Below are positions 1 to 64,000 of a DNA stretch of 64,000 nucleotides, piece by piece. This DNA comes from Myxococcota bacterium. GTDB lineage: Bacteria; Myxococcota_A; Bradymonadia; UBA7976; UBA1532. A model generated the notes under the pieces. The model was not told the DNA's origin and ran no database searches. It worked only from the letters and a program-made list of their open reading frames with translations. Location: positions 1-64,000 of the forward strand of contig CAUJDF010000067.1 of NCBI GenBank assembly GCA_963169045.1, given 5' to 3'. Positions within the stretch are counted from its first letter, which is position 1; every line of letters begins with the position of its first letter. The position numbers and the translations under genes are program-made.

Positions 1-161
1 ATCAGGCGGTGCTGGCGAAGGCGTTCCGCGGCGAGCTCGTCCCGCAGGACCCGGACGACGAGCCGGCGTCCGTGCTGCTCGAACGCATCCGCCGCGAGCG
101 CGAGGCGGCCGCGGCCGCGCCGAAGGCGGGCCGGCGCCGCAAGGCCGGCACCGCGCCATGA
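1..161 (+). CDS. hsdS: Type I restriction enzyme specificity subunit HsdS, C-terminal fragment
   Basis: The reading frame is open from base 3 to the TGA at 159-161 and its 5' part lies outside the window. The remaining ~52 residues contain AKAFRGELVPQDPDDEPAS followed by LLERIRRER, the characteristic C-terminal tail of HsdS, where a conserved helix closes the second target-recognition half. HsdS reads the DNA target for the HsdM methylase and HsdR translocase. Neither hsdM nor hsdR is inside the window. The last residues are a basic Ala/Lys/Arg tail. The stop overlaps the start of the next gene (ATGA), so the next gene is probably translated together with it. Confidence is high for the family; whether the gene is intact upstream cannot be seen. 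Confidence 0.85.
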   Translation, partial: QAVLAKAFRGELVPQDPDDEPASVLLERIRREREAAAAAPKAGRRRKAGTAP

Positions 162-1186
162 CGCGCTTCCGCGACGACATGGAGGCGGCGCAGCTCGCGT
201 GGAAGCGGCGGGCGCTGCCGCACGTCGAGGGGCAGGGCCGGTGGCAGAAGCGCCCGTACGACCACATCCTTCCAGAGGGGCACGCGCAGGAGAACCTGTG
301 GCCGGGCATCCGCGCGGACGGCGCGTTCCCGCTCGATGCCTTGCTGAAAGTCCAACGCATCCAGGCGCACACGGGCCGCGACAACCTGCTCTCCTCGTGG
401 ACGCTCGCGGCGAACCTCTACTTCCCGTTCGGCCGGAGCGCCGGCGGCCTCCGCCTGGCCGCCGACTTCCTGCGCGCGAACGTGGACGCGTCGATCGCCG
501 ACGTCCGGTCGGTCGAGCTCGAGTGGGAGCACGCCGACGGTCCCGCGAAGCTGCTCGGCGAGGCCGGCGGCCGCCGCGGCTCGCATCAGACGTCGCCGGA
601 CGTGGCGTTCAAGGTGACGACGACGGGCGGCGGCGACGGCGTCGTGCTCACCGAGGTGAAGTTCACCGAGCACGACTTCTACGCGTGCTCCGTCCGCAAG
701 CAGCTCGACGACGCGACGAAGTCGACCACGTGCGACGCGCTGGCGCGCCTGCGGACGGCCCCGGCGGCGCTCTGCGGGCAGCACACCGTGAAGGGCCGCC
801 GCTACTGGGACCACCTCGCGACCATCCTCGACTGGGACGCGCCGCTGCGCGGCTGTCCGGCCGCCACCGCGGCGTACCAGCTCTTCCGGCAGCAGGCGCT
901 CGCCGAGGCGCTGGCGGCGCGCGCCGACCAGGCGCTCGTCGTCTCGTCGCTCGCCTACGACGCGCGCAACGCCGGGCTGCTCGCCTCCCTGCGGCGGACC
1001 GGCCGGGCGGGCGCCGCGGACGCGCCGCGCGACGTCCGGACGGACTGGTCCCGGCTGTTCCGCGGCAAGGCACGCTTCGCGACGTTCAGCCACCAGTCGT
1101 GGGTGGCCTTCGTCCGGCAGGCGTCCCCGCGCCCCGCATGGTGCGCCGACTGGCTCGCCTACGTCACCGACCGCTACGGCCTGTAG
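158..1186 (+). CDS. PD-(D/E)XK nuclease-like protein coupled to hsdS
   Basis: A 342-residue soluble protein with no signal peptide or membrane segment. A stretch near the middle has the spacing of a PD-(D/E)XK nuclease core: D148 in SPDVAF, then hydrophobic residues and E166-V-K168 in VVLTEVKFTE. The C-terminal half is rich in Trp, Tyr and Arg and holds VVSSLAYDARNAG and later FSHQSW. This resembles the small family of solo restriction-endonuclease-like proteins with a PD-(D/E)XK fold, but I could not run a profile search. The ATG overlaps the hsdS stop by 4 nt, so it is transcribed and probably translated with hsdS. The context suggests an accessory nuclease of a type I restriction locus or an adjacent defence gene; this is inference. 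Confidence 0.6.
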   Translation: MTRFRDDMEAAQLAWKRRALPHVEGQGRWQKRPYDHILPEGHAQENLWPGIRADGAFPLDALLKVQRIQAHTGRDNLLSSWTLAANLYFPFGRSAGGLRLAADFLRANVDASIADVRSVELEWEHADGPAKLLGEAGGRRGSHQTSPDVAFKVTTTGGGDGVVLTEVKFTEHDFYACSVRKQLDDATKSTTCDALARLRTAPAALCGQHTVKGRRYWDHLATILDWDAPLRGCPAATAAYQLFRQQALAEALAARADQALVVSSLAYDARNAGLLASLRRTGRAGAADAPRDVRTDWSRLFRGKARFATFSHQSWVAFVRQASPRPAWCADWLAYVTDRYGL

Positions 1187-1228
1187 CCCCGCGCGCCGTC
1201 TCGGCGGGCGCCCCGGTCGAACGGCGCT

Positions 1229-1532
1229 TCAGACGAGTCGGAGGCCAAGGCTGAGCCGCCCACCCGCGCGGTGCAGGTTGCCGAGCCACCACGCCTCGTC
1301 GAGCTCGTCCAGGAGCGCGCGCCCGCACGGCGTCGAGGGACGTCTCGACGACCCGATGGGCCTGCCCCGGCTCGCCCGGCTCCTCCGAGGGATCGACCTC
1401 GACGACGGCGCTGGCGAGCCCGCAGAACTTCCCCTTCACATGTTCCGCGGCTTCGATGATGAGCGCCTTCAGTCCCGGCGCCCGGGCTTCGATCTCTTCG
1501 AGCTGACTGCGGTCGCGGATCTCGAGGTCCAT
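1229..1532 (-). pseudogene. Frameshifted small hypothetical gene
   Basis: From the ATG at 1532 one minus-strand frame reads as a plausible soluble protein (starting MDLEIRDRSQLEEIEARAPG, with a conserved-looking KGKFCGLASAVVEVD segment). Coding character fails after about residue 68. A different frame then continues with LLDELDEAWWLGNLHRAGG and ends at a TGA at 1229-1231. The switch falls in the alternating GC run at 1314-1322, a typical slippage or assembly-error site. Correcting it would give a protein of about 100 residues. I do not recognise the family. It may be a true pseudogene or a sequencing artefact. Confidence 0.4.
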
Positions 1533-1679
1533 CGCGCCGGAAGGTACGTCTTCGCGGCGGGAGGCTTCCATGCACTCGAACGGCGGCCGCTGTGAGGACG
1601 CTCGCCGCTTCGTGGAGCGGCCCGGGCGAGACGGTCACATGCCCACGCGTCCGGGTCGGACGCGTCCGTGGCGCACGGG
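1533..1679. other. Intergenic stretch leading into the 42-bp repeat
   Basis: No convincing gene is seen on either strand between the frameshifted small gene and the tandem repeat. Open frames crossing it are composed mainly of Arg/Pro/Ser and continue through the tandem repeat, so they look compositional. The last part contains degenerate copies of the 42-bp repeat, such as CGTCCGGGTCGGACGCGTCC. Confidence 0.4.
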
Positions 1680-1827
1680 CCCGACCCGTGCCGCGCGACC
1701 CGCCGCGTCCCGCGCCGCCAGTCCGACTCGTGTCGACCGACCCGCCGCGTCCCGCGCCACGGATCCGACGCGTGTGGACCGACCTCCGGCGTCGCGCCGC
1801 ACGGGTCGAATTCGTGCCGCCCACGTC
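1680..1827. repeat. 42-bp tandem repeat (minisatellite), about 3.5 copies
   Basis: Three full copies begin at 1680, 1722 and 1764, each exactly 42 bp, and a partial copy begins at 1806. Every copy opens with a variant of TCCGACnCGTG and carries CCGCCGCGTCCCGCGCC or a close variant. Read on the plus strand each copy is 14 codons (PTRVDRPAASRA-like), so open frames pass through it, but there is no sign that it is translated. It ends about 70 bp before the next gene start. Confidence 0.75.
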
Positions 1828-1896
1828 CGGATGGAACAAAAACTGATCGATCCCTTCCGTAGCCTCGGTCCGACGACGCCCCACGGAAGACCGACC

Positions 1897-2758
1897 ATGC
1901 GCCACGTCACGCTCGAGACGCTCGACCTCGCCCTTGCCGACCTCGCCGACAGCCGCCTCGCCACGCTGCAGGCCGCGGCGCCCGGCACCGCCCTCATCTA
2001 TGCGCCGCGCCTGCGGGCGCTGTCCGCGGAGGTCGAGGCCTTCCTCGCGCGCCCGGCCACGTCGTCGTCGCGCCCGCTGGCCGAGGAGCTCGCCGCGGCG
2101 GCCGCGCGCCAGAAGCAGCTCGGCCTGCGCGTGCACGGGCGCCTGACCCGGATCGCGGACGAGCCGGACCTGCCCGAGGACCTGCGCGCCTGCGCGTCGC
2201 GGGTCCGCGGCGCCCTCTTCTTCGTCGAGCCGGCGGCCCAGCAGCGTTATGCCCACCGCGCGATGCTCGCGAAGCGCCTGCGCGCTCGGCTCGAGGAGCG
2301 CGCCCTCGACCTCGCCGGCCTGCACATGGCCAACGGCGAGCCGATGCGCGCGATCGTGGACGCCTGGCTCGCGGAGTGCGAGGTCATCGGCCGCCTGTTG
2401 AGCCGGCGCTCCGATCTGGAGGCGACGACGGCGCGGCGCGAGGACGGCCTCCGCCTGCGCAGCCGCGCGCTCGGCCTGATCGGGCGCGCGCGCGCCGCGC
2501 TCGCCGACGAGCTGGCGGACGCGCCGGCCCACGCCGCCCGCGTGGACGCGCAGGTCTTCGGGCACCTCGACGCGCTCGCCGGCCGGCCGATCGCCGAGGC
2601 GGCGAGGCGGCGAAGCGGCGAGGCCCGCGCGGCCGTCCGGGAGGCCGCCGACGTCGCGCGGCCCGCCCCGGACGCCGCCGCTGGTGCGGCGACCGCGTCC
2701 GGGCGCCCGCTCTCACTGCGCCGTTCAGGTTCGTCGAGCCCGCGAGCGCGCCCGGAGG
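1897..2758 (+). CDS. Helical protein of unknown function, natural stop apparently lost
   Basis: The ATG at 1897 opens a frame that reads as a genuine helical, Leu/Ala/Glu-rich soluble protein for about 250 residues (beginning MRHVTLETLDLALADLADSR, later RYAHRAMLAKRLRARLEERA). After about residue 255 it turns into a low-complexity Ala/Arg/Ser tail. No stop occurs in this frame until 3849, far inside genes on the opposite strand, so the end given here is only where coding character fades. The frame runs directly into a dispersed structured repeat at about 2760, which may have replaced the original 3' end. I recognise no family or catalytic motif and see no signal peptide. Confidence 0.45.
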
Positions 2759-2759
2759 A

Positions 2760-2850
2760 CGCGACGGAGGCGTACTCCAGTACGCCGCAGGGAGCGGCCG
2801 AGGACACAGCGCAGCGACCGACTTGCGGGAGCAAGCTGCGCGGGACCGGC
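2760..2850. repeat. Dispersed hairpin repeat, copy 1
   Basis: This block contains a perfect 8-bp inverted repeat, GGCGTACT-CC-AGTACGCC at 2769-2786. Next comes a second hairpin, CTTGC-GGGA-GCAAG at 2822-2835, whose loop fits the GNRA tetraloop pattern. The sequence GCGACCGACTTGCGGGAG recurs at 56360-56375 in the second copy. Both copies lie between convergent genes, which fits a transcription-ending or RNA-protecting role. Confidence 0.6.
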
Positions 2851-2867
2851 GGACATGGACGGTGCAG

Positions 2868-3326
2868 TCAGCCCGGCTCCCGGACCGCCCGGAGCGCCCG
2901 GGCGTCCTCGAGGTCCTGCGGCCGACCGCTCGCCTCTTTCAGCGCGATCAACGTCGCCCGATCGACGACGTGGACCTGCACGCCGTCGAGCTCCCGCTCG
3001 ACGTGTGCGCGCCACGCGGCATCGAAGTCGCCCCCGGGCACCCAGCGGACGAGGTCGATCCGGCTCGGCGGCCGGCCCATCCAGACCACGTCCTCGCGCG
3101 CCATCTTCGGCAGGGCGTCGATCACCGCTTCGGGCGCGCCGAACACGCGGAGAGCGTCGCAGGCGCGCGCCAGGTTGTCGGGCGTGTCGCGGAGCCACAG
3201 GTCGGCGTCCTTGGTGAACCGAGGCCGGCCGTGCATCGCGACGGCGTATCCGCCGACGAGCACATACTCAACGCCGGCCTCGGCGAACGCCGCACACAGA
3301 TCGGTCAAGTCGGGGAACGTCGCCAT
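2868..3326 (-). CDS. Nucleotidyltransferase-fold protein (DUF6036/AbiEii-like)
   Basis: A 152-residue protein of the minimal nucleotidyltransferase type. YVLVGGYAVAMHG (residues 21-33) is the GG loop, and KDADLWL carries the two metal-binding aspartates D40 and D42. A later segment, LTIALKEASGR-like near residue 130, matches the usual C-terminal helix of DUF6036/AbiEii-type proteins. Such enzymes transfer a nucleotide to a protein or RNA and often act as the toxin half of a two-gene system. The ATG at 3326 lies inside the 3' end of the preceding small gene (59-nt overlap), which suggests coupled expression. The substrate and any toxin role are inferred, not shown. Confidence 0.75.
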   Translation of the reverse strand: MATFPDLTDLCAAFAEAGVEYVLVGGYAVAMHGRPRFTKDADLWLRDTPDNLARACDALRVFGAPEAVIDALPKMAREDVVWMGRPPSRIDLVRWVPGGDFDAAWRAHVERELDGVQVHVVDRATLIALKEASGRPQDLEDARALRAVREPG

Positions 3327-3513
3327 CGTGCGGGTGCTCCAGGGACCACGCCTGGCGGATGAGCTCGCGGAGGGCCTGCATGCGTTCCCCGACGCTCGCG
3401 CGCTGCCAGAAGGCGACGTCTTCGGCGAGCGCGTCGTCGGCGGCCGTGACCACGCCGGACTGCCAGGTGGCGCGGCGTCGGTGAGCTCGGGCGGCGCGAT
3501 CCATGTCGGTCAT
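3268..3513 (-). CDS. Small partner protein of the nucleotidyltransferase
   Basis: An 81-residue basic protein starting at the ATG at 3513 (an alternative start at 3504 gives 78 residues). It is mostly helical: ALAEDVAFWQRASVGERMQ is followed by ALRELIRQAWSLEHPH and an Arg-rich end, RSVCGVRRGRR. Its last 59 nt overlap the nucleotidyltransferase gene in another frame. The arrangement of a small helical protein immediately upstream of a minimal nucleotidyltransferase resembles a toxin-antitoxin pair. I cannot assign a family. Confidence 0.5.
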   Translation of the reverse strand: MTDMDRAARAHRRRATWQSGVVTAADDALAEDVAFWQRASVGERMQALRELIRQAWSLEHPHDGDVPRLDRSVCGVRRGRR

Positions 3514-3596
3514 CATAGCAGGGGCGCGCGCCGAAGCCTCGCTCCCCCGGCGCCAGCCGCAACGCCTCGCTCCGCCCGCGGTCGGGCCGCGCGCGG

Positions 3597-5783
3597 CTAC
3601 TGGCCCGCCGCGACCGCCGGCTTCGCGCCGGTGAGGGCGCGCACGTCGATGAGGTACATCTGGCGCTGCCCCTCGTGCGTCGAGTCGATCACGACCGAGC
3701 CGCCGTCGCGCGAGAAGCGCGGGTGCGTGTCGCAGCGCAGGTCCAGGCCGCCCCTGGTGGTGTTCGACACGAAGTGGCCCAGCGGGATGCGCCGCTTCTC
3801 GACGAGGTCGTACAGGTACGGGTGCTGGCGCAGGTGCACGTCGGGATAGGTGTCGTTGAGGATGAAGCGGTTGCCCGGCAGGTAGCTGACGTGGCCGTCC
3901 TCGCGCATCGCCTCCGGCGCGATGAGCTCGGGCGGGCCGCCGCGCTCGGGGAACGCGTAGAACTGCGCGCCGGCGCTGTCGTGCCAGGCCCAGGCGGTGA
4001 TGTGCTCCGGGTCGCGCCACCAGAAGTGCGACACGTAGCGGCCGGGGTGGACGACGCGCGGTTCGCCCCCCTGCGGGTCGATGGTGAGCAGGCGGCTCGA
4101 GAAGCGCTCGCCGCCCCGCTTCGCCCAGCGGTGCACCATCGCCACGCGCTTGCCGTCGGGCGAGTAGAGCAGGTGGTAGAGCGCGTGCTTGGCGCCCGTC
4201 CAGTCGGCGGACGGCGCGCCGACCTTCAGCGCGTCGGCCGTCGAGAACACGAGCCGGTGCTCGCCGGTCGCGAGGTCCATCCACCACACGCCGGACGTGG
4301 CGGGCGCGTCCTCCTCCGCGTGCGCGTCGGGCAGGCCCACGTATCCGTAGCCGGGCCGCTGGTCGTGCACGCGCGCGAAGTCGGCGGAGACCGCGCTCTT
4401 GCCGTCGGGCGCCACGGCGTAGACGGGCAGGGGCAGCGTCCGCGTCTCGCGCGTCTTCACGTCGAGGATGCGCGTGACGAAGCGGTCGCCCTCGCGGTCG
4501 TTCCAGAGCACCTGCGCGTCGGTGCCCGGGATCCACTGCAGCATGCAGCCCTGCTGCCAGTTCCAGGCGCGGCTCTCGCCGAGCTCGATCCAGCGGTCGC
4601 CGTCCTGCAGATCGACCATGCCCACGCGCACCACGTCGTCGGGCTTCGGATTGCGGTCCTCGAAGTCGACCTGCATCCCGAGGACGTAGCGCCCGGTCGG
4701 GTCGAACTGCAGCTTGTCGTAGTAGGCGAACCAGTGGGCCTTCGGGCCGCGCGTGATCGCGCGCACCGGCGGCGTCGGCGCCGTGAGCTCCTCGATCTCC
4801 GCCGCCACGCGCTGCGTGTACCGCTTCGCCGCCTTCGCGGTCAGGTGGTCGGCGTTCTCCATGTCGCGCGCCGGGAAGGGGACCGGCCGCTTCAGCACGA
4901 CGTGCACGCGGCTGTGGCCGCGCGCGTGGTTCTCGAGCGTCCGCACGATGTCGCCGGTGTAGCGCTTGTAGTCCTCGCTCTTCGCCAGCTCTTCGTAGAC
5001 CGGGCTCGTCGCCACGAGGAACACGTCGAAGCCGTGCTCGTCCGACAGCGCGGCGATGCGGTCGAGCGCGCGCTGGTTCTCGCGTGAGATCGCGAACTTG
5101 CGGCCCTTGAGGAAGCGCAGGTGGTTGCGCGTGTCCTGCTTGACCTGGCGCACGTCGGACCGCTCGTGCGCCATGAAGCCGCTCGCGTCGAGCGCGAACG
5201 TGCGCCCGAACCGCGAAGGCTCGCGCAGCCACGATTGCAGCGTGGCGCTCTCGGAGTAGAGCGGGACGTAGCGCGCGAGGCCGAGGCTCCACTTCTGCGC
5301 CCGCGAGAGCCGGAGCTTGGGCTCGCGGTCCCGCCAGAAGCCCCACGGCTGCGGGACCTCGGCGAGGATCTCCGGCTTCAGGTCCGCGCCGAGCCGGCGG
5401 TGCCAGACGTCGTACACGTGCTCGACGACGACGCGCTTCGGCGGCCCGAAGCGCTCGATGTAGCGATCGAGCATCCAGGCGTCGTTCACCACGAGCAGGT
5501 CGGCGACGGTGCACAGGTTGAGCGCCGTGCCGCCGAGGCGCTCCGTCAGCGCCGCCGGATCGAGGCCCTGGTTGCAGCTCGAGTCGCCGAGCAACAGCCA
5601 GTCGACCGGCTTCGTGGCCTCGTCCTCGAGCAGGCGCCACTTCTCGTGGATGAGGAAGTAGCCCTTGTTGGTGGTGTGCGCGTCGAGCAGGCGGCCGGCG
5701 ATGGCGTTCGCGACGACCACGACGAGGAGGGCGCAGGCAACGGTGAGCGCCAGGCGGCGGAGGGCGGTGCGGCGTTCCATCAT
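3597..5783 (-). CDS. SGNH-like acyl hydrolase/transferase fused to a beta-propeller
   Basis: A 728-residue membrane-anchored protein. Residues ~8-30 form an N-terminal membrane helix (ALTVACALLVVVVANAIAG). The next ~300 residues look like an AlgJ/AlgX-type SGNH domain: WLLLGDSSCNQG gives the GDS block and ENADHLTAKAAKRY a C-terminal Asp-His block. From about residue 345 to the end the sequence changes to a WD40/TolB-like propeller beginning GPKAHWFAYYDKLQFDPTGR and containing repeated YSPDGKRVAM and FSRDGGSVVID strands. SGNH proteins beside an MBOAT normally complete O-acetylation of an exported polysaccharide. The attached propeller is unusual. The gene follows the MBOAT gene by 18 nt, so the two form an operon. 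The start has no strong ribosome site, which fits coupling. Confidence 0.75.
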   Translation of the reverse strand: MMERRTALRRLALTVACALLVVVVANAIAGRLLDAHTTNKGYFLIHEKWRLLEDEATKPVDWLLLGDSSCNQGLDPAALTERLGGTALNLCTVADLLVVNDAWMLDRYIERFGPPKRVVVEHVYDVWHRRLGADLKPEILAEVPQPWGFWRDREPKLRLSRAQKWSLGLARYVPLYSESATLQSWLREPSRFGRTFALDASGFMAHERSDVRQVKQDTRNHLRFLKGRKFAISRENQRALDRIAALSDEHGFDVFLVATSPVYEELAKSEDYKRYTGDIVRTLENHARGHSRVHVVLKRPVPFPARDMENADHLTAKAAKRYTQRVAAEIEELTAPTPPVRAITRGPKAHWFAYYDKLQFDPTGRYVLGMQVDFEDRNPKPDDVVRVGMVDLQDGDRWIELGESRAWNWQQGCMLQWIPGTDAQVLWNDREGDRFVTRILDVKTRETRTLPLPVYAVAPDGKSAVSADFARVHDQRPGYGYVGLPDAHAEEDAPATSGVWWMDLATGEHRLVFSTADALKVGAPSADWTGAKHALYHLLYSPDGKRVAMVHRWAKRGGERFSSRLLTIDPQGGEPRVVHPGRYVSHFWWRDPEHITAWAWHDSAGAQFYAFPERGGPPELIAPEAMREDGHVSYLPGNRFILNDTYPDVHLRQHPYLYDLVEKRRIPLGHFVSNTTRGGLDLRCDTHPRFSRDGGSVVIDSTHEGQRQMYLIDVRALTGAKPAVAAGQ

Positions 5784-5801
5784 GCTCAGAGGGTGTTCCG
5801 C

Positions 5802-7223
5802 TCAGAACTGGAAGTAGATGAACTCGGTCGCCTCGCGGACGCCGAAGACGAGGATGCCGGCGGCGACCAGGCCGTAGGCGGCGCCGAGGGCCCAGGCGGA
5901 CCGGCGGGCCGGGGCCAGCGCGTCGCCGGCGAGGTACTGCCAGGTCTCCATCACGACCAGCGGCGCGCCGTAGAACGCGAGCGTCGACGCGAAGTCCGCG
6001 GTCTTCGCCGTCGTCGCGAGGCCGACGTTGCCGAGCATCGCGAACGCCTGCCCGATCGAGGTCGCGCGGAAGAACAGCCAGCCCACGAGCGTCAGGCAGA
6101 ACATCAGCGCCATCCGCGGCGGGATGCGCACGATGGCATACCGGATGGCCCACGGCTGGTCCGTGTCGGGGAACCGGTCGAAGATGCGATAGAGGATCAA
6201 GATCAGGCCGTGGAAGGCGCCCCAGGCCACGAACGTCCACGCGGCGCCGTGCCAGAGCCCGCCGAGCAGCATCGTCAGCGCGAGGTTGCGGTACGTGCGG
6301 AACGTGCCGTGCCGGTTGCCGCCGAGCGGCACGTACAGGTAGTCGCGCAGCCACTGCGAGAGCGAGATGTGCCATCGCCGCCAGAAATCGCTGGGGTTGA
6401 TGGCGAAGTACGGGTTGCGGAAGTTGACCATCAGCTCGAAGCCGAACAGACGGGCGACGCCGCGCGCGATGTCGGAGTAGGCGGAGAAATCGCAGTAGAT
6501 CTGGATGGCGAAGGCGAGCACGCCGAGCACCGTGTCGACGCCCGCGTGGCTGCCGTGCTGGTCGAACACGGCGTTGGCCACGGCGGCCACGTTGTCGGCG
6601 ATGACGACCTTCTTGAAGAAGCCCCAGACGATGAGGAAGACGGCGCCGTCGAGGTCGGCCCACTTGAACGTGCGCGGCCGCTGGAATTGCGGCATCAGGT
6701 CGATGGCGCGCTCGATGGGGCCGGCGACGAGCTGAGGGAAGAAGGCCACGTACGCCGCGAAATCGAGGAAGCTGCCCGCGGGCGCGATGCGGCGCCGGTA
6801 GATGTCGACGATGTAGCTGATCGACTGGAACGTGTAGAACGAGATGCCGACCGGCAGCACGACCTTCAGCACCGGGAGGTGCGCCTGCCATCCCATGCTG
6901 TCGAGGAGCGCCGCGAAGCTCTCGACGAAGAACCCGTAGTACTTGAAGAACCCGAGGATGCCGAGGCTCTGCACGAGCGAGAGCACGAGGAAGAGCTTGC
7001 GACGCCGCGCGTCCTCGGTGCGGTGGATGAGCACGCCGAGCGAGTGGTCGACCGCCGACGTGAGCACGAGCAGGCCCAGGAAGCGCCAGTCCCACCAGCC
7101 GTAGAAGAACCAGCTCGCCAGCAGCAGGAAGGCGTTCTGCAGGCGGTAGTGGCGGTTCAGCAGCCAGTAGACCGCCAGGACGATCGGCAGGAACGCCAGG
7201 AACGCGAGCGAATTGAAGAGCAC
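5802..7223 (-). CDS. MBOAT family O-acyltransferase (AlgI-like)
   Basis: A 473-residue polytopic membrane protein starting at a GTG with the family-typical N-terminus MLFNSLAFLAFLPIVLAVYW. It has the MBOAT signatures RRWHISLSQWLRDYLYVP (first conserved His) and LLGGLWHGAAWTFVAWG (second His, probable catalytic residue). These enzymes carry an acyl group, usually acetyl, across the inner membrane to a periplasmic acceptor, as AlgI does for alginate. The SGNH-propeller gene directly downstream is the natural partner. The polysaccharide acted on is unknown, since no glycosyltransferases are nearby. Confidence 0.9.
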   Translation of the reverse strand: MLFNSLAFLAFLPIVLAVYWLLNRHYRLQNAFLLLASWFFYGWWDWRFLGLLVLTSAVDHSLGVLIHRTEDARRRKLFLVLSLVQSLGILGFFKYYGFFVESFAALLDSMGWQAHLPVLKVVLPVGISFYTFQSISYIVDIYRRRIAPAGSFLDFAAYVAFFPQLVAGPIERAIDLMPQFQRPRTFKWADLDGAVFLIVWGFFKKVVIADNVAAVANAVFDQHGSHAGVDTVLGVLAFAIQIYCDFSAYSDIARGVARLFGFELMVNFRNPYFAINPSDFWRRWHISLSQWLRDYLYVPLGGNRHGTFRTYRNLALTMLLGGLWHGAAWTFVAWGAFHGLILILYRIFDRFPDTDQPWAIRYAIVRIPPRMALMFCLTLVGWLFFRATSIGQAFAMLGNVGLATTAKTADFASTLAFYGAPLVVMETWQYLAGDALAPARRSAWALGAAYGLVAAGILVFGVREATEFIYFQF

Positions 7224-7447
7224 CCGTCGAATCCCCGATGTCTGGGAGGGCGCAGCTTACGCGCAACCCCCGCCGGCGCGCCAACCTGGGAGGGCGCGCG
7301 ACCCTCGACCGCGACCGATCCCTTCGCGACGCTCGCCGGGGCGGGCGGCCCGTGGGGCCGTCGCGCCGCCGTGCGCGCGGGACATCGCCAAGGCAGCGGC
7401 GCTTCGGCTACGCTGTGCGCCGCCGGGGAGACGGCGGGGAGCGCGGC

Positions 7448-9115
7448 ATGCGACGAATCCTGTTGTTGACGATTGGACTTGCGGCCCTGGCGGGCTGCGA
7501 GGGCTCGACGGGCAGCACCGATCCGGCGGAGCGGGGGCCCGACGCGGCGCTGCGCGGCGACGCCGGGACGGGTGACGCGGGCCTGCCGCCGGGGCACATC
7601 TGCGCGGTCGGCGAGTCCCGCTGCGTCGACGGTCTCTTGCGCACGTGCCTCGAGGACGGCACCGGCTGGCTCGCCGAGCGGTGCGGCGAGGCCAGCGCGT
7701 GCCTCGACGGCGCCTGCGTCGACCTCGTCTGCGCGCCGGGCGCCCGCGAGTGCGTCGAGGGCGGCGTGCGGACGTGCGCCGCCGACGGCGCCGCCTGGTC
7801 CGAGCCGACGCCGTGCGACGCCGGCGAGACGTGCCTCGAGGGCGTGTGCCTCGAGCCGACCTGCACGGTCGGCGAGACGGCGTGCGCCGACAAGGTGCTG
7901 CTGACGTGCGACGCCGACGGCATCCACTGGACGCGCACCCCGTGCGCGGCCGGCGAGCAGTGCGTCAACGGCGCCTGCCGCCGGGTGATCGGCGGCGGCG
8001 ACTGCCCCGCGGGCGAGGTGCTGTGCGGCCCCGAAGGCATCTTCGAGTGCGGCGAGGACGGCACGAGCTGGATCGAGACGCCGTGCGCCGAGGGCGAGGC
8101 CTGCTTCCAGGGCCGCTGCGTCGCGTGCGTGCGCGACGCGGACTGCGCGGACGGCGGCGCGTGCGACGACGGCCGCTGCGTGGCGGCGCCGCTGGCGGTC
8201 GCCACCGACGAGCTGCCCCCGGGCCAGGTGGGCGCGGAGTACGCCTTCCAGCTCGAGGCCGTGAACGGCACGCCGCCCTACCGCTGGTCGCTCGCGGACG
8301 GCGAGCTGCCGCGCGGCCTGGCGCTCGTCGGCGAGGGCGCCCTCTCGGGGACGCCGCTCGAGGCGGGCGAGCGCGTGCTGCGGTTCGCGGTGCAGGACGA
8401 GGCCGGCGCGCGCGCAGAGGCCGAGCTCCGGCTGCGCGTGCACGGCGAGGGCCTCGTCATCTCCACCGACCGGCTGCCGGCCGGCGAAGAGGGCGACGAC
8501 TACGCGGTGCAGTTCGAGGCGGTGGGCGGCGAGGCGCCCTACGGCTGGTTCATCGTCGAGGGCGCGCTGCCCGCCGGGCTGGCGCTCGGCGCGGACGGCC
8601 GCCTCGCCGGCACGCCGACGGAGGTCGGCAGCTTCGACTTCCGCCTGCGCGCCGTCGACGCGTCGACGCCGCCCGCCTTCGCCGAGAAGGACTTCCGTCT
8701 CGAGGTGCGCATCGCGCCGCTGCGCGTCACCGGGGACCAGATGTTCGACCTGTTCATCACCAAGGTCGTCGTGCTGCCGACGATCACGGTCGTGCCGAAC
8801 ATCCCGATCCCCTACGACACCCGGCTGCAGGCCCGCGGGGGCCTGCGGCCGTACCACTGGCGCGAGGAGCCGCTCGATCCCAACCTGGCGCGGTTCGTGC
8901 CGCAGTCGGGGATCCCCGACGGCCTCGTCCTCGAGGAGGATGGCCGCCTCCACGGGGCCGTGGTGGATCCCGCGCAGATCATCAGCGTCACGATCCCGTT
9001 CACCATGATCGAGCTGACGGGCTTCTTCTTCGTGGGTCGCGTGGCCGACAGTCAGGACGTCCCGGTCAGCGACCAGGCCATCTTCCTCCTGCCGACGCTG
9101 CCGATCGGCGGCTGA
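7448..9115 (+). CDS. Lipoprotein with Cys-rich repeats and Ig-like domains
   Basis: 555 residues. The start at 7448 gives a lipoprotein signal, MRRILLLTIGLAALAGC, with Cys17 as the lipidation site. Residues ~50-240 hold about five Cys-rich repeats of the form CxxGxxxCxDGxLxTCxxDGxxW. Two putative Ig (He_PIG) domains follow, each ending in the family motif (GALSGTPLEAGERVLRF and GRLAGTPTEVGSFDFRL). The last ~130 residues, rich in Ile/Val/Pro, are unassigned. Such proteins sit on the outer membrane of myxobacteria-like organisms; the binding partner is unknown. It is divergent from the MBOAT gene, and its stop is only 7 nt from the end of the convergent next gene. Confidence 0.8.
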   Translation: MRRILLLTIGLAALAGCEGSTGSTDPAERGPDAALRGDAGTGDAGLPPGHICAVGESRCVDGLLRTCLEDGTGWLAERCGEASACLDGACVDLVCAPGARECVEGGVRTCAADGAAWSEPTPCDAGETCLEGVCLEPTCTVGETACADKVLLTCDADGIHWTRTPCAAGEQCVNGACRRVIGGGDCPAGEVLCGPEGIFECGEDGTSWIETPCAEGEACFQGRCVACVRDADCADGGACDDGRCVAAPLAVATDELPPGQVGAEYAFQLEAVNGTPPYRWSLADGELPRGLALVGEGALSGTPLEAGERVLRFAVQDEAGARAEAELRLRVHGEGLVISTDRLPAGEEGDDYAVQFEAVGGEAPYGWFIVEGALPAGLALGADGRLAGTPTEVGSFDFRLRAVDASTPPAFAEKDFRLEVRIAPLRVTGDQMFDLFITKVVVLPTITVVPNIPIPYDTRLQARGGLRPYHWREEPLDPNLARFVPQSGIPDGLVLEEDGRLHGAVVDPAQIISVTIPFTMIELTGFFFVGRVADSQDVPVSDQAIFLLPTLPIGG

Positions 9116-9122
9116 ACCGAGT

Positions 9123-9740
9123 TCAGCCCACGCGCTTGATGGCCTTCACGAGCTCGGCCTTGCTCATGCGGCTGCGGCCGGGCAGGTCCATCGCCTTCGC
9201 CTGCTTGTAGAGCTCGCGGAAGTTCTTGTCCTCGAGCTGGCTGCCGCCGCCGACCTTGCGCGGCGAGGTACGGCCCGTCGCGTTCTTCGCGGTGGTGCGG
9301 CTGGCGCTGCGGGTGGCGCGCTTGGTGCGGCCCTTGGCGGCGCCGTCGCGCTTCGCCGTCGTGCCGGCGACCTCGCGCTTGCTGCTGCGCTTGGTGGTGG
9401 TGCTGCCGCCGCGCTTCGCGGTCGAACGCTTCGCGGTCGAGCGCTTCGCGGCGGCGCCGCCGCTCGAGCGCTTCGTCGTCGTGTCGCGCTTGGTGGCGGA
9501 GGTGGCGCTCGTCGACTCGGAGCCGGCGGTGCTCTTCGTGTCGGCGCCGCCCTGCTTGAACTCCTTGATCGTACGCATCGTCTCGCTTTCCCCCTTGATC
9601 CCGGTCAGACCGGAGGTTCCGGCGCGCTTCTCCAGGGAGCGCGCAGTCTCGACACCCTTCTTCAGCACGCCCCGGATCCGCTCGCGCAGGTTGGGGTTGG
9701 TGCCCTTCTTGTCGCCCTTGGCCTTGTTCTTGGCGGCCAT
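9123..9740 (-). CDS. Lys-rich protein with C-terminal Rho-N/SAP-like motif
   Basis: 205 residues. The ATG at 9740 follows a strong ribosome site (CGAGGAGG). The N-terminal ~60 residues are globular (KGTNPNLRERIRGVLKKGVE). Residues ~75-165 are a histone-H1-like Lys/Arg/Ser/Thr/Ala tail with repeated TAKRSTAKRS units. The last ~35 residues (NFRELYKQAKAMDLPGRSRM followed by SKAELVKAI) match the Rho N-terminal/SAP helix-extension-helix fold that binds nucleic acid. It probably compacts or organises DNA. A candidate sigma-54 promoter lies ~32 bp upstream. The gene at 58874-59146 encodes a shorter relative with the same ending (GRSRMTKDQLIRAI). Confidence 0.75.
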   Translation of the reverse strand: MAAKNKAKGDKKGTNPNLRERIRGVLKKGVETARSLEKRAGTSGLTGIKGESETMRTIKEFKQGGADTKSTAGSESTSATSATKRDTTTKRSSGGAAAKRSTAKRSTAKRGGSTTTKRSSKREVAGTTAKRDGAAKGRTKRATRSASRTTAKNATGRTSPRKVGGGSQLEDKNFRELYKQAKAMDLPGRSRMSKAELVKAIKRVG

Positions 9741-9771
9741 TGTGTCCTCCTCGAGTCCGGCGTCGCGTTTT

Positions 9772-9787
9772 TGCAAGGCGTCTGCCA
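9772..9787 (-). promoter_or_regulatory. Candidate sigma-54 promoter for the Lys-rich protein
   Basis: On the minus strand this reads TGGCAGACGCCTTGCA. The sigma-54 consensus is TGGCACG-N4-TTGC(A/T); the GG and GC doublets and their spacing match, with two mismatches at positions 6-7. Transcription would start near 9761, about 20 nt before the ATG and just upstream of its ribosome site. Confidence 0.5.
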
Positions 9788-9973
9788 ACGCGCTGATACG
9801 CATGGACAAAGGGGTTTGCGCGGCACGGAGACGTCGCGCGCATGGCGTCGCGCGCCCACCGCGATGGGGCGACGGGACGCGCGCTGGTGGATGGCCTCGC
9901 GCGGGCGGGCGACGTTCGCCGGACCCGCGCCGCAGGCCGTTCCGCCGCGCGGCGAGGCGCCGCCGAACGCGGC

Positions 9974-10099
9974 GTCCGGGACGAGGGCGGCCGGGCGGGC
10001 GAACCGGGCGGGACGGGGGCGTCCGGGACGACACGTCGCCGGCGTGTCCGGGACGTTCGGGACGGGGGTGTCCGGGACGGCCGCCCTCCGGCGACGTGT
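9974..10099. repeat. GTCCGGGACG decamers and a 12-bp inverted repeat
   Basis: The decamer GTCCGGGACG occurs at 9974, 10021, 10046 and 10070. The 12-mer ACACGTCGCCGG at 10031-10042 is repeated as its exact reverse complement at 10088-10099 and encloses two of the decamers. The region lies downstream of the broken MFS gene on the minus strand. It could fold as a long hairpin in RNA or bind a protein; nothing else supports a choice. Confidence 0.55.
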
Positions 10100-10186
10100 C
10101 GCGAGGTGCCACACTCGAGAGCGGTGGAACGCCGAAACGAGGCATTCCGTCTCGGACGGGGCCCGGATGGCATCTCGGACGGACGG

Positions 10187-11380
10187 TCAGACGGGGCGCA
10201 CCGCGCGGCGCTCGTGCGCCGGCCCGAGGAGGCGGTGTCCGATCGCCGCGAGCACGCAGAGCAGCAGGCAGCCCGTCCACAGGCGCGACGGGCCGAGAAA
10301 GTCGAACACCGCGCCGCCCGCGAGCGGGCCGAGCGCGGCGGCGCTCGCCCATGCCATGCCGTAGACGCCCTGGTAGCGGCCGCGCAACGCCGGCGGCGCC
10401 AGATCGGCGACGACCGCCGACAGCACCGGGGAGTTGATGATCTCGCCGAGCGTCCACGTCCCGATCGCGACGGCGTAGCCGAGGTGCGTGCCCGCGACGC
10501 CGTGCAGCCCGAAGCCGATCCCGAAGAGCACCATGCCCGTCGCGAGGACCGTCGAGCGCCGGAAGCGGAAGACGTGCGCCGTGGCGAACGGCTGCAACAG
10601 CACGATGAAGAGCCCGTTCAGCGCGATCAGCGTGCCGTAGTCCGCCTCGGACAGCCCCTTGCGCTTCATGTCGAGCGGCAGCGCGACGCTGCTCTGCCAC
10701 ACGACGAGGCCGAGGCACAGCGTCAAGAGGACGAGCCAGACGAACGTGCGGTCGGCGAGGACGTCCGCCATGCCGACGCGGGCCTCGTGCGCCGACGGCG
10801 CGGGGCGCGACTCGGAGATGGTGAGGAAGATGACGACGCCGAACACCGCCATCGTCGCGGCGTCGGCGAGGAAGAGCGACTCGTAGCCGGCGCCGGCCAG
10901 CAGACCGCCGAGGGTCGGCGCGATCGCGAAGCCCAGGTTCACCGTTCAGTAGGAGTGGGCGTAGGCGCGGGCGCGCAGCTCGGGCGCCACGATGTCGGCG
11001 ATCATGGCGCCGACGGCGGGGCGGTACATCTCGCCGAGGAAGCCGAAGAGACAGGCGCACGCCCCGATCGCCTCGGGCGAGCGGGCGCGGCCGAGCGCGA
11101 CGAGAGCGGCCGCGCCGCCCCAGAGGCTGAGGAGGAGCGTCGCGCGGCGGCCGAGCCGGTCGGACAGCACGCCGCCGAGGAGCGCGGCGCCCACCGATCC
11201 GAAGCCGTACAGGCTGACGACGAGCGCGGCGGCCGACTCCGAGTACTCGCGCTGCCCGGTGAGGTACAGCGTCAGGAACGGGATGACGAAGCTGCCGACG
11301 CGGTTGACCAGCGAACCGACGAGCAGCAGCCAGAAGCGGGGGGGGAAGCGCCGGTACTCCCGGCGAAGCGCGGCGAACAT
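10187..11380 (-). pseudogene. MFS transporter interrupted by one in-frame TGA
   Basis: The first 144 codons (start 11380, MFAALRREYRRFPPRFWLLL) encode transmembrane helices 1-5 of a major facilitator, including the loop motif GGVLSDRLGRR. They end at a TGA at 10946-10948. The same frame continues without any shift as TVNLGFAIAPTLGGLLAG and supplies the remaining helices to 10187. Many related MFS proteins have a Trp at this point (NYWxxNLGFAxxP), so a single TGG-to-TGA change explains the break. If translation stops here the product is a useless half transporter. It diverges from the NifA-like gene. It could be a recent nonsense mutation or a base-call error. Confidence 0.8.
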
Positions 11381-11415
11381 GGGGCGGCGAGTCTGGCATG
11401 ACGCGGCGCGTCGAA

Positions 11416-11421
11416 TACAAT
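11416..11421 (+). promoter_or_regulatory. Possible -10 element of the NifA-like gene
   Basis: TACAAT differs by one base from the sigma-70 -10 consensus and stands out in very GC-rich DNA. Transcription would begin near 11428, only a few bases before the ATG at 11432, giving a nearly leaderless message. No convincing -35 box is seen, so this is weak. Confidence 0.25.
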
Positions 11422-11431
11422 GCCGCGCGCC

Positions 11432-12838
11432 ATGACCACCGCAGGCCGGGAACGGCCGCACGCCGAGGCGCGTGTCCTCTACCGCATCACGAAGGCGCTG
11501 CTCGACGGGCAGCAGACGCTCGAGCGCGCGCTCGGCGACGTCGTGGCGCACCTCGCCGACTTCGGCATGTCGGGCGTCGAGATCGCGGTGCCCGGGCTGC
11601 CGTTGACGAAGAAGAGGCGGCGCGGCGCCTCGCAGAGGGTGCTCGAGGACGGGCGCGCGGTCGTGTCGCCGTCGGGCTTCGTGTGCGTCCCGATCAAGAC
11701 GCTGCGGCGCGAGATCGTGGGGACGCTGAGCGTCGAGGTGCCGGCGGCGCCCGAGGACGACCTGCAGTGGGACCGGCGGCTGCTGACGGTGGTGGCGACG
11801 CTGATCGGCGAGGCCGTGCGGGCGCACCGCGACCGGCACGAGGACGCGTCGGCCCGGGCGCAGGCCGAGGCGCCGGAGATCGCGGCGCCGCCCGGCGAGC
11901 TCGTGGGCAACGCCCACGCGATGCTCGAGGTGTATCGCCTCATCCGCCAGGTGGCGCCCCACGACACGACGGTGCTGCTGCGCGGCGAGAGCGGCACGGG
12001 CAAGGAGCTCGTGGCGCAGGCCATCCATCATGCGAGCGCGCGCGCCGAGGGGCCGTTCGTGAGCGTGAACTGCGGCGCGCTGCCGGAGCAGCTCGTCGAG
12101 AGCGAGCTGTTCGGCCACGTGAAGGGCGCGTTCACCGGGGCGGTGGGCGGACGCCGCGGTCGGTTCGAGATGGCCAACGGCGGGACGCTGTTGCTCGACG
12201 AGATCGGCGAGCTGCCCCCGGCGGTGCAGGTCAAGCTGCTGCGGGCGCTGCAGCAGGGCGAGATCCACCGCGTCGGCGACGAGGCCCCGAAGCGCGTCGA
12301 CGTCCGCGTCATCGCGGCGACGAACGCGCCGCTCGAAGCGGCCATCGAGCGCGGCGCCTTCCGGGCCGACCTCTACTACCGCCTCAACATCTTCCCCATC
12401 TATCTGCCGCCCCTGCGCGAGCGGAAGACGGACATCACGCTGCTGGCCGACCATTTTGTCGGAAAGCACGGCCGGGGCCGCGTGAAGCGCATCAGCACGC
12501 CCGCCATCGAGCTCATGACCGCGTACCACTGGCCCGGCAACGTGCGCGAGCTCGAGAACTGCGTCGAGCGCGCGTGCCTGCTGTCCGACGACGGGGTGAT
12601 CCGCGCCCACCACCTGCCGCCGACGCTGCAGACGGGCGACTCGTCGGGCACGACGAAGGCCGGCTCGCTCGACGCGATGATGCGGAACTTCGAGCGCGAG
12701 ATCCTGATCGAGGCGATGAAGAACGTCGGCGGCAACATGACCGCCGCGGCGAAGGCGCTCGACACGACGCCGCGCATCCTCGCCTACCGCCTGAACCAGC
12801 TCGGGTTGTACGACCTGGTGGCGCGGCGGCGGCGTTAG
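11432..12838 (+). CDS. NifA-like sigma-54 enhancer-binding activator (GAF-AAA+-HTH)
   Basis: 468 residues from the ATG at 11432 (an in-frame ATG at 11420 would add four). Residues ~15-140 resemble a GAF sensor domain. The AAA+ domain (~155-385) has Walker A GESGTGKE at 185-192, the sigma-54 contact loop GAFTGA at 232-237 and Walker B LLLDEIGE at 253-260. The C-terminal Fis-type helix-turn-helix (NMTAAAKALDTTPRILAYRL) ends in the RILxYRLxxLGL pattern seen in NifA. It should activate sigma-54 RNA polymerase from upstream sites. Its stop overlaps that of the convergent ammonium transporter, whose upstream region carries matching promoter elements. The signal sensed is unknown, and no nif genes are in the window. 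Confidence 0.9.
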   Translation: MTTAGRERPHAEARVLYRITKALLDGQQTLERALGDVVAHLADFGMSGVEIAVPGLPLTKKRRRGASQRVLEDGRAVVSPSGFVCVPIKTLRREIVGTLSVEVPAAPEDDLQWDRRLLTVVATLIGEAVRAHRDRHEDASARAQAEAPEIAAPPGELVGNAHAMLEVYRLIRQVAPHDTTVLLRGESGTGKELVAQAIHHASARAEGPFVSVNCGALPEQLVESELFGHVKGAFTGAVGGRRGRFEMANGGTLLLDEIGELPPAVQVKLLRALQQGEIHRVGDEAPKRVDVRVIAATNAPLEAAIERGAFRADLYYRLNIFPIYLPPLRERKTDITLLADHFVGKHGRGRVKRISTPAIELMTAYHWPGNVRELENCVERACLLSDDGVIRAHHLPPTLQTGDSSGTTKAGSLDAMMRNFEREILIEAMKNVGGNMTAAAKALDTTPRILAYRLNQLGLYDLVARRRR

Positions 12839-14136
12839 GTGGTGACCCGCTCGGGCGCGTAGTGCGGGGTCGGGGCGGGGTGGGGGTGGACGACGCGGTC
12901 GCCGAGGACCGAGTCGCCGGCGTAGGCGCCTTCGGCGTGGGCGGCGAGGTCGAGGCCGACGAGCTCGTCCTCCTCGGTCGCGCGGACGGGCATCACGAGC
13001 GCCAGCGCCTTGATCAGGACGAACGTGGCGGCGGCGGCGACGGCGGCGGCGCCGAAGACGGCGATCGCCTGCACCCACACGAGGCCGGCGTTGCCGGCGA
13101 GCAGCCCGTCGGCGCCCGCGGCGTTGACCGCCTTCGTCGCGAAGACGCCGGTCAGCAGCGAGCCGACGATGCCGCCGACGCCGTGACAGGCGAAGACGTC
13201 GAGGCTGTCGTCGATCCGCGTCCTCTTCATCAACTGGATGACGAAGAAGCTCGCGCACGCGCCGAGCGCGCCGATGGCGATCGAGGCCATCGGGGTCACG
13301 AAGCCGGCGGCGGGCGTGATCGCGACGAGGCCGACGACCGCGCCGGTGGCCGCGCCGACCGCGGACGGCTTGCCCGCCCTCCACGACTCGAGGACGGCCC
13401 AGACGCACATCGCGGCGGCGGCGCCGAGGTTGGTCGTCACGAACGCGAGGCCGGCGAGCTCGTTCGCGGCCAGCGCCGAGCCGGCGTTGAAGCCGAACCA
13501 GCCGAACCACAAGAGCGATGCGCCGAGCAGCACGAACGGCACGTTGTGCGGCCGCGGGTGTCGCTTCGCGCCCTGACGCGGGCCCAGCAGCTTCGCCGCG
13601 ACGAGGGCCGACACGCCCGCGCTGACGTGCACCACGGTGCCGCCGGCGAAGTCGAGCGCGCCGAGCTTCATGATCCAGCCGCCGCCCCAGACCCAGTGCG
13701 CGAGCGGGCCGTACACGAGCAGCGACCACAGCGCGATGAACGCCACGTAGGCGCCGAAGCGCATGCGCTCGACGACCGCGCCCGAGATGAGCGCCGGCGT
13801 GATCACGGCGAACATCATCTGGAATGCCATGAACAGCAGGTGCGGGATCGTCGTGCCGTCGCGGGGCGCGCCGCCGACCCCGTTCAACCCGAGGTGCTCG
13901 AGCCCGCCGACGAGCGCGTTGCCCGTCCCGAACGCCAGCGAGTAGCCGATCGTCGCCCACAGCAGCGCGACGACCCCCATCGCGATGACGCTCATCATCA
14001 GCGTGTTCAGCACGTTGCGGCCGCGGACCAGGCCTCCGTAGAAGAACCCCAGCCCCGGCGTCATCAGCAGCACCAGCGCGGCCGAGACCAACACCCACGC
14101 GGTGTCGCCCGCCACGATCGCCGACCCCTCCATCAC
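12835..14136 (-). CDS. amtB: Ammonium transporter (Amt/AmtB)
   Basis: A 433-residue protein with about 11 membrane helices. It has the Amt signature regions LVLLMTPGLGFFYGGLVRGR near the N-terminus, GGTVVHVSAGVSALVAA with the first pore His, and FACHGVGGIVGSLLTGVFA with the second. Amt channels move ammonium or ammonia into the cell and are usually controlled by a PII protein. No glnK gene is adjacent. A GGAGAGGAG ribosome site precedes the ATG. The stop TAA shares bases with the stop TAG of the convergent NifA-like gene (TTAG, 4-nt overlap). The upstream sigma-54 promoter and paired dyads suggest activation under nitrogen limitation by that neighbour; this is inference. Confidence 0.95.
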   Translation of the reverse strand: MMEGSAIVAGDTAWVLVSAALVLLMTPGLGFFYGGLVRGRNVLNTLMMSVIAMGVVALLWATIGYSLAFGTGNALVGGLEHLGLNGVGGAPRDGTTIPHLLFMAFQMMFAVITPALISGAVVERMRFGAYVAFIALWSLLVYGPLAHWVWGGGWIMKLGALDFAGGTVVHVSAGVSALVAAKLLGPRQGAKRHPRPHNVPFVLLGASLLWFGWFGFNAGSALAANELAGLAFVTTNLGAAAAMCVWAVLESWRAGKPSAVGAATGAVVGLVAITPAAGFVTPMASIAIGALGACASFFVIQLMKRTRIDDSLDVFACHGVGGIVGSLLTGVFATKAVNAAGADGLLAGNAGLVWVQAIAVFGAAAVAAAATFVLIKALALVMPVRATEEDELVGLDLAAHAEGAYAGDSVLGDRVVHPHPAPTPHYAPERVTT

Positions 14137-14173
14137 CGCTCCTCTCCGTGGACTCGCGTTGCCGCAGTCGTAT

Positions 14174-14189
14174 TGCGAGGTGCGTGCCA
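14174..14189 (-). promoter_or_regulatory. Candidate sigma-54 promoter of amtB
   Basis: On the minus strand the sequence is TGGCACGCACCTCGCA, matching TGGCACG-N4-TTGCA with a single difference (TCGC for TTGC). Both invariant doublets (GG and GC) are present with correct spacing. The start of transcription would fall near 14163, leaving a ~27-nt leader with the ribosome site. Confidence 0.7.
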
Positions 14190-14564
14190 GTCCGTAGATT
14201 TGTGCGGTCTTGGGCTTGTCGTTGCGATTGCTGATCTAGTTGGCGACGATTTTGTCGTTGTTGGCGACGAAAATGTCGATTGCCGCTTGCTGAAGGCGTG
14301 GAGGCCGACGACGACCGGGTCGGCTGTCGTCCACGACGTCCTCCATGCACCGGCTCGGAAGTTCCGTCCCTCGGGGCACACGATGTCGTTCTGACCGAAC
14401 CTTTGACGGCCGTCGAGCATGACCGGGCCGTAGTCGAACCCGAACGCACAGCGGCGATCCGGATCGGGATCCGACGCGAGGCCGCCGAGCAACAGCACGA
14501 TGCCTTCGCCGGTGAGGCCGAAGCCGAAGCGGCCGATGAAGCGGTTGGGACGAAAAAAGCGGGC
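14190..14564. other. Upstream control region of amtB
   Basis: About 375 bp without a credible gene, noticeably richer in A and T than its surroundings. It holds the paired CGAC-N6-GTCG dyads at 14240-14278. Nothing recognisable was found between 14279 and 14564 apart from a short A6 run at 14555-14560, which would give a U-run just after the stop of the collagen-like gene, without a clear stem. Confidence 0.4.
14240..14278 (-). promoter_or_regulatory. Two tandem dyads, likely enhancer sites for amtB
   Basis: Two 18-bp direct repeats, TTGGCGACGATTTTGTCG at 14240-14257 and TTGGCGACGAAAATGTCG at 14261-14278, start exactly 21 bp apart, two turns of the helix. Each contains the dyad CGAC-N6-GTCG. 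They lie 50-100 bp upstream of the sigma-54 promoter, the normal place for an activator of that class. The NifA-like protein next door is the obvious candidate, although the half-sites are not the classical NifA TGT-N10-ACA. Confidence 0.6.
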
Positions 14565-16574
14565 TCAGGGCGGGACGGCGAGCTTCCCGCCGGTGCTGTC
14601 GCCCCAGCAGACGGTCTGGTCGTTCATGTTGATGCCGCAGTTGTGGATGTAGCCGACGCTGATGCTGCGGAAGGCCACGCCGGGGATGTCCTGGGTGGGC
14701 GGCGGATTGCCCCAGCAGCGGATGGTGCCGTCGGCCCGCCGCGCGCAGTAGCTGCGGTAGTCGGTGCTGGCGTGGATGTCGACGTAGGTGCCGCCCGGCG
14801 GCGAACTGTCGCCGACCGCCGAGTTGCCCCAGCAGCGAACGGTCCCGTTCGGGGCCACGAGGCCGCATGTCATCGACGTCGAGCCGGCGAGCTTCAGGAA
14901 GGTGACGCCGGCGGGGGGCGTGGCGGCGTTGTCGTTGTTGTTGCCCCAGCAGCGGGCCACGCCGTCCTCGCCGAGCGCGCACGCGTGGTCGCTGCCCGCG
15001 GTGACGTCGATGTAGCGGCCGGCGGGCGGCCCGACGGTCTGGTTCTCGTTGCCCCGGCCCCAGCAGACGACGGAGGCGTCGGTCCTCAGGCCGCACGCGA
15101 AGTCGTAGCCCACCGCGAGCTTCGTGTAGCGCCCGGCGGGCGGGTCGACGTGCGCCGAGGCCGCCGTGCCGCCCCAGCACTTCGCGGTCTCGTTCGCGGC
15201 GATGGCGCACGCCATGTAGGACCCCGCGAAGACCGCCCGGTACGTGCCGGCCGGGGGAACGGCCTCGCCGTAGCGACCTTGTCCCCAGCACTCGAGCGTG
15301 CCGTCGGGGCGCAGGCCGCACGAGGCGCGGCCCGCCGCGACCTGAGTGAATCCGCGGCCTTGCGGCGCCGCGCCGCCGCCGCCGTTCGAGAAGAAGTCGG
15401 CGACGCCGTCGCCGTTCTCGTCGGCGGGCAGGCTGAGCGCGCTGCCGGGATCGGTGCCGGCGGCGATCTCGATCCAGTCCTCGAAGTCGTCGCCGTCGGT
15501 GTCGGCGAACACGTCGAGCAGGGCGGGCGCGCCGGCGGGGCCGGCGGGTCCCTGAGGTCCGGCCGGGCCTGGCGGGCCGACGGGGCCCGCGGGCCCCTGC
15601 GCACCGGCGGGACCGGCGGCGCCCTGGGGTCCGGCGGGGCCGGCGGGGCCGGCGGCGCCGGGGTTGCCCTGGGGACCGGCGGGGCCTTGCGCACCGGCGG
15701 GGCCCTGCGCACCGGCGGGCCCGACGTCGCCGCGCGGGCCGGCGGGCCCCTGCGGGCCGACGGGCCCTTGCGGGCCTTGAGGGCCGACGTCACCGCGCGG
15801 GCCGGCGACGCCCGCGGGACCGGCGGGACCGGCACCGCCGGCGGGACCGCGCAGGTCGACCGGCTCGCCGAAGGCGCCGTCCGGCAGGCGGAACGAGAGC
15901 AGCGTGCCGTCCCAGACGTGGGCCGGCGCCGGCCCCTGGGGCCCCTGCGGACCGGCGACGCCCGGCGGTCCGGCGGCGCCCGGGTCGCCCTGCGGTCCGG
16001 GCGCTCCCTGCGGTCCGCGCGACCCCGCCTCGCCCGGAGGCCCCGCGGGACCGGCCGGCCCCTGCGGACCCGCCGGCCCGACCCCGCCGAAGTTCTCGAG
16101 CGGCCCGACCCAGCGGCCCTGCGCGTCGATGACCAGCCGTTCGCCGATGCTGACGGACGCCGGGTGGATGTCGCGCCCGGCCACGTCGCGCGCCTGCGCC
16201 GCGAGCTCGGCGAACCGCGCCCGCAGCGCCGCCCCGACCGCCATGCGCGGGGCGAATTCCTCGTCGCCCTCGGGCTGGATGCCGAGCCACAGCGTGACCG
16301 GCGGGTCGTCGAGGTCGTCCGGGAACGGCTGCGAGGCGCCGAGTCGCACCGCGAAGCCGCCGCCGTCGACGGGCACGTCGTCGTGCCGCTCGACCCACAG
16401 GATCTCGCCGCCCTCGGCGGCGTCGTACAGGCGGAACGTCAGCGTCGCCGCCCCCTCGAACGGCGCGCCGGCGAGGTCCGCCAGCTCGCCCTCGTACGTC
16501 AGCGTCGCCGGCTGCGCCGCCGCCGGACGGGTCACCGCCATCGCCAGCGCCAGCGCCAGCCACCTTCTCGTCAT
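14565..16574 (-). CDS. Secreted collagen-like protein with seven RCC1-like repeats
   Basis: 669 residues with a signal peptide ([20 protein letters not shown]). Residues ~20-180 resemble the head of phage-tail-fibre/collagen-like exported proteins ([20 protein letters not shown]). Two blocks of Gly-X-Y collagen repeats follow, split by a short globular insert with [20 protein letters not shown]. Next comes a calcium-binding-like stretch ([23 protein letters not shown]). The C-terminal ~300 residues form seven RCC1-type units, each ending in CWG (for example [20 protein letters not shown] then RCWG), enough for one seven-bladed propeller. It is probably displayed or secreted as a trimer. The gene is on the same strand as and upstream of nothing obvious, so it is likely a single unit. 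Function is unknown. Confidence 0.8.
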
Positions 16575-16853
16575 CGCGCGTCCCCCAAGACAGGTCCGCC
16601 GAGTATGCGGCGGCTCGCCCGACGGACACAACGCGGGCGCAGGCGGGGGCGGCGCCTGCGGCAGCGCCGGTGCCATCAACAGACCCATCCCGGGCGATGG
16701 CTGTCGGCCCGGCGGGTCGCGGGAGAGGCGCGGGCGCGACGCATTTCCACCACGTGGTCGCGTTGGTTGCCATGAACGGGACGGTCGGGGTAACAGAGCC
16801 GGTACGACGCGTCCGTCGGCGGCGGACCGACCAGTTTTTCGAGGGAGTGAGGA

Positions 16854-19800
16854 ATGGCGATCAACGGGAGATGGTGGGCGGTCTGCACGCTCGCGCTGGC
16901 GCTCGCGGTCTCGGGCTGCGACGACGGCGACGGCGGCAGCGGGGGCGGTGGCGGCTCGGACGACGGCGGCCTCGGCGGCGGCTCGGACGGGGGCGGGGAC
17001 CCGGTCTGCGGCGACGGGCGCGTGGAGGGCGACGAGACGTGCGACGACGGCAACACCGATCCCGGTGACGGCTGCGACGCGCGCTGTCGCGAGGAGTTCG
17101 CGCCGGAGATCTGCGACAACGGCCTCGACGACGACGAAGACGGCCAGACCGACTGCGACGACGCCGAGTGCGACGACGAGCCGGGCTGCGTACCGCCCAC
17201 CGAGGACTGCGCCAACGGCTCGGACGACGACGGCGACGGCGACGCGGACTGCGACGACAGCGACTGCGCCCGCGCGCCGGCCTGCCGCCCGCCGGTCGAG
17301 GATTGCGACAACGGCCAGGACGACGACGGCGACGGCAACTTCGACTGCACCGACGACGACTGCGCCGACGATCCGGCCTGCGAGGAGCCGCCGGCGGAGA
17401 TCTGCGACAACGGCCAGGACGACGACGGGGACGGCGACACCGACTGCGACGACGATCGCGACTGCGCGCTCGATCCCGCCTGCCAGACGCCCGAGGAGAT
17501 CTGCGACAACGGCGCCGACGAGGACGGCGACGACCTGATCGACTGCGCCGACGACGACTGCGCGGGCCATCCCGACTGCGCCGAACCGACGGAGATCTGC
17601 GACAACGGCGGCGACGACGACGGCGACATGGCCGTCGACTGCGACGACGACGACTGCCTCGGGCACCCCGCCTGCGGCGCCGGCGGCGAGGGCACCTGTG
17701 AGGCTCCGCTCGCGGTCGTCGTCGGCGGTCGCGTCGACGGCACGACCGTCGGCTCGCCCGACGCGGCGACCGCCCAGTGCGGCGGCGGTGCGCAAAGTGC
17801 CGAGAACGTTCACGTCTTCGTGCCGGAGGCCGCCGGCGTCTACTGCGTGACGACCGCGCGCAGCGCGTACGACACGGTGCTGCACGTGCGCACGGCGTGC
17901 GCCGACGCGGCGTCCGAGATCGCGTGCAACGACGACAACGAGATCGCCGGCGGCACGCGCTCGGCCCTCGAGCTCGACGCCGTCGCGGGCACGCCCTACT
18001 TCATCTACGTCGACGGCTACGGCGCGAGCGTGGGCGCCTACCAGCTCCGCGTGCTGCCCGGCGCCTGCGTCGAGCTGCCCGAGTGCGAGGCCGACGGCGA
18101 CTGCGACGGCGGCGTGTGCTTCGAGGGCGCCTGCGTCGAGTGCGCCGACGACGCGCACTGCGACGACGGCGTCTGCGAGAGCAACGCGTGCGTCGAGTGC
18201 CGCGACGACGCGGGCTGCGGCGAGGGCTTCTGCGTCGAGAACGCCTGCGTTCAGTGCCGCGAGGAGGCGGACTGCGGCGAGGGCGACGCGTGCTTCGCGG
18301 GCTTCTGCGTGCCGGCGGTGGCCGCGACGTGCGAGACCCCGCGCGCCGGCGGCTTCGGCGACTTCGTCGGCGCCACCCGCGGCGAGGGCGGCGCGTTCGC
18401 CGCGTCGTGTGGCGGCGACGCCGACGGCCCCGAGGATGTCTTCGCGCTGCGCTTCGAGCAGGCCGGCGCGGTCTGCATCACCACGACCGGCTCGAGCTTC
18501 GACACGGTGCTGCACGTCCGCACCGCCTGCGGCGACATCGAGAGCGAGATCGCCTGCAACGACGACAACTTCGGAGTCACCGGCGGCACGCAGTCGGCCC
18601 TCGAGCTGAACGCCGAGGCCGGCGTCGATTACTTCGTCTTCGTCGACGGCTTCGCCGAGGCGAGCGGCGGCCTCTACCGGCTGCACGTGGCGCCGGGCCC
18701 CTGCGTCGAGCCGCCCGAGTGCGAGGCCGACGACGACTGCTTCGGCGGCGAGTTCTGCGTCGAGGGCCAGTGCGTCGCGTGCCGCGGCGACGAAGACTGC
18801 GGTCCGGGCCGCGCCTGCAACGACGAGGGCACCTGCGAGTCGACGGTCACCGCCTGCCGCCAGCCGCCGCAACTCGGCATCGGCTTCGGCGGGTTCACGC
18901 GTGTCCGCGGCAACCTCGCCGAGGCCGTCGACGAGGCCGAGGCCTCCTGCGGCGGCGCCGACGGCGCCGAATTCGCCTATCTCTTCAACCTGTTCGGCAG
19001 CGGGCGATTCTGCGCCAGCGCCGTGGGCGAGGGGCTGCAGCCGGTCCTCTCCGTCCGCGGCGCCTGCGAGGACGCGGCCAGCGAGGTCGCGTGCGGCGCG
19101 CCGGTCGAGGGCGCCGCGCAGATCGAGTTCGAGACCGAGGCCGGGGCCGCGGCGTTCCTCTTCGTCGACAGCGCGGAAGGGAACGGCGAGTACGTGCTGA
19201 CGATCAGCGAGGGCGGCTGCGACGAGCGGCCGGCCTGCTTCGAGGACGTGGACTGCGGCGAGGGCGAGGGCTGCCTCGCCGGCGCCTGCGTGCCCGTGGC
19301 GGCGCCGGTCGCCTGCGACGCGCCGCGCGCCATCGCCGCCGGTGAGACGGTCGACGGCACGACCGCCGGCGCGGTCGCGGCGAGCGCGGGCTCGTGCGGC
19401 GGCAACGGCAGCCCCGAGTCGGTCTTCGTCTTCCGGCCCGACGCCGAGGGCGAGTACTGCCTGCAGACGACGGGGTCGAGCATCGACACCGTCATGTACG
19501 TGCGCACCGGCGACTGCGCCGAGGGCGACGAGGTCGCCTGCAACGACGACAACCGCGACGTCACGGGCGGCGTCGCCTCGGCGATCACGCTTCAGGCCGG
19601 CGCCGAGACCGACTACTTCGTCTTCGTGGACGCCTTCGGCGACGACAACGTCGGCTCGTACCGCCTGGCGGTCACCGCCGGCGCGTGCCCGATCCTCCCC
19701 GAATGCGCGGCGGACGACGAGTGTCTCGGCGACGACGTCTGCGTCGACGGGCAGTGCGTCCAGTGCCGCGACGACGCGGGCTGCGAAGAGGGCCTGGTGT

Positions 19801-22268
19801 GCGACGGCGGCCGCTGCCAGTCTCCGGTCCTCGCGTGCCGCGACGTCGAGCCGCTCCCGCTGAACCGCCGGGTGCGCCTCTCGACGGCGGACGCGCCGGC
19901 CGACCAGAGCGGCTCGTGCGGCGGCGAGGGCGGCGAGCTCGTCTTCGGGCTCGACTTCCTCTTCGTCGAGACGGTCTGCGTCAGCCTCGAGGGCTCGAGC
20001 TTCGACACGGTCGCCTACGCGCGGCGGTCCTGCGAGGACGCCGACAGCGAGGTCGCGTGCGCCGACGACCAGTTCGAGGGCGAGGAGCTCGTGTCCACCG
20101 ACGCGCTGCTCGAGCTCAACCTGGCGGACGACCTCCGGTTCCTGTTCGTCGACGGCGGTGACGGCGGCGACCTCGTGCTCACCGTGACCGAGGGCGGCTG
20201 CGACGAGCGGCCGGCGTGCCTCGAGGACACCGACTGCGGCGAGGGCCAGGCCTGCCGCGGCGGCAGCTGCGAGGCGGTCGAGCCGGCCGGGACGTGCGAC
20301 GAGCCGATCGCGCTCGAGGTCGGCCAGACCGTCGAGGGATCCACGGCCAACGCGCCGTCGCTGTACGAGGCGACGTGCGGCGGCTCGGCGGCCTCGCCCG
20401 AGGCGATCTTCTCGTTCACCGCGCCCGCGGCCGGCGCGTACTGCGTCAGCACGCGCGGCAGCGACTACGACACGGTGCTCCACATCCGCGGCACCTGCGC
20501 CGATCTCCTCACCCAGATCGCGTGCAACGACGACAACGCCGAGGTGAACGGCCCCGACGCCCGCAGGACGTCGGCGATCACGGTGGACGCCGAGGCCGGC
20601 GTCGCCTACGCCGTCTTCGTCGACGGCTTCGGCGAAGGGTCCGCGGGCAACTTCGCGGTGACGGTCACCGAGGGCCCCTGCCTGCCCGCGGTGTGCCGTT
20701 TCGACGAGGATTGCCCCGGCGACCTGGTCTGCGACGAGGGCGCGTGCGTGCCGGCGCCGCCGGGCTGCGAGAGCGACGAGGACTGCGACGAGGGCGAGAC
20801 CTGCGTCGACGGCGCCTGCGTGGCCCTGCCGCCGCCGGTCGCCGCCTGCGAGGCGCCGCTCGACCTCGCGCTCGGCGTCACCGAAGGCAACCTGGTCGAC
20901 TCGGCCGCCGGCACCCGCGGCTCCTGCGGCGGCAACGGCCCCGAGGTCGCCTACGCGATCACCGTCGACGCGGAGACGACCTTCTGCGCGAACACGGCCG
21001 GCTCCGAGGCCGACACGATCTTGTACGTCCGCGCCGGCGACTGCGCCGCGGGCGAAGAGGTGGCCTGCAACGACGACGCGGAGGACGCCGATGCCTTCGA
21101 GTCGGAGGTCGAGTTCGTCGCTGCCCCCGGCACCACGTACTACCTGTTCGTCGACACCTTCCGGGACGGCGAGCCGTTCGCGCTGACGGTGACCGACGGG
21201 CCGTGCGGCCCCGCGCCGGAATGCGCGGTGGACGGCGACTGCGACGAGGGCGAGCTCTGCGTCGACGGCGCCTGCGTGGCAGCGCCGGAGTGCGTGGAGG
21301 ACGGCGACTGCGCCGAGGGCGAGATCTGCGACGACGGCGAGTGCGTGGCCGCCCCGGTGCTTGCCGCGTGCGTGGCGCCTCCGGGCCTCGAGCTCGGCGT
21401 CACCGAGGGCGACCTGACCCTCGCCGGCGCCGACACGCGCGGCAGCTGCGGCGGCAACGGCGTCGAGGTGGCCTACGCCATCGCGGTCGACGCCGAGACG
21501 ACGTTCTGCGCGACGACGGCCGGCTCGACGGCCGACACCGTTCTGTACGTGCGCGCCGGCGACTGCGCCGACGGCGAGGAGGTGACCTGCAACGACGACG
21601 CCGAGGACGCCGACGCCTTCGAGTCCGAGGTCGAGTTCGTCGCGGCGGCCGGCACGACCTACTACCTGTTCGTCGACACGTTCCAGGGCGGCGACGGCTT
21701 CGTGCTGACGGTGACCGAGGGACCCTGCGGCGTGGTCGCGCCGCGCGCGCCGGCGCCCGGCGAGCTCGTCGTGACCGAGATCATGCAGAACCCCCTGGCC
21801 GTCGACGACCGCATCGCCGAATGGTTCGAGGTCTACAACGCGGCGGACGCCCCGATCGAGATGGCCGGCCTGGTCTTCTACGACACGCACGGCAACCGCT
21901 TCGAGGTGGCCGTCGACTCGCTGGTGGCCGAGCCGGGCGACTACGTCGTGTTCAGCCGCAACGGCAACGCGGCCACGAACGGCGGGGTCGCGGTCGACTA
22001 CGCGTACGACGGGGCGGCGTTCAACATGGCCAACACGTCCGACGAGATCTACCTCGCCCGCGCCGACGACACGCTGATCGACGTCGTCGCCTGGGACAAC
22101 GGCCGCACCTTCCCCGACCCCGACGGCGCGTCGATGCAGTTCGACGCCGACCTCGACCCGGCCAGCGACGACAACGCGCTGGGCGCCAACTGGTGCGAGG
22201 CCACCTCGGTCTACGGCGCCGGCGACCGCGGCACCCCGGGCGCGGCCAACACGTCCTGCAACCTCTGA
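16854..22268 (+). CDS. Giant lipoprotein: acidic Cys repeats, eight PPC-like domains, lamin-tail domain
   Basis: 1804 residues. The N-terminus [20 protein letters not shown] precedes GC, a lipobox. A Gly/Asp linker leads to six copies of a ~28-residue acidic repeat (EICDNGxDDDxDGxxDCDD, then xDC...C) between about residues 83 and 275; these probably bind calcium or another metal. Eight ~120-residue domains follow, resembling bacterial pre-peptidase C-terminal (PPC) domains: each has a C..P start, a SCGGxG segment, DTVLHVR-like and ACNDDN strands and YFVFVDGF. They are separated by short Cys clusters (CxxDxDCxxGxxCxxGxC). The last ~160 residues match a lamin-tail domain ([25 protein letters not shown]). 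It is predicted to sit at the cell surface and bind ligands; the partner is unknown. Confidence 0.85.
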
Positions 22269-22276
22269 CTCCCCGC

Positions 22277-22302
22277 GGTCACATCGCGCCCGCGATGTGA
22301 CC
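22277..22302. terminator. Hairpin between convergent genes
   Basis: GGTCACATCGCG and its exact reverse complement CGCGATGTGACC are separated by CC, so 11 pairs can form around a 4-nt loop. It begins 9 nt after the stop of the giant lipoprotein gene. There is no long U-run on either side. Its place between convergent reading frames suggests a two-way terminator. Confidence 0.6.
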
Positions 22303-22305
22303 GTC

Positions 22306-22431
22306 TCATCCCTGCGACAGCACCTGCGGGGCCACCTCCTTCAGCTTCGTCCGCAGCCACCGCAGGTGCTTCTCCGTCACTTCCTTGCCGTCGGCCACCA
22401 CGGCGTTCAGCGCCTTGTCGCGCGCGGCCAT
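22306..22431 (-). CDS. Small basic helical ORF or gene remnant
   Basis: From the ATG at 22431 this gives 41 residues ([20 protein letters not shown], then [18 protein letters not shown]), with balanced, protein-like composition and a helical pattern. The same frame is open upstream as far as the permease stop at 22549-22551 and still looks coding for another ~15 residues (AAHAQWLVVGQGA), but without a start codon. It may be the 3' end of an eroded gene. No ribosome site is evident. Function unknown. Confidence 0.35.
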
Positions 22432-22548
22432 CGCGCCCTGCCCGACGACGAGCCACTGCGCGTGGGCGGCGCGGGGGCGCGCCCCATCAGCGGCGACGTC
22501 CGGGGATGGCAGGTGCGTCGTCCAGGCCGACGAGGCGCGCCCGGCGGA

Positions 22549-24111
22549 TCAGGCGGCGGCGATGCCGGCGCGGCGGGCGCGCGTCCAGAGGAAGTAGACG
22601 GCGCCGGAGAGGAGGAAGCCGGTGAACCAGGCGTAGACGTACAGGTCCTCGAACACCTGCGGGATGCCCTGCGCGAACGCCATCTTCGTGCTGCGCAGGA
22701 AGCCGGGCACGTTCGGCAGGACGCCGGCGACGAGCGCCCAGACGGCGATCGGGTTGGTGCCCCCGTACTGCCCGTCGGGCCGGTACAGATCGTTCACGTC
22801 CAGCGTGCGGCCGCGGATGAGGAAGTAGTCGGCGATCATGATGCCGGCGATCGGGCCGAGCAGCGCCGAGTACCCGATGAGCCAGTTGAAGATGTAGACG
22901 TCGGCGCTCGACAGGAGCAGCCACGGGTGGATGGCGATGCCGAGGATGCCCGTGATCAGGCCGCCGGTCTTGAACGAGATGCGCTTCGGCGCCAGGTTCG
23001 CGAAGTCGTTGGCCGGGCTGACGACGTTGGCGGCGATGTTCACCGAGACCGTGGCGATGGCGACGCCGAGCAGCGAGACGATCGCCACGGCGACGCGCAT
23101 CCCCGCCGAGGCGATCAGCGGCTCGGAGAGGCCCGCGGGCGGCGTCGCCGAGGTGAGCTGCGACAGCAGGTACACGGGATCCCAGAGGTGCTTGACGTCG
23201 ACGCCCTTCAGGATGGCCATCGAGGCGCTGGTGATGATCACGCCCATGGCCGAGAAGGCGATCATCGTCGTCGGCAGACCGAGCGTCTGGCCGAGCATCT
23301 GTTCGCGCTGACCGCGCCCGTAGCGCGTGAAGTCGGGGATGTTGAGCGAGAGCGTCGCCCAGAAGCCGATCATGCCGGTGAGGGAGGGGACGAAGACCTT
23401 CCAGAAGTCGCCGAAGGTGGCGAACTGCGAGGGCTGCTCGAGCATGGGGCCGAGGCCGCCGGCGCGGTCCACCGTCCACCAGAGCAGCACCGCGGCGAAC
23501 ACGAGGACGATGGGCGCCGCCCAGTTCTCGAAGACGCGCACCGCGTTCATGCCGCGGTAGATGATCAGGATGTTCAGGCCCCAGAAGAGCAGGAAGGTCA
23601 GCGCGCTCGGCAGCGGCAGGCCCGGCAGCAGCTGCATGCCGCCGCCGAGGTTCGCGAAGTCGGGCCACAGCGCCACGATGAACGTGCGCACCGCCTCGCC
23701 GCCGATGTACGTCTGGATGCCGAACCAGCCACAGGCCACGATGGCGCGCAGCACCGCGGGGATGTTGGCGCCGGCGGTGCCGAACGAGGCGCGCGCCAGC
23801 ACCGGGAAGGGGATGCCGTACTTCGTGCCCGGGTGCGCGTTCAGCAGGATGGGCGCCAGCACGATGATGTTGCCGAGCGCGATGGTGAGCAGCGCCTGCC
23901 ACCAGTTCATGCCGACGGCGATGAGGCCGCCGGCCATCATGTAGGTCGGGATGCAGTGCGCCATGGAGATCCACAGCGCGGCGAAGTTGTAGGTCGTCCA
24001 GTTCCGCTGGGACTCCGGGACGGGCGCGAGGTCCGCGTTGAACAGCGGACTCTCGCGCACGTCGGCCGGCAGATCGCGATGTGCGTCGGGCCCCTTTTCG
24101 AGCGCGTGCAT
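22549..24111 (-). CDS. NCS1-family nucleobase/hydantoin permease
   Basis: A 520-residue integral membrane protein with about 12 helices. The N-terminal cytoplasmic segment leads into RNWTTYNFAALWISMAHCIP, the hallmark entry of the nucleobase-cation-symport-1 family (cytosine, uracil, allantoin, hydantoin carriers). Further family features are GMNWWQALLTIALGN, HPGTKYGIPFPVLARASFG and GWFGIQTYIGG. These import a nucleobase-type compound with Na+ or H+. The exact substrate cannot be read from the sequence and no catabolic genes adjoin. A strong GGGGGAGG ribosome site precedes the ATG. It is divergent from the YebC-like gene. Confidence 0.9.
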   Translation of the reverse strand: MHALEKGPDAHRDLPADVRESPLFNADLAPVPESQRNWTTYNFAALWISMAHCIPTYMMAGGLIAVGMNWWQALLTIALGNIIVLAPILLNAHPGTKYGIPFPVLARASFGTAGANIPAVLRAIVACGWFGIQTYIGGEAVRTFIVALWPDFANLGGGMQLLPGLPLPSALTFLLFWGLNILIIYRGMNAVRVFENWAAPIVLVFAAVLLWWTVDRAGGLGPMLEQPSQFATFGDFWKVFVPSLTGMIGFWATLSLNIPDFTRYGRGQREQMLGQTLGLPTTMIAFSAMGVIITSASMAILKGVDVKHLWDPVYLLSQLTSATPPAGLSEPLIASAGMRVAVAIVSLLGVAIATVSVNIAANVVSPANDFANLAPKRISFKTGGLITGILGIAIHPWLLLSSADVYIFNWLIGYSALLGPIAGIMIADYFLIRGRTLDVNDLYRPDGQYGGTNPIAVWALVAGVLPNVPGFLRSTKMAFAQGIPQVFEDLYVYAWFTGFLLSGAVYFLWTRARRAGIAAA

Positions 24112-24236
24112 GCCTCCCCCTCTGGCGCCCCCGCGGCGCGCCGACGACGTTAGAACACTTCAAACCCGCTGGACAATGAACGGGATCAGCGGTATCGCCC
24201 TTGCCCATCACGCCTCGTGAGGGAGCCGTCTGGACG

Positions 24237-24962
24237 ATGGGACGCATCTTCGAGACCCGAAAAGCCACGATGTTCGCCCGCTGGAACAAGATGTCCAAGG
24301 CGTTCACGCGCATCAGCAAGGACATCGTCATCGCCGTGAAGGCGGGCGGGCCGAGCCCCGAGTTCAACCCCGCGCTGCGCCGCGCCATCCAGAACGCGCG
24401 CGGCGTCAACATGCCCAAGGACAAGATCGAGGCGGCGATCAAGCGCGCCCAGGGCAAGGACGCCACCGCCTACGAAGAGCTGATCTACGAGGGCTACGCG
24501 CCCCACGGCATCCCCGTCCTGGTCGTGACGGCCACCGACAACCCGACGCGCACCGTCGCCAACGTCCGCATGCGCTTCAACAAGGGCGGCGGCAACATGG
24601 GCAGCAGCGGCAGCGTCGCCTTCAACTTCACGCGCATGGGCGTCTTCCGCCTCGATCCCGAGGGCCTCGGCGATCTCGAGACGCTCGAGCTCGAGCTCAT
24701 CGACTTCGGTCTCGAGGAGATGGGCGAGACGACGGGCGAGAAGGGCGAGCCGCAGGTCCTCGTCCGCTGTGGCCTCTCGCACTTCGGCGAGATGCAGCAG
24801 GCCCTCGAGGCGCGCGGCATCACGCCGATCTCCGCCGAGTCCGAATTCGTGCCCACCACGATGCAGCAGCTCTCCGAGGACCAGGCGCGCGAGGTCCTCG
24901 AGCTCGTCGACCTGCTCGAGCAGGACGACGACGTCCAGCAGGTGTTCCACAACCTCGGGTGA
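24237..24962 (+). CDS. YebC/PmpR-family protein (TACO1-like)
   Basis: 241 residues from the ATG at 24237, preceded by a GAGGGAG ribosome site. The N-terminus [20 protein letters not shown] is that of the less common YebC clade and not the MAGHSKWANIKHRK type. The core contains [20 protein letters not shown], the typical [18 protein letters not shown], and [20 protein letters not shown]. YebC proteins were first described as transcription regulators and more recently as translation factors that help ribosomes through difficult stretches; which role applies here is open. It stands alone, with a hairpin after its stop. Confidence 0.9.
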
Positions 24963-24972
24963 GCGGAGGCGA

Positions 24973-25000
24973 GGGCGGCGCTCCCGGGGGGACGCCGCCC
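24973..25000. terminator. GC-rich hairpin between convergent genes
   Basis: GGGCGGCG at 24973-24980 pairs with CGCCGCCC at 24993-25000 across a 12-nt loop. It lies in the 48-bp gap between the stops of the YebC-like gene and the large LamG lipoprotein gene. No U-run follows, so any termination would be imperfect or Rho-assisted. Confidence 0.45.
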
Positions 25001-25010
25001 GGCGGCGGGT

Positions 25011-28000
25011 CTACTGCTCGGCGGGCGGCTCGGCCGGGGGCAGGGGCGGCTCCCAGCCGTTGCCGGCGTTCCACAGGAACTGGCTCTCGGCGTCGCTGAG
25101 GATGCGGATCCACAGGCCGAGCGCGTCGACGACGCCGATGAGGCGTTCGCGCGTGCCGCCGAAGTGCGCGCCGACGTTCAGCTCCTCGGCGCCAGTGAAG
25201 ATGCCGTTCGCCCAGGGCAGCGTCACCGCCTGGCCGCGCACCTGCCGCGTGCTGACGCGGATGCCGAGCCGGTCGTTGACCGCGTCGTGCCACACCTCGA
25301 CGAAGTAGAACGCGCCGGCCGCGATGCGCTGCGGGTGCGTCAGCTGCGCGTAGTGGCCCGGACCGTCGCCGCCGTTGTCGGAGACCATCCACTCGATCTG
25401 GCTGCTGCCGCCGCGCAGGCGCAGCAGGTACTCGCGGCGGGAGGCGCCGTCGCGGTTCCACTTGCCGAACAGCGTGCGGTCGGCGCCGACCTCGTCGAAG
25501 CGGAACCAGCCCGCCCACGTGAAGCTGTCGCCGTAGTGGTTGACCGACCCGCCCTGCTGCAGGCGCAGGTACGCGCCGCCGCCGTTGAACAGGGCGCCGT
25601 CGCCGACGACGCCGGGCGTGGCCGGCAGGTTGGCGTCGGCCGGGAAGACCGTCAGCGAGGGACCGCCGGAGACCTCGACGCGCGGCGCGTTGCCGGTCTC
25701 GTCGAGGCGCCAGAAGGCCGTGGCGTCCCGGAGCGTGTCCGCAGGCTCGCCGACGCCCGGCGTGCAGGCCTGCAGTCCGTACTTCAGGCCGAGGTAGAGC
25801 TCGACGGCTCCCCGGTCCGCGTCGGTCAGGATGCGGTCGAACACCAGCACCTCGGCGATGGTGCCGATGAGCGGGTCGACGAACGAGTTGTTGTTGGGTC
25901 CGTCCGCGGCGCCGAGGGTCGACTTGACGTAGGCGGGCACGCGGGGGGCCGCGCCGCCGCGGCCCGCGGTGCGGCAGTCCACGCCGACCCGGCTGCGGCC
26001 TTCGGAGTCGGAGAACACGCCCGTCACGATGCGCGGGACGTCGCCGGTGACCGGCCGCGTGCCGTCGATGCGCGTGCCCCCGTTGTTCGTGTTGGCCTTG
26101 AGCACCGCGTTCCCGCCATTGATGACGAGGCCCGAGCCGTCGGTGACGAGGTCGTTGGCGGAGGTCGAGCCGGCACCGACGATGTGGCCGGCGGTGTCCT
26201 CGGTGCGCAGGACGGCGAACACGGTCTTGGGGTGGTTCGCCGCCGCGAAGAGGTGCGCCGTCAGGTCGAGGCGCTCCTGGCCCGTGAACTCCACGCCGGC
26301 GTGCTCGCCGAACGACGCGCGCCGCAGGATGGGCGCGCGCGTCAGCGCCGTCTGGAAGGCGTCGACGCCGTCGCCGGGCCAGATCTGGACGCGCTGGCCG
26401 TCGCGCAGCCCGAACAGCTCGTCGGCGCGCAGCCACATCCGCGGCTGCAGCGCCTCGACCGCGTCGCCCGTGCACGCCGTGCCGTCGCCGCCGCACTCGC
26501 CGCAGGCGTCGAGCACGGCCTCGCCGCCGAGCGTGCCCTCGCAGTCGACCGGGCCCTGCCGCTCGAGCCCGTACTTCCCGGCGAGGTAGGCCTCGACGCG
26601 GAGCCGCGTCTCGTCGTCGAGTGGTTCGGCGAACGCGATGATCTCGGCGATGTCGCCGGTGAACGGCTCGCCCAGCGCGTTGTTGTTGTCGCCGTTGCCG
26701 GCGCCGATCGACGAGACCGAGTACTGGTAGGCGTTCTGGGCGCCGGTGCCCATCCCCTCGAGGCGGCCGTCGATCCACACGCTCGAGCGCGCGTCGGTCA
26801 TGACCGCCGAGACGAGGCGCGGTGTGTTGTCGGCGACCACGAGCTCGCCCGCCACCTTCACGCCGCTGCTGTTGCTGTCGGACTTGACCCAGACCTGGCC
26901 GCCTTCGAGCGCGAAGCCGGCGCCGTAGGTCGTCGTCTGGTTCGCCGAGCCCGACCCGGTGCCGACGACGTGGGCGCGCTGGTCCTCGGTCTTCATCACG
27001 ATGAACAGCGAGCGCGGCACGACGCCACGCGCGAACAAGTTCGCGCTCAGGTCGAGACGGTCGTCGCCGTCGAAGCGCAGGACCGGCTTGCCGCCGAGGC
27101 CGTCGGCGACGAAGCGAGGCGAGCGCGCCGGGGTGCTCTGGCGGGCCTCGATGCCGCGTCCGGCCGCGTCGATCCAGCGGTTGACGAGCTGGCCCGGGGC
27201 GAGGGTCGAGAGGTCGTGCGCCCGCAGCCAGAGCGCCGGCCGGAAGTCGTCGAACACGTCGGCGCCGCAGTCGTCGCCAGCGCCGCCGCACTCGCCGCAG
27301 ACGTCGCTCGCCGCGCCGCTGTCGGGCTCGCCGTCGCACCCGCGCGGGCCGACGCGCGGCGCGGCGTACTTGCGGGCGAGGTACTGCTCGATGGCCGTGC
27401 GCTGCAACGTGTCGAGCGCGCCCGGGTAGACGATGATCTCGGCGACGTCGCCGATGAACGGCTCCGTCAGGGTGTTGTTGTTGTCGCCGTTCGCCGCGCC
27501 GATCGACGCGCGCGCGTAGTTGTACGCGTTGGTGTTGCCGAAGTGCTCGCCGGCGGGTTGGCCGTCGACGAAGATCGCGCTGCCGCCGGCGCGGGCGACC
27601 GCGGAGACCACGTGCCGTTCGCCGTCGTTCACCACGCTCTCGGCCGCCAGCCGGACGCCGCTGCTGTTGTTGATCGCCTTGAGCAGCGGCGCGCCGCCGA
27701 GCAGCACGAGGCCGCCGCCGTAGGTGTCGATGTTGTTGGCGCTGCCGCTGCCGGTGCCGATCACGTGGCCGCGATCGTCCTCGGTGGCGAGCACGACGAA
27801 CACCGTGCGCGGGAAACCGGCGCTCGAAAACACGTTCACGTCGAGGTCGAGGCGGTCGTCGCCGTCGAAGCGCACGACCGGACGCTCGCCCGGGCCGCCC
27901 GGGACGAACGTCGGCGCGAGGGCCGGCCGCGTCTGGCGGGCGTGGGCGTTGCCGCCCGACGCGTCCGTCCAGACGTCGACGCGCTGGCCGGCGTGCAGGC

Positions 28001-30680
28001 CGACGAGGTCGTCGGCGCGTAGCCACAGCGCGGGGGCGACCGCGGTGACGGCATCGGCGCCGCAGTCGCTCCCGTCGCCGTCGCACCGGCCGCAGGCGTC
28101 GACCACGCGTCCGCTGCCGAGGACGCCGTCGCAGCCGCGCGGACCCCGGCGCTCGATGCCGTATTGCGCCGCGAGGTGCGCCTCGATCGCCGTCCGCGCA
28201 GGCGCCGCAAGCGCGCCGTCGTAGACCACGATCTCCGCGATGTCGCCGACGAAGGGCTCGGTCAAGCCGACCGCCGTGCTGCCGGTCGCCGCGCCGATGG
28301 AGGTGCGGGTGTACGGGGCGCTGATGCTGCCGAAGGCGCGGCCGGCGGGCTGGCCGTCGACGAAGATCGACGAGTCGGCGTTGGCGATGACCGCCGAGAC
28401 GACGTGCGGCGCCTGGTCGGCGATCCCCACCGTCGCCTGGAGCTGCGTGCCGCTGTTGTTGCTCACCGCCTTGGCGAACGGGAAGCCGGCGTTGATCGCG
28501 AGGCCCGTGCCATAGGCAGTCAGGTTGTTGGCGCTCGTCTCGCCGGCGCCGAACACGTGCGCCGAAGCGTCCTCGGTCTTCAGCACGACGAACACGGTGC
28601 GCGGGAAGTTGGCCGCCGCGAACAGATGCTGCGTGAGATCGAGGCGATGCGTGCCGGCGAAGCGCACCGCGCCGTGGCCGGCGATCGCGTTCTGCACGTA
28701 CTGGGGCCGGCGGTCGGCGGTGGCCTGCAGCGCGTGGTTGTTGCGGCCGGAGAGGTCGGCCCACTGGTCGACGGCGCGCGGGCCGCCGCCGGCGAACAGG
28801 CGGTCGGCCTTCAGCCACAGCGCGAGGCCGGCGATCTCGAGCGGGCTGCCCGGCGCGCAGCTCTGGTCGTCGCCGCCGCACACGCCGCACTCGTCGAACA
28901 CGAGACCGCTGCGGACCACGCCGTCGCAGCCCTCGCCGGCGCACACCTCGGGATCGGCCTCGGGGCCGAGGTCGGTGCAGACCTCCGCCCCCTCGACGCA
29001 GAGGCGGGTACCGTTCTGGAGACACGCGCCGCGGCCGACGGTGCAGGGACCCTCGACCTCGTCGATCTCGCCGTCGCAGTCGTCGTCCTCGCCGTTGCAG
29101 ACCTCTTCGGTGGGCTCGCCCTCCACGGCGTCGCACGCGGGCTCGGCCCCGTCGACGCAGGCGATCACGCCTTCGCGCTCGCACGCGCCGACGCCGACGG
29201 CGCAGGCGTCGCCGATGCCGGGCACGTCGTCGATCTCGCCGTCGCAGTCGTCGTCCTCGCCGTTGCAGGTCTCGTCGATCGGATCGCCGGGCGTCGCGTC
29301 GCAGACCGGCTCGGGGGTCGCGCCGCAGACCAGCGTCGCCTCGCGGCGGCAGGCGCCGACGCCCACCTCGCACGCGTCGCCGAGGCCCGCCACGTCGTCG
29401 TCGGTGCCGTTGCAGTCGTCGTCGGCGCCGTTGCAGGTCTCGTCGGTCGGATCGCCCGCGACCGCGTCGCAGGTCACCTCGCCGTTCGCGTCGCAGCCGA
29501 GCACGCCGTCGCGCGCGCACGCGCCGGTGCCCGCGCTGCAGGCGTCGCCCACGCCGGCGACGTCGTCGACCTCGCCGTCGCAGTCGTCGTCCTCGCCGTC
29601 GCACGTCTCGTCCTCGGGATCGCCGGGGACGGCGTCGCAGGTCGGCGGGCCGCTCTCGCCGCAGGCGAGCACGCCCTCGCGGGCGCAGATGCCGGCGCCC
29701 GAGGTGCAGGCCTCGCCGACGCCCTCGACGTCGTCGGTCGCGCCGTCGCAGTCCTCGTCGGCGGCGTCGCACGTCTCCGCGGCCGGATCGCCGGGGATGG
29801 CGTCGCAAGCCAGCTCGCCGGTGAAGGGGTCGCAGGCGCGCGAGCCGGCGCGCAGGCAGGCGCCGGTGCCCGCCTCGCAGGCCTCGCCGACGCCGGGTGC
29901 GTCGTCCTCGACGCCGTTGCAGTCGTTGTCGAGGCCGTCGCAGGTCTCGGCGCCGGGGACGACCTCGCCCACGCACGCGCCGAACCCACCGTCGATGCAG
30001 GTGCGGACGCCGGCGCGGCACTCGCCGACGCCCGCGGTGCCCGCGACGCCGCCGTAGCACGCCTCGGCGAGCAGGTCGCCGTTCGCGTCCTCGTCGAGGG
30101 CGCCGTCGCAGTCGTCGTCGGCACCGTTGCAGGTCTCTTCGGGCCAGGCGCACGCGGACCACTCGCCGGCGACGCACGTCTGCACGCCGCCGCCGCACGG
30201 ATCGTCGGGGCAGGCGCGCGTGTCGTCTTCGGCGCAGGCCGGGCCGGCGTCGGGATCGGGGACGTCGGCGTCGGGCGGAACGGCGTCGGCGACCGTGGCG
30301 TCGTCGGGCGAGGCGTCGGGGAGCGCGGCGTCGCCGGGCGCGGCGTCGCCGGGCGCGGCGTCTCCGGGCGCGGCGTCGCCGGGCGCGGCGTCGCCGGGCG
30401 CGGCGTCGGGCAGGGCGCCATCGGGCGGCGCGGCGTCGGGCGGCGCGGCGTCGGGCGCGGCGGCGTCGGGCGTGGCGCCGTCCGGCGTGGGCGGCGCCGC
30501 GTCGGGCGTGGCGCCGTCCGGCGTGGGCGGCGCGGCGTCGGGCGTGGCGCCGTCCGGCCGGATCGAGCCGTCGACGTTCGGCGCGGCGTCGGCGTCGCCG
30601 CCGGCCGCGTTGTTCTCGGCTTCGCATGCTCCGAGCGCGAGCGCCCAGACCATCCACCCGACGAGTCTCCTCCCTCGCAT
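25011..30680 (-). CDS. Giant lipoprotein with MopE-type repeats and LamG-like modules
   Basis: 1889 residues. The start at 30680 is chosen for the lipobox (MRGRRLVGWMVWALALGAC) and the GGGGGAGAGG ribosome site. A ~120-residue Asp/Ala/Pro linker (PDAAPGDAAPGDAAP-like) follows. Then come seven MopE-like metal-binding repeats, each with CNGxDDDCDGxxDD and a GVGxAC partner, about 45 residues apart. Next are four tandem ~225-residue concanavalin-like modules, each starting ALWLRADxL and including FVDGQPAG and IGDIAEIIVY, joined by Cys-rich CDG...CGxCGGDG links. A final diverged LamG domain (FTWAGWFRFDEVG) closes the protein. It should be a surface adhesin or carbohydrate-binding protein held stiff by metal-bound repeats. 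The modules are more alike within the protein than to the last one, pointing to internal duplication. Confidence 0.85.
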   Translation of the reverse strand: MRGRRLVGWMVWALALGACEAENNAAGGDADAAPNVDGSIRPDGATPDAAPPTPDGATPDAAPPTPDGATPDAAAPDAAPPDAAPPDGALPDAAPGDAAPGDAAPGDAAPGDAAPGDAALPDASPDDATVADAVPPDADVPDPDAGPACAEDDTRACPDDPCGGGVQTCVAGEWSACAWPEETCNGADDDCDGALDEDANGDLLAEACYGGVAGTAGVGECRAGVRTCIDGGFGACVGEVVPGAETCDGLDNDCNGVEDDAPGVGEACEAGTGACLRAGSRACDPFTGELACDAIPGDPAAETCDAADEDCDGATDDVEGVGEACTSGAGICAREGVLACGESGPPTCDAVPGDPEDETCDGEDDDCDGEVDDVAGVGDACSAGTGACARDGVLGCDANGEVTCDAVAGDPTDETCNGADDDCNGTDDDVAGLGDACEVGVGACRREATLVCGATPEPVCDATPGDPIDETCNGEDDDCDGEIDDVPGIGDACAVGVGACEREGVIACVDGAEPACDAVEGEPTEEVCNGEDDDCDGEIDEVEGPCTVGRGACLQNGTRLCVEGAEVCTDLGPEADPEVCAGEGCDGVVRSGLVFDECGVCGGDDQSCAPGSPLEIAGLALWLKADRLFAGGGPRAVDQWADLSGRNNHALQATADRRPQYVQNAIAGHGAVRFAGTHRLDLTQHLFAAANFPRTVFVVLKTEDASAHVFGAGETSANNLTAYGTGLAINAGFPFAKAVSNNSGTQLQATVGIADQAPHVVSAVIANADSSIFVDGQPAGRAFGSISAPYTRTSIGAATGSTAVGLTEPFVGDIAEIVVYDGALAAPARTAIEAHLAAQYGIERRGPRGCDGVLGSGRVVDACGRCDGDGSDCGADAVTAVAPALWLRADDLVGLHAGQRVDVWTDASGGNAHARQTRPALAPTFVPGGPGERPVVRFDGDDRLDLDVNVFSSAGFPRTVFVVLATEDDRGHVIGTGSGSANNIDTYGGGLVLLGGAPLLKAINNSSGVRLAAESVVNDGERHVVSAVARAGGSAIFVDGQPAGEHFGNTNAYNYARASIGAANGDNNNTLTEPFIGDVAEIIVYPGALDTLQRTAIEQYLARKYAAPRVGPRGCDGEPDSGAASDVCGECGGAGDDCGADVFDDFRPALWLRAHDLSTLAPGQLVNRWIDAAGRGIEARQSTPARSPRFVADGLGGKPVLRFDGDDRLDLSANLFARGVVPRSLFIVMKTEDQRAHVVGTGSGSANQTTTYGAGFALEGGQVWVKSDSNSSGVKVAGELVVADNTPRLVSAVMTDARSSVWIDGRLEGMGTGAQNAYQYSVSSIGAGNGDNNNALGEPFTGDIAEIIAFAEPLDDETRLRVEAYLAGKYGLERQGPVDCEGTLGGEAVLDACGECGGDGTACTGDAVEALQPRMWLRADELFGLRDGQRVQIWPGDGVDAFQTALTRAPILRRASFGEHAGVEFTGQERLDLTAHLFAAANHPKTVFAVLRTEDTAGHIVGAGSTSANDLVTDGSGLVINGGNAVLKANTNNGGTRIDGTRPVTGDVPRIVTGVFSDSEGRSRVGVDCRTAGRGGAAPRVPAYVKSTLGAADGPNNNSFVDPLIGTIAEVLVFDRILTDADRGAVELYLGLKYGLQACTPGVGEPADTLRDATAFWRLDETGNAPRVEVSGGPSLTVFPADANLPATPGVVGDGALFNGGGAYLRLQQGGSVNHYGDSFTWAGWFRFDEVGADRTLFGKWNRDGASRREYLLRLRGGSSQIEWMVSDNGGDGPGHYAQLTHPQRIAAGAFYFVEVWHDAVNDRLGIRVSTRQVRGQAVTLPWANGIFTGAEELNVGAHFGGTRERLIGVVDALGLWIRILSDAESQFLWNAGNGWEPPLPPAEPPAEQ

Positions 30681-30847
30681 CCTCTCCCCCCTCTCTCCAA
30701 AGGTGCAGTCTTGGCCGCTCGGGCGGTTTCGGACAAGGTTTTCGCCACCAAACGCCCCTTGTGCGCGCCCCTTCGGGCACCGAGGATGGTCGTCGTGCAT
30801 CCCCCCATCTCTTCGGCGGCACGTGTCGCCCCCACCGGAGGTCCGCC

Positions 30848-31531
30848 GTGATCGAGTGGCTCGCCGGCCTCGATCTGATCGGTCTGGTGGAGGTCGCGGC
30901 GACGATTGCCGGCCTGGCCTCGGTGACCTTCACCGTGCGCCAGAGCGTGTGGTGCTGGCCGACGGGCCTCGTGATGGTGGCGCTGTACGCGTGGGTGTTC
31001 TTCCACGCGAAGCTCTACGCCGACGTGGGCCTGCAGATCGTCTACGTGTTCCTCCAGATCTACGGCTGGTGGTCGTGGACGCGGGGCGGCGCCGGGCGGA
31101 CGTCGCTGCCGGTGCGCCGCGTCCGCCGCCGCGAGGCCGCGGGCTGGACGCTCGCGGCCGCCGTCGCCTGGATCGCCCTGGTCTGGCTCCTCGTGGCCCA
31201 CACCGACGCGCGCGCGCCCCACGTCGACGCCGCGCAGACCGTGCTCAGCCTCGTCGCCACCTGGCTGATGGCGAAGAAGGTGCTCGAGAGCTGGCTGCTC
31301 TGGATCGCGGTGGACGTGCTCTCGATCGGCATGTATCTGTCGCGCGACCTGCACCTCACCGCCGGCCTGTACGCGGTGTTCCTGGTGCTGGCGACCCTCG
31401 GCTGGATGGCATGGAGCCGTTCGTGGAAGCGCGCAGACGACGCAGCGGCATGCTCCTCGGCAAGTTCCTGCCGCCCCACCTCGGACACCAGTACCTCGTC
31501 GACTTCGCGCGCGCCTACGTCGACCACCTGA
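30848..31531 (+). CDS. pnuC: Nicotinamide riboside transporter PnuC
   Basis: 227 residues from the GTG at 30848, six bases after a GGAGG site. About seven membrane helices are visible, including the PnuC signature region YADVGLQIVYVFLQIYGWW with the conserved Tyr/Trp cluster, and LLWIAVDVLSIGMYLSRDLH near the end. PnuC lets nicotinamide riboside diffuse into the cell, where it is trapped by phosphorylation. The last ~40 codons overlap the start of nadR in another frame, so the Ser/Thr/Ala-rich C-terminal tail of PnuC (ACSSASSCRPTSDTSTSS) is probably a by-product of that overlap. No obvious riboswitch was identified in the ~165-nt leader. Confidence 0.9.
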   Translation: MIEWLAGLDLIGLVEVAATIAGLASVTFTVRQSVWCWPTGLVMVALYAWVFFHAKLYADVGLQIVYVFLQIYGWWSWTRGGAGRTSLPVRRVRRREAAGWTLAAAVAWIALVWLLVAHTDARAPHVDAAQTVLSLVATWLMAKKVLESWLLWIAVDVLSIGMYLSRDLHLTAGLYAVFLVLATLGWMAWSRSWKRADDAAACSSASSCRPTSDTSTSSTSRAPTSTT

Positions 31532-32409
31532 CCGTGCTCGTCTGCTCGATCGCGCGCGAGCCCATCCCCGGCGCGCTGCGCTTCGCGTGGATGCGCGAGA
31601 TGTGCCCCGACTGCGACGTGGTGCACGTGACCGACGAGGTCCCGCAGGCGCCCGAGGAGCACCCCGACTTCTGGGACATCTGGCGGACATTGATCCGCCG
31701 CCACCTGCCCGCGGGGCCGGACTGCGTGTTCGCCTCGGAGCCGTACGGCGCGCGCCTCGCCGCCGAGCTGGGCGCCGCGTTCGTCCCGGTCGACGTCGCG
31801 CGCGCGATGGTCCCGATCTCCGGCACCGCCGTCCGCACCGATCCCATGCGCCACTGGCGCTTCATCCCCGCGCCGGTGCGCCCGTACTTCGTGCGCCGCG
31901 TGCGTCTCGTCGGCGCCGAGTCCACCGGCAAGAGCACGCTGGCGCAGCGCCTCGCCGAGCATTTCGGCACCGTCTGCGTGCAGGAGTATGCGCGCCCGTG
32001 GCTCGCGCCAAAGCCGGGCCGCTGCGATCCCGAGGACATCCCCGCCATCGCGCGCGGCCAGATCGCCGCCGAGGACGCCCTCGCGCGCCAGGCCGAGCGC
32101 GTGCTGTTCTGCGACACCGACGCGCTCACGACGCTCGTGTGGAGCGAATTCCTGTTCGGCGACGCACCGTTGTGGCTGCGCCAAGAGGCCGCCGGGCGCC
32201 GCTACGACCTGACGCTGCTCCTCGACACGGACGCGCCCTGGATCGACGACGGCACGCGCATGCACGGCGACGCCGCCGCCCGCGCCGCCTTCGGGGCGCG
32301 CTGCGTCGCGGCGCTCGAGGCGCTCGGGCAGCCGTACGTGCGCCTCGGCGGCACGTGGGACGAGCGCTACGCTGGGGCGGTGCGCGCCGTCGAAACGTTG
32401 CTGGCGTAG
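31411..32409 (+). CDS. nadR: NadR-like NMN adenylyltransferase / ribosylnicotinamide kinase
   Basis: 332 residues from the ATG at 31411 (the next in-frame ATG, at 31450, lies directly before the active site). The N-terminal nucleotidyltransferase domain has LLGKFLPPHLGHQYLVDFAR with the (H/T)xGH-type motif, and PISGTAVRTDPMRHW corresponds to the ISxTxxR motif. The C-terminal kinase domain begins VRLVGAESTGKSTLAQRLAE (Walker A) and has CDTDALTTLVWSE. No DNA-binding HTH is present, unlike the enterobacterial NadR, so it is only an enzyme. It phosphorylates the nicotinamide riboside imported by PnuC and may adenylate NMN to NAD. It overlaps pnuC by 121 nt and the convergent ligase gene by 43 nt. 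Confidence 0.9.
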   Translation: MEPFVEARRRRSGMLLGKFLPPHLGHQYLVDFARAYVDHLTVLVCSIAREPIPGALRFAWMREMCPDCDVVHVTDEVPQAPEEHPDFWDIWRTLIRRHLPAGPDCVFASEPYGARLAAELGAAFVPVDVARAMVPISGTAVRTDPMRHWRFIPAPVRPYFVRRVRLVGAESTGKSTLAQRLAEHFGTVCVQEYARPWLAPKPGRCDPEDIPAIARGQIAAEDALARQAERVLFCDTDALTTLVWSEFLFGDAPLWLRQEAAGRRYDLTLLLDTDAPWIDDGTRMHGDAAARAAFGARCVAALEALGQPYVRLGGTWDERYAGAVRAVETLLA

Positions 32410-33680
32410 GGGACGACCTTGCCCGCTTCGCCGAGGCGCGGGTCGAGCGTGATCGTCAGCGCCGCGTCCGCGCCCAGCAGCGCCCGCAGGCCGTGCTCGA
32501 GCGCGCCGACGTCGATCGCGACGCCCGGGATGGGGCGCAGGCGCAGCGCGCACGCGCCGTCGGCGGCCTGCACCAGCTCGTGCTGCACGAACGCGGCGGT
32601 GTCGCGCAGCACGCGCCCGACGTCGACGGCCTGCACCGGCGCGCCGTCCGTCGCCCGGAACGCCACCGGCGCCCGGCCCTCGAACGCGAGCAGCCGCCCG
32701 GCGGCCATCCGACCGCGGTCGCCCGTGCGGTAGCGCAGCAGCGGCACGTACGGGTTGCGCCCGCCGGTGACCGCGATCTCGCCCCACGCGCCGTCGGGCA
32801 CCGGCGCGCCGGCGTCGTCGACCACCTCGACGAACAGGTCGTGGGCGACGAGCTCGTAGCCCTCGCCGTGGGAGAACGCGATCGGCCCGGTCTCGGTCGT
32901 GGAGTACCAGTCGATGACGGGGCAGCCGAAGTGCGCGGCGAGGCGCGCCCGGAGCGCCGGCTCCAGCGTCACCGCCGTCGACAGGATGGCCGCCGGCTTC
33001 ACCGGCAGGTCCCAGGCCATCGCCTCGGCGTGGGCCGCCGGATAGCCGGTGAGCAGCCGCGGGGCGAGCTCGCCCGTGAAGCGGCGCGCCGATTCCACGC
33101 GCCATCCCGGCTGCAGGTTCACCTTCGCGAAGCCGGCCTGGTTCCACACGGTGAACACGTTCGCCAGCACGGCCGTGTGCACGTGCGCCGTGACGTTGAT
33201 GCAGGCCGCGCGGTCCGGCCCGAACGCCGGGACGACGCCGTGGCGGGCGAGGGCGCGCTCGGCGAGGATCTGGTTCTGCGCGACGGCGAGCGGATGGTGC
33301 GGGAGCCGCAGCGCGTGCCCCGTCGTGCCCGAGGTGTCGTACACGATGAGGCGCGACAGGTCCGCGTCCGGCGGCACCACGTCCACGAGGCGCGTGACCA
33401 GGTCCTCGCGCGACATCGTCGGGATCTCGTGCCACGCCGGCCGCACGCGCGCCCGGAGCCAGGGCGAGCGCTGCGCGTCGACCCACGCGTCGCGATCCCA
33501 CGCGGGGGCTGTGCGGAAGGCGTCCAACGCCGGCAGGTCTTCGGTCTGCACACGGTCGCCCGTCGTCCAGTTCCAGGCGGGCGCGTCGGCGTGCTCGAGC
33601 ATGCGCTTCAGCAGCGCGAAGCCCGCCGGCGTGATCAGCGGGTTGCGCGCGCGGCGGTCGGCGGGGACGGGATCGTTCAT
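32367..33680 (-). CDS. AMP-forming acyl-CoA ligase-like enzyme (PaaK/ANL superfamily)
   Basis: 437 residues. ANL-superfamily motifs are present: VYDTSGTTGHALRLP (phosphate loop at ~114-128), WYSTTETGPIAFS (A5), and LLRYRTGDRGRM (A7). The C-terminal subdomain is short but ends with LGEAGKVVPYASNV, where the Lys could be the catalytic one. The overall length and pattern resemble phenylacetate-CoA ligase-type enzymes. It would adenylate a carboxylate and pass it to CoA, a carrier or a protein; the substrate is unknown. Its start overlaps the stop of the upstream gene by 4 nt, making it the fifth gene of the MoxR cassette. A ligase in such a cassette is unexpected. The 3' end overlaps nadR on the other strand. 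Confidence 0.8.
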   Translation of the reverse strand: MNDPVPADRRARNPLITPAGFALLKRMLEHADAPAWNWTTGDRVQTEDLPALDAFRTAPAWDRDAWVDAQRSPWLRARVRPAWHEIPTMSREDLVTRLVDVVPPDADLSRLIVYDTSGTTGHALRLPHHPLAVAQNQILAERALARHGVVPAFGPDRAACINVTAHVHTAVLANVFTVWNQAGFAKVNLQPGWRVESARRFTGELAPRLLTGYPAAHAEAMAWDLPVKPAAILSTAVTLEPALRARLAAHFGCPVIDWYSTTETGPIAFSHGEGYELVAHDLFVEVVDDAGAPVPDGAWGEIAVTGGRNPYVPLLRYRTGDRGRMAAGRLLAFEGRAPVAFRATDGAPVQAVDVGRVLRDTAAFVQHELVQAADGACALRLRPIPGVAIDVGALEHGLRALLGADAALTITLDPRLGEAGKVVPYASNVSTARTAPA

Positions 33681-34213
33681 TCGGGGGACCAGCGGGCCGC
33701 CGCCTCCTCGGCCGCCTTGCGGCGCATCGCCTCGCGCAGCTCGCGCGCGCGCTGCTCCCGCGTCCGCATCTCCTGCACCACGCGGTCGCGCGCCACGGTG
33801 TCGAGCGTCTTCAGGCGGTCGGCGGCCTGCGCCTCGGTCTCGCCGTGCGGCCGCAGGCCGAGCGCGGCGAGGCAGGCGCGCGCGAGCTCCTCGCGGCGGT
33901 CGGGATCGTGGACGAACTGGTCGGCGGGAACGAGCCGGGCGAGCGCGTCGAGGCCGCGCTGAAGCCACGCGAGCGCCGGCGCCGCGAAGCGCCGCGCCGC
34001 GCGGAACCACGGGTCGTGCAGCAGCCACGCCGCCACGAGCACCAGCCCGCGCGCCTCGGCGGGGAAGGGCGCGACGCGCGTCATCTCGCCGCCCAGGTCG
34101 AGCGCCAGATCGAAGACCACCGCTTCGACGTGCGCGCCTTCGGCGAGGAAGGCCGCGGGACACTCCGCGAGGCGTCGCGTCAGGGTCTCGAGCGGCGGTC
34201 CCTGGTGGCTCAT
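33677..34213 (-). CDS. Unknown helical protein of the MoxR cassette
   Basis: 178 residues, soluble, without a signal peptide. The middle is hydrophobic and Trp-rich (LVLVAAWLLHDPWFRAARRF), followed by FVHDPDRREELARACLAALG. The last ~50 residues are a charged helix, likely coiled coil (RVVQEMRTREQRARELREAM). I recognise no family. The gene is locked between the metallopeptidase-VWA gene and the ligase gene by 4-nt overlaps at both ends, so the product is probably made in fixed ratio with them and may be an adaptor. Confidence 0.7.
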   Translation of the reverse strand: MSHQGPPLETLTRRLAECPAAFLAEGAHVEAVVFDLALDLGGEMTRVAPFPAEARGLVLVAAWLLHDPWFRAARRFAAPALAWLQRGLDALARLVPADQFVHDPDRREELARACLAALGLRPHGETEAQAADRLKTLDTVARDRVVQEMRTREQRARELREAMRRKAAEEAAARWSPE

Positions 34214-35910
34214 CGACCCTCCCGCTGCGCTTCGTAGTGGCGCCGGCTGAAAGCCCGCGCGAAGGCGACGAGCTCCTGCTGGGTGCTCACGAGGTGCACG
34301 TCCCAGCCGATCGCCCGCAAGCGCTCGATGCGCACCGCATGGTACGCGGGGTTGGGGATGTTCAGGACGAACGTCGCGCCGCCGCCGGCGACCTCGGCGG
34401 CGCGCTTCGCGATCTCCCAGCCGTCCTTCACCTGCCCGAGCATGTGGAAGATGTCGGCGTCGGTGACGACGAGCACATGGGTGGGGCGCGCCGGCGGCTC
34501 GGGCCCGAGGAAGGTGTCTTGCAGGCGCAGCACGCCGAACGAGTAGCCGGTGCCGAGGTAGCCGGTGAGCACACCGAGCACGCGCTTCTCGTCGCGCAGG
34601 AAGCCATCCGTCTCGGTGTGTTGGCCCGGCTCGCCCGACAGGCATGCCATCACGCGCGCGCCGGCCCGCAGCGCGGAGAGCGTGACGATGGCGCCGGCGA
34701 GCACCGGGTACGACATCGCCAGCTTCGGGTTGCTCATCGAGCCCGAACAGTCGACGCCGAGGTACAGATCGACCGGCACCCGCGCCGGCTGGCCCCCCGC
34801 CGTCGTCCCGTACACGCGCTCGTACGTCGTGTAGCCGGGGATCACGTGCGGGCTGCGCACGAGCGACTGGATCCAGTCGATCTGCGCCACCGGCGAGCCC
34901 ACGTCCCACACGTCGAGGCCCTCGGGCAGCGGATCCTCGGCCTGCTGCGCCAGCCGCGCCGGGAAGCGCACCAGGTGCGGCACCGCGAGCTCGCGGTAGT
35001 AGCGGATGACGAGCTCGCGCTCGTCGATCTCCACCCCGAGGCTCTTCATCAGGTCCACGTACTGCGTCGGCTCGCGGTGCTGGTTCTTCACGCCGCCCAC
35101 GGTCTCGCCTCCGCCGAGGGACGCGCCGCCGAGCGCCGGATCGAACGCCGGGTGCACGGGGGCCTCCTCGTCGTCTTCGAGGTCGGCGAGCCCCTCGGGG
35201 ATCTGTTCGCCGGCGCCGGCGCCGACCGCGTCGAGCCAGGGGGTGAACGCCCCGCGCTCGTCGTCGGGGCGCTCGAGCAGGTAGGTCAGGCACAGGACGG
35301 CGAAGGGACCGGCGCCGCGGACCCAGTCGCGGGCGTAGGAGCGCACGAGGCGCGCCGCGAGGGCGGCGTCGACCTGCTGCTCCTCGGTGAGGTCCGCGTC
35401 GATCAGGGTGCCCGAGGGCAGGCTCCACAGCACCTCGTAGATGCGCAGATAGACCTGCCACAGGCGGTCCGCGCTCGGCGCCTTCAGCGCGCGATAGACG
35501 CCTGCCATGTCGAGGCCCGCGCTGCGCTGCAGGCGGTCGTTGATCAGCAGGTCGGCGTACAGATTGGCGACGAGGCCGGCGTCGCGCTCGCGCGAAGGCA
35601 GGCCGGCGCGGACGCGGGCCAACAGACGGGCGTTGTCGCGCAGGTCGGCCGGCGCGTACACGTGGTGGCCGATCTCGTGGGCCAGGATCTCGACGCCGAA
35701 GGCATGCAGCCGGTGGGCGGCCACCTGGCGCAGGCTGATGACCACGGCGTGGTCGTCGAGGCGGATCATCGCGAACGAGCCGGTGAGGTCTTCGCGCACC
35801 TCGTCGGCGAGGGTGTGGCAGAAGCGGGGCGGCGCGAGCTTGGTGAACGGGCTCCACGCCGCCAGCGCGCGCGGCCAGCAGTCGAGCCAGGCTTGCTCGA
35901 GGTCGCTCAT
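34210..35910 (-). CDS. HEXXH metallopeptidase-like / VWA domain protein (DUF2201-like)
   Basis: 566 residues, cytoplasmic. The N-terminal part carries EILAHEIGHHVYAP, a zinc-protease HEXXH motif at 78-82. The C-terminal part has a von Willebrand A fold with the metal-site sequence YLGVDCSGSMSNPKLAMSYP (DxSxS) near residue 390 and VLVVTDADIFHML as the later strand. The middle, ~195-330, is acidic. This order, putative metallopeptidase then VWA-like domain, is that of the DUF2201 family, which is commonly found next to MoxR ATPases. It is thought that the AAA+ partner remodels targets that the VWA protein recruits. Here the MoxR gene is two places upstream in the same overlapping set. Confidence 0.85.
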   Translation of the reverse strand: MSDLEQAWLDCWPRALAAWSPFTKLAPPRFCHTLADEVREDLTGSFAMIRLDDHAVVISLRQVAAHRLHAFGVEILAHEIGHHVYAPADLRDNARLLARVRAGLPSRERDAGLVANLYADLLINDRLQRSAGLDMAGVYRALKAPSADRLWQVYLRIYEVLWSLPSGTLIDADLTEEQQVDAALAARLVRSYARDWVRGAGPFAVLCLTYLLERPDDERGAFTPWLDAVGAGAGEQIPEGLADLEDDEEAPVHPAFDPALGGASLGGGETVGGVKNQHREPTQYVDLMKSLGVEIDERELVIRYYRELAVPHLVRFPARLAQQAEDPLPEGLDVWDVGSPVAQIDWIQSLVRSPHVIPGYTTYERVYGTTAGGQPARVPVDLYLGVDCSGSMSNPKLAMSYPVLAGAIVTLSALRAGARVMACLSGEPGQHTETDGFLRDEKRVLGVLTGYLGTGYSFGVLRLQDTFLGPEPPARPTHVLVVTDADIFHMLGQVKDGWEIAKRAAEVAGGGATFVLNIPNPAYHAVRIERLRAIGWDVHLVSTQQELVAFARAFSRRHYEAQREGR

Positions 35911-36872
35911 CGCGTGGCCGCCACGAGGAACACTTTGTGGCTGTGCGGCAGCGTCACCGCGAGCGTGTCGTCGGTGGCGGCGAGGCTGCTCGGGCCGGCG
36001 AGCCCGACGACGCGGCCGCCGAGGCCGCGCCAGAAGACGAAGCCGGCGGCGTCGACCATCGCCTGCGCCGGCGCGCCGGCCGGCGGCGCCGTGCCGTGGC
36101 GCTGGCACGTGGCCCCGAAGGCGTCGGCGTGCAGCGAGAAGCAGGCCTCGCCGTCGTGGGCGAACAGACGGCCGCCGGTGGCGACGACGCGGGGCGGGGC
36201 GCCGAAGGGACCGCCGAAGCCGCGGAAGCCGCCGGCGCTGCCGACGAGGGCGAGCGACGTGGGCTTGCCCGCGGGCGCGCCGGGCCGCCACCAGGGATCG
36301 TCGAGCGCGGCGAGCAGGTCGGCGAGCGTCGGCGGCAGCGGGACCGGGCGGCCGACGGCGACCGCCGCCATGGCCAGCGGCTCGGGCAGCCGCGCGAGCA
36401 CGGCGCGCGCGCTCTCGCGCCAGTGCGCCATGCCGCACGTCCACGCCAGCACCATGCCGGCGTCGAGCAGCTCGTCGGGCGTCGCGCAGCGCGGCGCGAT
36501 GTCGGCCATGGCTGCGATCCAGCGCGCCGGGTCGTCGAAGGCCAGCGCCGCGTTCGACAGCGACGCCACGACGCGCCGCGGCGCCTGAGCCAGCAGCGCG
36601 GCCACCTCGGGCAGCAGGTCGCGCCACACGGCGACGACGGCCGGATGCCCGAGCAGCGAGCGTGTCATCAGATCGAGCGACAGATCGTACAGCGCTTCGG
36701 TCGAGGCATCGGCGGCCTCGGCCGGCACGGCGGCGACGATCGGCGCCACGAGCGCGTCGAGGTGCTCGGCGAAGGCCGCGCCCTCGACCTTGCGGCTCGC
36801 GCGCCGCGCCTGCGCGAACTTCGCGTTGTAGCGATCGCGGCCGCGCTCGAGCGCGGCGTGCAGCGGCGTCAT
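35907..36872 (-). CDS. Unknown protein between MoxR and VWA genes
   Basis: 321 residues, no signal peptide. The first ~200 are helical (ERGRDRYNAKFAQARRASRK, later LPEPLAMAAVAVGRPVPLPP). The last ~120 are rich in Gly, Phe and short beta strands (GGFRGFGGPFGAPPRVVATG, then FAHDGEACFSLHADAFG). The C-terminal half could be propeller-like, because the known ternary systems pair MoxR and VWA proteins with beta-propeller (bpX) proteins, but it is short and I cannot confirm this. Both ends overlap neighbouring genes by 4 nt. Confidence 0.7.
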   Translation of the reverse strand: MTPLHAALERGRDRYNAKFAQARRASRKVEGAAFAEHLDALVAPIVAAVPAEAADASTEALYDLSLDLMTRSLLGHPAVVAVWRDLLPEVAALLAQAPRRVVASLSNAALAFDDPARWIAAMADIAPRCATPDELLDAGMVLAWTCGMAHWRESARAVLARLPEPLAMAAVAVGRPVPLPPTLADLLAALDDPWWRPGAPAGKPTSLALVGSAGGFRGFGGPFGAPPRVVATGGRLFAHDGEACFSLHADAFGATCQRHGTAPPAGAPAQAMVDAAGFVFWRGLGGRVVGLAGPSSLAATDDTLAVTLPHSHKVFLVAATR

Positions 36873-38452
36873 CCCTTCCACTGCAGCCACTTCAGGTAGT
36901 TGGTGTAGCGCTGGTGCAGGTACTTGAGCTTCAACAGATCGTCGTACATGTGTCCGTAGAGCTTGCGGCCGCCGCTCCACTCGCGCAGCGTGCGCTCGAT
37001 CGCGACGAGGCGGCGCCGCACCTCGTCCTCGCCGATGCCTTCGAGACCGCGGTCGAACTCGGCGGAGAGGCGCTCGACCGGGTCGTCGCGGTCGAGGCCC
37101 AGCCGGTCGTACTCGCGGCACGACAGATCGAACAGATTGCGGATCCAGCTCACGTGGTCGCTGCGCAGCGCGCCGTTGCCCGACTGCTCGAAGAACGGCG
37201 AGTCCGCGTTCTGCACCAGCTTGTCGTGCAGCACGAACGGCAGGATCTGGCGGACGTCCTCGTGGGAGACCTCGCGGTCGCCGCGGAACCAGGCCATCGC
37301 CTTCACGAACGACAGCACGGTCATGAGGGCGCGCACCGACAGACCGTTGCGCGTCTGACTGCCGAGGTCGGCCACCGCGTCCTTGCCCGTCTCTTCGCCG
37401 GCGAGCGTGTGCAGCTCGATGCCGGCGAGCTTCACCGTGTCCTTGGTCATGTATTCGACCTGGCGCGCGGCGGGCTCGAAGAACTCGAAGTGGCTGGCGA
37501 AGAACTCGATGCGGCGGCGGACGGCGGGCGGCACCGCGACCTGGCGCACCTCGCGCTCGGCGGCGTCGAGCTCCTCGGTGGTGAAGACGATCTCCGGCGG
37601 CACGACGGCCTCGGGCTTCACGCCGGCCTCGATGCGCAGCAGCAGCTCGTTGAGGAACCGGGTGTTGAAGTGCAGCGCCTTGACGACGACGTCGATGCGG
37701 TCGCGCAGCGCCTCGATGACCTGGTAGGTGCCGCCGCCGGCGTCGTCGTTGGCCGTGAGATACCAGGCGGCGTCGGGGCACTCGTAGATCTGGTCGTACA
37801 TCTCCGCGTAGTTGTCGGCCATGACCGTCAGCAGGGCCGACTGCGTGCGCGTCGGGATGCGGTTGTACTCGTCGATGATCTTGATGCGCATGCCGAGCCA
37901 GCGCCGCCACGCGATCTTGACCTCGTCCATGTCGGTGGCGTTCACCAGCGACGACGGCAGCGGGTTGCCGAGCAGGTCGGCGATGGTCATCTGCGGCTGC
38001 CCGTGCTGGATGCCGCGCTTCACGTCCCGCAGCGAGTAACCGGAGAGCACGCCCATCAGGATGGCGATCGCCGTCTTGCCTCGCCCGGGCCCACCCACCA
38101 GCAGGCAGCGCCGTCGCACCGCCAGGTTGAGCAGCGGCAGCAGGACGTAGCTCGAATAGCTCTGGTCCGAGGGCAGCGTGACGCGGATCTTCTGGTCGCC
38201 GAGCGTGAACTGCTGCGGCGGTGCCTCGTTGTACTCGATGTCGTAGAACGGGTTGATGATGGCGTGGTTGGTGACCCAGAAGTAGGCCTGCCGCAGCTTC
38301 TCGTCGAGCGGGACGGCCACCTGCGACTCGACGCCGCCCTCGTCGAGCGGGCCGCGATACAGGTCGGCGACGTCGAACGGGCGCTCGACCGGCGTGGGGT
38401 GCGGCCGGGTCGGCGCCTGGGAGACTTTCTGGAAGTGCCGCAGGATCGACAT
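36869..38452 (-). CDS. MoxR-family AAA+ ATPase
   Basis: 527 residues from the ATG at 38452 (a GTG at 38488 would add 12). An N-terminal ~110-residue extension precedes the AAA+ core. Walker A is GGPGRGKT at 120-127 and Walker B is KIIDEYNR at 191-198; the pre-sensor region reads TRTQSALLTVMADNYAEMYD and a sensor-1-type Asn is in WYLTANDDAGGG. The C-terminal ~150 residues form the lid (LSVRALMTVLSFVKAMAWFR). MoxR ATPases act as chaperones that insert metals or remodel complexes, together with VWA proteins. It is the first gene of the five-gene cassette and diverges from a TPR gene 100 bp away, so the promoter should lie in 38453-38552. Confidence 0.9.
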   Translation of the reverse strand: MSILRHFQKVSQAPTRPHPTPVERPFDVADLYRGPLDEGGVESQVAVPLDEKLRQAYFWVTNHAIINPFYDIEYNEAPPQQFTLGDQKIRVTLPSDQSYSSYVLLPLLNLAVRRRCLLVGGPGRGKTAIAILMGVLSGYSLRDVKRGIQHGQPQMTIADLLGNPLPSSLVNATDMDEVKIAWRRWLGMRIKIIDEYNRIPTRTQSALLTVMADNYAEMYDQIYECPDAAWYLTANDDAGGGTYQVIEALRDRIDVVVKALHFNTRFLNELLLRIEAGVKPEAVVPPEIVFTTEELDAAEREVRQVAVPPAVRRRIEFFASHFEFFEPAARQVEYMTKDTVKLAGIELHTLAGEETGKDAVADLGSQTRNGLSVRALMTVLSFVKAMAWFRGDREVSHEDVRQILPFVLHDKLVQNADSPFFEQSGNGALRSDHVSWIRNLFDLSCREYDRLGLDRDDPVERLSAEFDRGLEGIGEDEVRRRLVAIERTLREWSGGRKLYGHMYDDLLKLKYLHQRYTNYLKWLQWKG

Positions 38453-38552
38453 GCCGGCATCATGCCCCGGCGCGCCGCGGCCGGCCACCGGAGACGATGA
38501 CGCGGCGCGCCGACGTGCCGTAGCATGGCGCCGACCGCGGGGGGAGGTGCAC

Positions 38553-39248
38553 GTGCGGGTCGTGGTGGCGGTGGTGCTTTCAGTGCCGGCGGCGGCGGGG
38601 GCGCAGGAGGCGCCGGCGGCGCCCGAGGCGGTGGACCCGGCGGTGGCCGAGGCGCGGCAGGCCTACGAGGACGGCGCGGCGGCGTTCCGGGCCGGCGAGT
38701 TCGTGCGGGCGCTCGAGCGCTTCGAGCACGCGTACAAGCTCGATGACGCGCCGGAGCTCCTCTACAACATCGCACGCGCCAACGAAGAGCTGGGGCGGCT
38801 CGAGCCGGCGATCTACCACTACGAGCTGTACCTGAAGCGGCTCCCCGGCGCCGACGATCGCGCCGACGTGGAGCGTCGCATCCGCGTGATGCGCGCGTTC
38901 GGGGCGAACGAGGCGCCGAAGGCCGCGACCGAGGCGCCTGCCGAGCCGCCGCCCTCGCTGCGGCCCTTCGCCTATGTCGCACTGGGTCTGGGCGCGGCGG
39001 GCCTCGTGACGGGCGGCGTCTTCGCGGCGCAGCTCGCGTCGGCCACGGACGACTACGACGCGGCGAAGACGCCGCGGGCCAAGCGCGCCGCCGAGGAAGA
39101 CGCGGAGTCGGCGGCGACGGGGGCGAACGTCGGCTTCGTCGCCGGCGGGGCGCTGCTGGCGGCGGGGGTGGCGCTGTGGCTGCTCGAGCCCGAGGCGGAG
39201 GGCGTGGCGATTGGTCCCGGGTACGCCGGGTGGAGAGCGACGTGGTGA
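38553..39248 (+). CDS. Exported TPR protein
   Basis: 231 residues. The GTG at 38553 is chosen because it follows GGGGAGG with normal spacing and opens a signal peptide, MRVVVAVVLSVPAAAGA. Residues ~30-110 form two or three TPR helices (AYEDGAAAFRAGEFVRALER, ELLYNIARANEELGRLEPAI). A membrane helix at ~140-160 (YVALGLGAAGLVTGGVFAAQ) and another near the C-terminus follow. Short TPR-plus-membrane proteins of this kind are common in myxobacteria; the role is unknown. Its stop overlaps the start of the next lipoprotein gene (GTGA). Confidence 0.8.
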   Translation: MRVVVAVVLSVPAAAGAQEAPAAPEAVDPAVAEARQAYEDGAAAFRAGEFVRALERFEHAYKLDDAPELLYNIARANEELGRLEPAIYHYELYLKRLPGADDRADVERRIRVMRAFGANEAPKAATEAPAEPPPSLRPFAYVALGLGAAGLVTGGVFAAQLASATDDYDAAKTPRAKRAAEEDAESAATGANVGFVAGGALLAAGVALWLLEPEAEGVAIGPGYAGWRATW

Positions 39249-40315
39249 GGCGGGCGTTCCTGATGGTGGCGCTCGCGGGTTGCAGCGCCGACCTCGGCGG
39301 CAAGTGCGAGGCGCCGGGCGACTGCGACGACGGGCAGGTGTGCGCCGAGGGCTACTGCCTCGCGGCGGACGCCGGCGGTGTGCCCACGCGCGACGGGGAG
39401 GTGGCGAGCGACGGCGCGCCCTCGCCCGATCCGGACGGGCGCGTCGCGATCCCGGATGCGGCGACACCCGACGCGGCGACACCCGACGCGGCGCCGGCGC
39501 GCGACGCCGGCGCCCCGGACGCGGCGGTGCGGTTCTGCGCCGATCCCGTGCCCCACGAGGCGCGCGCCGTGCCGGGCGCCGGCCCGCCGGGCGTCGTCGC
39601 CGGGGGGAACGCCCGCACCATGGCCCTCTGGCTCTTCGACGACGGCTTCGATCCCCTCGTGGCCGGGGGGACGCCGCCCCCGTTCGCCAGCGGCTCGCCC
39701 TCGCTCGACGTCAAGCCCGTCTCGGGCGTCGAAGGCTGCGGCATCGAGCTCCGCGACGAGGCGGGACAGCGCTTCGAGCTGCTCTCCGACCTCTTCGGCC
39801 AGCCGCCGTTCACCGCCTCGCTGTGGATCCGGCCGCTCCAGGGCAGCCGCGGCGAACAGGCGATCGTCTCGTCGGTCATCCCCGGCGCGCCGGGGCTCGG
39901 CCTCGCCGGCGGCTGGGAGCTCGGCCTCGACGGCGGCCCGGCGTCGTTCACCCCGTACTTCGAGTGGGCGCAGCTCACCGCCGCCGGCCCGCAGACGGTC
40001 CGCGCGCGCTTTCCGCTCACGGTGCGCGCCGACGTCTGGTCGTCGGTGGAGCTGTTCGTCGCCGACGCGCGCCTCCACCTCGCCCTCGACGGCCAGTGGA
40101 GCTGCGTCGACGTCCGTGTCGTCGGCGGCGCGCCCAGGGACGTCGAGATCGTGCCGCCGGCGCCCGGGCGTCAGGCCATCGGCCACCGGCCCGTCGTGGC
40201 CGATCAGCGGGAGGGGCGGCTCGCGGCGCAGCTCGACGAGGTGCACCTCCTGCTCGGACGCGACGGGCCGCCGCCGGCGGCCGAGCGCTGCGGCGAGGTG
40301 ACCGTGCTCCCCTGA
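39245..40315 (+). CDS. Lipoprotein with a LamG/concanavalin-like domain
   Basis: 356 residues from the GTG at 39245 (GTG at 39242 is also possible). The lipobox is in FLMVALAGC. One Cys cluster (CEAPGDCDDGQVCAEGYC) and an Asp/Ala/Pro linker (DAATPDAATPDAAPARDAG) lead to a ~210-residue lectin-like jelly roll with TMALWLFDDGFD, FTASLWIRPLQGS and AQLDEVHLLLGR, as in LamG domains. It is expressed with the TPR gene. The stop is 6 bp from the stop of the convergent kinase gene. The ligand is unknown. Confidence 0.8.
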   Translation: MRRAFLMVALAGCSADLGGKCEAPGDCDDGQVCAEGYCLAADAGGVPTRDGEVASDGAPSPDPDGRVAIPDAATPDAATPDAAPARDAGAPDAAVRFCADPVPHEARAVPGAGPPGVVAGGNARTMALWLFDDGFDPLVAGGTPPPFASGSPSLDVKPVSGVEGCGIELRDEAGQRFELLSDLFGQPPFTASLWIRPLQGSRGEQAIVSSVIPGAPGLGLAGGWELGLDGGPASFTPYFEWAQLTAAGPQTVRARFPLTVRADVWSSVELFVADARLHLALDGQWSCVDVRVVGGAPRDVEIVPPAPGRQAIGHRPVVADQREGRLAAQLDEVHLLLGRDGPPPAAERCGEVTVLP

Positions 40316-40321
40316 GCTCGT

Positions 40322-42307
40322 TCAGGGATCGACGACGATGACCACGCCGCGCGCCGCCGGGCCTTCGACGCGCAGGCTCGCGAAGAGCGCGCGCAGGCAG
40401 GCGGGGGTCTCGGGCGGGGCGGCGACGCGGCCGTCGGCGGTCACGTCGACGCGCACGCGCAGGCGGAGCGGCGCCTCGGTCGTGCGACAGCGGCGTACGT
40501 CGGCGGCACGATTGGCCAGCGCGCGGGCGACGACGGTGGCGGCCTCCGTCGGACGCGGCGCGACGGCGGACGGCGGCGTCGAGGCGCCGGTCGCGGCGGG
40601 CTTCGTGGCGCGCCCTCCGGCCTCGGCGCGCGCGCCGGCGGGCTCGGACGGGCGCGCGGCGGCGGCGACGGCGCCGTCTTCGCCGGCCGGGGTCGGGCGG
40701 GCGGCGGTGGCGGCGGCGCCGACCGGCTCGTCCTCGCCGACCGGGGACGGGCGGGCGGCGGTGGCGGCGCCGACCTCGGCGGGGCGGCGTGCACCGCCGG
40801 TCCGCGACGGCCGGGCCGCCACGCGCGGCGCCGGCTCGTCCGCGAGCGCGACGGCGACCGGCGCGTCTCTCGTGTCGCCCTTCGCCGCTTCGTCGGCGGG
40901 TGGCGGCGCGACCCGGGCGACGGCGGCGGACGCCTCCGCCCGTTCGTCGACGACCGCCGGTGTGTCCTCCGCGGGCGATGGCCGGGCCATGGACGCCGGC
41001 GCGGCCACGTCGTCGACCTCGGCGGGCCGCGGCGCCGCGCCCTTCGCCGCCGGCCGCGACGCCGCGGCCACCGGATCGACCGGCGCGACCGTGGCGTTCG
41101 GCGCCTCGAGCCCGCCGCCCCGGTTCCACAGGGGAATCGCGATCAACAGCACCGCGCCGAGCGCGAGCGCCAGCTGGATCGAGCAGCCCCAGGCCTTCAG
41201 CTCGAGCACCGCCCTGCGCGCCGGCGCCGTCGGCGGCGCGGCCACCACCTGCCCGCCGTCGGGCGCCGTCGCGCCGGCCACGACCGGGACGCTGTCGAGC
41301 GTCTCCGCGACCGGATCGGGGTGGGCCGCCGGCAGCGGCGCCGAGACGCCCGCCGGCACGGTGCGCGCCAGCGCCTCGAGCTCGCCCCGCAGCGCCGCCG
41401 CCGACGACGGCCGCGCCGCCGGATCCTTGGCGAGGCAGCGCTGCACGAGGTCGTCGAGCGCCGCGGCGCCGCGCAGGTCGGGCGCCACCTCGGCGAGGCG
41501 CGGCGGGGGATCCTGAAGGTGCCGCAGCATCACGGTGATCGCCGAGTCCGCCTCGAACGGGCGCCGTCCGGCCAGCATCTCGAAGAGCACGAGGCCCAGC
41601 GCGTAGAGGTCCGACGCCGGCCCCACCGGCTCGCCCTTGAGCTGTTCGGGGCTCATGTACGCCGGGGTGCCGGGCCCGGCGTCGACGCGCGAGTCCACGT
41701 CGGTGTGGTCGGCGCTGTCGAGCACCTTGGCGATGCCGAAGTCGAGCACCTTGGCGAACTCGCGGCCGGCGCCGATCCACTCGACCATCACGTTGGCCGG
41801 CTTCAGGTCGCGGTGCACGAGGCCGCGCGCGTGGGCCTCCTCGAGCGACAGGCAGATCTGCGCGGCGACGTCGAGGGCGCGGGCCGGCGACAGGCGCCCT
41901 TCTTCGGCGAGGACCCGCGAGAGCGGCCGCCCGCCGATCAGCTCCATCGCGAGGTAGAGCGTGCCGTCGTCGAGCCGGCCGGCGTCGAGCACCGTCACCG
42001 TGTGCGGCGAGCGCAGGCTGGCGGTGACCCGCGTCTCGCGCAGGAAGCGCGCCACCATCTCCGCGTCGCCGCTGACCGCGGTGGGCAGCACCTTCAGCGC
42101 GACGGGCCGCTCCGTCGAGAGCTGCCACGCGCGGTACACGACGCCCATGCCGCCGCGCCCGAGCAGCCCCTGGACGAGGAAGCGCCCGGCGAGCACCTGC
42201 CCCACCGGCCACGCTTCGCCGTCGAGCGGCAGCGTGGCCGCGCCGTCGCTCGGGCAGCGGGCGGTGCCCTCGCCGGTGCGCGCGAGGCAGCGCGGACAGA
42301 TCCTCAC
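40322..42307 (-). CDS. Zinc-ribbon Ser/Thr protein kinase with C-terminal extracytoplasmic domain
   Basis: 661 residues. The first 20 form a zinc ribbon (CPRCLARTGEGTARC). The kinase domain has GRGGMGVVYRA (50-60), the ATP-binding Lys72, HRDLKPANVM (catalytic Asp167), DFGIAK and GTPAYMSPEQL, all intact. A single membrane helix lies near residue 385 (IQLALALGAVLLIAIPLW). A long Ala/Pro/Arg/Asp linker then leads to a short C-terminal domain (RVRVDVTADGRVAAPPETPA) like those ending many myxobacterial kinases. It probably senses outside and signals inside. It starts with a GTG that overlaps the stop of the metalloprotease gene by 4 nt, a conspicuous pairing. Confidence 0.9.
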   Translation of the reverse strand: MRICPRCLARTGEGTARCPSDGAATLPLDGEAWPVGQVLAGRFLVQGLLGRGGMGVVYRAWQLSTERPVALKVLPTAVSGDAEMVARFLRETRVTASLRSPHTVTVLDAGRLDDGTLYLAMELIGGRPLSRVLAEEGRLSPARALDVAAQICLSLEEAHARGLVHRDLKPANVMVEWIGAGREFAKVLDFGIAKVLDSADHTDVDSRVDAGPGTPAYMSPEQLKGEPVGPASDLYALGLVLFEMLAGRRPFEADSAITVMLRHLQDPPPRLAEVAPDLRGAAALDDLVQRCLAKDPAARPSSAAALRGELEALARTVPAGVSAPLPAAHPDPVAETLDSVPVVAGATAPDGGQVVAAPPTAPARRAVLELKAWGCSIQLALALGAVLLIAIPLWNRGGGLEAPNATVAPVDPVAAASRPAAKGAAPRPAEVDDVAAPASMARPSPAEDTPAVVDERAEASAAVARVAPPPADEAAKGDTRDAPVAVALADEPAPRVAARPSRTGGARRPAEVGAATAARPSPVGEDEPVGAAATAARPTPAGEDGAVAAAARPSEPAGARAEAGGRATKPAATGASTPPSAVAPRPTEAATVVARALANRAADVRRCRTTEAPLRLRVRVDVTADGRVAAPPETPACLRALFASLRVEGPAARGVVIVVDP

Positions 42308-43848
42308 GGCGGATCCGGCAGGACGACGAGGCGCCGCCGCAGGTAGGCGAGGTTCGGCGCGTTGAAGGCCGGCGGGTCGCCGAAGGCCTCGGAGAGGCGG
42401 AAGCTGCGCCCCGACTGCATGAGGTTCGCGCCGGGCGTGTCGATGTGGTGCTCGTCGAGCGGCTCGGCCACCCACGGCCCCTCGACGCCGCCGAGCAGCC
42501 CGTACGGCGGCGGCCCCGGCTTCACCAGCCCCAACGAGTGCCCGATCTCGTGGGCCGTCACCGACGCCAGCGCCAGCGGGACGTACTCGATCAGGAGCTT
42601 GAAGCGCGCCGCGCGCGTGCGCTGCCCGGCCGGCAGCGTGTCCGGGTCGAGGTCCGGCGCCAGCAACGCGGCGTCGCCGGGCAGGCTCCCGAACGGCGTC
42701 CCGCCCGCCGCCGGCGCGTACTCGGCGACCAGGATGGCCGTCACCGGGTTGCCCATCAGAAAGCGCAGGAACGAGGTCGTGAAGATGCCGCGGTCGGGGC
42801 GCGTGTCGTCGTCGGCGCGCGTGTTGTTCCAGTCGAGCGCCGCGCGGCCGAAGAAGGCGCGGCCCGCCTCCTGCCGCGGGTCGTCGCCGCCGACGGCGAT
42901 GCGCGACCAGCCCGCGTCGTCGGGCGCCGGCGCGTCGGGATCGCCCTCGAGCGCGAAGCGGATGCGCACCGAGTCCTCGCCGATCGCGCCGCCTTCGCCG
43001 AGCAGGAAGAAGCGGTGGAGCCAGCCGCGCATCGCCTCGCGCACCCGCCCCACGATCGCGGCGCGCCACGCCTCGTCGCCGCCGAGCAGGCCGACGGCCT
43101 CGAGCGCCTCGTCGAAGTCGGGGACGCCGTCGGCGCCCGCCGCGGTGGCGACCGTGAAGACGCCGTCGGCGAAGGTGACCTCGAGACGCCCGAGGTCGCG
43201 CGAGAAGGTGACGAGCCAGGGGTCGACCTCCTCGAAGGGATCGGCCTCGGGCGACAGCGGCGCCACCGCGAGCCGGAGCGGCGTCGACAAGAGGTCGCCC
43301 ACCTTGGCCTGCAGCGTGTAGTCGCCGGCCTCGGGCGACGGGGCGTTCACCACCTGCGCCTGCCAGACGCGGCCGCCCTCGACGGCCGTCCACCGGCCGC
43401 CCTCGGGGGACACGTCGGCGGCGCGGACGACCACCGGCGGGTGCGAGGCCGACACGAAGCGCCACAGCAGGTAGGGCATGCCGTCGGGCTGCCAGCCGGG
43501 GCCCGCCTCGACGTGGACCTCGATCGTCCAGCGGTCCGGCGGCAGCGTCCACGTGAAGGTGACCGGCGCTTCCATCCAGCGGGCGGGCGCCTGGCCGAGC
43601 ATGTCCTCGGGGATGTCGTTGACGCCGACCCACACGCGCGTCGCGATCGGCGGAGCCGCATCCATCACGGCGTCGGGCGGGGCCGCGTCGGTGGGCAGCG
43701 CGTCGGACGACGGGGCCGCGTCGAGATCGGGCGCGGCCATGTCGACGGCGGGCGCGGCGTCGGTCGCCACGTCGGCATCGCCGTCGTCGTCCCCGCCGCC
43801 GCCTCCGCACCCCGAAAGCAGCACCAGCGCGCACAAGAGCCGCACCAC
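42304..43848 (-). CDS. Zinc metalloprotease-like lipoprotein
   Basis: 514 residues. The GTG at 43848 follows AGGAGG by 6 nt and gives a lipoprotein signal, MVRLLCALVLLSGC (the first residue is translated from GTG). An Asp/Ala/Pro linker is followed by beta-rich domains with TFTWTLPPDRWTIEVHVEAG. The last third has TAHEIGHSLGLVKP, a metzincin-type HEXXHxxGxxx motif, and DTPGANLMQSGRSF, which supplies a Met as in a Met-turn. It is probably exported and anchored, and cleaves or binds peptides outside the inner membrane. The coupled kinase directly downstream may respond to its activity; that is speculation. Confidence 0.8.
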   Translation of the reverse strand: MVRLLCALVLLSGCGGGGGDDDGDADVATDAAPAVDMAAPDLDAAPSSDALPTDAAPPDAVMDAAPPIATRVWVGVNDIPEDMLGQAPARWMEAPVTFTWTLPPDRWTIEVHVEAGPGWQPDGMPYLLWRFVSASHPPVVVRAADVSPEGGRWTAVEGGRVWQAQVVNAPSPEAGDYTLQAKVGDLLSTPLRLAVAPLSPEADPFEEVDPWLVTFSRDLGRLEVTFADGVFTVATAAGADGVPDFDEALEAVGLLGGDEAWRAAIVGRVREAMRGWLHRFFLLGEGGAIGEDSVRIRFALEGDPDAPAPDDAGWSRIAVGGDDPRQEAGRAFFGRAALDWNNTRADDDTRPDRGIFTTSFLRFLMGNPVTAILVAEYAPAAGGTPFGSLPGDAALLAPDLDPDTLPAGQRTRAARFKLLIEYVPLALASVTAHEIGHSLGLVKPGPPPYGLLGGVEGPWVAEPLDEHHIDTPGANLMQSGRSFRLSEAFGDPPAFNAPNLAYLRRRLVVLPDPP

Positions 43849-43898
43849 GGCCTCCCTCCTCACGCGGCAGCGTAGGGGAGGGGCGGGCGCAGGGGCAA

Positions 43899-44726
43899 TC
43901 AGGGCAGACCGACGATCTGCACCGTGCCCACCACGATGAGCTTGAGCGCGTCGCGGGCCTTCTCGTCGAGGGGCAGCACGAAGCCGAGCGAAGGCTGGAC
44001 GAAGCTGCCCGCGTAGCCCAACGAGACGGCGGCCGTGTGGATCACCGCGTCCTCGCCGTCGACGTCCTCTGCCGTCAGCGCGGCGAGGTTGGCGAGCTCG
44101 GCCGTGACAGTGCCGCCGTCGCCGAAGCGCGCGCCGACGCCGACGTTGAGGCGCGCGAAGGCCTCGGCGTCGTCCCGCAGCCTCACCGCGTCCTCCTCGT
44201 CGCTCATGTCGATGAGCACGTCGGTGCCGAGGTCGAGGCGCCAGAACAGGTCGCCGCCCCCGATCGCCGAGAACGACGGTCGCAGGCCGAGCGCGTTGGG
44301 CGCCGTGGTCGTGATGTAGTCGGTCATGCGCTCGAACGCGGTGAGCGCATGCGCGAACAAGCCCTCGCCGTCGTCGCCAGTGGGCAGCGAGACGCCGCCG
44401 CGGAAGACGAGGTCGATGCCGTCCGCACGCTTGAGGCCGAAGGCGCCGAGCTCGATGTTGCCGGTGCCCTCGAGGCTCGGCCCGTCGTCGGGGACGAGCG
44501 TCGCCGTCGCGAGCCGGGCATAGAACCCGGCGCTCTCGCCGGCATATTGGCCGTAGAACTCGAGGCGGCGGCCGTAGAAATCGTCCTCGTCGTACAGGTG
44601 GAGGCCGGCCTGCAGGCCCACGCGCGTGGCGGTGTCCTGCCGGTCCAGCGTCAGGAAGCTCTTGCGCGGCGCCGCATGGGCGACGCCCGCCCACACGCCG
44701 ATGACCGCGATCGTGACCCGTTTCAT
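43899..44726 (-). CDS. Outer-membrane beta-barrel-like protein, unknown
   Basis: 275 residues with a signal peptide (MKRVTIAVIGVWAGVAHA). The mature part alternates polar and hydrophobic residues as in beta-barrel strands (RRLEFYGQYAGESAGFYARL, TVTAELANLAALTAEDV), with frequent Tyr/Phe and Gly, and ends in hydrophobic strands. No family was recognised. It lies 51 bp upstream of the metalloprotease gene on the same strand and may be co-transcribed with the protease and kinase. Confidence 0.7.
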   Translation of the reverse strand: MKRVTIAVIGVWAGVAHAAPRKSFLTLDRQDTATRVGLQAGLHLYDEDDFYGRRLEFYGQYAGESAGFYARLATATLVPDDGPSLEGTGNIELGAFGLKRADGIDLVFRGGVSLPTGDDGEGLFAHALTAFERMTDYITTTAPNALGLRPSFSAIGGGDLFWRLDLGTDVLIDMSDEEDAVRLRDDAEAFARLNVGVGARFGDGGTVTAELANLAALTAEDVDGEDAVIHTAAVSLGYAGSFVQPSLGFVLPLDEKARDALKLIVVGTVQIVGLP

Positions 44727-44785
44727 CCCGTGCACCCCCGCCGGCACGAATAACGTGTCATCCCGTTGCGAGACAACTGCGCCGA

Positions 44786-45883
44786 CTACTCGGCGAGGGA
44801 GGCGTCGGCCCAGGTCTCGCCGCCGTCGTCGCTGACCGCGATCGCGCGGTGGCCGACGGCGACGACGGTCCGCCCGGCGGCCGCGAGCGCGACGAAACCG
44901 CCTGCGCCCTCGTGGACGACGCGCCAGCCCTCGGCGTCGAAGGGGCCCGCCTTCCGCCACAGGCGGCCGTCGGTGGCGACGTGGCCCGCGTCGACCGCGA
45001 CCGCGTCCGTGAAGACGGGGCCGTCGGCGGGCCAGGGCGCGTCCGTCCAGAGGTGGCCGTCCGCGGACCGGACGCGCTCGACGGCCAGGCGCTCGCCTTC
45101 GTCGCCGCGCGCCGTCAACAGCACCTCGAGGCGGCCCTCGACGGCGAGGACCGCCGCGGGCAGGACGTGCGGCGGGCGCCCGAGGTCGACGGGGGCGAAC
45201 GCGGCGCCGTCGGCGGAGAAGTGCAGGCCGCGCTCCCCGGACGCGACGAGGACGAGGCCCGGCGCGCCGGCGACGAGCCTCGGCCAGCGGGCGTCGATGT
45301 CGTGCGCGCGCGGCGCGTCCCAGGTGGCGCCGTCGGCGGAGGCCATCGTGCGCACGCGATCGTCGGCGTCCTCGCCGGCGACGAGGAAGCGGCCGCTCGC
45401 GAACACCACCGACTTCGGGTGGAAGGGCGGCGCGGGCGCCGGCGTCCAGGTGTCGCCGCCGTCCGCCGAGCGGAGCGCGACGTCGTTCCAGCGGAAGCCG
45501 TCGGGCGTGTCGCGCAGGCTCGATCCGACCGCGACGAGCGCGCCGTCGCCCGCGGCGACCTCCCACGGCGCGCCGGTGCGCTCGCGAAAGCGCAGCCGCC
45601 AGCGGTGGCCGTCCTCGGAGGTGAGGACGATGGCCTCCGCGGGCTGCCCCGGCGTGTCGTCGGCGGCGGCCACCGCGACGAAGCGCCGGCCGTCGTGCAG
45701 GACGTCGGTCGTGTCCGGGGGGAAGGCGAACGCCGGCGGGCCCGCGTCGGGGAGAGGCGCCGCGTCGGCGGGGGCGGCGTCGGCGGGCGCGGCGGCGTCG
45801 GCCGGCGCGCCGTCGGATGCCGCCTGGTCGCACCCGGCGAGCGCGACGGCGAAGAGGGCGAGCGCAGCGAGAGTCGATTTCAC
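44786..45883 (-). CDS. Lipoprotein with BNR/sialidase-like propeller
   Basis: 365 residues, GTG start, lipoprotein signal MKSTLAALALFAVALAGC. After an Ala/Asp/Pro linker the remaining ~310 residues consist of repeated strands with Asp-box-like motifs (SADGGDTWTPAP, SADGATWDAP, SDDGGETWADA), the pattern of sialidase/photosynthesis-repair-type propellers. Catalytic sialidase residues are not evident, so it is more likely a binding scaffold. It is followed by the barrel-like gene 59 bp downstream. Confidence 0.8.
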   Translation of the reverse strand: MKSTLAALALFAVALAGCDQAASDGAPADAAAPADAAPADAAPLPDAGPPAFAFPPDTTDVLHDGRRFVAVAAADDTPGQPAEAIVLTSEDGHRWRLRFRERTGAPWEVAAGDGALVAVGSSLRDTPDGFRWNDVALRSADGGDTWTPAPAPPFHPKSVVFASGRFLVAGEDADDRVRTMASADGATWDAPRAHDIDARWPRLVAGAPGLVLVASGERGLHFSADGAAFAPVDLGRPPHVLPAAVLAVEGRLEVLLTARGDEGERLAVERVRSADGHLWTDAPWPADGPVFTDAVAVDAGHVATDGRLWRKAGPFDAEGWRVVHEGAGGFVALAAAGRTVVAVGHRAIAVSDDGGETWADASLAE

Positions 45884-46240
45884 CGTTCACCGGACGGACG
45901 CGTCGCGACATCTTACGCCCGGTCGGTGCTCGTGCTCGTGCTCGGCCGCAGGTCCCGCGCATTCTCCATGCGGCGCGACGACGCCGCGAGCATGCGCCGA
46001 CGAGACGCGTCGCTCGCCTCCGGCGGAGCACGCCGGGGCGCGGCGCTGCGGGCCTCCCGTCCGCCGTCGCGGACGCGCCGTCGGGCGCCGGCGCCCGGTG
46101 ACGGCGCGTCCGCGCGCCGGGGCGCTCGGCGGTCGCCGCGTGGAGCGCCTCGGGCCGGACTGCCGGCGCCCCGCGCGGCACGGGCCGGACGGCCCGCATC
46201 TTGCGGCGCTCCGGCGCGGAGGCCACGCACGGAGGTGATC
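45884..46240. other. 357-bp intergenic region between divergent genes
   Basis: No convincing gene on either strand. It must hold the promoters of the propeller lipoprotein (minus) and the phosphoribosyltransferase (plus). A short CTCGTG repeat is seen near 45928-45942. No promoter match was strong enough to name. Confidence 0.4.
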
Positions 46241-46876
46241 ATGCAGCGGTTCCGGAACCGAGAGGACGCGGGCCGGCAGCTCGCGCGGCGACTCGAGGCG
46301 TGGCGCGGCCGCGATGTGGTCGTGCTCGGGCTGCCGCGCGGCGGCGTCCCGGTCGCCTGGGAGGTCGCGCGCGCGCTCGGGGCGCCGCTCGACGTCATCG
46401 TCGCGCGCAAGCTCGGCGCGCCGGGCAACCCCGAGCTCGGCATGGGCGCCCTGGCCGAGGGGGGCGCCCGCTGGATCAACGATCGCATCCGCCACCTGGT
46501 CGGCGCCGCCGAAGGCGACGTGGCCGCCGTCGTCGAGCGCGAGCAGCGCGAGCTCGACCGCCGCGTGCGGCGCTACCGCGGCGACCGTCCGCTGCCCGAT
46601 CTGCGCGACCGGACGGTGCTCCTCGTCGACGACGGCATCGCCACCGGCGGCACCGTGCGCGCCGCCATCGGGGCGTTGCGCGCGCTCGGCGTCGGCCGCC
46701 TCGTGGTCGCGGTGCCGGTGGCGGCCGCGCAGACGACCGAGGCGCTTTGCCGCGAGGCCGACGAGGTGGTCGCGCTCGCCGAGCCGTCCGATCTGATGGC
46801 CATCGGGTACTGGTACGACGACTTCGGGCAGACCAGCGACGAGGAGGTCTGCGCCCTGCTCGCGCGCGGCGACTGA
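46241..46876 (+). CDS. Phosphoribosyltransferase-family protein
   Basis: 211 residues. The ATG follows a near-perfect ribosome site (GGAGGTGATC). The N-terminus [20 protein letters not shown] and [20 protein letters not shown] are typical of stand-alone phosphoribosyltransferase-like proteins. The PRPP-binding loop is [17 protein letters not shown] (~residues 127-143). The C-terminal part ([18 protein letters not shown]) is typical of this subgroup, whose substrate is not established. It lies 52 bp upstream of the cation ATPase on the same strand and may be transcribed with it. Confidence 0.85.
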
Positions 46877-46928
46877 CGGCGGGCCCGGATGGCACGCCGC
46901 TTGCGCTGCCTGCGGTGGCGTGGAGGCC

Positions 46929-49511
46929 ATGATCCCAGCGGGGCTGACGAGCGCCGAGGCCGAACGCCGCCGTGCGGAGGTCGGGCCGAACGCGCTGCCC
47001 GAGGCGCGGGGCCCCTCGACGCTGCGCCGGCTGCTGCGGCAGCTGAAGAGCCCGCTCGTGTACCTGCTGCTCGGCGCGCTCGCCGTCGAGACCGGCCTGT
47101 GGATCGCCGAGGGCGCCCGCGGCGTGCCCGTCGAGGCGCTGGCGATCTTCGCCATCGTGTCGCTCAACTCGTGGCTGGGCTTCTGGCAGGAGCGCAAGGC
47201 CGACGCGGCCCTGGCCCGCCTGCGCGAGATGGCGGCGCCGCGCGCGTGGGCGCTGCGCGACGGCGCGTGGACGCGGTTGCCGAGCCGCGAGCTCGTCCCC
47301 GGCGACCGCGTGCGCGTGTCGGAGGGCGAGCGCGTGCCCGCCGACGGCGCGCTCGTGCAGGGGCACGGGGTGCTCGTCGACGAGTCGATCCTCACCGGCG
47401 AGTCGGTGCCCGTCGACAAGGCGGTGGGCGAGACGCTGTTCAGCGGCACGATCCAGGTCCGCGGGCAGGGGTTGCTCGACGTCACCGGCACCGGACCGGC
47501 GAGCGCCATGGGTCGCCTCGCGGGATCGCTCGCGGCGCTGCAGGAGGAGGCCACGCCGCTCGAGAAGCGCCTCGACGCGTTCGGCGCGCGCATCGCCCGC
47601 TGGATGCTGGCGCTCGCGGTCGTGCTCGTCGGCCTCGGCGTGGTCGTCGAAGGGGTCGAGCACTTCGCGCACCTGCTGCTCTTCGCGGTGGCGCTGGCGG
47701 TGGCGGCGGTGCCCGAAGGCCTGCCCGCGGTGCTGACGCTGACGCTGGCGCTCGGCACCGAGCGGATGGCGAGGCGGCGCGCCGTCGTGCGCCGTCTCGC
47801 GGCGGTCGAGGCGCTCGGGGCGGTGACGGTCATCGCCACCGACAAGACCGGGACGCTGACCGAGAGCCGCATGGACGTGCGCCGCCTCGAGGCCACCGAC
47901 CGAGACGCCGCGCTGCGGGCCCTCGTCCACGCCAACGACGCCGACCCCGGCAGCGGCGCCGGCGACCCGATCGACGCCGGCCTCCTGCGCTACGCCGCGG
48001 CCGAAGGCCTCGACGTGGCCGCGCTGCGCGCCGGCGGCCCGCGGGTGGCCGCCCGTCCGTTCGACGCCGCCTGGAGGTTCACGCGCGCCACGGTAGAGGA
48101 GGGCGGCCGCCGCGTGGCCTGGCTCAAGGGCGCCCCCGAGGAGCTGCTCGGCCGCTGCCGCCTCGACGACGCCGAGCGTCGCGCCTGGCTCGCCCGCACC
48201 GAGGCCGCCGCCGCCGAGGGCCTGCGCGTGCTGGCGCTCGCCCGCGGCGACGGCGAGGCCGAAGAGGACCTCGAGCTGCTCGGCCTCGTCATGGTCTGGG
48301 ACCCGCCGCGCGCCGAGGTGCCCGACGCCATCCGCCGCGCGCGGGCGGCGGGCGTGCGCGTCCTGCTCGTCACCGGCGACCACCCGGCGACCGCGCTCGC
48401 CGTGGGCGGCGCCATCGGCATCGACGCCGACCACGCGGTGACCGGCGACAGGCTGGCGGCGCTCGACGGCGAGGCGCTGACGCAGGCGGTGCGCGCGACC
48501 AACGTGTTCGCGCGCGTGGCGCCCGAGCAGAAGCTCGCCATCGTCGAGGCGCTGAAGGCCGACGGGCACGTCGTGGCGATGACCGGCGACGGCGTCAACG
48601 ACGCGCCGGCGCTCAAGCGCGCCGACGTCGGCGTGGCCATGGGCATGCGCGGGAGCGACGTGGCGCGCGAGGTGGCCGACGTCGTGCTGCTCGACGACGA
48701 CTTCGCGACGATCGTCGCCGCCATCGAAGAGGGGCGCAGCATCTACCAGAACATCCTCAAGTTCATCCGGCTGCTCTTCACGGACAACCTCGCGGAGATG
48801 CTGCTCATCCTCGGCGGCATGGCGCTCGCGGTGGCCCTCGGCCTGCGCACGCCCGAGGGCGCCCTGCTGTTGCCGCTCACCGCGGTCCAGATCCTCTGGA
48901 TCAACCTCGTGACCGACTCCTTCCCGGCCCTGGCGATGGCCGTCGAGCGCAACCCGGACGTGATGCGGCGACCGCCGAACGCGCCCGGCGCGCCCATCCT
49001 CGCCGGCCGGACGCTGCGCTTCATCGCGCTCGCCGGCGCCATCATCGGCGGGACGGACCTCGCGCTGCTCATGCTGCTGCCGCTCACCGGGCGCGACCCC
49101 GAGGTCACGCGGACGATGGTCTTCTGCTACCTGCCGCTCGTGTCGGCGACGCTCGGCTTCGCGGTGCGGCGCCTCGACGAGGTCCCGCCGCCGAACCGCA
49201 CCCTGCTCGGCGCGGTGGCGCTCATGGTCGTGCTGCAGGGGGTCGCGTTCTCGGTGCCGGCGCTGCGCGTGGCGCTCGACCTCGCGCCGCTCGCGCCGGC
49301 CGACTTCGGCATCGTCATCGCCACGACCGTCGTCAGCGGCTTCGTCGTACACCGCCTCGCCGATGGGATGCGCCGCCGCGCCGCCGCGCTGCTCGCCCAG
49401 CCGCTCTCCGGCCGCGACGGCGCCCTGCGCTGCGAGGGCTCGTGGAGCGACTGGTCGGCGGATCCGTCCCGCCCGGCCGCGAAGGGGCCCACCCCGGGCC
49501 GGGCGCCATGA
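46929..49511 (+). CDS. P2-type cation-transporting ATPase
   Basis: 860 residues from the ATG at 46929 (a GTG at 46920 in frame is also possible). All P-type motifs are intact: LTGES in the actuator domain, [10 protein letters not shown] in membrane helix 4, DKTGTLT with the phosphorylated Asp near residue 305, KGAPE in the nucleotide domain, [11 protein letters not shown] and [30 protein letters not shown] in helix 6 is typical of Ca2+/H+ (SERCA/PMA-like) pumps, so calcium is the likely cargo. About 60 extra residues of low complexity follow the last helix. The stop overlaps the start of the methyltransferase gene by 4 nt. Confidence 0.9.
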
Positions 49512-50107
49512 AGCGCTCCGCCCCCGCCGCCGAGCGCAACCGCGGCCCCATCCTCGACGTGCTGCGCGGCGTGCTGCCGCCCGCCGGCCTCGTGCTCGAG
49601 ATCGCCAGCGGCACCGGCCAGCACGTCGTCCACTTCGCCGCCGCGTTGCCGCGTCTCGAGTTCCAGCCGACCGACGTCGACGAGGCGAACCTCGCCAGCA
49701 TCGCCGCCTGGCGCGCCGAGGCCGGGCTGCCGAACGTGCGGCCGCCGCTGCGCCTCGACGTGCGCGACCCGGTGTGGCCCGTGGACCGGGCCGACGCGGT
49801 GTTCTGCGCCAACATGATCCACATCGCCCCGTGGGCGGCGGCAGAGGGCCTGCTGGCGGGCGCGGCGCGCGTGCTGCCGGCCGGCGGCGTCCTCTGCCTC
49901 TACGGCCCGTTCGCGTTCGGCGGACGCTTCCTCGCGCCGAGCAACGAGGCGTTCGACGCGTCGCTGCGCGCCCGCGACCCCGCGTGGGGCGTCCGCGACC
50001 TCGACGTCGTCACCGTGACCGCGGCGCGCCACGGATTCGCCTGCGCGTCCGTCGTCGAGATGCCCGCCAACAACCACACCGTCGTGTTCCGGCGCGAGGC
50101 GCCCTGA
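49508..50107 (+). CDS. DUF938-family SAM-dependent methyltransferase
   Basis: 199 residues. The start ATG overlaps the ATPase stop (ATGA). The SAM-binding motif I is LVLEIASGTGQHVVHFAAAL at ~31-50, with the acidic loop FQPTDVDEANLASI after it. NMIHIAPWAAAEGLLAGAAR and LYGPFAFGG are hallmarks of DUF938. It ends ANNHTVVFRR, also typical. The methyl acceptor is unknown. Pairing with a cation pump is probably an operon accident. Confidence 0.9.
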   Translation: MKRSAPAAERNRGPILDVLRGVLPPAGLVLEIASGTGQHVVHFAAALPRLEFQPTDVDEANLASIAAWRAEAGLPNVRPPLRLDVRDPVWPVDRADAVFCANMIHIAPWAAAEGLLAGAARVLPAGGVLCLYGPFAFGGRFLAPSNEAFDASLRARDPAWGVRDLDVVTVTAARHGFACASVVEMPANNHTVVFRREAP

Positions 50108-50236
50108 CGAGCACGACGGACGGTCCGTCCGGCGCGCCGCGAGTCGCCGGACGACGCCGCGCCGCCGCCCGGCAGCCTCCAAAGGCTGGAATTGAGCCCC
50201 GGGGGGGCCTTCGGGGGCCTCCAGTGACTGGAATTG
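50108..50236. other. Degenerate entry to the second minisatellite
   Basis: After the methyltransferase stop the DNA contains imperfect relatives of the 42-bp repeat, for example GGCAGCCTCCAAAGGCTGGA and GGGGGCCTCCAGTGACTGGA, each able to form a small CCTCCA/TGGA-type stem. No gene is seen. Confidence 0.4.
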
Positions 50237-50404
50237 AGTGTCCGGCGGCCGCCCGGCGGCCTCCGCGGACTCACGGTGAGTGTCCGGCGGCTGCCCGGCG
50301 GCCTCCGCGGACTCACGGTGAGTGTCCGGCGGCCGCCCGGCGGCCTCCGCGGACTCACGGTGAGTGTCCGGCGGCTGCCTGGCGGCCTCCGTGGACTCAA
50401 CTCG
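50237..50404. repeat. 42-bp tandem repeat, four copies, between convergent genes
   Basis: Four head-to-tail copies start at 50237, 50279, 50321 and 50363, each 42 bp (GAGTGTCCGGCGG followed by CCGCCCGGCGGCCTCCGCGG and a CACGGT end). Copies 1 and 3 have CCGCCCGG, while copies 2 and 4 have CTGCC(C/T)GG, so the true unit of growth may be 84 bp. The fourth copy is the most diverged and ends in ACTCAACTCGAGTG. Each unit can fold partly on itself (GTCCG...CGGAC). Frames run through it on one strand but show no coding character. Confidence 0.85.
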
Positions 50405-50459
50405 AGTGATTGGAGGGTCGGAGGGCGCCCGCCGCGGAGCCGCGGCGGGCGGAGGGGGG

Positions 50460-54302
<3,843 letters not shown>

Positions 54303-54396
54303 GATCCACTCTCCCGGTGTTTCGCCGGAGTTTCGCCGGAGTTTCGCGCGCAACCTAGACCGAAGGCGTCATCCGCCGCAAAGCGGACGCGAACCG

Positions 54397-55677
54397 TCAG
54401 CCGGCGAGCGGCAGCGGACGGCGCAGCATCCGCGCTACGGCCACGAGCCCGGCGAGGCTCAGCAGGGCGGTGGCGCCGAAGTGCGCCGCGTAGGCGGGCA
54501 GCGTCTCGAGGTGCAGCAGGAAGCCGAGGCCCTGGGCGAGGTAGCCGGAGAACGTCGACGTCACGCCGGTCGCCACGACGACGACGCACGCCTGCACGGT
54601 GTAGTCGGTGGCGGCGTGCCCCGGGCGGCAGGCGTCCATCATGCGCGTGAAGAGCGCGGCCGTCGCCATGCTGCCGAAGAAGTGCTCGGCGAGGATGGCG
54701 CCCACGACCGCGCCCTCGCCCCCGATGCGCAGGGCCGGCAGCGCGTAGAGCGGCAGCGTGACCACCTGCAGGACGCCGAAGGCCAGCAGCGCCCGGTCGC
54801 GCCCCAGGCGCGCCACGCCGAAGCCCCCGGCCATCGCGCCGGCGAGCGCCGCCAGGGAGCCGAAGAGGCCCGAGAGGCGGCCGATGTCGCCGGGCGTGTA
54901 CCCGAGATCGATGAGCATCGGCTTCACCATCGGGCCGGCCATCGACTCGAAGCCCTTGTACAGGGCGAGGAGCAGCGCCCAGCGCCAGGCGCCCGGCCGC
55001 GCGAAGTGCCCGGCGATCGCGGCCCAGGTGGCCCCGTCGGCCGCGGGACGGCGCGGCGCCGCGGCCTCGCGGTGCAGCAGGATGGGCAGCGTCGCGAGCC
55101 CCAGCGCCGCTGCCATGCACAAGAACGCGCGGAACCAGTCGAGGTGCTCGAGCAGCATGAGCAGCACGCCGCCCCCGAGGACCATGCCCAGGCGGTAGGC
55201 GGCCACCTGCACGCCGTTGCCGGGCCCGCGCTCCTCGGGCGCGAGCATCTCCACGGCCAGCGCGTCCGTGGCGATGTCCTGCGTCGCCGCCAGCAGGTTC
55301 ACGAGCAGCACGCCCGCGAACACCCACGCCATCTGCGTGCGGAAGTCGAGCCACGCCATGCCGAGCAGCGTGAGCGCGCTGACGAGCTGCAGCGGCACGA
55401 TCCAGGCGCGGCGCCGCCCGTGGCGGTCGACGAGCGGCGACCACAGGAACTTGAGCGCCCACGGCAGCGCCAGCAGCGACGCCAGGCCGATCTGGCCGAG
55501 CGAGAGGCGCTCCTGCCGCATGAGCGCCGGCAGGCCCACGGTGAAGAAGCCGAAGGGCAGGCCCTGCGAGAGGTACAGGCAGGCCAGGAGGCCGAGGCGC
55601 CGGCTCACGGCGCCCGCCCGCGCGGCGATTCGCCCCGGGCGCCGCCCCTCCGCGCCCGGAACGCGCGTGGTCCGCAT
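54397..55677 (-). CDS. AmpG-like MFS permease
   Basis: A 426-residue membrane protein with 12 helices. The start region LYLSQGLPFGFFTVGLPALM and LPWALKFLWSPLVDRHGRRR are signatures of AmpG, the inner-membrane importer of muropeptides, and NLLAATQDIATDALAVEML is also typical. AmpG recycles cell-wall fragments into the cytoplasm. No ampD or nagZ is nearby, so the substrate assignment rests on similarity only. The gene diverges from doxX 39 bp away. Confidence 0.85.
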   Translation of the reverse strand: MRTTRVPGAEGRRPGRIAARAGAVSRRLGLLACLYLSQGLPFGFFTVGLPALMRQERLSLGQIGLASLLALPWALKFLWSPLVDRHGRRRAWIVPLQLVSALTLLGMAWLDFRTQMAWVFAGVLLVNLLAATQDIATDALAVEMLAPEERGPGNGVQVAAYRLGMVLGGGVLLMLLEHLDWFRAFLCMAAALGLATLPILLHREAAAPRRPAADGATWAAIAGHFARPGAWRWALLLALYKGFESMAGPMVKPMLIDLGYTPGDIGRLSGLFGSLAALAGAMAGGFGVARLGRDRALLAFGVLQVVTLPLYALPALRIGGEGAVVGAILAEHFFGSMATAALFTRMMDACRPGHAATDYTVQACVVVVATGVTSTFSGYLAQGLGFLLHLETLPAYAAHFGATALLSLAGLVAVARMLRRPLPLAG

Positions 55678-55716
55678 GTTGCGTAGGGAATTCCCCGAGC
55701 ATGAGAGGAGGCCACG

Positions 55717-56328
55717 ATGAACCCGGCATTGGAGCGGTTCGCGTACGGCCGGCCCGACGCCGAGGCGGCCGAGCGCGCGCGGGTCTGGCCCGCGCTGATG
55801 GTCGTGGGGCGCGCGCTGCTGGCCACGATCTTCGTGTGGAGCGGTCTGGCGAAGTTCATGGACTCGGCGTCGACCATGGAATACATGCGCGCCGCGGGCC
55901 TCCCCGGCGTGCCGTTCTTCCTGGTGCTGGCGGCGTTCGTGGAGGTCGTCGCCGGGCTGATGCTGTTCACGGGCACGCTCACGCGCGTCGCCGCGCTGGT
56001 GCTGTTCCTGTACCTCATCCCGGTGACGCTCGTCATGCACCCGTTCTGGGCGCTCTCCGGCGCCGAGCGCGCGATGCAGCAGACGAGCTTCCTGAAGAAC
56101 CTCGCGATCATGGGCGGCCTGCTCGCCGTCGCGAGCCTCGGCGCGATCCGCTACACGGTCGACAGCCGCATCCGCCGTCGCCGTGCGACGCCCGCCCGGC
56201 CCGCGAGCGCGCCGCTCGAGCGCGAGGTGGTCAGCCCGACCATCCCCGCCCCGAAGGGCTGGGACGACACCGGCCCGGTGAGCGACGTCGGGCGCCGCCC
56301 CGAGCCCCCGCCCACCAGCGGCGTCTGA
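55717..56328 (+). CDS. DoxX-family membrane protein
   Basis: 203 residues with four membrane helices. The first is GRALLATIFVWSGLAKFMD, the DoxX/SURF4-type entry, followed by GVPFFLVLAAFVEVVAGLML and PVTLVMHPFWAL. A ~50-residue polar C-terminal tail is added (ending PEPPPTSGV). DoxX proteins have been linked to thiol/redox stress in other bacteria; here the role is open. A GAGGAGG site precedes the ATG. The gene is followed by the second copy of the dispersed hairpin repeat. Confidence 0.85.
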   Translation: MNPALERFAYGRPDAEAAERARVWPALMVVGRALLATIFVWSGLAKFMDSASTMEYMRAAGLPGVPFFLVLAAFVEVVAGLMLFTGTLTRVAALVLFLYLIPVTLVMHPFWALSGAERAMQQTSFLKNLAIMGGLLAVASLGAIRYTVDSRIRRRRATPARPASAPLEREVVSPTIPAPKGWDDTGPVSDVGRRPEPPPTSGV

Positions 56329-56349
56329 CGTGGTGTGTCCGGGCCAGCA

Positions 56350-56431
56350 GGCAGCGAAGCGACCGACTTGCGGGAGCGAGCTGCGCCGAAGGCGGCGCAG
56401 AAGCGAAGCCGCAGACTTGCGGCGGCGAGCT
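56350..56431. repeat. Dispersed hairpin repeat, copy 2 with a tandem half-copy
   Basis: GCGACCGACTTGCGGGAG here is identical to the block in copy 1 near 2813-2830. The small hairpin is CTTGC-GGGA-GCGAG at 56367-56380, where one A-to-G change turns a U-A pair into U-G and so keeps the stem. A related unit follows, with CTTGC-GGCG-GCGAG at 56416-56429. As with copy 1, it sits between convergent genes (doxX and the hybrid kinase). Confidence 0.6.
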
Positions 56432-56481
56432 TCCGATTCACTCGCCCGGAGCGAGGGCGCTCGGGCAGGCGCCCGAGTGCG

Positions 56482-58767
56482 TCAGCCGACCGTCCTGCGG
56501 ATGGTGTGCACGAGGTGGTCGCAGGTGCCGTCCTTGGTGAGGCAGTCGACGGCGCCCGCGGCGCGCATGCGCGCCTCCATCGTGCGCGTGTCGTGCATCG
56601 TCAGGCCGATGACCCACACCTCCGGCATCTCGGCGCTGATGATGCGGGTGGCCTCGATGCCGTTCATGCGCGGCATCGACAGGTCCATCACCACCACGTC
56701 GGGGCGGAGCGAGCGCGCCAGCTCCACGGCGGCCAGCCCGTCGTCGGCCTGGGCCACCACCTCGAGGTCGCCGTGCGTCGCCAGGATGGCGGCGAGCCCC
56801 TCGCGGACGATCTTGTGGTCGTCGACGAGCAGGATGCGCACGCGGCCCTCGCCCGGGCGAGGCGGCGGCGGCTCGGCACGCTGCACCGGCAGCCGCGAGG
56901 GCGGGGTGCGCGCCTCGGGCCGGCGGCCATCGCGCACGCGCAGCGTCACGCGCACGCCGCCGCCGGGCGCCGCGTCGAACGAGCACTCGCCGCCCAGCAG
57001 CTCGAGGCGGCCGCGCACCTCGTTGAGGCCGTAGCCGCCCGTGCCCACGACCGACGGATCGCAGCCGCGCCCGGTGTCGGAGACGACGAGCTCCACGAAG
57101 CCGTCGCGGGTGCGCGCCATGTCGACCCGAGCGCGCGCGGTGCCCGAGTGCTTGACCACGTTGAAGAGTAGCTCGCGCGTCGCCTGGAAGAGCAGGACGC
57201 GCACCTCCTCGGCCGCGGGATCGGCGTCGGCGCCGAAGTGCATGTCGACGAGCAGGCCGTACTGCGCGCGCATGCGCTCGCCGAGCCACTCGAGCGCCGC
57301 GGCCAGCCCGCCCTCGTGCAGCACCGGCGGGCTGAGCTCGACGGTGAGCGAGCGCGACACCTCGACGCACTCGCGCAGCAGCGCCTCGGCCTGCTCGAGC
57401 CGTTGCCGCGGGTCGTCGGCGGGCACGTCGCGCCGCAGCGAGGCGAGCTGCAGGCCGGCCGCCGTGAGGAGCTGCTGCAGGTGGTCGTGCAGCACCTGGG
57501 CGACGCGGCGGCGCTCGCGCTGCTCGGCCAGCGTCAGCGCGCGGGCCATGCTGCGCAGCTGGCGGGCGCGGTGCTCGGCCTCGGCGGTCCGCTCGGCGAC
57601 GCGCTGCTCGAGCGTGGCCTTCAGGTCGAGCAGCTTCTGCTCGGTCAGCTTGAGCGTCGTGACGTCGGAGACGAAGCCCTCGAGCGCCACCACTTCGCCG
57701 TCGGGACCCAGCACCGCCTCCCCCCGCTCGCAGACCCACCGCGCCTCGCCGGCCCGCGTGGAGATGCGGTAGGTCACCTCGTAGGAGCGCGCCGGTCCGC
57801 TGCCGGCGCGGATCGTCGCCAGCGCCGCCTCGCGATCGTCGGGGTGCGTCACGTTCGCCCACGGGACGTCGCCGCGGGTGAGCTCCTCGGGCGCGTAACC
57901 GGAGAGGGCGCGGCAGCCGTCGCTGACGAAGTCGAGCGTGCGCGCGTCGTCGGGCCGGCAGCGGAACGCCATGCCCGGCAGGTGGGCGATCAGCGTCGTG
58001 AGCGCGCGCTGGCTCTCGCGGAAGGCGCCCTCGGCGCGGACGCGGTCGGTCACGTCCTCGACGAGCGCCAACCGGCGCGTGTGCCCGCCGACGCGCACCG
58101 GCACGAGGCTCAGCAGCGTGTCGTAGGGCGCGCCCTCGCGGGTGCGGAACCGGACGTGGTGCCGGTGCAAGTACCCGTTCCGCTTGAGGATCTCGAAGAC
58201 GCGCGCCCGGTCGTCGAGGCTGACGTAGAGCGCGGCGACGTTGCCGATGGCCCGGATGTCGGCGTGCGTATAGCCGCCGGGCTCCATCATGGCGTCGTTC
58301 CAGGTGATGAGGTCGCCGGTCTCCGTGGCGATGGCGAGGCCGACGGGGCAGGCCTCGAAGAGGGCGCGGTAGCGCTCCTCGCTCTCGCGCAGCGCCTCCT
58401 CGGCCTCCTTGCGCGCGTTGATGTCGATCACGACGCCGATCACGCGGCCGGGCAGGTCGACGATCCGCGCCGTCACGAGGTGCGCCCAGACGAGGCCGCC
58501 GTCCTTGCGGACGTATCGCTTGTCGACGCTGAAGCCGCTCGTGCGGCCCTGCGCCATGTCGCGCATGTGCGTGGTCTCGCGCGAGCGCTCCTCGGGGTGC
58601 GTGAGGTCGACGGGCGAGCGCCCGACCAGCTCCTCACGCCGGTAGCCGGTCAGCTCACAGAACTGCTCGTTGACATCGGTGTACCGGCCGGTGTGGAGGT
58701 CGACCTGGGTCATGCCGACGCCCTCGAGGTCGAACAGCGCCCGGTACTCCGCCTGCGTGACCGACAT
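56482..58767 (-). CDS. Hybrid sensor kinase: PAS x3 - HisKA_3 - HATPase - receiver
   Basis: 761 residues, no membrane helix, so a soluble sensor. Three PAS domains occupy ~4-120, ~130-245 and ~255-375 (for example VNEQFCELTGYRREELVGRS), each followed by a PAC-like strand. A coiled coil leads to a NarL/NarX-type HisKA_3 dimerisation domain with the phospho-His427 in RVAQVLHDHLQQLL. The ATPase region has ELLFNVVKHSG and VSDTGRGCDP. A receiver domain from ~641 has phospho-Asp695 in VVVMDLSMPR. HisKA_3 kinases normally signal to separate response regulators with a DNA-binding end; here the receiver is fused and no DNA-binding domain is present, so an unlinked output protein is expected. A GAGGGGG site precedes the ATG. 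Confidence 0.9.
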   Translation of the reverse strand: MSVTQAEYRALFDLEGVGMTQVDLHTGRYTDVNEQFCELTGYRREELVGRSPVDLTHPEERSRETTHMRDMAQGRTSGFSVDKRYVRKDGGLVWAHLVTARIVDLPGRVIGVVIDINARKEAEEALRESEERYRALFEACPVGLAIATETGDLITWNDAMMEPGGYTHADIRAIGNVAALYVSLDDRARVFEILKRNGYLHRHHVRFRTREGAPYDTLLSLVPVRVGGHTRRLALVEDVTDRVRAEGAFRESQRALTTLIAHLPGMAFRCRPDDARTLDFVSDGCRALSGYAPEELTRGDVPWANVTHPDDREAALATIRAGSGPARSYEVTYRISTRAGEARWVCERGEAVLGPDGEVVALEGFVSDVTTLKLTEQKLLDLKATLEQRVAERTAEAEHRARQLRSMARALTLAEQRERRRVAQVLHDHLQQLLTAAGLQLASLRRDVPADDPRQRLEQAEALLRECVEVSRSLTVELSPPVLHEGGLAAALEWLGERMRAQYGLLVDMHFGADADPAAEEVRVLLFQATRELLFNVVKHSGTARARVDMARTRDGFVELVVSDTGRGCDPSVVGTGGYGLNEVRGRLELLGGECSFDAAPGGGVRVTLRVRDGRRPEARTPPSRLPVQRAEPPPPRPGEGRVRILLVDDHKIVREGLAAILATHGDLEVVAQADDGLAAVELARSLRPDVVVMDLSMPRMNGIEATRIISAEMPEVWVIGLTMHDTRTMEARMRAAGAVDCLTKDGTCDHLVHTIRRTVG

Positions 58768-58873
58768 CGTCGCGACCCCCTCGGCGGAAGTTCATAGACC
58801 TTCTCGCGTTCGTTTGGAATCGGGGGACCGCGGAGAAGGCATCTGACAATCGGTCGCGAGCGGAGGGAGAGAG

Positions 58874-59146
58874 ATGCCGAAGACCTCGACGGGCAAGAAT
58901 CAGAGCCGCAAGACGAAGACCGCGACGAAGCGCACCGGGCCGACGCGCAGGACGAGCGCCCGCCCCGCGCGCGGCGAGCAGCGCCAGCGCCGGACGACCT
59001 CGCCGCGCGGTCACGGTCGGCGCGCCTCGCTCCGGGACCACACCGTGCGCGAGCTGCGCGAACAGGCGCGCGAGATGAACATCGAGGGACGCAGCCGGAT
59101 GACCAAGGACCAGCTCATCCGGGCGATCGGCCGCCAGGGCCGCTGA
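58874..59146 (+). CDS. Small Lys-rich protein with Rho-N/SAP-like motif
   Basis: 90 residues. The ATG follows GGAGGGAG. The first ~55 residues are Lys/Arg/Thr-rich and disordered (KTKTATKRTGPTRRTSARPA). The last ~35 (TVRELREQAREMNIEGRSRM then TKDQLIRAIG) match the Rho N-terminal/SAP fold and the end of the protein at 9123-9740. A small nucleoid-associated protein is the best guess. It is divergent from the hybrid kinase, with a 106-bp shared upstream region. Confidence 0.75.
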   Translation: MPKTSTGKNQSRKTKTATKRTGPTRRTSARPARGEQRQRRTTSPRGHGRRASLRDHTVRELREQAREMNIEGRSRMTKDQLIRAIGRQGR

Positions 59147-59162
59147 CCGCGGGACCCGACCC

Positions 59163-59211
59163 GGCGCACCCCGCCCGCTCCACCGTGCTCGCGGCCGGCG
59201 CGGGGTGCGCC
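59163..59211. terminator. Long hairpin between convergent genes
   Basis: GGCGCACCCCGC at 59163-59174 and GCGGGGTGCGCC at 59200-59211 are perfect reverse complements, giving a 12-bp stem around a 25-nt loop that itself can pair in part. It lies exactly in the 72-bp gap between the SAP-like gene and the next, convergent gene. No U-run is present. Confidence 0.6.
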
Positions 59212-59218
59212 ACTGCCT

Positions 59219-60142
59219 TCAATTGCCGAGGGCGATCACCAGCAGGGCGCGCGGCGCGCGCTTGCCGAGGCGGCGGACCGCCTGCTCGACGGCGGACGCG
59301 CTGACGGCGAGCGGCCCGAGGATGGAGAGGCCGCCGTCGGCCTTGCCGCCGAGCGAGCCCGCGCGCAGCAGGATGCCCGGCGCCGGGCAGGCCCCGCGGG
59401 CCGACTGGCGGACGCGGGCGGCGTCGGGCTCGCGGATGGAGAAGACGTCGCGCCACCGCGCGACGGCGTCCTTCTCGGTGCCGGGCGACTCGATGAGCGC
59501 GGCGTACACGCGGCCGTCGCCGTAGTGGCCGTCGGGCAGCGGCAGCAAGAGCTGCAGCGCGTCCTCGCCGGCCGCCGTGCGCCGCTGGATCACGAGCGCC
59601 TGCCCCCGCTGACCGGCGACGGGGACGAAGCACGCGACGTCGGCGCGGTCGTCCTGGCGCGCGCCGGCCAGCTCCAGAAACGTGAGCCCCGGCGGCGCCG
59701 TGCGCGCGATGGCGATGCCGCTGCGGCGCACGCCGTTGCCCGCCTCCTCCCACTCGGCGACCACGTCGGGCTGCGCGTCGCCGTCGAGGTCGCCGGTCGC
59801 CGGGAAGCGCCACGTGAGCGTCTCGGGCAGCGGCGTGCGCAGCCGGTCGCGCACGGTGGCGCCCTTGTCGTCGAGCACCGCGAGGGCGAGCACGCCTTCG
59901 CGACGCGCCTTCGGATCGCCGGCGGGCGCGGTCGACGTCTCGCCCGCCAGCAGGACGAGCGTCGGTCCCTTCTTGGGCTGCGCCACCCGACGCGCCCAGG
60001 TCACCGTCGCCACCGGCCGGTCCGCCGCCTGGCCGAGCGCCTGCTCGAGCCGCGCCCGCTCGGCGGCCGTGGGCCAGGGCGCCTCGGCCGCGCCGGCCGC
60101 CGACCATGCGCACAACACCACGAACGCCACGAGCGCGCGCAC
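59219..60142 (-). CDS. Exported protein of unknown function
   Basis: 307 residues from the GTG at 60142, giving a signal peptide (MRALVAFVVLCAWSAAGAAE). One segment, FPATGDLDGDAQPDVVAEWE, resembles an FG-GAP/calcium-binding loop, suggesting a beta-propeller fragment, and strands such as DRADVACFVPVAGQRGQALV fit. The C-terminal ~50 residues are GGLSILGPLAVSASAVEQAV followed by an Arg-rich helix. No enzyme motif was seen. Confidence 0.65.
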   Translation of the reverse strand: MRALVAFVVLCAWSAAGAAEAPWPTAAERARLEQALGQAADRPVATVTWARRVAQPKKGPTLVLLAGETSTAPAGDPKARREGVLALAVLDDKGATVRDRLRTPLPETLTWRFPATGDLDGDAQPDVVAEWEEAGNGVRRSGIAIARTAPPGLTFLELAGARQDDRADVACFVPVAGQRGQALVIQRRTAAGEDALQLLLPLPDGHYGDGRVYAALIESPGTEKDAVARWRDVFSIREPDAARVRQSARGACPAPGILLRAGSLGGKADGGLSILGPLAVSASAVEQAVRRLGKRAPRALLVIALGN

Positions 60143-60240
60143 CGGATCCCCCACCCACGCCGAGCCCGCACGATAGCCGGGCCGGCGGTCGCCTGTCACC
60201 GGGATTGCCGGCGGCCCGGCGCCGGGCCATGCTGGTCGCC

Positions 60241-60798
60241 ATGTCGGAGGAGCGCGTCGACGTCATCGACGAAGAGGATCGCGTCGTCGCGGTCGTGACC
60301 CGGAGCGAGATGCGCCGCGGCAACCTGCTGCACCGCGCCACCGGGTGCTTCGTCCTCCGCCCCGACGCGCGCCTGTTCGTTCAGCAGCGGACGCTCACCA
60401 AGGACCTGTATCCCGGCTACTACGACGTGTGCGTCGGCGGGACCGTCGTCCACGGCGAGACCTGCGACGAGAACGTCGTCCGCGAGCTCGAGGAGGAGAT
60501 GGGCATCGCCGGCGCGCCGGTCTACCCGCTCTTCACGCACCGCTTCGACGGCGGCACGCGCGTGCGCTCGGCGATCTACGCCTGCGTCTGGGACGGCCCG
60601 GTGACGCTGCAGCCCGAGGAGGTCGCCGGCGGGGACTGGCACGACGAGGCCGCGGCGCTCGCGCTCGTCGACGCGGGCCGCGTGTGCCCCGACACCGCGC
60701 GCGCGTTCGCGATCTTCCGCGAGCGCTTCGGCGGCATCGCGGCCTTCCTGCGCGACGGGCGGTCGGGGCTGACGCCGCTCAGTGCGACGTGCGGATGA
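60241..60798 (+). CDS. Nudix hydrolase (YfcD-like)
   Basis: 185 residues from the ATG at 60241. The Nudix box runs from G67 to I89: G-x5-E, then seven residues and RELEEEMGI, matching GX5EX7REUXEEXGU exactly. The N-terminal [20 protein letters not shown] and [20 protein letters not shown] are typical of the YfcD/isopentenyl-diphosphate-isomerase-like branch. It hydrolyses a nucleoside-diphosphate-type compound; the substrate is not predictable. The 3' end overlaps a tiny convergent membrane-protein gene by 20 nt. Confidence 0.9.
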
Positions 60799-60895
60799 TC
60801 TCGATGACGACGAGGGCGATGAGGGGCAGCAGGAACCAGGCGATGGCGATCTTCGCCGGGCTGCGCATGGGCTCGTTCTGATTCTCGGTGCTCAT
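60779..60895 (-). CDS. 38-residue single-pass membrane protein
   Basis: A short frame with convincing membrane-protein features. A polar start ([15 protein letters not shown]) is followed by one hydrophobic helix ([19 protein letters not shown]) and a short basic tail, RTSH. It lies 19 nt beyond the msrA terminator on the same strand, so it needs readthrough or its own promoter. The ribosome site is weak. Such small proteins are often missed by gene finders. Function unknown. Confidence 0.6.
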
Positions 60896-60913
60896 GTCGG
60901 TCCGCATGGGTTG

Positions 60914-60946
60914 AAAAAAGCGGCGGGAGCATAGCGGGCCCGCCGC
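60914..60946 (-). terminator. Rho-independent terminator of msrA
   Basis: On the minus strand: GCGGCGGG, an 11-nt loop, CCCGCCGC and then TTTTTT. The 8-bp perfect stem with a T6 run is the clearest intrinsic terminator in the window and begins 22 nt after the msrA stop. Confidence 0.9.
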
Positions 60947-60967
60947 CGAATTCCGAGTCCCTCCGCG

Positions 60968-61621
60968 TCAGGCGCCCGCCACGCCCGCGCCGACGGGGCA
61001 CGAGACGCCCGTGCCGCCGAGGCCGCAGTAGCCGTTCGGGTGCTTGCCGAGGTACTGCTGGTGGTCGGCCTCGGCGTAGTAGAACGCGCCCGCCGGCGCG
61101 ACCTCGGTGGTGATGCGCCCGTGGCCCGCCTCGGCCAGGGCGCGCTGGTAGGCTTCACGCGAGGCCTCGGCGGCGCGGCGCTGGTCCTCGCCGTCCCAGT
61201 AGATCGCCGAGCGGTACTGCGTGCCCACGTCGTTGCCCTGACGCATGCCCTGGGTGGGGTCGTGGCTCTCCCAGAACAGCCGGAGCAAGGCCTCGTACGG
61301 GACGACCTTCGGGTCGAAGACGACCAGCACCGCCTCGGTGTGTCCGGTGCCGCCGGAGCACACCTCGGCATACGTCGGGTTCGGCGTGTGCCCGCCCGCG
61401 TACCCGACCGCGGTGGTGTAGACGCCCTCGCGCTGCCAGAACTTGCGCTCGGCGCCCCAGAAGCAGCCCAGCCCGAACACTGCGTGCTCGAGGCCGGCGG
61501 GGAAGGGCGGGACGAGCGGCGTGCCCTTCACGAAGTGGCGCGCCGGCACCGGCATGGGGCGGTCGCGGCCCGGCAGCGCCTCGTCGGCCGCCGGGAGCCT
61601 CGTCTTCTTCGTCGCGAACAT
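60968..61621 (-). CDS. msrA: Peptide-methionine (S)-S-oxide reductase MsrA
   Basis: 217 residues. The ATG at 61621 is preferred over one at 61645 because GGAGG lies 8 nt before it and the E. coli protein starts at the same place. The active site is GCFWG (Cys53), the substrate pocket [20 protein letters not shown], and two later Cys residues (GYCGLGG, VSCPVG) are the recycling cysteines. It repairs oxidised methionine using thioredoxin. It is divergent from the phosphatase-like lipoprotein. Confidence 0.95.
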
Positions 61622-61724
61622 GGCGTCGACCTCCGTCGGCTTCATCCTACGCCCGGCCGGGAACAGATGCGCGCCGAATTCCTGTTGCGTTTCGCGGCTT
61701 CCCCTGCCACGGAGTCATGGCCCG

Positions 61725-62996
61725 ATGCGTCTGTTCCGCCCGCTCGTCTTCGTCCTCTTCGCGGTCGCCGCCCTCGCCGGCTGCCAGGAGGACCCCGCCC
61801 TCCTGAGCGCCACGTCCACCGGCGACCTGAGCCTCGGCAAGCTGCCGCGCCAGACCTTCGACGTCCGGCAGACGGCCGCGTGCGGTCCCGGCGGCACCAC
61901 GCCGGCGGGCGACGCCGGGCTGATGCGCATGCCGTATCTCCAGCAGGTCACGTCGAAGTCGGCCCAGGTGCTGTGGACGACGGACGCCACCGCGGCGTGC
62001 CGCGTCCGCCTGCGCGGCCCCGACGGCGTCGAGCGCGAGGTCGCGGCGGAGGTGGACGCAAGCGCGAGTCCCAAGGGCGCGCGGCAGCTCGTGGCGCGCC
62101 TCGACGGCCTCGAACCGGCGACCGCGTACTGCTACGAGCTCGTCTGCGGCGACGAGCCCTGGGTGGCGCCGACCGGCTTCCTGACCGCGCCGTCGCCCGG
62201 CCCCTCCGCCGAGCCCGTGCGGTTCGCGGTGCTCGGCGACCTCGGCGAGGCCAGCAGCGCGCAGCACGCCGTCGCGGCGGCCATGGCCGACACCGAGTTC
62301 GACTTCGCGCTCGTGACCGGGGACATCGCCTATCCCTCGGGCTCCCTCGCCTCGTTCGAGAAGCACTTCTTCGACGTGTACGCCGAGCTGCTCGACGAGG
62401 TGCCCTTCTTCGTCGCCAGCGGCAACCACGACCGCAACAAGGGGCAGGGCTCGCCCTACTCGCAGGTGTTCTCGTTGTTCGAGAACGGCGGCCCGTCGGG
62501 CAAGGAGCTCTGGTACTCGTTCGACTGGGGCCCGGTCCACGTCGCCGTGCTCGACACCGAGCGCGTGAACGCGACGCAGGCCGCCTGGCTCGACGCCGAC
62601 CTCGCCAGGAGCGACGCGCCCTGGAAGCTCGTCATGGGCCACCGCCCGCCCTACTCCGCTGGCGAGCACGGCGACAGCCGGCGCATCCAGCGCACCTTCG
62701 AGCCCATCCTGCAGAAGCACGACGTGCCGCTGGCGCTGTGGGGCCACGACCACAACTACGAGCGGACGCGCTCCGTCGGCGGCGTCACCCACGTCGTCAC
62801 CGGCGGCGGCGGCAAGAGCAGCCGGAGCGTGCGGCCGACGAAACGGACGGCGTTCGCCGATCCCACCTCGCACTTCGTGCATGTGACGATCGAGGGCGAC
62901 GAGCTGCGCGCGTATGCCATCGACGCCGGCGGCGAGGAGTTCGATACCTTCGTCCTCCATCGCCGCGGCGCGCCCGCAGTGGCGGAGCGCCCGTGA
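61725..62996 (+). CDS. Purple-acid-phosphatase-like lipoprotein
   Basis: 423 residues with a lipobox in VLFAVAALAGC. Residues ~65-155 are a fibronectin-III-like N-terminal domain (PYLQQVTSKSAQVLWTT). The metallophosphoesterase domain has GDLGE, GDIAYP, GNHD, MGHRPPYS and WGHDHNYER in order, the five blocks of purple acid phosphatases with all metal ligands. It would hydrolyse phosphate esters outside the inner membrane. A short palindrome follows the stop. Confidence 0.9.
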   Translation: MRLFRPLVFVLFAVAALAGCQEDPALLSATSTGDLSLGKLPRQTFDVRQTAACGPGGTTPAGDAGLMRMPYLQQVTSKSAQVLWTTDATAACRVRLRGPDGVEREVAAEVDASASPKGARQLVARLDGLEPATAYCYELVCGDEPWVAPTGFLTAPSPGPSAEPVRFAVLGDLGEASSAQHAVAAAMADTEFDFALVTGDIAYPSGSLASFEKHFFDVYAELLDEVPFFVASGNHDRNKGQGSPYSQVFSLFENGGPSGKELWYSFDWGPVHVAVLDTERVNATQAAWLDADLARSDAPWKLVMGHRPPYSAGEHGDSRRIQRTFEPILQKHDVPLALWGHDHNYERTRSVGGVTHVVTGGGGKSSRSVRPTKRTAFADPTSHFVHVTIEGDELRAYAIDAGGEEFDTFVLHRRGAPAVAERP

Positions 62997-63022
62997 CACA
63001 CCGACGCTGACCGTTGACACGT

Positions 63023-63036
63023 CGCGCCGCGGCGCG
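63023..63036. terminator. Palindrome after the phosphatase gene
   Basis: CGCGCCGCGGCGCG is a perfect 14-bp palindrome 27 bp past the stop. It could form a short hairpin or be a protein site. It has no U-run, so termination is uncertain. Confidence 0.3.
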
Positions 63037-63125
63037 CACGTTCGCCCGGTGACGAATCCCGCCCTGCCGCTGTTCGTGCTTTTCCCACCGGACGTTCCCG
63101 GGTTAGGTTCCCGGTCGCTCGCGCC

Positions 63126-63845
63126 GTGACCGGCCGGCTGTACTCCCGGCTGCTCGAGGCCGCGCACCTGGGCGTCGTCGTCGGCGCCTGCGTGGCGTTC
63201 GCGGCGATGGTGGGCGACATGCCCGCCCGGTTGCCGGTGCACTGGGGCCTGGACGGCCGCCCCGACCGCTGGGGAAGTCCGCACGAGTTCTGGATTTTTG
63301 GCGGGGTCTTGTGGTTCGACCTGCTCGTCGCCTGGGCGTCGCTCGCGGTGATGTCGCGCTGGACGCCGGACCGGCCCGAGGGCGCCGACGCGCGCTGGGA
63401 CGCCCTCGATGCGCAGCGGCGCCGCGCGGCCGCGCGGGGGCTGCAGGGGCTGATGCTCGGCCTCGACGTGCCCATCGCGGTGGCGTGGCTGCTCATCGCG
63501 CGGCAGGCGGCGACCGGCGCGCACCGGGAGGTGACCGCGACGGTGATCGCGCTGATCGTCGTCGTGGTGGCGGTGATCGCCGTCTTCCTCGCGATCTACG
63601 TGCGCTCGGCGCGGCGTATCGAGCGGGCGCTCGCCGCCGCCGGCCTCCCGGCGACGGCGAAGCGGCCGGAGGACTGGCGCTGGGGCGGCGCGATCTATTA
63701 CGCCCCGGACGACCCGGACGTCTGGGTCGAGAAGCGGTTCGGGTTCGGATGGACGCTCAACTTCGCCCGGCCCGCGGCCTGGGCGCTCCTCGCGGTGCTG
63801 CTCCTGCCGGGGGTGGTGGTGGCGCTGCTCGTGTGGCTGACATGA
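63126..63845 (+). CDS. DUF1648/DUF5808 membrane protein
   Basis: 239 residues from the GTG at 63126. Four membrane helices are seen. LPVHWGLDGRPDRWG at ~38-52 is the DUF1648 signature. GAIYYAPDDPDVWVEKRFGF, followed by GWTLNFARPAAW near the end, is the DUF5808 signature. Related proteins sit in sporulation- or immunity-type operons in other bacteria; nothing here indicates which. It lies 15 bp upstream of the probable helicase gene. Confidence 0.85.
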   Translation: MTGRLYSRLLEAAHLGVVVGACVAFAAMVGDMPARLPVHWGLDGRPDRWGSPHEFWIFGGVLWFDLLVAWASLAVMSRWTPDRPEGADARWDALDAQRRRAAARGLQGLMLGLDVPIAVAWLLIARQAATGAHREVTATVIALIVVVVAVIAVFLAIYVRSARRIERALAAAGLPATAKRPEDWRWGGAIYYAPDDPDVWVEKRFGFGWTLNFARPAAWALLAVLLLPGVVVALLVWLT

Positions 63846-63860
63846 CGGGAACGAAAGCTC

Positions 63861-64000
63861 ATGGCTGAGGGGCGCAGGCGGCGCGGTCGCCGGGGGGGCG
63901 GACCGCTGACCGCGTCGATCGAGGGGGCGGTCGAGGCGGCGAAGCGCTGGTTCGGCATCAAGGGGCTGCGCGACGAGCAGGTCGCCGCGATGGAGGCGCT
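63861..64000 (+). CDS. RecQ-like helicase, N-terminal fragment (runs off the window)
   Basis: 46 codons from the ATG at 63861. After a basic start ([14 protein letters not shown]) the sequence AAKRWFGIKGLRDEQVAAME resembles the segment of RecQ-type DNA helicases that ends at the adenine-contacting Gln (FGxxxxRxxQxxAI). No helicase motif I is yet reached, so this rests on one motif. No strong ribosome site is seen. Confidence 0.5.
   Translation, partial: MAEGRRRRGRRGGGPLTASIEGAVEAAKRWFGIKGLRDEQVAAMEA

Follow-up and report, generated by a model that had tools for sequence, protein, structure and literature searches.

LysW is a small zinc-binding domain that works with an ATP-grasp partner, LysX or ArgX. 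In amino-group carriers of this type the C-terminal glutamate is the reactive handle, and the group loaded onto it is modified and then cut off (PMC9303977). Pearlin pathways likewise act on the C-terminal end of a ribosomal carrier peptide, with tailoring by radical-SAM enzymes and release by a metalloprotease (PMC9303977). A further comparison is provided by the MoxR–vWA ternary systems with a peptide-processing add-on, in which a MoxR AAA+/vWA core is accompanied by a peptidase of the zincin type and a protein whose C-terminus is conserved, joined in a subset by a radical-SAM enzyme, and which are distributed patchily in multicellular-type bacteria (PMC7159879). Counterparts of these ternary-system features, with a zincin-like domain for the peptidase, are found in the cassette described here and its relatives.

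The window that we analysed, 64,000 nucleotides of DNA from a Myxococcota bacterium, carries five open reading frames on the minus strand in the order MoxR, X, VWA protein, Y and ligase, at coordinates assigned in the first-pass annotation and confirmed by direct reading (Table 1). Only the MoxR ATPase and the ligase are recognized by Pfam; the window's X, VWA protein and Y match no model. In main-clade relatives the MoxR orthologues are 60–78% identical and have the same start residue. Motor and VWA co-chaperone are a combination shared with CoxD–CoxE and RavA–ViaA, pairs in which, to our knowledge, neither a zincin fusion nor counterparts of X, Y and the ligase occur. The window neighbours of the ligase are PnuC and NadR, encoded on the opposite strand. 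Membership of the ligase in an adjoining catabolic operon was rejected in view of these neighbours and because no catabolic genes recur.

Table 1. Features of the five-gene cassette, in window positions.
Feature	Position	Strand	Basis or remark
MoxR-clade AAA+ ATPase, 527 aa	36869..38452	-	Pfam AAA_3 and AAA_lid_2 above cut-off
MoxR Walker A, GGPGRGKT	38072-38095	-	Sequence reading
ATGA overlap MoxR/X	36869..36872	-	Direct reading
X, 321 aa: helical domain and short propeller-like beta domain	35907..36872	-	AlphaFold2 model
ATGA overlap X/VWA	35907..35910	-	Direct reading
Zincin-like and VWA protein, 566 aa	34210..35910	-	Motifs HEIGHH, NLYADLLIN, DCSGSM
HEIGHH zincin-like motif	35662-35679	-	Kept in nearly all relatives
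MIDAS DCSGSM, C-terminal VWA domain	34735-34752	-	Kept in nearly all relatives
ATGA overlap VWA/Y	34210..34213	-	Direct reading
Y, 178 aa: helical domain and 49-residue C-terminal helix	33677..34213	-	AlphaFold2 model
Y C-terminal helix, residues 127-175	33689-33835	-	AlphaFold2 model
Y C-terminal tail Ser-Pro-Glu	33680..33688	-	Terminal Glu conserved in ligase-bearing systems
ATGA overlap Y/ligase	33677..33680	-	Direct reading
PaaK-like AMP-forming (ANL) ligase, 437 aa	32367..33680	-	Pfam AMP-binding above cut-off
Ligase TSGTTG motif	33318-33335	-	Invariant in relatives
Ligase Lys421 codon	32418-32420	-	Invariant in relatives

The cassette is a real, conserved system not previously described. 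Across 379 genomes of the same phylum the VWA protein is present in 33, and Y was detected by profile in 32 of these; in the remaining carrier a divergent Y was recognized by eye. A cassette-type ligase, defined by a model score of at least 262 bits (the next ligase match scores only 186 bits), occurs in 25 genomes, all 25 of them VWA carriers (Fisher, p ~ 1e-32). These ligases group in a separate clade that goes with Y and the VWA protein. With genes in the relatives' loci called by a purpose-made codon-usage gene caller, the order MoxR–X–VWA–Y–ligase recurs in eight loci, in another with an insertion and in two more where contig ends interrupt it. In family f27, MoxR–VWA–Y and the ligase are on different contigs. 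The distribution is patchy and the clades of the VWA tree cut across families f1, f3, f14 and f42. A search of plasmids and viral contigs returned no relatives, and the scan of one genome collection gave only a single truncated relative. The first-pass annotation had treated the five genes as one cassette; the recurring order and the co-occurrence of ligase and Y with the VWA protein bear this out as a conserved module, and the contrary outcome that it had named, X, Y and the ligase not being conserved beside the MoxR–VWA pair, did not arise. In the literature we found no paper joining MoxR and PaaK; the sole paper found with MoxR, vWA, radical SAM and a ligase does not describe the cassette (PMC7159879).

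The AlphaFold2 model of Y (mean pLDDT 90.9) is helical and ends in a long exposed helix. Y matches no Pfam model and, by Foldseek, nothing significant in the PDB, and has no CxxC motif. What distinguishes it is the last residue, which is glutamate in 26 of the 28 Y proteins encoded by 27 genomes with the ligase, the other two ending in Glu-Asp, so the endings read -(R/G/P)E or -ED. Among 464 other genes of the same loci 3.9% encode a terminal glutamate, and within the MoxR, X, VWA and ligase families the frequency is 0–10%. We considered whether the ATGA overlap or the ribosome-binding site of the next gene (GGGAG-TGA) dictates this residue and rejected the idea, since both glutamate codons are used (GAG 16, GAA 9 in 27 complete proteins), all stop codons occur and the tail is kept without a close downstream gene: two copies of Y have no following same-strand gene, and in three further loci the next gene is 31–157 nt away.

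Seven relatives lack the ligase, and in these Y lacks the glutamate tail. Four end in Lys-Trp, all of which share a three-gene set that includes a radical-SAM enzyme, and three end in -GKG. The MIDAS is intact in all seven, and therefore the change of tail tracks the ligase and not the VWA domain. According to the VWA tree, the joint loss of tail and ligase was one event, or two at most; the correlation is thus without independent replication.

The ligase profile matches solved phenylacetate-CoA ligases, its closest solved relatives, with an E value of 5e-29. The TSGTTG, YSTTET-type and YRTGD motifs are present together with Lys421, and the catalytic motifs are invariant in relatives. Fold family and catalytic motifs are those of PaaK/F390-type ANL ligases and of the DVU_1553 family (NF045666), the best NCBIfam match; the score for the latter is 95.9 bits against a curated cut-off of 300, and the cassette ligases form the separate clade noted above. 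Two loci encode the ligase as a fusion with a radical-SAM domain. The radical-SAM partners have partial similarity to MoaA, a metalloenzyme maturase model and TrsS, all far below cut-offs. The associated radical-SAM family (C6) is absent from the genome to which the window belongs, so the five-gene form is complete without it. Y–ligase is adjoined in one branch (two loci) by a glycosyltransferase and a PIG-L deacetylase, and in another by a DegT aminotransferase; the enzymes in both branches are amine-making.

We favour, at a probability of about 0.45, the explanation that the five genes work as a single functional module with Y as its dedicated carrier or substrate, activated by the ligase at the C-terminal glutamate, and with MoxR, the zincin–VWA protein and X handling or cleaving Y. 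The helical domain of Y would present a long helix ending in a free glutamate; the PaaK-like ligase would generate an acyl-adenylate at the expense of ATP, this residue being the most likely site, and couple the activated glutamate to an amine or other acceptor. The MoxR motor, zincin–VWA protein and X would then recognize Y or its loaded tail, remodel it and probably cut it, releasing a product, and in some relatives radical-SAM enzymes, one of them ligase-fused, would modify the loaded group. The first-pass annotation had the ligase tagging or loading a substrate; the terminal glutamate of Y supplies a candidate for that substrate, while the chemistry at the tail is something we infer. ANL enzymes usually adenylate small acids, and we know of no demonstration of a PaaK-like enzyme adenylating a protein C-terminus. 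We counted this small-acid habit against the carrier explanation, along with the single-event loss, the two Glu-Asp tails, the f27 ligase on its other contig and a zincin that is possibly structural.

A precedent for activating the terminal glutamate of a carrier exists in the LysW-type proteins (PMC9303977), with which Y has this residue in common. Unlike LysW, Y is a helical protein of 178 residues with no zinc ribbon and no detectable homology, its partner is an ANL-type AMP-forming enzyme instead of an ATP-grasp ligase and the cassette adds an AAA+/VWA machine. The proposed sequence of C-terminal chemistry, radical-SAM tailoring and metalloprotease release resembles that of the pearlin pathways (PMC9303977), but the cassette has no PEARL (tRNA-dependent ligase) and the end residue is genome-encoded. 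More tentatively, Y may represent a new class of carrier, helical and without kinship to LysW or Pup. A PaaK-like ligase would charge its terminal glutamate, radical-SAM enzymes would tailor it in certain lineages and a dedicated AAA+/zincin–VWA machine would process it. If the carrier explanation is right, MoxR–VWA machines, whose substrates are rarely known, would gain a protein substrate that is defined together with its reactive end, an ANL enzyme would join the short list of routes for activating a protein C-terminus, and a protein's terminal end would have a new use as a chemical handle.

We regard as rather doubtful the alternative that the glutamate tail is a docking peptide, bringing the ligase (or the VWA MIDAS) to Y, and that the acid activated by the ligase is a different, small one, which becomes a CoA ester or is loaded elsewhere. 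Small acids are the normal substrates of PaaK-like enzymes, including the phenylacetate-CoA ligases to which ours is closest, and acidic residues often provide the MIDAS metal contact. Peptide binding at such sites is mediated by a metal ion (PMC7159879). A MIDAS ligand does not, however, account for the tail switch, because the MIDAS is intact in the seven systems with a non-acidic tail. Y moreover lacks an invariant Lys, Cys, Ser or Thr that might accept an acyl group, and the requirement for glutamate at the very last position fits chemistry better than docking. Even if the tail only docks, the cassette is a new and well-delimited MoxR–VWA system, and the two unknown families in it are strictly linked to the motor.

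The role in biological conflict put forward in the first-pass annotation now appears unlikely. Here MoxR–VWA would set a threshold in a ternary defence system, with X as third component and the ligase together with Y as a peptide effector. The parallel is close, since ternary systems can include a peptidase of the zincin type, a C-terminally conserved protein and a radical-SAM enzyme (PMC7159879); the patchy distribution, with VWA clades crossing family boundaries, agrees with it, and in f27 the Y gene is followed by one for a protein with Pfam TCAD9, a 'ternary complex associated domain'. The cassette differs from the published systems (PMC7159879) in that the zincin is fused to the VWA domain instead of being separate as in FxSxx-COOH-type systems, the C-terminal motif is (R/G/P)-Glu and not FxSxx, RxD or an acidic run, an AMP-forming ligase belongs to the core and components of the VMAP, iSTAND and FtsH kinds are missing. 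Against the conflict role, the cassette has no FtsH-type double AAA+ or inactive STAND gene, X and Y have no NTPase domain in Pfam or in their predicted models, and X, Y and the scanned relatives match no VMAP model in Pfam, which is a test at sequence level. PADLOC gives only weak generic ATPase matches, effectors of the toxin or nuclease type are lacking and the window neighbours tested include no defence genes. Since it has no Pfam match to VMAP or bpX-type models, no conventional effector and no propeller fused to the VWA protein, the cassette appears to fall outside the four published ternary classes as defined in PMC7159879.

Very improbable is a CoxD–CoxE-like maturation, in which MoxR–VWA would insert or activate the cofactor of a metalloenzyme, part of which would be made or attached by the ligase and the radical-SAM enzymes: the MoxR–vWA pairs of conflict systems are thought to derive from CoxD–CoxE (PMC7159879), and the sub-threshold DVU_1553 and maturase-like similarities described above point the same way, but the neighbourhoods show no conserved gene for a metalloenzyme target and every radical-SAM match is far below cut-off.

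In the VWA protein, the VWA domain is C-terminal and nothing propeller-sized follows it. Among 21 relatives Pfam gives four weak VWA_2 and three weak Peptidase_M48 matches. HExGH[H/Y] is retained in all functional copies that have the region; judged from the sequence, the motif may serve structure instead of proteolysis.

X, whose orthologues are 30–44% identical, was predicted with a mean pLDDT of 93.5 as a helical domain (residues 1–190) and a short beta domain (202–321). The earlier suggestion of a propeller-like third component holds in part. X is not a full propeller, with no Pfam propeller match and no significant Foldseek match in the PDB, but its beta domain, of about 120 residues, is propeller-like and aligns to WD40 blades with Z up to 9.6, an alignment obtained only with the slower aligner, VIA-align.

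The five genes of the module, encoding the MoxR ATPase, X (321 residues), the VWA protein (566 residues), Y (178 residues) and the PaaK-like ligase, all lie on the minus strand and are joined by four ATGA overlaps. The first-pass annotation had stated this and direct reading of the sequence agrees. Pfam matches within the cassette are restricted to the MoxR ATPase and the ligase. We consider that the five genes form one module, with a probability of about 0.95. The material represents a single phylum, and many of its genomes are fragmented. We called the genes in the loci (L numbers) ourselves.

A profile of the VWA protein, compared with 379 genomes (G numbers) of the same phylum, identified 33 carriers and one very weak match. 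The ligase profile gave 25 genomes at 262 bits or above, every one of them a VWA carrier (Fisher p ~1.7e-32); the next match has 186 bits, and numerous ordinary PaaK-like enzymes trail behind it. The profile of Y detected it in 32 of the 33 carriers; in the one missed, G048, both Y and the adjoining ligase are divergent. The ligase gene adjoins or is close to the VWA gene in most genomes. It occupies a separate contig in family f27 (G215, G147, G297 and G267) and in G209 and G058; in the latter two genomes Y-type genes accompany it. The two uncharacterized proteins and the ligase are therefore conserved with the MoxR–VWA pair, and the contrary outcome, their absence beside the pair in every relative, was not encountered.

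Glu178, the last residue of Y, is invariant in the first Y alignment, and the C-termini were read for every Y protein found. In the 27 genomes with the cassette ligase, 26 of 28 Y tails end in Glu, mostly as Arg-Glu, and two in Glu-Asp, against 3.9% Glu-ended products for other genes in the same loci and 0–10% for the MoxR, X, VWA and ligase proteins. Some lineages have a pair of Y-like genes of which just one carries the Glu (L049, L052, L086, L087, L092 and L095). Both GAG and GAA encode the Glu, the Arg codon also varies, three different stops occur, and the tail is kept where there is no downstream gene or where the next is 31–157 nt away; it is therefore under selection at the protein level.

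Seven genomes possess MoxR-X-VWA-Y without the ligase. They form a single group on the VWA tree, which makes this one joint loss of tail and ligase, possibly with a second change later, rather than many independent losses; the Fisher value of 1.5e-7 for tail against ligase is tempered by this single event. In L044, L046, L098 and L122 Y ends in Lys-Trp and three common genes, one of them radical-SAM, replace the ligase, possibly reflecting a different tail chemistry. This set encodes an unknown protein of ~215–255 residues, the radical-SAM protein and a ~300-residue protein, which by eye looks like a degenerate PLP aminotransferase and has no Pfam match. In L121, L123 and L124 Y ends in Gly-Lys-Gly and none of the set is present.

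The model of Y (mean pLDDT 90.9) has a helical domain followed by a single 49-residue C-terminal helix, and gave no match in the PDB. That of X (mean pLDDT 93.5) has ten helices and a beta domain at residues 202–321. A propeller-like component had been suggested; a Foldseek search with the X model gave no significant match, and VIA-align superposed 111 residues of the beta domain on WD40 blades at 3.4 Å and 7% identity, with Z up to 9.6. The guess thus survives as a predicted short propeller-like domain, incomplete as a propeller.

The VWA protein carries HEIGHH, a downstream NLYADLLIN and the MIDAS motif DCSGSM. Since these are retained across relatives (with the variant HExGHY in G378 and G287), we treat it as a putative zincin-like domain followed by VWA. 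G008 has a second VWA–Y pair downstream of the cassette; in this VWA protein key residues are gone (the motifs read HLIGHH and DSSQAM), yet its partner Y retains the Arg-Glu end.

Additional genes accompany the ligase in some relatives. Two radical-SAM genes follow it in L039, L042 and L088; in L086 and L087 a radical-SAM domain, a separate gene in those three loci, is fused to it. A glycosyltransferase and a PIG-L-type deacetylase are encoded upstream of Y and the ligase in L045 and L094, and a DegT aminotransferase and a radical-SAM protein downstream of the ligase in L049. PIG-L and DegT enzymes yield primary amines, so these neighbours, judged from family knowledge, fit an amide-forming role for the ligase. 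The set immediately upstream of Y–ligase in L045 and L094 (AsnB-like, glycosyltransferase, unknown and PIG-L genes) is reminiscent of mycothiol or bacillithiol pathways.

The catalytic motifs of the ligase are intact. As Y is linked to this ligase and has a single fixed feature, a free C-terminal Glu held out on a long arm, the simplest reading is that the ligase would activate the C-terminal Glu, and the MoxR motor and zincin-VWA protein would remodel or cleave Y. That the ligase reads the tail we regard as rather probable; that the tail is its covalent substrate is a tentative proposal, at slightly below even odds. The same use of the C-terminus as a handle is seen in amino-group carrier proteins, in which the γ-carboxylate of a C-terminal Glu is activated, and in pearlins, which are assembled at and then cut from the C-terminus of a carrier (PMC9303977). 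Published MoxR–vWA systems can already include a zincin, a protein with a conserved C-terminus and radical-SAM (PMC7159879), so we class the module as a new version of these. On the features tested it falls outside the four published classes (PMC7159879). Its output may be a small molecule, a signal or a conflict response.

Neighbours of the module in the window and selected features of related loci
Feature	Sequence	Coordinates	Strand	Remark
PnuC	window	30848-31531	+	convergent to ligase
NadR-like protein	window	31450-32409	+	convergent to ligase
Very long ORF (our call)	window	25011-30653	-	~1,880 aa; repeated Asp-rich EECNGEDDDCDG-type and concanavalin-like stretches
Ligase–radical-SAM fusion	L086	8419-10458		
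Ligase–radical-SAM fusion	L087	8335-10344		
Protein downstream of Y	L040 (f27)	3419-5725		~767 aa; also in L041, L125
Second VWA copy	L037 (G008)	12118-13893		
Second Y	L037 (G008)	13896-14495		

The large f27 protein combines isochorismatase, TCAD9 and DSP-type phosphatase regions and may connect the module with ternary conflict systems. In the window, the PnuC/NadR-like pair overlaps the 3' end of the ligase gene by 43 nt. NadR-like homologues adjoin the ligase or cassette end in L032, L037 and L043, and PnuC homologues occur at the same place in L032 and L037; this recurrence may reflect common synteny or a link to NAD. The very long ORF probably encodes a large surface or secreted protein.
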